Below are positions 1-25,959 of a stretch of DNA of 25,959 bases, piece after piece. Below the pieces are notes generated by a model. The model was not told where the DNA came from and did no database searches. It saw nothing but the letters and a program-made list of their open reading frames with translations. Location: the IMG/VR virus record IMGVR_UViG_3300037189_017574, positions 1-25,959 of that record, one strand, 5' to 3'. Position numbers and translations under genes: made by a program. The stretch comes from a virus. Every line of letters starts with the position of its first letter. Position 1 is the stretch's first letter.

Positions 1-429
1 GTTGTCATCATAAGAGATTTAGATGATAGACTATCACTCAGACACAAATTCGTAGTTGATGAGTGGCTAAAAAGTGATAAAGATATACATATTATTAGAG
101 ATCATCCTAATCATTTATATCCAATAATGGCAGGGCTATGGGGAAGTAGAAACGGTAAATTAAAAGGACTAATAAATGCCATAAATTTATGGTCAAATAA
201 AGATTACTACACAACAGACCAAGACTTTTTAAGAAATGTTTTATATAACCAAACATTCATAGAAAAATTAATGATACATGATACATTTCATAAAGATTTA
301 GGAATAGAAAAAGATATAGAAATGAATAGAATAGACTTTGAATTTTTAGGAGATTCATTTGATGAAGATGATAATAGAGTAAAAGAATATTCAGAAATAA
401 TTAGAAGATATGAAGAAAATAAAAATTAA
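1..429 (+). CDS. Putative glycosyltransferase, C-terminal part (5' end outside the window)
   Basis: The reading frame is open from the first base of the window, so the visible 142 codons are the C-terminal part of a longer gene. The first ATG inside it (127) is internal. Near the window edge the frame reads IIRDLDDRLS, an acidic DxD-like motif. It is followed by VDEWLKSDKDIHIIRDHP and PIMAGLWG, a pattern I associate with a family of viral and bacterial GT-A-type glycosyltransferases with conserved 'RD.DSR...DEW...RDHP...GG.WG' blocks. By family, such proteins use a nucleotide-sugar donor in the cytoplasm. The acceptor and sugar cannot be told. The last 20 bases overlap the GT10 gene that follows, suggesting coupled translation. 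The assignment to glycosyltransferases is moderately sure; the partial nature is certain. Confidence 0.6.
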   Translation, partial: VVIIRDLDDRLSLRHKFVVDEWLKSDKDIHIIRDHPNHLYPIMAGLWGSRNGKLKGLINAINLWSNKDYYTTDQDFLRNVLYNQTFIEKLMIHDTFHKDLGIEKDIEMNRIDFEFLGDSFDEDDNRVKEYSEIIRRYEENKN

Positions 430-1234
430 TTTTACCGACTTTTGGGGAGGATTTGACAAAACAAATAATTACTTCTATAATCTTTTAAAAGAAGAATTCT
501 ATGTAGAAATATCAAATAATCCAGAATATTTGTTCTTTTCAATATTTGGAAATCAACATCAAAATTTTAATTGTGTTAAAATATTTTATACGGGTGAGAA
601 TATAGAACCACCTTTAGGATATTGTCAATATTCATTTTCTTTTGACTATTTAGATGATGCTAGGAATTATAGATTACCACATTATTTACTTTATGATGGA
701 TATTATGATCTATCTATGCCTAAACTATTAGAAGGATCATTATCTAATAGGAAATTTTGCAACTTTGTTGCATCAAATGGAAATTGTGAGGAGAGAAATA
801 AATTTGTTGAACAACTATCTAAGTATAAAAAAGTAGACTGTGGAGGTAGATGGATGAATAATATTGGATATGTGGTATCTGATAAGAGAAAATTTCAATC
901 AGAATATAAATTCTCAGTCGCATTTGAAAATAATGCTTATAGATATCAACATCCAGGATACACAACAGAGAAAATAATGGAACCAATGACTGTAAATTCA
1001 ATTCCTATTTATTGGGGTAATCCATTAATTTATAAAGACTTTAATACAAAATCATTTATTAATTTTTATGACTTTGGAAGTATGAATAAAATGATTGAAT
1101 ATATTGTAGAGCTAGACAGTTATGATGATAAATATTTAGATATGCTAAAACAACCTTGGTTTCTAGAGTATAATATACCAGAAAATAATAAGATTGAGAA
1201 TATTAAGAAATTCCTATACGGAATTTTTATTTAA
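410..1234 (+). CDS. GT10 family alpha-1,3/1,4-fucosyltransferase-like protein
   Basis: A 274-residue protein with the C-terminal signature of glycosyltransferase family 10. KFCNFVASN lies at about residues 115-123, VDCGGR at 142-147, YKFSVAFEN at 166-174, GYTTEKI at 183-189, PIYWGNP at 199-205 and an FN..SFI block at 211-217. In this family the last blocks bind GDP-fucose and the enzyme transfers L-fucose to GlcNAc-type or related acceptors. The protein is shorter than many bacterial members (about 300-450 residues) but both lobes appear present. There is no signal peptide or membrane segment, so it should act in the cytoplasm. The ATG at 410 overlaps the end of the preceding gene. Two GDP-mannose dehydratases downstream could help supply the GDP-deoxyhexose donor. 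Family assignment is strong; exact linkage is unknown. Confidence 0.88.
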   Translation: MKKIKINFTDFWGGFDKTNNYFYNLLKEEFYVEISNNPEYLFFSIFGNQHQNFNCVKIFYTGENIEPPLGYCQYSFSFDYLDDARNYRLPHYLLYDGYYDLSMPKLLEGSLSNRKFCNFVASNGNCEERNKFVEQLSKYKKVDCGGRWMNNIGYVVSDKRKFQSEYKFSVAFENNAYRYQHPGYTTEKIMEPMTVNSIPIYWGNPLIYKDFNTKSFINFYDFGSMNKMIEYIVELDSYDDKYLDMLKQPWFLEYNIPENNKIENIKKFLYGIFI

Positions 1235-1247
1235 AAAAAACAAGACT

Positions 1248-2090
1248 ATGAAAATTGATAAAATTTTATTTGTTTCTGATTCAAATATGACATATTTAGG
1301 ATTTTGGAATTCGGTTTCAAAATATTACAAAACAAGATTTGGATTAGACTGTAAACTATTTTTTATCGGAGAAAAAAATTCTGAAAATGAAAAACATTTA
1401 TCAGAAGATTATGGTGAAGTAGAAATAGTTAAACCATTAGATAATATTCCGGTAATTATACAGGCATTGTGGGCTAAATTTTGGTTTACACAAACTGAAC
1501 CAGATACTAAATGGTTAATTGGTGATATTGATTTGTATCTTCTAAATAAAGAATATTTTGAAAATACAATAGATTCAATCCCAGATGATTTATATGGACA
1601 TATCAATGGTCAGACTAATTGGGGAGAAGGATCAGATTTGCCCGGATATTTCCATTGTGGAAGTGGGAAAAAATTCAAAGAGTATATGCAGCTATCAGAT
1701 TCCTTTGAAGAAGATTGTCTGTATATATTGAATTCAAAGAAATATGGAATTTTATACAATGGATTGATCGGTGGATTATGGAAAAATTTAGAAAGTGCAC
1801 CAGATAGAATAAAAGACAAACCAGATTATGGATTTATTTGTTGTGAAGAAAATCTAAGTACAGAAAGATTATTTAAGTTTAAATATAAAATAAAAGCCAT
1901 TCCTTATCCAGAAAATCTCACAAGACTTGAAACTGAATATGCTACTGTTGGTCAACAAACACCAAGTGACTATGACTTTAATAGAATTTTTAATTTGGAT
2001 AATAAAGATGTTTATATAGACCTTCACTCACCAAGACCGTATAGTATATTTGGTGAAAGAATAGAAAAAGTAATTTCTAATTATGTATAG
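1248..2090 (+). CDS. Putative GT-A-type glycosyltransferase with DxD motif
   Basis: I choose the ATG at 1248 (280 residues), not the in-frame ATG at 1194. The later start gives a typical beta-strand opening (KIDKILFVSDSN), follows an A-rich leader, and avoids a 41-base overlap with the GT10 gene. KWLIGDIDLYLL at about residues 88-99 contains a DID triad typical of metal- and nucleotide-sugar-binding GT-A enzymes. A conserved-looking GYFHCGSGKKFKEYM block follows at about 133-147. I recognise no specific family, so donor and acceptor are unknown. The gene overlaps the following GT11-like gene by 8 bases, which fits a co-translated glycosylation operon. It could also be a structurally related but non-glycosyltransferase protein, but the setting argues for sugar transfer. 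Confidence 0.55.
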   Translation: MKIDKILFVSDSNMTYLGFWNSVSKYYKTRFGLDCKLFFIGEKNSENEKHLSEDYGEVEIVKPLDNIPVIIQALWAKFWFTQTEPDTKWLIGDIDLYLLNKEYFENTIDSIPDDLYGHINGQTNWGEGSDLPGYFHCGSGKKFKEYMQLSDSFEEDCLYILNSKKYGILYNGLIGGLWKNLESAPDRIKDKPDYGFICCEENLSTERLFKFKYKIKAIPYPENLTRLETEYATVGQQTPSDYDFNRIFNLDNKDVYIDLHSPRPYSIFGERIEKVISNYV

Positions 2091-2886
2091 TATTTCTAGA
2101 TGGGGTGGAAGATTTGGAAATAATATACAACAAATATCAAATGCTATTTTTTTTTGTGAGAAAAATAAATTGAATTTCAAATCACCACCTAACGATTTAA
2201 TAAATTCATTTAGTTTGAATTATGGTTCACTTGATTGTCCACCAAAAATATTCTTTTTCCATGTTGATAGTAAGTTAGGAAATGGAAATTCAGACTTTTT
2301 AGTAGATTTGAATGAATTAAGGAACAAAAGAAGATCAATATGTAAAAATATAATATTTAACCATCTGAAAATTAACTTTGATGATATCAAAAAATTAGAT
2401 TCTGATGTAGCTGTTATACATATTAGAAGCGGTGATATCTTTATTAGAGAAAATTACTATTGTTCGGTTATCTCTAGTTATGTTCAAAACCCACTTAGTT
2501 TTTATTTAGAAATTATTGAAAAATATAATAAGGTTATAGTTTTAACAGAAGACTATAATAATCCTGTAGTTAGTGAACTTTCTAAATTAGATAAAGTGGA
2601 TGTCAGAATATCTGAAGTTCAAACAACAATTGAAGTATTATTATCATCACAAGTCATAATAACATCAGGTGTTTCTAGTTTTTCAATTGCTTGTGCGCTT
2701 CTTTCACAAAACATTAAAAAGTTATATTGTTCAAGTTTATATTTAGATGAAGTATTAAATTATAATGAATTTAGAGATGATGAAGTTGAGGTAATAATCA
2801 AAAATATAGACCAAGATAGATATATCAAATATGATAATTGGTTAAATACCAAAGATCAAAGAAAATTAATGATAGACTATAAATGA
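2083..2886 (+). CDS. GT11-like alpha-1,2-fucosyltransferase-related protein
   Basis: A 267-residue protein. The N-terminus has GGRFGNNIQQ at residues 8-17, matching the 'GG.GNN..Q' loop of GT11 fucosyltransferases. HIRSGD at 113-118 matches the HxRxGD motif that contacts GDP-fucose. SGVSSFS at 195-201 corresponds to the conserved small-residue C-terminal block (S.SSFS). GT11 enzymes are inverting and transfer fucose from GDP-fucose to the 2-position of galactose or similar sugars. Identity with the second GT11 in this window (9646-10410) is low, so the two are not a recent duplication. It overlaps the genes on both sides by 8 and 4 bases. Family-level assignment is good; it may be a divergent relative (GT11/GT23-like O-fucosyltransferase fold) with another acceptor. 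Confidence 0.72.
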   Translation: MYSISRWGGRFGNNIQQISNAIFFCEKNKLNFKSPPNDLINSFSLNYGSLDCPPKIFFFHVDSKLGNGNSDFLVDLNELRNKRRSICKNIIFNHLKINFDDIKKLDSDVAVIHIRSGDIFIRENYYCSVISSYVQNPLSFYLEIIEKYNKVIVLTEDYNNPVVSELSKLDKVDVRISEVQTTIEVLLSSQVIITSGVSSFSIACALLSQNIKKLYCSSLYLDEVLNYNEFRDDEVEVIIKNIDQDRYIKYDNWLNTKDQRKLMIDYK

Positions 2887-3599
2887 GTATAAAATTCATA
2901 ACATATTCAAGTGATGAGCCATATGATACATATGCAAAAAACCTATTAAATCAAGCATCTGAACAATTTGATGGCATATCACACTATAAATCAGACGATA
3001 TAAAAGATTTCAAATCTAAAAACCAAAATCTATGGGATTATAATAAAGGAGATGGTTTTTGGACTTGGAAGCCATATGTGATAAAAAAAGAACTGGAAAA
3101 AGTAGAAACCGGAGATATTATTGTTTACTGTGACACCAGATATATTATAACCGGTGATATATATTCACCCATTAAAGAACACTTTATTGAAAACAGTGAT
3201 GATTTCTTTGTGTTAAATACACACCATTTTGTTTCTAGCTCACTTCAAATTGAGGCTATGTGGGCAAAAGGAGATGCTTACCACCTAATTGGAGTTGATA
3301 TGAACGATGCTAGATATCCACACCAAATATGGTCAGGATTTATATGTTTAAGAAAAAGTCAAAATTCAGTTAGTATAATAAATCAATGGTTAGATTATTC
3401 AGAAGATGAAAGGATTATTACAGATAACCCAAATGTATTACAAAGTAATCATCCTATTTTTAGAGAAAATAGATATGATCAAACAGTTTTGAGTTTAGTG
3501 TTGAAGAAAAATAACTTACACATGAAGGAGTCAAAATTGTCAAATTTATTATCTGGATACCCACACTCATCATTGATACATAGAGTACCTGGAACATAA
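2883..3599 (+). CDS. Putative small glycosyltransferase (GDGFWTWKPYVI family)
   Basis: A 238-residue protein with GDGFWTWKPYVI at about residues 56-67 and GDIIVYCDT at 77-85. This pair resembles a widespread uncharacterised group of bacterial and viral proteins annotated as glycosyltransferases, in which 'G.W.WKP' precedes a '(Y/C)xDA/T' acidic site thought to act as the DxD motif. Here only one acid (D84) is seen in the motif. The rest (HHFVSSSLQIEAM, WSGFICLRKS) fits the C-terminal half of a GT-A fold. No membrane segment is visible. It overlaps the previous gene by ATGA and is followed by the SDR-like gene after 13 bases. Substrates cannot be predicted; function is inferred from family resemblance and neighbours. 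Confidence 0.55.
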   Translation: MSIKFITYSSDEPYDTYAKNLLNQASEQFDGISHYKSDDIKDFKSKNQNLWDYNKGDGFWTWKPYVIKKELEKVETGDIIVYCDTRYIITGDIYSPIKEHFIENSDDFFVLNTHHFVSSSLQIEAMWAKGDAYHLIGVDMNDARYPHQIWSGFICLRKSQNSVSIINQWLDYSEDERIITDNPNVLQSNHPIFRENRYDQTVLSLVLKKNNLHMKESKLSNLLSGYPHSSLIHRVPGT

Positions 3600-3612
3600 A
3601 ATAAAATTAAAA

Positions 3613-4296
3613 ATGGTAGTAGGTAACGGCCTAATAGCCAAATCATTCAAGTCCTATTTGGAAAAGGATGACGTGATAATATTTGCATCTGGTGTTTCAA
3701 ACTCTTCTATATCAGAGAAAGATAATATATCTTTTCAAAGAGAGAAAGACTTGATAAACGAGTATTTAAAATATAAAGACAAAAAATTTATATACTTTAG
3801 TACTTGTAGTATCTCAGATGTGAGTAAAATAAATCCATACATAGAACATAAAATTAAAATGGAAAAGCTAATTGAGTCTAACCATGATAACTATTTAATA
3901 TTTAGATTACCAATAGTTATTGGAGTATCAGATAACAATAACACTTTTTTTAATAATATCAAGTTAAAGATAATAAAAGGTGATACTATTACCATTTATA
4001 ATAATATAAGTAGATACATCATAGATGTTGATGACTTATCAAATATTCTACCAACATTTATAGAAAATGATAAAAATAGAATAATAAATGTTTGCTTTAA
4101 TAATAAAGATTTTGTTTCTAATATAATTGAAACAATGGAGTATATTCTATGTAAAAAATGTAATAAGATATTCAAAGATATTGGATATAATTCTGATATA
4201 GATAATGGGTATTTTATATCTAAATTAGAATCAATGAATTATATATTTGATACTAATTATAATATAAATGTATTAAAAAAATATTGTATAAAATGA
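3613..4296 (+). CDS. Short NAD(P)-dependent epimerase/dehydratase-like SDR protein
   Basis: A 227-residue Rossmann-type protein. It opens with VVGNGLIAKSF, a compact glycine-rich nucleotide-binding turn. YFSTCSISDVS at about residues 61-71 provides the Ser/Thr position, and Y76/K80 (YIEHK) form the YxxxK pair of extended SDR enzymes acting on nucleotide sugars. NYLIFRLPIVIG at 92-103 is the usual following strand and loop. It is about 80-100 residues shorter than typical NDP-sugar epimerases or reductases, so the substrate lobe is reduced. It may be a 4-keto-reductase or epimerase completing a deoxysugar pathway that begins with the GDP-mannose dehydratases downstream. That role is inference. 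The stop overlaps the ATG of the next gene (4293). Confidence 0.6.
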   Translation: MVVGNGLIAKSFKSYLEKDDVIIFASGVSNSSISEKDNISFQREKDLINEYLKYKDKKFIYFSTCSISDVSKINPYIEHKIKMEKLIESNHDNYLIFRLPIVIGVSDNNNTFFNNIKLKIIKGDTITIYNNISRYIIDVDDLSNILPTFIENDKNRIINVCFNNKDFVSNIIETMEYILCKKCNKIFKDIGYNSDIDNGYFISKLESMNYIFDTNYNINVLKKYCIK

Positions 4297-4967
4297 AATA
4301 TATTTGCCAACACCTTGGACTAGGTGACCACCTTATAACAAATGGATTAATACGAACACTTATTGTAGAAAGTAATCGATATACTATGTTCGTTAAACCA
4401 GAATATGTACAGTCTGTTAAATTTATGTTTAGAGATTTACCTAACATTGAATTTTTAGAAGGTAGTGCTGATTCAGCAATTGATTTTCTAATATCAAATA
4501 ATATAAATAATAATGATGTTATATACGCCGGATTTCATTGGGTGGATAGATATGGATCCACATTTGAGGAAAATTTCTATTTACAAAATAATGTACCATT
4601 TGAAAATAAATGGTCAAAATTTTATGTAAATAGAAATACTAAAAGAGAAGATGATTTATTTGAAAAATATAATATAAACGAGCCTTATATATTTGTACAT
4701 CAAGATATAAGTCGAAATTTGAAAATAAGTGAACATAAGTTACCAAATTTAAGAATAATAGAACCAGATTTTTCATATACAGATAATATATTTGACTATT
4801 GTAAAATAATTGAGAGGTCTGAGTCAGTTCATTGCATTGAAAGTTCTTTTTTACTATTATGTGATTTAATGAGAATGAATGATAAAATATATTTACACTT
4901 ATACTCAAGAATACATCCTGAGAAATTCTTCATGCCAACTTATAGAAATGTAAGATATATAAATTAA
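4293..4967 (+). CDS. Putative GT-B-like glycosyltransferase, uncharacterised
   Basis: The start is placed at the ATG at 4293, which overlaps the preceding TGA as ATGA. A TTG nine bases upstream is a less likely start. The 224-residue product begins KYICQHLGLGDHLITNGLI. 'HLGLGDH...NG' resembles the N-terminal loop of GT9/GT11-like GT-B proteins found in phage and bacterial polysaccharide clusters. A later stretch (YIFVHQDISRN, then IERSESVHCIESSFLLL) fits the nucleotide-binding C-terminal half, where a 'C.ESSF' block replaces the usual 'G.SSF'. No DxD or HxRxGD motif is seen. I do not recognise a defined family with certainty. Its position among glycosyltransferases is the main support for a sugar-transfer role. 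Confidence 0.45.
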   Translation: MKYICQHLGLGDHLITNGLIRTLIVESNRYTMFVKPEYVQSVKFMFRDLPNIEFLEGSADSAIDFLISNNINNNDVIYAGFHWVDRYGSTFEENFYLQNNVPFENKWSKFYVNRNTKREDDLFEKYNINEPYIFVHQDISRNLKISEHKLPNLRIIEPDFSYTDNIFDYCKIIERSESVHCIESSFLLLCDLMRMNDKIYLHLYSRIHPEKFFMPTYRNVRYIN

Positions 4968-4988
4968 AATAGAAAATAAAAAATAAAA

Positions 4989-5585
4989 ATGGAAGACGTA
5001 CAAGGACAAATAACACCAGATACTTTAAGAGGAATGGCTATTAAATCAACTATACAAAAAAATAATTGTACTAAAATAGTAGAAATAGGAACCTGGAAAG
5101 GAATGGGAACAACACTCTGTATATTAGAAAGTATGCAAGATGATTGTGACTTTATCACATTAGAAAGTGATATAACTATGCATGAGATTGCTAAGAATAA
5201 TCTTAAAGAACATAAAGATAAATTAAAAATGATATATGGATCAATATCTGAAATATCTGAAGTAAATGAATTTGTTTCGGATGCTTATTTAGATGACCAA
5301 CAAAAAGGTTGGTTAGATTTGGATATAGAAAATATTAAAAACTGTCCAAATGTTTTAAATCTACTTCCGGAATCAATAGATTTTTTATTATTAGATGGTG
5401 GAGAATTCTCAACCTACTCTGAATGGATGAAATTAAAATCAAGAAGTGAAATTGTAGCACTTGATGATATTAACTGCCTAAAAACTCGTAGAATATTTAA
5501 CGAACTTAGTAATGATTCAAACTATGTTTTATTACATGTGATAAACGAAGTAAATGGATTTGCTATTTTTCAAAAAGTAAAATAA
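4989..5585 (+). CDS. Class I SAM-dependent methyltransferase
   Basis: A 198-residue protein with a canonical SAM-binding motif I, VEIGTWKGMGTTL at residues 31-43. An acidic residue ends the next strand (ITLESDI, about 57-63). IDFLLLDGGEFSTYSEW at 130-146 is followed by IVALDDINCLKTRR at 155-168. The 'LDGG/DGxHxY..V..D' arrangement resembles the Methyltransf_24 group, in which several members methylate sugars in glycan clusters. The acceptor is unknown; in this setting O-methylation of a glycan or sugar nucleotide is plausible. It is preceded by an unusually A-rich 21-base spacer and followed by the next gene after 2 bases. The SAM-binding assignment is secure, the sugar role is inferred. Confidence 0.75.
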   Translation: MEDVQGQITPDTLRGMAIKSTIQKNNCTKIVEIGTWKGMGTTLCILESMQDDCDFITLESDITMHEIAKNNLKEHKDKLKMIYGSISEISEVNEFVSDAYLDDQQKGWLDLDIENIKNCPNVLNLLPESIDFLLLDGGEFSTYSEWMKLKSRSEIVALDDINCLKTRRIFNELSNDSNYVLLHVINEVNGFAIFQKVK

Positions 5586-5587
5586 TT

Positions 5588-6445
5588 ATGATCGATTGGA
5601 TTCAAGGTGAGAGATTTATAAGTCTAAAAAATGAAAAAATATTCTTCTGCAAAACAGAACATGTAAATAATTTCTTTATAAATTGTGATAAGACTAAACC
5701 ATTCATTATGATATCACACTGTAGTGATGGTTCTGTAACAGACAATCCAAGAGCTTATAACTTTTTAGAAGAGAAACACCACGCGGACGTGAGATTGATG
5801 CCAGACAATTGTAAGAAGTGGTTTGCTTGTATGGTTGATTATGAACAATACAAAGAAAAAAGAATAGTACCACTCCCATTAGGCGTTGAGAATAATGTCA
5901 ATTTTATTAATGAGGGTAAGAGGGATTTCCTAATTCGAGAAATTGGTAACAATGTTGATAAATATGAAGACAAATTGGTATTTGTTAACTTTAAGATTTC
6001 GAACAACTATTCTGAAAGAATTGATGCATTTAACTCTATTAAAGATAGTGATTTTTGTACCATAACAAATTCTATGTTCACAAGAGAACAACTGGATAAA
6101 CCAAAGGAACTTTTCCCACATATAGATAAATTAAATTATGATGAATTTGTTAAGGAAATACACAAACATCACTTTATGCTTTGTCCAGTTGGTAATGGGT
6201 TAGATTCTCATCGTCTTTGGGAGGCATTATATTTGGGTTGTATACCAATCACGAGAAGAATAACAAACTATAATGAATACGAGGATAAAATTCCAATTTT
6301 ATTTTTGGATAAATGGAGTGATATAAATAAAGATTTATTATTAGAAAAAAAGGTTGAAATACAAAACAAAATTAAAAATGGGTTCTATAACTTAGAACTT
6401 TTGAGTTTTTCCTATTGGGAAAATTTAATAAAACAGGAGTGTTAA
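5588..6445 (+). CDS. Exostosin-like (GT47-type) putative glycosyltransferase
   Basis: A 285-residue protein whose C-terminal third holds FMLCPVGNGLDSHRLWEAL (about residues 196-214) and then YLGCIPITRR (215-224). This 'P.G.G.D.hR.WEaL..G.iPi' block is the shared donor-binding region of exostosin-like GT47 enzymes and related proteins such as the RXYLT1 C-terminal domain. The N-terminal half includes MISHCSDGSV and PLPLGVENN, which also occur in bacterial and viral members of this group. The family transfers sugars from nucleotide donors; here sugar and acceptor are unknown. There is no signal or membrane segment. It begins 2 bases after the methyltransferase gene. A 29-base AT-rich spacer separates it from the SDR gene. 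Confidence 0.7.
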   Translation: MIDWIQGERFISLKNEKIFFCKTEHVNNFFINCDKTKPFIMISHCSDGSVTDNPRAYNFLEEKHHADVRLMPDNCKKWFACMVDYEQYKEKRIVPLPLGVENNVNFINEGKRDFLIREIGNNVDKYEDKLVFVNFKISNNYSERIDAFNSIKDSDFCTITNSMFTREQLDKPKELFPHIDKLNYDEFVKEIHKHHFMLCPVGNGLDSHRLWEALYLGCIPITRRITNYNEYEDKIPILFLDKWSDINKDLLLEKKVEIQNKIKNGFYNLELLSFSYWENLIKQEC

Positions 6446-6474
6446 AATAATATATGGTAAATTAAAATAATAAT

Positions 6475-7116
6475 ATGAAAAAAATATCTTTTTTTGGTGG
6501 CTCAAGTGGTCTAGGAACTAAAGTTTTAAACGATTTATCTGCATATGATGTTGATGTCGTATCTTCAAAAAATTTGAACTTAAAAGATGATGAGTCTATT
6601 CTCAAATATTTCACTAACAAGGAATTGGATGTTGCAATAATATTTAATAATTTGAATTATAATTGTTTTATTCACAAATACAACAGAGATAATACAAAAA
6701 TTTTGGATGAACAAATAAGTGTGAACATAACAGGTGTTGTGAAATTAATTTCAGAGTGTCTTAAAATAATGAGAAATCAAAGATATGGTAGGATAATATT
6801 AGCCTCTAGTGTAACTGTTACAACTAAGGTTTTGGGTACAGGTATATACTCATCTTGTAAAGCCTTTTATGAGTGTCTAGTTAAAAATATAGCACTGGAA
6901 AATGCTTCTTTTGGTATAACTGCAAATTGTATACAACTAGGTTATATGGATGGCGGATTGACCTATACTTTATCTGACGATATGATAAATGATACGATAA
7001 ATATTATTCCAACAAAAAGACTTGGTACAAGTCAAGAAATTTCAGAAACAATAAAATTACTCATAAATAATGAATACATAAATGGCACAACAATAAAATT
7101 AACTGGCGGATTATGA
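6475..7116 (+). CDS. Short-chain dehydrogenase/reductase (classical SDR)
   Basis: A 213-residue classical SDR. GGSSGLG at residues 8-14 is the TGxxxGxG-type cofactor loop. ISVNITG near 81-87 supplies the structural Asn (N84). RIILASSV at 106-113 supplies the catalytic Ser, and Y125/K129 (GIYSSCKAF) form YxxxK. The end, TIKLTGGL, matches the usual C-terminal 'vdGG' strand. Such enzymes perform NAD(P)-dependent keto/hydroxyl interconversion. Next to an acyltransferase, a cupin and an aminotransferase, reduction or oxidation of a nucleotide-linked keto-sugar is a reasonable guess. The TGA overlaps the start of the acyltransferase gene (ATGA), pointing to coupled expression of this four-gene block. 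Confidence 0.82.
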   Translation: MKKISFFGGSSGLGTKVLNDLSAYDVDVVSSKNLNLKDDESILKYFTNKELDVAIIFNNLNYNCFIHKYNRDNTKILDEQISVNITGVVKLISECLKIMRNQRYGRIILASSVTVTTKVLGTGIYSSCKAFYECLVKNIALENASFGITANCIQLGYMDGGLTYTLSDDMINDTINIIPTKRLGTSQEISETIKLLINNEYINGTTIKLTGGL

Positions 7117-7640
7117 ATTTTAATAAAATTGGAAATGACGTATTTATATCTGATTTGAGTGTAATTACTAGACCCAACTTAGTATCCCTTGAAAGTCATA
7201 TTGCTATAGATCAATTTGTTACCATAACTACTCAAGCGGAAATAGGAAATTATGTGCATATAGCACCTTGTTGTAGTATTATAGGTGGTAAAAATTCCAA
7301 AATAATTATGATGGATCATAGTGGTATGGCAGCAGGTTCGAGAGTTATAGCTGGTAGTGCAGATTTCCATGGGGGTGGACTTACAAATCCACAAGTACCA
7401 AGTGAATATAAGACTGAAGTAACTACAACAGTAATATTTGAAAAATTTTCAATTTTAGGAACTAATGCTGTGGTTATGCCTGGAATTACTTTAGGAGAAG
7501 GTTCAATAGTTGGTGCGAATTCTGTTGTTACAAAAAATACAGAACCTTGGACAATTTATGTCGGATCTCCTGCAAAACCAGTAAACAAAAGAGATAAGGG
7601 TGATATAATTAAATATTATGAACTTCTTAAAAATAAATAG
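7113..7640 (+). CDS. Hexapeptide-repeat (left-handed beta-helix) sugar acyltransferase
   Basis: A 175-residue protein with hexapeptide periodicity. AEIGNYVHIAPCCSIIGG (42-59) is followed by a loop containing H86 (SADFHGGG). Further repeats run from SILGTNAVVMPGITLG through EGSIVGANSVV (113-139), and the C-terminal block is IYVGSPAKPV (148-157). This layout is typical of O- or N-acetyltransferases of the WbbJ/NeuD/FdtC-like type, active as trimers with acetyl-CoA. Beside a DegT/StrS aminotransferase and a cupin, N-acylation of an amino sugar is the favoured role. O-acylation of a glycan remains possible. It starts inside the previous stop codon and is followed by the cupin gene after 3 bases. 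Confidence 0.8.
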   Translation: MNFNKIGNDVFISDLSVITRPNLVSLESHIAIDQFVTITTQAEIGNYVHIAPCCSIIGGKNSKIIMMDHSGMAAGSRVIAGSADFHGGGLTNPQVPSEYKTEVTTTVIFEKFSILGTNAVVMPGITLGEGSIVGANSVVTKNTEPWTIYVGSPAKPVNKRDKGDIIKYYELLKNK

Positions 7641-7643
7641 AAC

Positions 7644-8054
7644 ATGTATAAAATATTCAGTAAAAAAGATCCAAATAAATTATTACACATAATAGTTAGA
7701 AAATCAGATATAAAATCTGGTAGGATTGATTTAGTACCTGGGGAAAACTTCCTACAATGCGCATTACTTAATATGGAAAATGGTAAAACTTTCCCACCAC
7801 ATAGACATATTTGGAAAAACAGAAAAAGAGATGTGATAGCACAAGAAAGTTGGATAGTAATTCAAGGATGTGTTAAGTGTATTCTTTATGATTTGGATGA
7901 TCAAATAATAGACACACCAATTCTTTATCCTGGAGATGCATCATTTACTTTGGAGGGTGGTCATACTTATGAAATATTAGAGGATGATACAATAGTTTAT
8001 GAGTACAAAACTGGACCCTATGAGGGGAAGGAATATGATAAAAAGTTTTTATAG
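7644..8054 (+). CDS. Cupin-domain protein, possibly sugar-nucleotide associated
   Basis: A 136-residue single-domain cupin. Candidate metal ligands are H53 and H55 (PPHRHIW), E68 (AQESWIVIQG) and H107 (EGGHTYE), in the order and spacing of the two cupin motifs. ESWIVIQGCVKCILYD is the typical strand pair between them. Small cupins in deoxysugar clusters include keto-isomerases such as FdtA and epimerases such as RmlC-like proteins, but the visible His/Glu set suggests a metal-binding cupin and does not identify the reaction. The gene sits between the acyltransferase and the aminotransferase with 2-3-base gaps, so it probably belongs to the same pathway. No other function can be supported. Confidence 0.65.
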   Translation: MYKIFSKKDPNKLLHIIVRKSDIKSGRIDLVPGENFLQCALLNMENGKTFPPHRHIWKNRKRDVIAQESWIVIQGCVKCILYDLDDQIIDTPILYPGDASFTLEGGHTYEILEDDTIVYEYKTGPYEGKEYDKKFL

Positions 8055-8056
8055 AT

Positions 8057-8647
8057 ATGAGTTTTACAATAGTTAAAGAATTTGAAACAGAGATAGCATC
8101 TTTTTTTGGATGCCCTTATGCAATAGCTGTTGATTGTTGCACACATGCTATTGAACTATGTCTTAGACATAAAAATGTATCTTCTATTCAAGTACCAAAG
8201 AGGACCTATATTTCAGTCCCATTTTTATCCCATAAACTAAATATAAATTTAGAATGGAAGGATGAAAATTGGATAGATTATTATTATTTAACTGAAAATG
8301 TCATAGACGCTGCTGTTCTTTGGAAGAAAAACAGCTATATACCTGGTACATTTATGTGTTTAAGTTTTCAGTATCAAAAACATTTATCACTTGGAAGGGG
8401 TGGGATGATTTTGACTGATAATCTCGAATCTTATGATCAATTAAAAAAAATGTCTTATGATGGTAGAATACCAGAAATACCTTGGAGGGAACAAAATATA
8501 TCTTCCATGGGATATCACTACTATATGACACCCGAGACCGCAAAGTCTGGATTGGAAAAATTACCTTTAGCAATTGTGAATACTCCTAGAAAGTGGACTC
8601 TTACCGATTGGCCAGACTTGACTGAAATGGAAATATTTAAAAAATAA
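8057..8647 (+). CDS. Compact DegT/DnrJ/EryC1/StrS-type sugar aminotransferase-like protein
   Basis: A 196-residue protein that follows the order of DegT/StrS aminotransferases at about half their usual length (360-400). FFGCPYAIAVDCCTHAIEL (16-34) matches 'G....av.s.T.Al.lal'. VIDAAVLW (82-89) matches the 'EDaA' region that contacts PLP. SFQYQKHLSLGRGGMILTDN (103-122) contains K108 at the PLP-lysine position. GYHYYMTPETAKSGLEKL (152-169) matches the 'GyN.Rm.e.qAA.gl.qL' block. The normal C-terminal domain is absent. These enzymes aminate keto-sugar nucleotides, for example to perosamine or Fuc3N/Qui4N. The retained lysine suggests PLP binding, but activity of such a short form is uncertain. 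It may work with the host's or another copy's subunit. Confidence 0.72.
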   Translation: MSFTIVKEFETEIASFFGCPYAIAVDCCTHAIELCLRHKNVSSIQVPKRTYISVPFLSHKLNINLEWKDENWIDYYYLTENVIDAAVLWKKNSYIPGTFMCLSFQYQKHLSLGRGGMILTDNLESYDQLKKMSYDGRIPEIPWREQNISSMGYHYYMTPETAKSGLEKLPLAIVNTPRKWTLTDWPDLTEMEIFKK

Positions 8648-8660
8648 TTTAAAAATAAAA

Positions 8661-9641
8661 GTGAATAACAAGAAGAAAGCTTTCATAACTGGTATATCTG
8701 GACAAGATGGTTCATATTTAACAGAGTATTTATTATCTTTGGACTATGAAGTCCATGGTATAGTTAGAAGAAGTTCTGTAACAGAGAACCAACAAAATAG
8801 ATTAGAACATTTGAGAGATAAAATAAATATCTATTATGGAGATTTACTTGATCAATCAAGTATAGATCGATTATTATATAATTTACAACCAGATGAGATT
8901 TATAACTTGGCAGCACAGAGTCATGTTAGGATAAGTTATGAGATTCCTAATTTTACTTCACAAGTAAATGCAATTGGAGTTCTTAACATATTAGAATCGT
9001 ATAGAACGTATTGTCCAAATTCCAAATTTTATCAAGCATCATCATCTGAAATGTTTGGATCTTCTGTAGATTTTGATGGTTTCCAAAGGGAAACCACACC
9101 AATGAACCCAGTTTCTCCATATGGGTGTTCTAAAGTTTTTGGATATAACATAGTAAGAAATTATAGGAATGCCTATAAACTACACGCCTCCAATGGAATA
9201 CTTTTTAATCATGAATCTCCTAGGAGGGGAACAAACTTTGTAACTAATAAAGTTGTCAAAACAGCTGTGGAAATAAAACTTGGATTATCACCTTTACTGG
9301 TATTGGGTAACATGGACTCTTATAGGGATTGGGGTCATTCATATGATTATGTGAGAGCTATGCATTTGATACTTCAACAAGAATCACCAAATGATTATGT
9401 TGTATCCACTGGTGAAACGAGGTCTGTAAGGGATATGTGTGAATATGTATTTGGTAAACTAAATTTGGATTATAAGAAATATGTTGTTCAAGATGAGAAA
9501 TTTTTGAGACCAGAAGAATTACCTTACTTAAGGGGTGATTCAAGTAAGATAAGAACTGAACTTGGTTGGTCCCCCAAATATTCTTTTTCTGAAATGATGG
9601 ATGAAATGATAGAATACTGGTTTTCAATACTGAAAAAATAG
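8661..9641 (+). CDS. gmd: GDP-mannose 4,6-dehydratase-like protein, short copy
   Basis: A 326-residue extended SDR starting at GTG 8661, after an A-rich leader; no in-frame ATG lies near. Hallmarks of GDP-mannose dehydratase are present: TGISGQDGSYLTE at residues 10-22, YNLAAQSHV at 81-89, QASSSEMFG at 125-133, SPYGCSKVF at 152-160 with Y154/K158, [12 protein letters not shown], and LGNMDSYRDWGH. The usual catalytic Thr of T-x-E is Ser here (S128, E130). The region that in the second copy reads through FRPSEVDLL is about 25 residues shorter (LRPEELPYLRGD). The enzyme converts GDP-mannose to GDP-4-keto-6-deoxymannose, precursor of GDP-fucose, -rhamnose, -perosamine and others. The shortening and the Ser could mean altered substrate or a neofunctionalised paralogue. 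Confidence 0.82.
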   Translation: MNNKKKAFITGISGQDGSYLTEYLLSLDYEVHGIVRRSSVTENQQNRLEHLRDKINIYYGDLLDQSSIDRLLYNLQPDEIYNLAAQSHVRISYEIPNFTSQVNAIGVLNILESYRTYCPNSKFYQASSSEMFGSSVDFDGFQRETTPMNPVSPYGCSKVFGYNIVRNYRNAYKLHASNGILFNHESPRRGTNFVTNKVVKTAVEIKLGLSPLLVLGNMDSYRDWGHSYDYVRAMHLILQQESPNDYVVSTGETRSVRDMCEYVFGKLNLDYKKYVVQDEKFLRPEELPYLRGDSSKIRTELGWSPKYSFSEMMDEMIEYWFSILKK

Positions 9642-9645
9642 TTTT

Positions 9646-10410
9646 ATGATCACAGTAGATTTTAATTTTATTTTAGACAAAAGTAATATTGGAATTGGAA
9701 ACAATATGTTCCAATACTGTATTTGTCGTATAATTGCTGAAAAAAATGGTTATAATTTTCATATAAAAAATGATAGTTCATTTACTGAAATAAAAATTTT
9801 TTTCCCTGATTTGGATTTGGGAGTACAAGATGGTGAAATTAAGTATCATTACTCTGATACAGAAATGCAAATTTTCAATGAAGAAATATTCAATATACCA
9901 GATTTTACTAAAATAATTGGTTATTTCCAATCAGAAAAATATTTTCTTGGATATGAGCATAAGATAAAATCTTGGTTCAAATTAGAAATGGATGAGAAAA
10001 CAAAGAATATTTTAGAATTATATAGAAAAGATCAATATTGTTACGTGCATTTCAGAGGCGGTGATTATAAAAATAATAGTAATTTGTTACCAAAAATCTA
10101 CTATGATTTAGCAATGCAAGAAATGGCTAAAGAAAAAGATATAAAATTTCTTGTAATAACTGATGATTTGGATTTGGCTAAATTGTATTTTCCATCAACC
10201 GAAATAATAAGCAATGATACTTTAACGGATTTCAAATGTTTATATTTTTCCAAATACTCTATAATATCAAATTCAAGCTTTTCTTGGTGGACATCTTGGT
10301 TGAGCGATAAGGAAAAGTCCGTGGCTCCATCGAAATGGTTGAATTATAATAAAGATGGAGAAATATGGCATCCATTTGATATAAAAACAAAAAAATTTAT
10401 TTATGTTTGA
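9646..10410 (+). CDS. GT11 family alpha-1,2-fucosyltransferase
   Basis: A 254-residue protein with all main GT11 motifs. GIGNNMFQY at residues 16-24 is the N-terminal GNN..Q loop. IGYFQSEKYF at 91-100 is typical of bacterial members. HFRGGDY at 135-141 is the HxRxGD donor site. FLVITDDLDLAK follows at 168-179. SNSSFSWWTSWLS at 208-220 is the diagnostic C-terminal block. The length is slightly under the usual 280-300. It should transfer L-fucose (or a related GDP-6-deoxyhexose) from GDP to the O-2 of a galactose-like acceptor in the cytoplasm. It starts 4 bases after the dehydratase gene, which could help make its donor, and overlaps the dioxygenase gene by 8 bases. Family confidence is high; acceptor unknown. 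Confidence 0.88.
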   Translation: MITVDFNFILDKSNIGIGNNMFQYCICRIIAEKNGYNFHIKNDSSFTEIKIFFPDLDLGVQDGEIKYHYSDTEMQIFNEEIFNIPDFTKIIGYFQSEKYFLGYEHKIKSWFKLEMDEKTKNILELYRKDQYCYVHFRGGDYKNNSNLLPKIYYDLAMQEMAKEKDIKFLVITDDLDLAKLYFPSTEIISNDTLTDFKCLYFSKYSIISNSSFSWWTSWLSDKEKSVAPSKWLNYNKDGEIWHPFDIKTKKFIYV

Positions 10411-11290
10411 TTTAATTGATTATAAAAAAGACAAGAATGCTACATCAATACCTTGGATTGAATCTCCATTCTTTTATGATTTACTTGATTGCACAAGTTT
10501 GACCGAATACCAAAGAGACAGAGCTATAAAATTTCACGAAGATGGATATTTGGTTTTGGATCTTGAATTGGAAGAAGAATTTATTGAATCTTGTATAAAA
10601 GATATGTACTCTGGACTTGAAAGAGATAATGCAAAATTTCAAGCGGATTTTTATACTTATTCTGACAGTCCGCGATTATTTGAAGAATGGAGGGAGTCCG
10701 AAAATATTCGTCAGCTTTGTCTAAACAAAAAATTGATTGATGAATTGGAATTCTTATATAACAAAGAAGCTTTTCCATTTTCAACTATAAATTTCATAAA
10801 GGGATCTAATCAACCTCTCCATAGTGACTCAATACACTTTAACACAATTCCACAATCTTGGATGAGTGGTGTTTGGATAGCTCTTGAGGATACAAATACT
10901 GAAAATGGCACTTTGAATATAGTACCTGGTAGTCATAAATGGCCAATTATAGACTACACCTCTTTGAATTTTGAACATCCTGACTTAATTCAAAATGGAG
11001 AGATGGAGAACTACAGAAAGTATGAACATTTTATAGAACAACTTGTTGAGACAAAAAATGGAGTTGTAACCCCAATAAGTTTGAAAAAAGGAGAAGCTTT
11101 GATTTGGTCGGCCAATCTATTACATGGTGGCATGGAGATTAAAGACAAGTCAAAAACTAGATTGACTCAAGCTATTCACTATTTCTACAAAGATTGTAAG
11201 AAGTATTACCACCCCATGTTTTCCAATATATACGAGGGAAAATATGCTTTGAAATGGTGTAATGAGGAGAATAATATTAAAAAACATTAA
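10403..11290 (+). CDS. Phytanoyl-CoA dioxygenase (PhyH)-family Fe(II)/2-oxoglutarate oxygenase
   Basis: A 295-residue protein with the metal triad of PhyH oxygenases: H140 and D142 in PLHSDSIHF, and H241 in LLHGGME. R253 (KTRL) is placed to bind 2-oxoglutarate. SGVWIALEDTNTENGTLNIV (155-174) and PGSHKWP are the characteristic core between the ligands, and KKGEALIWSANLLHGG the second. These enzymes hydroxylate or otherwise oxidise small molecules using O2 and 2-oxoglutarate. Within a glycan cluster, the target could be a sugar or a lipid-linked or protein-linked glycan, but no direct evidence shows this. It overlaps the fucosyltransferase gene by 8 bases. Oxygen dependence would imply an aerobic or microaerobic host. 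Confidence 0.83.
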   Translation: MFDLIDYKKDKNATSIPWIESPFFYDLLDCTSLTEYQRDRAIKFHEDGYLVLDLELEEEFIESCIKDMYSGLERDNAKFQADFYTYSDSPRLFEEWRESENIRQLCLNKKLIDELEFLYNKEAFPFSTINFIKGSNQPLHSDSIHFNTIPQSWMSGVWIALEDTNTENGTLNIVPGSHKWPIIDYTSLNFEHPDLIQNGEMENYRKYEHFIEQLVETKNGVVTPISLKKGEALIWSANLLHGGMEIKDKSKTRLTQAIHYFYKDCKKYYHPMFSNIYEGKYALKWCNEENNIKKH

Positions 11291-11309
11291 AATAACACTT
11301 TGACCTTTT

Positions 11310-12413
11310 ATGATAGAAATTGATTATTTAATTGTTGGATGTGGTTTATTCGGAGTTACTTTCGCTAGAGAAATGACAAACCACGGTAAAAAATGTTTGA
11401 TAATAGATAAGAGAAATCACATAGGTGGTAATGTTTACACCAAAAATGAAGATGGGATTAATGTCCATGTTTATGGTCCACACATATTTCACACATCGGA
11501 TAAAAGAATATGGGATTATGTTAATAAGTATGCCACTTTTAATAATTTTAGATATGAACCAATTGCTAAATTTAGAGATGAGGTTTATAACTTACCATTC
11601 AATATGAATACTTTTAGTAAGATGTGGGGTGTTGTAAATCCACAAGAAGCTATGAGTAAAATAGAATCACAAATTGTTAATATTGACAATCCCAAAAATT
11701 TGGAAGAATTCGCACTATCAAAAGTTGGTATAGATATTTATGAGAAGTTAATAAAAGGATATACAACAAAGCAATGGGGAACCGATCCTAAAAATCTACC
11801 AAGTTCTATAATAAAGAGAATACCACTTAGATTTACATATGATAACAATTACTATTATGATACATATCAAGGTATACCTATTGGTGGATACACAAAAATG
11901 ATAGAAAATATGATAGGTGATATAGAGGTTAAATTAGAGGTTGATTATCTAAGTAATAGGAATTATTATGATTCTTTAGCTAATAATATAGTTTATACTG
12001 GTAAAATAGATGAGTTTTTTAATTATAGATTTGGAGAATTAGAGTATAGAAGTTTAAAATTTGAAACTGAGATATTGAATATCAAAGACTATCAAGGAGT
12101 TGCAGGTGTTAACTATACTGGCTTAGATGTGGAGTGGACTAGAATAATAGAACACAAACATTTTGAAATGTTAAATACTAACAATACTATAATAACAAAA
12201 GAATATCCACAAAAATTTGATAAAAATAACATACCTTATTACCCAATAAATGATGATAAGAATAATAAAATTTATCAAAAATATAAAGAACTTTCACTGA
12301 CTTATCCGAATATAATATTTGGTGGAAGATTAGCTGAATATAAATACTATGATATGCACCAAATTATAGGATCAGCATTAGCAAAAACAAAAAGAATAAA
12401 GAATAAAGAATAA
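11310..12413 (+). CDS. glf: UDP-galactopyranose mutase
   Basis: A 367-residue flavoprotein, the usual length of bacterial Glf. The FAD-binding Rossmann motif is VGCGLFGVTFA (9-19) followed by IDKRNHIGGN (32-41). YGPHIFHT (55-62) is the conserved FAD/substrate loop. GYTTKQWG (150-157) and the stretch from IPLRF to GIPIGGYT (171-195) are diagnostic Glf blocks. FGGRLAEYKYYDMHQ near the C-terminus carries the conserved Arg that contacts the diphosphate. The enzyme interconverts UDP-galactopyranose and UDP-galactofuranose with reduced FAD. The product feeds galactofuranosyltransferases, one of which might be among the unassigned transferases upstream. It lies 19 bases after the dioxygenase gene and 82 bases before the second dehydratase. 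Confidence 0.93.
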   Translation: MIEIDYLIVGCGLFGVTFAREMTNHGKKCLIIDKRNHIGGNVYTKNEDGINVHVYGPHIFHTSDKRIWDYVNKYATFNNFRYEPIAKFRDEVYNLPFNMNTFSKMWGVVNPQEAMSKIESQIVNIDNPKNLEEFALSKVGIDIYEKLIKGYTTKQWGTDPKNLPSSIIKRIPLRFTYDNNYYYDTYQGIPIGGYTKMIENMIGDIEVKLEVDYLSNRNYYDSLANNIVYTGKIDEFFNYRFGELEYRSLKFETEILNIKDYQGVAGVNYTGLDVEWTRIIEHKHFEMLNTNNTIITKEYPQKFDKNNIPYYPINDDKNNKIYQKYKELSLTYPNIIFGGRLAEYKYYDMHQIIGSALAKTKRIKNKE

Positions 12414-12495
12414 AAATAATAATAACAGAAAATGAATATTTCAAAGAGGTTTCTAAATATGATATTAATAATAGATTTAACAAAATTAAATAAAT

Positions 12496-13581
12496 ATGAA
12501 TAAAATTGCATTAATAACCGGTATAACCGGACAAGACGGCTCATACTTAGCAGAGATACTACTATCAAAAGGCTACCAAGTACATGGAATTAAAAGAAGA
12601 AGTTCTATTTTTAACACAGATAGAATTGACCACTTATATAAAGATAAACATGAATCTTCCAATTTCTTTTTACACTTTGGTGACTTAACTGACGCAACTA
12701 ATTTAATTAGAATTATTCAAGAGGTTCAACCAGATGAAATCTATAACTTGGCTGCTCAATCTCATGTTAAAGTAAGTTTTGAAACACCAGAATATACAGC
12801 CAACTCAGATGCCTTAGGCACACTTAGAATATTAGAAGCAATTCGTATTCTAGGATTAGAAAAGAAAACTAAGTTTTATCAAGCATCTACTTCTGAAATG
12901 TTTGGATTGGTACAAGAGATACCACAAAAAGAGACTACTCCATTTTATCCACGTAGTCCATATGGAGTTGCTAAATTATATGCTCACTGGATTACTAAAA
13001 ACTATCGTGAATCATATGGAATGTTTGCTTGTTCTGGTATTTTATTTAATCACGAATCACCAGTTAGAGGAGAAACATTTGTCACAAGAAAGATTACAAG
13101 AGCAGTTGCTAAAATACACCATGGACTTAATGATAAACTATACCTTGGTAATTTAGATGCTGAAAGAGATTGGGGCCACGCAAAAGACTTCGTAGAAGGA
13201 ATGTGGATGATGTTACAGCAAGATCAACCAGATGATTATATATTGGCTACCAACCGTAAAATCTCAGTTCGCAGATTTGTTGAATTATCATTTAATGAAA
13301 TTAATATTGATATCAAATGGATAGGAGACGGAGTCAATGAAAAAGGAATTGATTCTAAAACAGGAGATGTATTAGTTGAAATTGATCCAGTTTATTTTAG
13401 ACCATCAGAAGTTGATTTACTAATAGGTGATTATACCAAAGCTAAAACTAAATTAGGATGGGAACCTAAGTATAAAGTTGAAGACTTGGTATCAGAAATG
13501 GTACAAGAAGATATTAAATTGTTTGCTAAAGATAAATACCTACAAGATGGTGGATATGAAATAACAAACTATTATGAGTAG
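12496..13581 (+). CDS. gmd: GDP-mannose 4,6-dehydratase, full-length copy
   Basis: A 361-residue protein that matches standard Gmd over its whole length. [13 protein letters not shown] at 8-20 binds [23 protein letters not shown] runs from 83 to 101. T132 and E134 (QASTSEMFG) with Y156 and K160 (SPYGVAKLY) form the catalytic T-E-Y-K set. [19 protein letters not shown] and [17 protein letters not shown] follow, and [12 protein letters not shown] lies near the end. It dehydrates GDP-mannose to GDP-4-keto-6-deoxymannose. It is more canonical than the shorter paralogue at 8661, with which it shares most motifs but clearly not recent identity. It is separated from glf by an 82-base AT-rich spacer with no recognisable gene, and it overlaps the start of the 73-residue gene by 8 bases. 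Confidence 0.95.
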
Positions 13582-13795
13582 ACTAAAAGAGATTAAATCA
13601 GAAGTATATTATTCAACTGAACATCATTATAGTAAAGACATTTTAGGAGAATTAGAGAAAATCTTATCAGAAGAATTGGCTAGATCAATTGATGCACAAA
13701 TAATGCAAGACCTTAAACCTTTTATTCGCGAATCTAAAATTGATTCTATCTTAGATATACTTGAAAAGTATGAACAGACTAGATCTTCTGAATAA
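13574..13795 (+). CDS. Small helical protein of unknown function
   Basis: A 73-residue, strongly charged protein predicted by eye to be almost wholly helical: [28 protein letters not shown], and [18 protein letters not shown]. It has no membrane segment, cysteine pair or recognised motif. The ATG overlaps the dehydratase stop (8 bases shared), so it is probably translated with it. Its end overlaps the convergent tail gene on the other strand by 17 bases, with no terminator hairpin visible at the junction. Sequence style resembles small structural or chaperone-like phage proteins. I do not recognise the family, and it may belong functionally to the virion region, not to sugar metabolism. Confidence 0.6.
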
Positions 13796-14291
13796 TAGTA
13801 GGCAACTCACTTAACTCCATTACTTTAGATTTGTTTAAAATAAATTCTATATCAATATAGTTAAACTTAAAAGTCATCGTAAAATCTTTTGCGTTGACTT
13901 TTTGTTGCGAGTAATCAAAGTTATTCTCAGACAGTGATAAAGCTATTATCTGGTGATAATTAATCTGATAGATAGCATCTCTGTGTATATCTACCGCAGT
14001 TACTATAAATGGCTTTATATACAGATTAACAACATCTAAATAATGCTTTTGAAAAATATCAAATAACACCCAATAATTTAAGTCAGAATCTACACTTCTA
14101 AATGTAACAGTAAGCTCTCTTGTAGATACAATATCATTTATGTTTCTAGCTGGCTTATAGTTTATCTTTTTACCATGCATGATAGTTTGTTCTGGTGTAT
14201 CAATACTTAATCCTGGGAAGTTCACTGACTTAATCGTAGAGTTCAAATAATCAATAACATTCTCATATTGAACCCAGTTTTTTGCAAGCAT
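13779..14291 (-). CDS. Tail-tube-like virion protein, 5' end disrupted
   Basis: The 170-residue product begins at the only ATG available (14291). SVNFPGLSI (about 22-30), STRELTVTFRSVDSDLNYW (56-74) and the C-terminal DFTMTFKFNYIDIEF resemble the beta-rich core of T4 gp19-type tail-tube and related virion proteins, in which 'PG' near the start and 'TVTF' strands recur. The reading frame stays open for a further 32 codons upstream (to 14387) and reads like real protein (QFVFNLPSDFLPTEI), but without a start codon, because an endonuclease fragment lies directly upstream. The annotated start may therefore be internal to an originally longer gene. Structural role is inferred from neighbours and weak resemblance. 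A minor baseplate protein is an alternative. Confidence 0.5.
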   Translation of the reverse strand: MLAKNWVQYENVIDYLNSTIKSVNFPGLSIDTPEQTIMHGKKINYKPARNINDIVSTRELTVTFRSVDSDLNYWVLFDIFQKHYLDVVNLYIKPFIVTAVDIHRDAIYQINYHQIIALSLSENNFDYSQQKVNAKDFTMTFKFNYIDIEFILNKSKVMELSELPTIIQKI

Positions 14292-14387
14292 AGGAGTATA
14301 GGTATTGATTATCTCTGTTGGGAGGAAATCACTCGGTAGATTAAAGACAAATTGGGCGGATTGGCTGGATAAACGGATGGTTATAAA
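14292..14387 (-). other. Orphaned 5' coding segment of the tail-tube-like gene (no start codon)
   Basis: Read on the - strand, this stretch continues the frame of the downstream tail gene without a stop. It encodes about 32 residues (including RLSSQSAQFVFNLPSDFLP) before the methionine at 14291. No ATG, GTG, TTG or CTG codon occurs in it. It is visibly richer in G+C than the endonuclease fragment that abuts it, and its last in-frame stop lies inside the endonuclease ORF (14388-14390). I read it as former coding sequence cut off from its start by the insertion. Confidence 0.55.
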
Positions 14388-14770
14388 TTATTTTTTAATT
14401 CCTTTAAAAGGATATTTTTAATATTATCAAATTCATTATACTTTATTCTTATTAGTTTAACATTATTATTCTTACACCACTCATTTTTACACTTGTCTCT
14501 TTCTTTAATATCATTAAACTCTTCTTCACCACCAAATTGTTTAACTGGTTTAAAGTGTTGTATTCCATCAAACTCAATACAAACATTTTGTTCAGGTAAA
14601 TAAAAATCAAAGCTTAGTTTATTAACATATTTGCATGTATCAAAACCATGTTGTCTTATATATTTAATTTCCAATTCCTCTAGAAACATTTTTACATATT
14701 CTTCTCCATTTGAATTTGATGAGCATTCTGGGCAACCTTGACCCCTAAGATGTTTTAAATGAAATTTTCC
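14381..14770 (-). pseudogene. Truncated homing-endonuclease-like gene (zinc-finger plus Vsr/PD-(D/E)xK-like domain)
   Basis: From the ATG at 14689 the frame encodes 102 residues with FDFYLPEQNVCIEFDGIQHF (27-46), FGGEEEFNDIKERDK (52-66), and WCKNNNVKLIRIKY (71-84). This is the core of a phage endonuclease family with a Vsr-like PD-(D/E)xK fold; D28 and E39 are candidate metal ligands. Upstream the same frame continues open to a TGA at 14771-14773 and encodes HLKHLRGQGCPECSS, which matches the end of the 'HL.G.GCP.C' zinc modules that normally precede this domain. The rest of the zinc region is gone and no start codon precedes it. The element therefore looks like a 5'-truncated remnant, although translation from 14689 remains possible. 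It is wedged between two structural genes. Confidence 0.7.
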
Positions 14771-14777
14771 TCACTTT

Positions 14778-16598
14778 TTATATTGTACTTGATGTAGCTG
14801 TTGTTAGTGTCACACCACCTGCTGTTGTTGTTGATAATATAACAGTTGATTGCGTCGCTACTTTTCTAGTTATAACCGCCGTTCCACCAACAGATGTGTC
14901 AGGTATAATTTGTGTAACTGACGTAGATGCAACATTAGCTGCTGATGTATTTTGTTGGTTAAGATTATTGATGTTATTCAATGAGTCGTAAGTAGCAAAT
15001 AAACCAGAATAAATAACAGTAGTTGTACTTAATTGTGTACTTGTTACATAAAATACATTAATACCTGACTCATATATCTTTCTTATATCACTGAATCTAC
15101 CAGATGGTATTTTAAATGCTAAGAACCCTGATGATAGATTTATACTATCGCTTTCTGTATATAAAGGCACATCAACCGATATATTTGGATTCTTAATACT
15201 TAATTTTATCTCACCAAGATTAGTCATGTCTAGGTATTGAACCTGGTTAGACGTAATTTGATCAGCTACAATAATCTTCAAAACATTATCAAATGGATAT
15301 AAAATAACCATAATTTTACCTACTCCAAAGAAGGTATCTTTACCATATGTTACACTATCAGATTTAGCAACAACGTTATATTTATCTGACAATATTGGAT
15401 ATGGAACCTTTACAGCTTCTAAAGCCGATGCTACTGATATATTTGCTGGTGTATATGAATTAGTATTCTTATAATTATATATTTTTGGCTTGTTAGCATT
15501 GTCTAAGTTAATCTTCATTAGTTTCAAACTATATTTAGATACTTGATCTTGTAACATACCGTAAGAAGCAATTCTAGTAATCTGACTGTTATCAACTGCG
15601 TCAATTAGATTCATTTGTACCTCAATAACAGCTGTTGTAGTAGAGTATTTTATAATAGGTCTATACTCTACCTTGTTCAGGAAGTCATTATTCACAGTAA
15701 CCTTCATTGTCTTACCTTTAATGTTTTGTTCATACATAGTAATAATATACTCAACATAGTATCTGTTACCAAGGTAGACAGTACGCACCATAAAATCATT
15801 AAAGTCACCTATTGTTCCATTGTATGTGCCATATATCTCAAAGAAGTCTCCATTTACCGACTCTTCTATTATTAATCCAATCTTTTCAAACTCTGGTACT
15901 TGAGGAACTGATATTGTAGTCTTAGCTGATAATGAATATGTTTTAACAGAATTTATAGTTGAAATATTATTAATAAACTGAAAATCTATAAATAACGGTG
16001 TGTTCTTATCTAAACCGACACCACTAGTCAAATTATAGTTAATAGAATTTGTTTTGATAACTCCATTGACTACTTGATTAGAAACTGTATTTAGTGATGG
16101 TATTTTTAGTGATATTGATTTACCCCAAAGTTTTTCTTGAAAGAATAGAGGAGGATTTACATAGGTTAGTTCACCTGATTGATCAAGGTTTGTAACATCA
16201 AAAAAGAAATTTGTTAAATCAAATGTCGTTTTTTGAAAGATATCAAATCCATATGCTCTTAAGTAGAAACCTTGATAGTCACCAAATGTCCAATTTATCG
16301 GTAAATAAATGTTCAGAGTATCATGAGTGACCGGAAATCCAGAGGCATAGTCGTTTTCCTGTAAGAATGTATAAGTGTTTGTATCAAAAACACCATATTT
16401 ATTAGTTACCAAGTCTATTGGAAACAAATTATTTGATGACTTATTTAATGTTGTGGTTGTATTAGAAGCTATATAGTTTTTGTTACCATTTTTAATATTA
16501 ACACCAATTTTATATGGTTCACTAATAAGATTTGTATCATCATAAACATACTCAAGTAGTATGTTAGCATCAAGTTTTAGATATTTTGAGACCCTCAT
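14778..16598 (-). CDS. Large virion structural protein, probable
   Basis: A 606-residue, beta-rich, Ser/Thr/Asn-rich protein without signal or membrane segment. It opens MRVSKYLKLDANILLEYVYD. Repeated hydrophobic/polar alternation (for example FIDFQFINNISTINS and MKVTVNNDFLNKVEY) suggests beta-sandwich domains, and the last 60 residues are a low-complexity Ser/Thr/Val run ending TTATSSTI. This composition, the length and the position beside a tail-tube-like gene suit a tail or baseplate component of a large myophage. I cannot name a T4 counterpart. The start at 16598 follows a TATAAAATA box by 12 bases and a terminator of the upstream gene. Only about 10 bases separate its stop from the endonuclease remnant. 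Confidence 0.6.
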   Translation of the reverse strand: MRVSKYLKLDANILLEYVYDDTNLISEPYKIGVNIKNGNKNYIASNTTTTLNKSSNNLFPIDLVTNKYGVFDTNTYTFLQENDYASGFPVTHDTLNIYLPINWTFGDYQGFYLRAYGFDIFQKTTFDLTNFFFDVTNLDQSGELTYVNPPLFFQEKLWGKSISLKIPSLNTVSNQVVNGVIKTNSINYNLTSGVGLDKNTPLFIDFQFINNISTINSVKTYSLSAKTTISVPQVPEFEKIGLIIEESVNGDFFEIYGTYNGTIGDFNDFMVRTVYLGNRYYVEYIITMYEQNIKGKTMKVTVNNDFLNKVEYRPIIKYSTTTAVIEVQMNLIDAVDNSQITRIASYGMLQDQVSKYSLKLMKINLDNANKPKIYNYKNTNSYTPANISVASALEAVKVPYPILSDKYNVVAKSDSVTYGKDTFFGVGKIMVILYPFDNVLKIIVADQITSNQVQYLDMTNLGEIKLSIKNPNISVDVPLYTESDSINLSSGFLAFKIPSGRFSDIRKIYESGINVFYVTSTQLSTTTVIYSGLFATYDSLNNINNLNQQNTSAANVASTSVTQIIPDTSVGGTAVITRKVATQSTVILSTTTAGGVTLTTATSSTI

Positions 16599-16610
16599 TT
16601 CCGGAAAGAA

Positions 16611-16619
16611 TATTTTATA
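16611..16619 (-). promoter_or_regulatory. Possible T4-type late promoter box (TATAAAATA)
   Basis: On the - strand TATAAAATA ends 12 bases before the ATG of the 606-residue virion-like gene and directly follows a terminator, so a new transcript is needed here. It differs from the T4 late consensus TATAAATA by one extra A. In such AT-rich DNA chance matches are common, so support comes mainly from position. Confidence 0.35.
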
Positions 16620-16629
16620 GTATATATAA

Positions 16630-16658
16630 AAAGAAAAACCTTTCTTAACGAAAGGTTT
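16630..16658 (-). terminator. Rho-independent terminator after the coiled-coil gene
   Basis: A perfect 9-bp stem (16636-16644 with 16650-16658) with a 5-base loop is followed on the - strand by TTTTTCTTTTT. The stem begins within the TAA stop of the 121-residue gene, so transcription of the 307/121-residue operon should end here, before the separate 606-residue gene. Confidence 0.85.
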
Positions 16659-17022
16659 AAATTCTTTTCTGTATATCTATCTTTATTTCTTCGTCTGACA
16701 TATTAGGATATCTGTTCTTAATAACCTTATATAAATCAGATTCTCTCTTTTTAAGCTTCTCCATATCTTTATTTATGTTTTCTACTTTATCAGAAACAGA
16801 TTTTGACTCATCCTCGAGTTTGGTTAACATTTCCAATACTTTATCTCTTAGCGATGTCACACTTTCGTTTTTACCATCTAAACCTTTTAAATCATCAGAT
16901 ACTTTAATGAAGTTCTCACCTAATTTTTTTATATCATTTTCATATGACTCTAACTTTTCATTTAGTGTGATAAATTCTATTCTTATTTGTTTGGCACTTT
17001 GTATTATAGACTCTTCAATCAT
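16657..17022 (-). CDS. Coiled-coil protein of unknown function
   Basis: A 121-residue protein dominated by heptad-like repeats from about residue 8 to 95 (LNEKLESYENDIKKLGENF, then VLEMLTKLEDESKSVSDKV, then INKDMEKLKKRESDL). It ends with a short globular-looking tail (NRYPNMSDEEIKIDIQKRI). Such proteins serve as virion scaffolds, tail-fibre chaperones or complex spacers. Nothing here picks one role. It lies 15 bases downstream of the 307-residue gene and ends in a strong terminator, so the two are probably co-transcribed. No cysteines or membrane segments are seen. Confidence 0.65.
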   Translation of the reverse strand: MIEESIIQSAKQIRIEFITLNEKLESYENDIKKLGENFIKVSDDLKGLDGKNESVTSLRDKVLEMLTKLEDESKSVSDKVENINKDMEKLKKRESDLYKVIKNRYPNMSDEEIKIDIQKRI

Positions 17023-17037
17023 TTTTGATAATTATTT

Positions 17038-17961
17038 TTAACTACTTACATTAGTAGATTCTTTTTTACTCCTTCTTACCTTAGGTGTTGGATTATCACC
17101 TTCTTGTAAAACTTTGGTTTTTGTTGTGTTTGTTTTTTCAACTTTTGTGGTTGATTTCTCAGCCTTATTACCATATACAACTTTATTTATCTCTTCCTTT
17201 ATTTTATTTCTAATAAAACTAGGATCACTTAATAATTTGTTAGTAAACTCATCTGCCAAATAATCAATAATACTTACTTCATATGAGTCTTCCATCATCT
17301 CGATAAAGTCTGGTCTAGGTATCTTACCATCAATTTTAATATTAACATTAAAACCTTGATTTCTTTTTATGTTTTTAAACATCGATATCATCGGGTCATT
17401 AGGTTGTTGAACCGGTTGTGGTTGAGAAACAAACTGTTCTGTTTTTGCTTTTTCTTTTGGTGATGTAACACTTGGATTTGGTTGAATGAATGGTCTAGGA
17501 CTATTATTAACATCTTCAACAACCCTAACAGAAGTATCACCTTGTGGTAAAGGTGTTGGCATTTGTATTTCATCTTCAGGATCTAAGAACTGTCTGAATT
17601 TATCCATCTGATTCATTGCTTGATTAATATTGGTATTAGTCATCCTATTGGCTTTTTCTAATAAGATTCTTTTTTCCTCCTCAGGATCATACTCAGTGTA
17701 AGGAACCGATGTATCTTCCATTTGATTTAATACATCATTTGGTATAGATTTAATCTTTTCAGTAAAAACACTTAGATTAGACTCATTAAAAAATTCTTTT
17801 GGATCGATATATTGATCAAAGAAGTTTCTATCAAGAAGTCTATTAACATCAACCTTTTGTTTATTATCTAGTATCGCAATATTTTCAAACTGGTCTATTA
17901 CAGATACTTGTCTGTTTGTATTGATATCAACAAATTTTTTATTTTTTACGTTTGGAAACAT
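17038..17961 (-). CDS. Uncharacterised phage protein with disordered middle
   Basis: A 307-residue protein in three parts. An N-terminal region (1-130) contains NRQVSVIDQFENIAILDNKQ and several helices. A Pro/Gln/Ser-rich linker (about 135-190, including FIQPNPSVTSPKEKAKTEQF) is probably disordered. A C-terminal segment follows, with NVNIKIDGKIPRPDFIEMM and SIIDYLADEFTNKLLSDPSF, and a basic Lys/Thr-rich tail. It has no signal peptide or transmembrane segment. The layout suggests a virion assembly or adaptor protein, but I recognise no family. A TATAAAATA box lies 20 bases upstream. The gene starts back-to-back with the + strand gene at 18015. Confidence 0.6.
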   Translation of the reverse strand: MFPNVKNKKFVDINTNRQVSVIDQFENIAILDNKQKVDVNRLLDRNFFDQYIDPKEFFNESNLSVFTEKIKSIPNDVLNQMEDTSVPYTEYDPEEEKRILLEKANRMTNTNINQAMNQMDKFRQFLDPEDEIQMPTPLPQGDTSVRVVEDVNNSPRPFIQPNPSVTSPKEKAKTEQFVSQPQPVQQPNDPMISMFKNIKRNQGFNVNIKIDGKIPRPDFIEMMEDSYEVSIIDYLADEFTNKLLSDPSFIRNKIKEEINKVVYGNKAEKSTTKVEKTNTTKTKVLQEGDNPTPKVRRSKKESTNVSS

Positions 17962-17981
17962 TATTAAAAATATATTTTAGT

Positions 17982-17990
17982 TATTTTATA
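17982..17990 (-). promoter_or_regulatory. Possible T4-type late promoter box (TATAAAATA)
   Basis: The same TATAAAATA string found ahead of the 606-residue gene occurs on the - strand 20 bases before the ATG of the 307-residue gene, in the short divergent spacer shared with the + gene at 18015. Base composition makes a chance match possible. Confidence 0.3.
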
Positions 17991-18014
17991 TATAATAAAT
18001 ATAAAAGTTTACCT

Positions 18015-18407
18015 ATGAAACATTTAATATCTATAAACGAATATAAATCAGAATCCTATCAAAAAGTATCTCAAATGGAGAGAAGTGAACTCTATGATAA
18101 GAAGAGTGAAAGCTTTTCTGATAGAGAGATGGAATTCTTAAAGAACTGTAATAATTGGTATAAAGAATTTTATATGCTTAAAATAGATAATATTTTTGTT
18201 CCAAAACAATACACAACTGTTCAATTTCGTGATGTTAGTTATGGACCACCTAAGATAAAATTCTTTATTAGTAAGTATGAAGATGAATGGTTTTCTATAG
18301 AATTTTATGATTCTATAAGATCGCATAACTATGAAGTTACCTTCTATATCTGTGACCAATTTGAAGGAGTAAGATCTTTTTTAAAGGAAAAAATCCACAA
18401 CCTTTAA
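18015..18407 (+). CDS. Small phage protein of unknown function (CD..EG family, member 1)
   Basis: I start at the ATG at 18015 (MKHLISINEYKS). An in-frame ATG at 17952 would overlap the divergent gene and add an unlikely leader. The 130-residue product has a mixed helical N-terminal part (SFSDREMEFLKNCNNWYKEF) and a beta-rich C-terminal part (KIKFFISKYEDEWFSIEFYD). It ends FYICDQFEGVRSFLKEKIHN. The 'CD..EG(V/L)...L..K' ending recurs in the gene at 25393 and loosely at 25035, and the opening is similar in style to MIHLKLFENFNE there, so these may be paralogues. Function unknown. The stop lies in the loop of a bidirectional terminator. Confidence 0.6.
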   Translation: MKHLISINEYKSESYQKVSQMERSELYDKKSESFSDREMEFLKNCNNWYKEFYMLKIDNIFVPKQYTTVQFRDVSYGPPKIKFFISKYEDEWFSIEFYDSIRSHNYEVTFYICDQFEGVRSFLKEKIHNL

Positions 18408-18420
18408 GATTGTGGATTTT
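18390..18420. terminator. Bidirectional terminator between convergent genes
   Basis: A perfect 11-bp inverted repeat (18390-18400 with 18410-18420) encloses a 9-base loop that contains the TAA of the + gene. Read on +, it is followed by a T-rich run (ATTTTTC). Read on -, the stem runs into TTTTTTCC. It can end both the 18015 gene and the gp32-like gene, whose stop is 8 bases away. Confidence 0.88.
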
Positions 18421-18427
18421 ATTTTTC

Positions 18428-19393
18428 TTAGTTTAAATCGTCGAAGAAATCATCATCATCATCCGAACCACCACTTGTAGAAGTTGGTGTGTATGACTCT
18501 TCAAAATCAAAATCATTAGCCGTTGCTACAGTTTCTTTCTTGAAGTTACCAGAAGATTTACCAGTTAGATAAGCAATAATCTCATTTACCTTAGATTGTT
18601 GATCTTCAGATAATCTCTTTGGAGAAAATTCTTCTAATTCATGTTCTCTTTTTAATAATTGATCCTTAACCATTTGTTGAGCTTTAGGTTCAATTTTACC
18701 ATCATTAGATGGTGCATTTTTGAAAACGCCTTTTTCTGCAAACCATATTGGTAAAGAAGAAGTTTCACTCTTAAAGCTACAACCTTTGTAATCAGGATAA
18801 GTTTCATCACCAGTTTGTATCTCTTTAACATTTAATACAAAGTTTTTACCGTTTGCCAAATCAAATACATTACATGGAGCATCAACTTCTCCATTCTTTG
18901 CTGCCAAGATTTTGTCTTTAATTGTTTTACCATATTGGAAAATCATTACCTTTCCAACAAGTTCAGGTTGTTGTTCGTCCTCAATAACAAGAACATAAGA
19001 ATAGTATTTCTTAGAATACTTTAAGCATTTTGCTTTTTCTACTAAAATTGCATTTTTTGAATTAGTAAGACTGTAATACAAGTCTGTTAATGCACATTTT
19101 TCGTTAAAGTTTTTAGCTGAATCAAACCAACCAGAAAGTTCTTTAACATTTTTGATATCAACATAGTGAGTGATTTTCTCAATCGCTGATTGTCCTAATT
19201 TACCTTCTTTAGTTAAATTAGGTAAGAATCTAACAACTGATTTCCATCCTTTCTTTTTGTCGGTAACCTTTTTAAGGTCGACACGATAGATGCCATCGTT
19301 GTTAATTTGTTTTTGTTCATTTAAGAAGTCCATTTTACTGTCTAACCCACCGTCAAACAATTCGTCCATTTCATTAATTGCCATAATTGCCAT
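18428..19393 (-). CDS. 32: Single-stranded DNA-binding protein, T4 gp32-like
   Basis: A 321-residue protein with the architecture of T4 gp32. The core holds KSVVRFLPNL (51-60), SYVLVIEDEQQPELVGKVMI (132-151) and FQYGKTIKDKI (152-162), corresponding to the OB-fold stretch 'ILVI.DP..PENEGKV...FGKKI' of T4. A Glu/Lys-rich linker (about 225-275) leads to an acidic tail DDDDDFFDDLN, which in T4 contacts partner proteins. Candidate zinc ligands are H76, C100 and C123, but the tight Cys knuckle of T4 is not obvious, so zinc binding may be partial or lost. It coats single-stranded DNA in replication, recombination and repair. The start is ambiguous because the first nine bases are tandemly repeated, giving ATGs at 19393 and 19384. 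Confidence 0.85.
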   Translation of the reverse strand: MAIMAINEMDELFDGGLDSKMDFLNEQKQINNDGIYRVDLKKVTDKKKGWKSVVRFLPNLTKEGKLGQSAIEKITHYVDIKNVKELSGWFDSAKNFNEKCALTDLYYSLTNSKNAILVEKAKCLKYSKKYYSYVLVIEDEQQPELVGKVMIFQYGKTIKDKILAAKNGEVDAPCNVFDLANGKNFVLNVKEIQTGDETYPDYKGCSFKSETSSLPIWFAEKGVFKNAPSNDGKIEPKAQQMVKDQLLKREHELEEFSPKRLSEDQQSKVNEIIAYLTGKSSGNFKKETVATANDFDFEESYTPTSTSGGSDDDDDFFDDLN

Positions 19394-19502
19394 TTATTTT
19401 TTATATTCAGGTCTTAAGCCCGATAGATATTATATGATATTGATTGAAAAAGTTTAATAAAAATATTAGTTTTTATAAAAATATTTCCTTATATTATATA
19501 CA

Positions 19503-19530
19503 TAAAAATAGCTGTATAAAACAGCTATTT
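19503..19530 (-). terminator. Rho-independent terminator after the 190-residue gene
   Basis: A perfect 10-bp stem (19506-19515 with 19521-19530) with a 5-base loop runs into TTTTTATG on the - strand, just after the stop of the 190-residue gene (19533). It separates that gene from the gp32-like gene. The latter therefore has its own AT-rich leader of roughly 110 bases (19394-19502), in which I see no certain promoter. Confidence 0.75.
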
Positions 19531-19532
19531 AA

Positions 19533-20105
19533 TTACTTTTTCTTTTTACTTTTTTTTACATGAGAAGTTGGTATTGGTAAACAAAAATCCTTGTATAACT
19601 TCATTCTCTTTAGATTCCAATTAGGCTCAAATTTTTTATTACTCCTATCTACATCTTGTTGTGTCTCAATCCCAGTATCAATCGGGTTTCTTATATACTG
19701 AATATTTGCAGTTGTATTATTTATATCCTCAATCTTATCACCTATATCAGTTCCCTTAGATGCCTTTCTAACTCTTTTCCATTGTTCTACTGAATGTTCT
19801 TGTGGCATCGCCCCCTCCTCTACTACAGGAAGACTAACTAATATAATAGAATTTCCATCTTCATCCTCAGTAAACTCTGCTATATAGTTTGCATCAACTA
19901 TATTAAGAACCTCACCTAAAAGGTCCTTGATGTTTTTAACAGACTTACTTCCATCCTCATCAATTAAGAAATCATAATCACCCTCAGGATCACGGTTAAT
20001 CATATTAACTATTTTTCTTTGTACAGTTCCCTCACTACCTCTGATAAACTGTTCTCTCCTTGTAGGATCTTCGCTCTTTGGTCGAATACTTATTATTCTT
20101 TTCAT
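19533..20105 (-). CDS. Uncharacterised phage protein, 190 residues
   Basis: The product opens with a short basic segment (MKRIISIRPKSEDPTRREQF). A charged region follows (GDYDFLIDEDGSKSVKNIKD) with an acidic strand pair (IAEFTEDEDGNSIILVSLP). It ends in a highly basic tail (SHVKKSKKKK). There is no membrane segment, coiled coil or recognised catalytic motif. The charge pattern could suit a nucleic-acid- or protein-binding adaptor, but this is only a description. It starts back-to-back with the + strand virion-like gene at 20206 across a 100-base AT-only-like spacer, and ends in its own terminator upstream of the gp32-like gene. Confidence 0.6.
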   Translation of the reverse strand: MKRIISIRPKSEDPTRREQFIRGSEGTVQRKIVNMINRDPEGDYDFLIDEDGSKSVKNIKDLLGEVLNIVDANYIAEFTEDEDGNSIILVSLPVVEEGAMPQEHSVEQWKRVRKASKGTDIGDKIEDINNTTANIQYIRNPIDTGIETQQDVDRSNKKFEPNWNLKRMKLYKDFCLPIPTSHVKKSKKKK

Positions 20106-20182
20106 ATCTTATATATTATATTATATTATACACTATATATTAAAAACATATTTCACTTTTTAGTGAGTATTGAGATTTAATA

Positions 20183-20190
20183 TATAAATA
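20183..20190 (+). promoter_or_regulatory. T4-type late promoter box TATAAATA
   Basis: An exact match to the T4 late promoter consensus TATAAATA lies 15 bases before the ATG of the virion-like gene at 20206. In T4, gp55-directed polymerase starts several bases downstream of this box, which would leave a short leader here. Its position in a divergent intergenic spacer, ahead of a probable structural gene, supports it. Confidence 0.5.
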
Positions 20191-20205
20191 AAAATACCAA
20201 TAACA

Positions 20206-20964
20206 ATGAATACATATACAATAGATGAGTTAATTGACTTCGTACAACAAGATCTAACTGTTGGTTGTGCCTTACCCAAGGTATTACCAGATACAGAAAT
20301 AAGGAGGTTTATAGAAACGAGAGCTATTAAGTGGTTCTGGCAGAATTATATGTATGCCGTATCAAAAGTATATTACTATGTTGATAAAAAGGCATTTACA
20401 ACTGACGAATTTACAAAATATAGCTATATAACACTACCTTGTGAAATACAAACCATCCCTTTTATCTATCAAGTAATGGGTGGATCACTTTTACAACTAG
20501 GTATTAATACTCCAAATTTATCCGTCAATCTCGGTGTCACAAATCAACCCTATTTATCATCATATGTTACCACAATTGGTGAGTTGGGTGTTTATAAAAC
20601 CCTTATTGACTCATTATCTGATATGATGAATCAACTAAATAAGTACACTGTTAAATACCATTATAATCCAATGATGAATCGTCTTAACATATTAACTAAT
20701 ATGAAATATGATTTAGTATTAGAAACATATGCCGGGGTTCCTCCAGAAAACTTATTTACAGATCCATACTTTATAAAATATGTAACCGCTTGGGGCAAAG
20801 TTCAAACTGCTGCTTTATTAGGTCGATATGACTGGCAATTACCGGGTGGGATCAAATTTAACTCCGCTGACCTATCTTCACAGGGAAAAGAAGAAATGAA
20901 AGAAGTTGAAGAAGAATTTAAGAATATGAGTAATTCGTCTTTTTTCTTCATGATAAAAAAATAG
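20206..20964 (+). CDS. Virion structural protein, probable (neck/connector type)
   Basis: A 252-residue soluble protein. The N-terminal half has helices (TIDELIDFVQQDL, DTEIRRFIETRAIKWFW). The middle is beta-rich (YSYITLPCEIQTIPFIYQV). The C-terminal half reads LVLETYAGVPPENLFTDPYF, then KVQTAALLGRYDWQLPGGIKF and SSQGKEEMKEVEEEF. That last arrangement ('G.f...LPGG...n..d....GK.E..e..e.l') resembles a group of conserved virion proteins of large T4-like phages, possibly neck or connector components. I do not assign a T4 gene number. A TATAAATA box precedes it. A weak AT-rich inverted repeat (21000-21015) lies downstream, before the membrane-protein gene. Confidence 0.6.
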   Translation: MNTYTIDELIDFVQQDLTVGCALPKVLPDTEIRRFIETRAIKWFWQNYMYAVSKVYYYVDKKAFTTDEFTKYSYITLPCEIQTIPFIYQVMGGSLLQLGINTPNLSVNLGVTNQPYLSSYVTTIGELGVYKTLIDSLSDMMNQLNKYTVKYHYNPMMNRLNILTNMKYDLVLETYAGVPPENLFTDPYFIKYVTAWGKVQTAALLGRYDWQLPGGIKFNSADLSSQGKEEMKEVEEEFKNMSNSSFFFMIKK

Positions 20965-21054
20965 TTACCATCGGAAGGAATCCAACATAGTGACTAAAAA
21001 TAGAAATTTTTCTATATTTTATAATAATATATATACCTAAAATTAACCAAACAC

Positions 21055-21297
21055 ATGAAAGAATTTTTAAAAAACCTACTTTCCGATTCCGGATCGATAT
21101 CATCAAAGAGATTTGCTGGTATACTTGCATTAGTAACTGCTATAGCACTTGGATTTATTGATACATATGGTCATAAAATAAGTGATTATGTATTCGATGG
21201 ATTTCTAATTTTTGCTGGATCTTCTCTAGGATTAACCATTGCTGATAATCTTATTAAGAGCAGGACAACTCCAACAGATACTACTCCGAAACCTTAA
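21055..21297 (+). CDS. Small two-helix membrane protein, holin-like
   Basis: An 80-residue protein with a short charged N-terminus ending in GSISSKRFAG, and two hydrophobic segments (about residues 20-38 and 46-66). Between them is a polar turn (DTYGHKISD), and a short Thr/Pro-rich tail follows. This topology, with both ends on the same side of the membrane, is common in phage holin-like proteins. The 'SS.R.ag...' lead-in occurs in small phage membrane proteins I have seen annotated as putative holins. No lysin gene is adjacent within the window, so a lysis role is unproven. The gene ends at a strong bidirectional terminator. Confidence 0.6.
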   Translation: MKEFLKNLLSDSGSISSKRFAGILALVTAIALGFIDTYGHKISDYVFDGFLIFAGSSLGLTIADNLIKSRTTPTDTTPKP

Positions 21298-21299
21298 AC

Positions 21300-21329
21300 A
21301 AAAAAGAGGAACATTAGTTCCTCTTTTTT
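21300..21329. terminator. Bidirectional terminator between convergent genes
   Basis: A perfect 13-bp inverted repeat (21300-21312 with 21317-21329) with a 4-base loop. Each arm is an A-run on one side and a T-run on the other, so it can end transcription in both directions. It sits 2 bases after the membrane-protein stop and 3 bases before the GMP reductase stop on the other strand. Confidence 0.92.
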
Positions 21330-21331
21330 CA

Positions 21332-22273
21332 TTAGTTTATGTGACTTATAACTTCTTTAAAACATTCTAAGTCTCTTCCTCCACCATAAGATATTGAACT
21401 TTGTAGACATTCTTTAAGAAATTGATATTCTTCTAATATAGTTCGATCTTTATAATCAATCAATATCTTCTTTCCTTCAATTCTATTGGATTTATTACTT
21501 TGGAACTGAGAAGCACTTCCCCAAAACTCTTTGTATTGTTTACCACTAAATGATACAGTGCTGCCTGGTGAGTCCTTAAATCCTGAAAGCATTCCACCAA
21601 CCATTACTAATGTTGCACCCATAACCAAACTTTTTGATATATCAGCTGGTTCTTTTATTCCACCATCACCAATAATTGGTTTTTTAGCAACTAACGCACA
21701 GTCTTTAATTATCGATGCTTGACAGTTTCTACTGCCAAATCCCGTTGTTGGATAAGTAGTACATGCGCTGCCTGAGCCGATCCCAACCTTAATAGCATCT
21801 GCTCCCCATTTCTCTAGATCTTCTACAGCATCTTGTGTTGACACATTTCCTGCTATAATAAAAGTGTTTGTAAACATATTGTGAATAAACGGTATCATTT
21901 TTTCCATTTTAATCGAATGTCCGTGTGCAATATCTACTGTAATATAATCTGGCTCTACTCCAAGTGATTCTAATTTTGATAAAAAATCATAAGAGTCTTG
22001 ATTAACACCAACTGATATAGATATTGGTAGATCTAAGTTCTTCATTTTTTTACAGAATTCCAATGTATCACCAAATCTATGCATGATATAAAAGAATCCA
22101 TTTTTTGCTAATGTAATAGCAACTTCCTCATTGATTACACATTCCATATTAGCTGGAACAACTGGTAAGTTGAACTTAAACCTTCCTAATTGAAATGATG
22201 TATCACATTCACTTCTAGAATCAACTATACACTTTCTTGGTATAAGGTTAATATCACTAAAATCAAATTTCAT
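21332..22273 (-). CDS. guaC: GMP reductase (IMPDH/GMPR family)
   Basis: A 313-residue TIM-barrel protein. NLIPRKCIVDSRSECDTS (9-26) and LPVVPANME (36-44) are typical of GMP reductases. The catalytic loop GIGSGSACTTYPTTGFG (164-180) places the nucleophilic Cys at C171. IIGDGGIKEP (200-209) binds the phosphate, and EFWGSAS, IEGKK and the terminal SSISYGG block correspond to the C-terminal motifs of GMPR. No CBS domains or Arg-Tyr IMPDH flap are present, so IMP dehydrogenase is less likely. The reaction is NADPH-dependent reductive deamination of GMP to IMP, moving guanine nucleotides toward adenine. It is third in an operon with DnaJ and a 100-residue unknown (17-base gap) and ends at a bidirectional terminator. 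Confidence 0.88.
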   Translation of the reverse strand: MKFDFSDINLIPRKCIVDSRSECDTSFQLGRFKFNLPVVPANMECVINEEVAITLAKNGFFYIMHRFGDTLEFCKKMKNLDLPISISVGVNQDSYDFLSKLESLGVEPDYITVDIAHGHSIKMEKMIPFIHNMFTNTFIIAGNVSTQDAVEDLEKWGADAIKVGIGSGSACTTYPTTGFGSRNCQASIIKDCALVAKKPIIGDGGIKEPADISKSLVMGATLVMVGGMLSGFKDSPGSTVSFSGKQYKEFWGSASQFQSNKSNRIEGKKILIDYKDRTILEEYQFLKECLQSSISYGGGRDLECFKEVISHIN

Positions 22274-22290
22274 ATTTATTTTAATTTTTA

Positions 22291-22593
22291 TTAATAAAAA
22301 GAGTATTTATTATTTTCTATAATACAGTAGATATTACAAGGTAATAAGTTAACCTCTTTTTCATTTTCATCTACAACAAATCTTGATGAACCTTCAATTA
22401 GCTTTTCATTTGTTATTCTAACTGTCATATTATTTAATCCTTTTAACATAATATAAATTGGATCTTCTTTTGATATTTTTAGTGAGTTATCTTTGTTTCT
22501 CAGTTTTCCATTGTTATCTTTAAAATAACACTTTTCAATCAAGTCTTTTAGTTCTTTTTCTTGATTAATTTCAATCTTCATTTCATACTTCAT
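22291..22593 (-). CDS. Uncharacterised protein, 100 residues
   Basis: A Lys/Glu/Asn-rich protein opening MKYEMKIEINQEKELKDLIE, with a beta-rich C-terminal half (MTVRITNEKLIEGSSRFVVD, then VNLLPCNIYCIIENN). It contains three cysteines, of which two (PCNIYC) are close together, but no recognisable domain or membrane segment. It starts 2 bases after the dnaJ stop and lies 17 bases before GMP reductase, so it is almost certainly co-transcribed with both. An alternative start at the second methionine (22581) is possible. I cannot assign a function. Confidence 0.6.
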   Translation of the reverse strand: MKYEMKIEINQEKELKDLIEKCYFKDNNGKLRNKDNSLKISKEDPIYIMLKGLNNMTVRITNEKLIEGSSRFVVDENEKEVNLLPCNIYCIIENNKYSFY

Positions 22594-22595
22594 AA

Positions 22596-23633
22596 TTATA
22601 AGTCTTTTAATTTAATAAATAAATCTCTTTGCTCCTCTGTTAGTATTTTAGGTATTAGTATATTCACTTTTATGTGTAAACTTCCGGTGCTATATGACTC
22701 CCCATTCATAGATAAGTTTGGTATGCCTTTGTTTTTAAATGTGAAAACTTTTCCCCCATCACATCCATTAGGTATATTTATACTAATTTCACCGTGTGGA
22801 GTTTCAATAGTAGATGTTTTTCCTAAAACAGCATCTGAAATAGTAATCCAATGGTTATAGTTTAGGTCTGTTCCATCACGTTGGAATTTATCATCCGGTA
22901 TTTCATTAACAGCAATAAATAAATCACCTGGATCTCCATTTCTAACATGATTACCATTTCCTGGCATATTGATTTGTACTCCATTTACGGCACCTGCTGG
23001 TATTTTAATATCAATAGTTTCCTCTTTAAGAATTGTTCCTTCTCCTCTACAATCATTACATTTATGTTGTACTATTTTACCAGTTCCATCACAGATGTTG
23101 CACAAATGAGCTTGTTGAACTCTTCCGAATGGTGTATTCTGTACAACTACCTTTTTACCTTGTCCATTACAAGAGTAACAAGTGTTTAAGTCATTACCAC
23201 CTTTCCCATCACATTTTTGACATTTATCTTGTCTTTTGTATTTTATTTTCTTATTTGATCCAAATATAACATCAATTAAGGTTAAATTAACCGGAACTCT
23301 TAAGTCATTTCCTCTTTTTCTGTTATTGAATCCACCACCTCCGAATCCACCTCCAAATATATCCCCAAACTGTGAGAATATATCATTCATATTAAATGGA
23401 TTTCCACCACCATTAGACCCATTAGCTGTTCCAAAGGTATCATAATTCCTTCTTTTGTTTTCATCAGACAATACATCATATGCTTCAGCAGCTTCTTTGA
23501 ACTTATTTTCAGCTTCGCTGTCACCTGGATTTCTATCAGGATGTAGCTCCATTGCTTTTTTTCTATATGTCTTTTTGATTTCATCTGGTGTTGCATTCCT
23601 ATCTACACCAAGTATTTCGTAATAGTTTTTCAT
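22596..23633 (-). CDS. dnaJ: DnaJ-type (class I J-domain) co-chaperone
   Basis: A 345-residue protein with full class I DnaJ architecture. The J domain (1-70) contains the HPD triad (H31-P32-D33). A Gly/Phe-rich linker runs to about 104 ([14 protein letters not shown]). Four CxxCxGxG zinc modules pair C138/C141, C152/C155, C178/C181 and C192/C195. A substrate-binding C-terminal region follows, with [20 protein letters not shown] and [17 protein letters not shown]. The C-terminus is slightly shorter than cellular DnaJ (about 370-380). It should stimulate host DnaK ATPase and deliver unfolded proteins to it. All catalytic and zinc residues look intact. It heads the - strand operon with the 100-residue unknown and GMP reductase. 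A TATAAAAAT-like string lies about 20 bases upstream. Confidence 0.95.
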
Positions 23634-23708
23634 TTTAATATAGTAAGATTTTTATATATACATAGCACTAACTTATATAATATATTTAACATGAGTTTAT
23701 TTATTTAT

Positions 23709-23716
23709 TATATTTG
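23709..23716 (+). promoter_or_regulatory. Possible Bacteroidota-type promoter -7 box (TATATTTG)
   Basis: TATATTTG matches the TAnnTTTG -7 element of Bacteroidota sigma-70-type promoters. It ends 22 bases before the ATG of the peptidase gene (23739), in the 105-base divergent spacer shared with dnaJ. No clear TTG -33 element is present at the expected distance, so this is a half-match. Confidence 0.4.
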
Positions 23717-23738
23717 TATATAAAATATTAGTTTTAAT

Positions 23739-24638
23739 ATGATTTATGATAAAATATACGACTTCTGTAAAGTCAGAAATCACGGCAACTGTTTCAAGAA
23801 TGGACAGGAACCAACACCAAGGGTTAAATTTATAATGGACTTGTTAGATAAAGAGGGTATTGAGTATGAACTCGATATTTTTGAGGAAGAATACCAATCT
23901 TGGGGTGGTTATAGAAGAAAAAGTCAGGAACGTCCGAAAAGAAAGGCAAATTTTGATAGAAGGTTTTTTAGTAGATTTTTTGATGAAGATGAGTTGGATG
24001 ATATAGACTTTGATACTGATATTGATGAGGAACCAGAAGAAGTTATTACTAATAAATATTTCAATATTATTATGAAAGGAACTTCTAACAAAATGATTAT
24101 AGCACATCACGATGTTAATAATCATACTATTGATAATGCAAATGATAACTCTTGTTCTGTTATAAATGTTATAGCTACTAAAAAACTAAGACCTGATGTA
24201 AATGCGGTTTTAGTAGATGGTGAAGAGTTTGGTGGTATTGGTTCTAAGAGATTAGGTAAACAAATTAATGAAGGTAAATTCGGATCAATTGATTGGGTAC
24301 TTAATTATGAATTAACTGGAAAAGGTGGTGAAAATTTCTTTATTGGTAACTATCCTGGTAAACTATTTAATCATATTAAAAAATTATTTGATTGTCCAGT
24401 AGTTAATACACCATTTAATGATGCTGTTACACTAAGAGGATTGGGAATTGATTCAGTTGTAATTAACCCTGTTCCACCCTTACCAAAGGATAAAAAATCG
24501 GATGTTGTTTATAATGGAGTTTGTCTAGACACTTCTATATTACATCACTGTCACAATGCAAAAGACAATGTTGCTTCGATATCAACAAGTGATATGAAAG
24601 ACTTTGTTGAAAAGGTAATATTAAAAATATTAAAATAA
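23739..24638 (+). CDS. M28-like zinc metallopeptidase/aminopeptidase
   Basis: A 299-residue protein. MIIAHHDVNN (119-128) gives H123/H124 and D125. DNANDNSCSV (132-141) matches the 'GA.DN.SG' segment with bridging D136. LVDGEEFGGIGS (158-169) provides E162/E163, and LNYELTG (188-194) provides E191. LHHCHNAKDNVASI (269-282) matches the closing 'H...D' of M28 peptidases. Together these are the di-zinc ligands and catalytic Glu of the M28/M20-like clan. Residues 55-102 form an unusual charged insertion, first Arg/Lys-rich, then a run of Asp/Glu, before the catalytic core. No signal peptide is seen, so it acts inside the cell or virion. It overlaps the next gene at TAATG. Substrate unknown; lysis or maturation roles are possible but unsupported. 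Confidence 0.72.
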   Translation: MIYDKIYDFCKVRNHGNCFKNGQEPTPRVKFIMDLLDKEGIEYELDIFEEEYQSWGGYRRKSQERPKRKANFDRRFFSRFFDEDELDDIDFDTDIDEEPEEVITNKYFNIIMKGTSNKMIIAHHDVNNHTIDNANDNSCSVINVIATKKLRPDVNAVLVDGEEFGGIGSKRLGKQINEGKFGSIDWVLNYELTGKGGENFFIGNYPGKLFNHIKKLFDCPVVNTPFNDAVTLRGLGIDSVVINPVPPLPKDKKSDVVYNGVCLDTSILHHCHNAKDNVASISTSDMKDFVEKVILKILK

Positions 24639-25009
24639 TGATTAACCCTTGTAGTGAAATTCCATTAGGAAACATAGAGGCTTCTGCCTTAGACGCTCCT
24701 CAGTTATATAGAATAAGAGTATTTAATAAGGAACTAACTTTATTTACAATACCATCATATGTAGATAATTTTATGTCTTTCTTTGGGAATCTAAGTGAAT
24801 ATAAATACGAAGATTGTAAATCCAAATTGATATTAGATGTTTTGGGGTATGATTATACACTATCTCCCGAAAAGTTTGAAAAATCAAAAAGTCTTTTTAA
24901 GAGGACACTTGATATATTAGAAAGCGATCTAGTATTCAAAGAATTAATAAGATTAAACGATTTAAGATTAAGTCGTGATGAAAATATAGATAATCTCCTC
25001 GATATGTAG
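24638..25009 (+). CDS. Uncharacterised protein, 123 residues, with NPCSEIPL opening
   Basis: The product begins MINPCSEIPLGN and then shows a beta-rich middle (YRIRVFNKELTLFTIPSYV), a few helices (KFEKSKSLFKRTLDILESDL) and an acidic end. The opening octet NPCSEIPL is the same as the active-site Cys motif of ribonucleotide reductase large subunits, but nothing else in the protein resembles that enzyme, so I treat it as a coincidence or a short-motif echo. There is no membrane segment. It shares a base with the stop of the peptidase gene (TAATG) and is probably translated with it. The function is unknown. Confidence 0.55.
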   Translation: MINPCSEIPLGNIEASALDAPQLYRIRVFNKELTLFTIPSYVDNFMSFFGNLSEYKYEDCKSKLILDVLGYDYTLSPEKFEKSKSLFKRTLDILESDLVFKELIRLNDLRLSRDENIDNLLDM

Positions 25010-25020
25010 ATTATGATACA
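25007..25020 (+). repeat. 14-bp direct repeat TAGATTATGATACA, copy 1
   Basis: An exact 14-base copy of the sequence around the start codon of the gene at 25393. Its first three bases are the stop of the 123-residue gene, and the ATG inside opens only a 17-codon frame (MIQYIYLY...) overlapping the next gene. It may be the remnant of a duplicated start region. Confidence 0.5.
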
Positions 25021-25034
25021 GTATATATACTTAT

Positions 25035-25382
25035 ATGAGTTATATTGTATCAAACAAAACATCTAATGTAGAAGTTAGAGTCTCATTAGAAGAGATAGAA
25101 GGAAGAACTATTTACAATGGTCACGTCCTAGCAATACCCGATAATATACTGGATCAAATATTAACCTATTCGTATGAAAGATATACGAATAGGTATTTCT
25201 TTGTTGATTATGTAATATGGGATGAGAAATACCAAATGCAACCACTAACATCTCAAATGACAGATTGTTATTTTAACCACCGTGATAACTTAGAAGGTTT
25301 GAGGAAATCCTTTGATACACTATTAAAACTACTTCAAAATAAGTTTGGTAAGTCTCGTAGAATTTATATAGTTGAAATATAA
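25035..25382 (+). CDS. Small phage protein of unknown function (possible CD..EG relative)
   Basis: A 115-residue protein: MSYIVSNKTSNVEVRVSLEE, an N-terminal beta-rich part, a middle region (SYERYTNRYFFVDYVIWDEK), and a helical C-terminus (NLEGLRKSFDTLLKLLQNKF). The 'NLEGL..S...L' ending loosely matches 'TYEGL..C..DKL' in the gene at 25393 and 'QFEGV..FLKEK' at 18015, suggesting a common origin. Its coding sequence contains a perfect 12-bp inverted repeat (25164-25194). No domain I can name. Flanked by two copies of a 14-base repeat that includes the start site of the downstream gene. Function unknown. Confidence 0.55.
   Translation: MSYIVSNKTSNVEVRVSLEEIEGRTIYNGHVLAIPDNILDQILTYSYERYTNRYFFVDYVIWDEKYQMQPLTSQMTDCYFNHRDNLEGLRKSFDTLLKLLQNKFGKSRRIYIVEI
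25164..25194 (+). other. Perfect 12-bp hairpin inside a coding sequence
   Basis: ACCTATTCGTAT (25164-25175) and its exact reverse complement (25183-25194) flank a 7-base loop, within the gene at 25035. It is followed by ATTTCTTTG, a weak T-rich stretch. It could act as an attenuator, an mRNA processing or stability element, or a protein-binding palindrome. Confidence 0.6.
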
Positions 25383-25386
25383 TATA

Positions 25387-25400
25387 TAGATTATGATACA
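25387..25400 (+). repeat. 14-bp direct repeat TAGATTATGATACA, copy 2 (start site of next gene)
   Basis: Identical to 25007-25020, 380 bases away. The ATG at 25393 within it starts the 137-residue gene, so this copy is in use as a translation start region. Confidence 0.55.
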
Positions 25401-25806
25401 CCTTAAATTATTTGAGAATTTCAATGAATTATATAAGCAACTTGATGATGATGTTGTTGCTAACTTTGCTGGTAATAGAGACTTTGATACATTTAGTGAT
25501 AAAGAGGTTAGTAATATAGCAAATCTATTTTCCGAAGACACACTGTATTCTCATAGAAGAGGATATGTTTTTTACCAAGGTATTGTAGACCAACTAACAG
25601 ATCCAATTGATTATATCGACATAATCATTCCTGGTGGAGTTTCGGTTATTATATGGAAGTTTGAGGATGATTATTATATCTTATCTATTGGTGTGAGAAA
25701 TGATAGATATGGTGCCTATGTTTACAATCTATGTGATACTTATGAGGGATTGAAAAAGTGTATATTAGACAAATTAAAAAATACTAAAGATCCAAATGAA
25801 GATTAA
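25393..25806 (+). CDS. Small phage protein of unknown function (CD..EG family, member 2)
   Basis: A 137-residue protein. It begins MIHLKLFENFNELYKQL, then has NRDFDTFSDKEVSNIANLF, a beta-rich segment (DYIDIIIPGGVSVIIWKFED) and the ending YVYNLCDTYEGLKKCILDKL. The last block aligns by eye with FYICDQFEGVRSFLKEKI of the gene at 18015, each preceded by a strand with a 'D.(W/Y)(F/Y)' core (EDEWFSIEF and EDDYYILSI). This supports a small paralogous family with a beta-sheet plus C-terminal helix. There is no catalytic motif or membrane segment. It overlaps the start of the 49-residue gene at 25796 by 11 bases. Function unknown. Confidence 0.6.
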   Translation: MIHLKLFENFNELYKQLDDDVVANFAGNRDFDTFSDKEVSNIANLFSEDTLYSHRRGYVFYQGIVDQLTDPIDYIDIIIPGGVSVIIWKFEDDYYILSIGVRNDRYGAYVYNLCDTYEGLKKCILDKLKNTKDPNED

Positions 25807-25945
25807 AAAATATACTGACTTTCTTACTGAGAAAGAAGAGGTTAAAGAAGAAGTAAAGGATATAAAAAAGTCTCCCGAAAAGAGAGACTTTGAAGAGGAT
25901 GATAATGATGTCGCAGTTATGCTACCGACTTGGAATACATATTAA
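25796..25945 (+). CDS. Very small acidic/basic protein, 49 residues
   Basis: ATG at 25796 opens a 49-residue frame ending in TAA at 25943-25945. The product is highly charged (MKIKKYTDFLTEKEEVKEEV, then KSPEKRDFEEDDNDVAVMLP) and ends WNTY. The opening 'MK.KKYTDFL' is in the style of other short genes in this window and overlaps the preceding gene by 11 bases, as other genuine phage genes here do. A 8-bp inverted repeat (25867-25874 with 25884-25891) lies inside it. No domain is recognisable. Real coding is likely but not certain. Confidence 0.5.
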   Translation: MKIKKYTDFLTEKEEVKEEVKDIKKSPEKRDFEEDDNDVAVMLPTWNTY

Positions 25946-25959
25946 TTATATCTTCTCTA

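Follow-up and report, generated by a model that had tools for sequence, protein, structure and literature searches.

A homing-endonuclease element at the start of a phage tail gene very probably carries a rewritten gene start that lacks ATG

How a virion gene can be expressed from a frame without a recognisable start codon is the question raised by a locus in the 25,959-nt stretch of viral DNA analyzed here (IMG/VR record IMGVR_UViG_3300037189_017574; hereafter the window). On its minus strand, a tail-gene frame is open from 14387 to 13779 with its first ATG, GTG or TTG at 14291 (an ATG), and directly 5' lies an endonuclease frame (14384–14770, stop TAA at 14381–14383) that has no start either. 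A preliminary description of this DNA proposed that a decayed homing-endonuclease fragment had decapitated the tail gene, and that the gene, if still made, used the ATG at 14291, a non-standard start, or splicing or hopping. Elsewhere in the window, about 13 kb of the plus strand (410–13581) holds sugar genes (a fucosyltransferase, UDP-galactopyranose mutase, hexapeptide acyltransferase and PhyH-like dioxygenase), among them two different GDP-mannose 4,6-dehydratases (8661–9641 and 12496–13581), and the minus strand at 21332–23633 codes for a protein resembling IMP dehydrogenase/GMP reductase and for a complete DnaJ with its J, zinc and C-terminal domains.

Relatives of the tail gene were drawn from IMG/VR and from huge-phage records of 635–642 kb, and dropping near-copies left 50 distinct genes, which begin with ATG (36), ATC (8, the window included), ATT (5) or TTG (1, the lineage L057). 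Codons 2–33 align across this set without indels, and 36/50 genes begin at the codon aligned to the window's ATC (Table 1) rather than at the residue of 14291. The gene is thus not decapitated: compared with its ATG relatives it has lost only the G of ATG and keeps a complete N-terminus. The 32 protein-like codons described earlier as lacking an initiation codon are indeed open and encode real protein, but only 29 of them lie in the gene, while the three 5' of the ATC (TTT ATA ACC) are leader; FVFNLPSDFLPTEI, from the ATG-less 5' codons of the frame, is conserved in the 50 relatives. An assembly error at this site is very unlikely because the same non-ATG state recurs in 13 other distinct assemblies. 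One record (L001) matches the window exactly along 5300 nt and therefore supplies no independent evidence.

The tail protein has distant relatives in Lak phages, in phage PAU and in phages similar to PAU. Its predicted structure (mean pLDDT 61, low confidence) resembles baseplate/tail-tube proteins and the tail tube of T4 type, consistent with a tail-tube-like function. A solved-structure sequence search with the tail profile gave no match, no relatives were found in the host genomes searched, and the upstream gene matched nothing in Pfam or PHROG.

The presence of a decayed homing endonuclease at the start of this virion gene was borne out by our searches. The window piece matches phrog_559 and phrog_9084, and its frame opens inside the last zinc module (GKFHLKHLRGQGCPEC), just as had been noted from its letters. 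It keeps the motifs GEE, FDFYLP and IEFDG.QH, and the residues G312, E313, D345, E356, D358 and H362 are invariant among the endonucleases aligned, the window copy included. Zinc modules of the DUF723 and DUF4379 types score above cut-off in its relatives; the window retains the end of the last module only, the left part of the element and about 290 endonuclease codons having gone while the nuclease residues remain. By its predicted domain plan, the enzyme belongs to the zinc-repeat EDxHD/Vsr-like group, and in its behavior the element belongs with free-standing (intronless) endonucleases.

Aligned carriers reveal a common order, in which a relic of the native tail-gene start is followed by a box (TTTNATATATA), the zinc modules, the nuclease domain, an A-rich leader, a pair of pyrimidines and then the rewritten start. 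Native-start relics are clear in L046, L060, L061, L071 and L075; that of L046 comprises native codons 1–4 (ATG AGA TTA AGT) followed by ATCAAAAGGTGACA, and L060, L061, L038 and L071 have similar ones. The relic ATG has decayed to ATA in L057 and L075, both with intact endonucleases, and in L036 and L008, and reads ATG-TGA in L071. Since 56 of the 86 copies of the box in four long carrier contigs lie no more than 120 nt upstream of an ATG frame of at least 100 codons, it is probably a promoter. It often stands 4 or about 20 nt before the ATG (carrier contigs L183–L198; window 16621–16631, 20134–20144 and 20176–20186), and a distance of 4 nt points to mRNAs with a very short leader or none. A leaderless transcript of the tail gene itself from this A-rich box was rejected, its spacing from the start being too long. 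An inverted repeat spans the endonuclease start in L038 and L057. At the other end of the element, the palindrome TCCTTTTAAAGGA (14400–14412) falls within the endonuclease coding sequence; a hairpin 5' of the start was rejected as a functional RNA, as it consists of C-terminal endonuclease codons, although a secondary role is kept as a possibility.

Table 1 Features of the tail-gene locus in the window (positions on the 25,959-nt stretch).
Feature	Position	Strand	Basis
Tail-tube-like gene, 199 codons, first codon ATC (14378–14376) where relatives have ATG	13779..14378	(-)	50 distinct relatives
Recoded tract, tail codons 1 to about 16	14331..14378	(-)	Synonymous codon comparison
Putative AUC initiation codon, preceded by CC	14376..14378	(-)	ATG in 36/36 loci without the element
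Element 3' end: small palindrome TCCTTTTAAAGGA (14400–14412), A-rich leader, endonuclease stop TAA (14383–14381), CC before ATC	14379..14412	(-)	Layout shared with other carriers
Truncated homing endonuclease: half of the last zinc module and the entire nuclease domain; about 290 N-terminal codons deleted	14381..14770	(-)	phrog_559, 3.3e-43; alignment with intact 417–431-codon relatives
GTGAGG, possibly left over from the native tail-gene start (ATG AGG), at the left of the element	14769..14774	(-)	Position alone (3 nt past the upstream gene's stop); weak
Upstream gene, 606 aa; in the IMG/VR loci whose upstream region was read, a relative lies before the tail gene	14778..16598	(-)	

The state of the start codon follows the element closely. 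ATG begins the gene in 36/36 loci without the element and in 0/14 loci with the element or a trace of it. Eight of these 14 have an intact or truncated endonuclease directly upstream, three have short traces, and three were recognized by a decayed 3' end. Intact endonucleases gave strong tblastn matches at eight carriers (L038, L062, L066, L057, L071, L075, L012 and the window) and weak C-terminal matches of 16–21 residues at L046, L039 and L008 (E 0.07–0.33); no ATG locus had a convincing match, a single one being at chance level (0.78). The remaining three carriers (L007, L036 and L067) were assigned by the element 3' end and the recoded start, without endonuclease similarity, an assignment that leans on the feature being explained. 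The last locus to be found, L233, has ATG and no endonuclease, as expected.

Relatives with an intact 417–431-codon endonuclease (L038, L057, L060, L061 and L075) have also lost the ATG. The change from ATG to ATC or ATT therefore belongs to the mobile element itself, and the earlier idea that decay of the window's endonuclease copy cost the gene its start does not hold. At this one site, the element is polymorphic (14 loci with it or a trace, 36 without), and on a tail-gene tree built without codons 1–16 the non-ATG label changes 12 times, at least 10 of them on well-supported branches. L038 and L039 share 90% identity over the final 66 nt of the element, against only 69% over tail codons 17 onward. 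Judged from these comparisons, the element is one that spreads horizontally, together with flanking DNA (the recoded tract ends near codon 16), and the 14 loci are thus not 14 independent losses of ATG. Intact endonucleases in the set fall to 44–47% identity, so the ATY state is evidently old and unreverted; reversion to ATG would take one base and is seen in no lineage, even where the endonuclease is gone and the decay series has run down to nothing recognizable as one. Other target genes of the same endonuclease family usually begin with an ordinary ATG, often overlapping the endonuclease stop, and AUY thus seems special to the tail-gene target. Many endonuclease relatives (in L077, L098, L111, L112, L138 and others) stop precisely at the following gene's ATG (at -4 counted from the endonuclease end) or share 8–29 nt with that gene, the targets being unrelated. 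A search around another target gene (L119) did not find a second relative.

Beyond the first codon, the carriers differ from ATG loci in how the same protein is encoded. In codons 2–12, synonymous differences affect 94/138 identical residues between a carrier and its nearest ATG relative, versus 48/144 in ATG–ATG control pairs (p about 5e-9, which is optimistic because the compared pairs share relatives). The effect is weaker in codons 13–16 (p 0.05) and absent after codon 17. Serine codons even switch family (AGT to TCC) while the amino acids are kept. Since amino acids persist despite this synonymous change, the recoded tract appears to be read as protein from codon 2 onward; codons upstream of the rewritten start are not conserved. 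We consider it highly probable, from these alignments, that the homing-endonuclease element carries a rewritten tail-gene start. The original proposal of an insertion or recombination event that removed the gene's start is thus upheld as to insertion, given the relic and the scattered presence of the element, but the start was replaced by a recoded copy rather than removed.

Where translation begins was approached by elimination. All 14 non-ATG reading frames are full length with conserved protein, and in 14/14 an in-frame stop lies 2–6 codons 5' of the start with no NTG between. The next NTG comes only at codon 60 in L007, L008, L036 and L039 and at codon 62 in L057. Because of the conserved codons, the upstream stops and the lack of other starts, initiation would fall at AUY, or at UUG in L057; a non-standard start, one of the options listed at the outset, is accordingly kept as the most likely route, and initiation of the tail protein at AUC/AUU is, on this evidence, probable. 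Several features set these starts apart. Two pyrimidines occupy positions -2 and -1 (window 14379–14380) in 13/13 AUY loci and 13/14 non-ATG loci, versus 2/36 ATG loci. ATA never occurs at the start site, though 47% of the Ile codons that these genes contain are ATA (P about 1e-4, from resampling that treated loci as independent). The start region is also less paired in non-ATG than in ATG loci (p 0.0003). The normal initiator tRNA starts very poorly at AUU and AUC, and IF3 selects against such starts (PMC10158994); weak initiation alone accounts neither for the excess of ATC over ATT (8 versus 5) nor for the pyrimidines before the codon.

The explanation that best combines these results, and that we regard as likely overall, is a home-and-rescue-like element with a rewritten, AUY-initiated tail-gene start. 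In huge phages, a free-standing homing-endonuclease element inserts after about codon 4 of the tail-tube-like gene, and the window holds what decay has left of it. When intact, it comprises the promoter-like box, with an overlapping hairpin over the endonuclease start in some carriers, and a 417–431-codon endonuclease of several zinc modules and an EDxHD/Vsr-like nuclease; its 3' end supplies the A-rich leader and then the rewritten first codons of the tail gene. Because the element brings these codons, the gene would keep its function though its native start is cut off as a relic. Ribosomes would start at AUC/AUU (UUG in one lineage), with the open A-rich leader helping them; in carriers that still have the endonuclease, termination–reinitiation at its stop may also contribute (TAA-CC-AUC in the window, a UUGA overlap in L057). 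If the start codon and the codons after it lie in the nuclease recognition site, the rewritten copy would escape recutting, hence the loss of ATG; an AUG at this place would restore the target, and the recoded codons after it would fit the same need. Whether recut avoidance is the reason for the loss of ATG we regard as evenly balanced. The absence of ATA and the pyrimidines before AUY may be target-destroying changes or part of an initiation signal. An element of this kind would act like an engineered home-and-rescue drive. A more elaborate form, in which the rescue piece of a natural home-and-rescue element has dedicated AUC/AUU (never AUA) initiation in a YY-AUY context, possibly with a non-standard initiator tRNA, seems to us unlikely.

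Its tRNA component can also be taken as an explanation in itself, namely a special initiation with anticodon GAU that reads AUU and AUC but not AUA or AUG, giving another first residue or using a special initiator. The 13 AUY starts, the lack of AUA, the excess of AUC and the conserved pyrimidines would all fit, and initiator tRNAs with a GAU anticodon start well at AUU/AUC in vitro (PMC10158994). However, the L057 lineage uses TTG, the AUY and pyrimidine biases could be a DNA-level trait of the element, and ARAGORN found no such tRNA in four long carrier contigs (about 320 kb, partial genomes), where it made two low-credibility tRNA calls, neither fitting. We therefore consider a dedicated GAU initiator improbable. 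A supply of the start codon from the RNA, by cis or trans splicing or by ribosome hopping that links the relic ATG to the recoded frame, gains something from the small hairpins 5' of the start and from the relic ATG retained in L046, L060, L061 and L038, but this earlier suggestion fits poorly and is very unlikely: the relic ATG has become ATA in four other carriers and is followed by TGA in L071, the endonuclease stop and the start lie only a few bases apart (less than 70 nt in all in L007), stops stand 2–6 codons upstream, splicing where the codons are duplicated would yield them twice, and the recoded codons show synonymous variation of the kind seen in translated sequence. No group I or II self-splicing intron was matched in Rfam (E up to 1–5), and such an intron was rejected, there being too little non-ORF sequence and no retained 5' ATG; the remark that the element is too short for a typical group I intron was correct. 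A split intein was likewise rejected, with no intein half found and 2–6 sense codons before the recoded start in every carrier, and so was translational bypass of the T4 gene 60 type, as relic and recoded codons differ (TTA versus CTT/CTC, ATA versus ATC) and the gap exceeds 1.2 kb in intact copies.

Initiation downstream, at the ATG that the window does have at 14291, would leave the first 29 codons dead; these include codons 2–16, whose amino acids are retained in 14/14 carriers despite heavy synonymous change, and four non-ATG relatives offer no ATG, GTG or TTG before codon 60, so that this start is no general answer and its chance is slight indeed. Similarly doubtful is the possibility that the non-ATG genes are dying while an intact ATG copy persists elsewhere: the carrier contigs span 11–99 kb, and their genomes may measure about 640 kb, which leaves space for a second copy, but none was seen in 13 carrier records (partial genomes), and all 14 frames remain full length with conserved protein. 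Least credible is a single chain of endonuclease and tail protein made by stop readthrough or frameshifting. L012 has the two frames in register across one TAA, and in L038 a -1 shift at AAA AAA TAG (slippery AAAAAAT) would join them, yet in L060 the tail frame meets a TAA of its own past the stop of the endonuclease, and L007, L008, L036, L039 and L067 retain no endonuclease frame; fusion was therefore rejected as possible in L038 and L012 only.

The preferred reading, a home-and-rescue-like element, has partial counterparts elsewhere. The zinc-repeat EDxHD/Vsr-like phage endonucleases (CapR-like/DUF4379/DUF723; PMC12350094) share the zinc modules and a C-terminal nuclease with GE, D, E-D and H. 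Those enzymes were described from group I/II introns or split-intein loci, whereas neither was found here and a rewritten start replaces splicing; PMC12350094 cites the 'fractured genes' of Dassa 2009 for homing endonucleases of this type. Free-standing endonucleases of T4-type phages (PMC2988022, PMC5009743) likewise break important phage genes without an intron while function is kept, and they share the hairpin and late promoter over the endonuclease start and the overlap and coupling with neighbors; an inverted repeat over the endonuclease start, as in L038 and L057, is also known from I-TevI (PMC2988022). In those phages, mobE splits nrdA of Aeh1 and mobA splits T4 gene 39/60 (PMC2988022, PMC5009743), giving two polypeptides, or a 50-nt bypass in T4 gene 60, whereas here one polypeptide would be made via a recoded start without AUG. 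Fungal mitochondrial endonuclease insertions in atp6 and cox2 (PMC4019555) also bring a duplicate of the severed gene end; they duplicate C-termini and meet no start-codon problem, whereas here the duplicate is of the gene start. Similar in working are HomeR home-and-rescue drives (PMC7968924), which place a nuclease in an important gene with a recoded, uncuttable rescue piece, but these are engineered, in insects and at the 3' end, and the analogy is of working only. A free-standing endonuclease carrying a recoded non-AUG N-terminal start was not found in the literature searched, which was thin on subscription papers.

The bacterial gene infC has a start codon of the AUU/AUC type. The gene sigR has a GTC start (PMC5472188). 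Both genes share a strongly non-canonical start with the tail gene, but they are single regulated genes, whereas here a mobile element takes the altered codon with it into a virion gene. Changes of this kind are exceedingly uncommon among bacteria, with one AUG to AUU switch in 61,358 reconstructed AUG starts (PMC5622118), yet AUU or AUC starts 13/50 relatives, always with the element or a trace.

The usual view of free-standing endonucleases places them harmlessly between genes or has them split genes, whereas here one occupies a gene start. The locus allows tests of how efficiently real ribosomes initiate at AUU/AUC within a naturally A-rich leader and of whether recognition by a nuclease can drive a gene to give up AUG as its start codon. 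Gene callers will misplace or miss the starts of such genes. By bringing its own rewritten version of the virion gene start on which it lies, the endonuclease would be a natural counterpart of an engineered recoded rescue. If dedicated AUC/AUU initiation were true, these phages would express a virion gene without any AUG, GUG or UUG.
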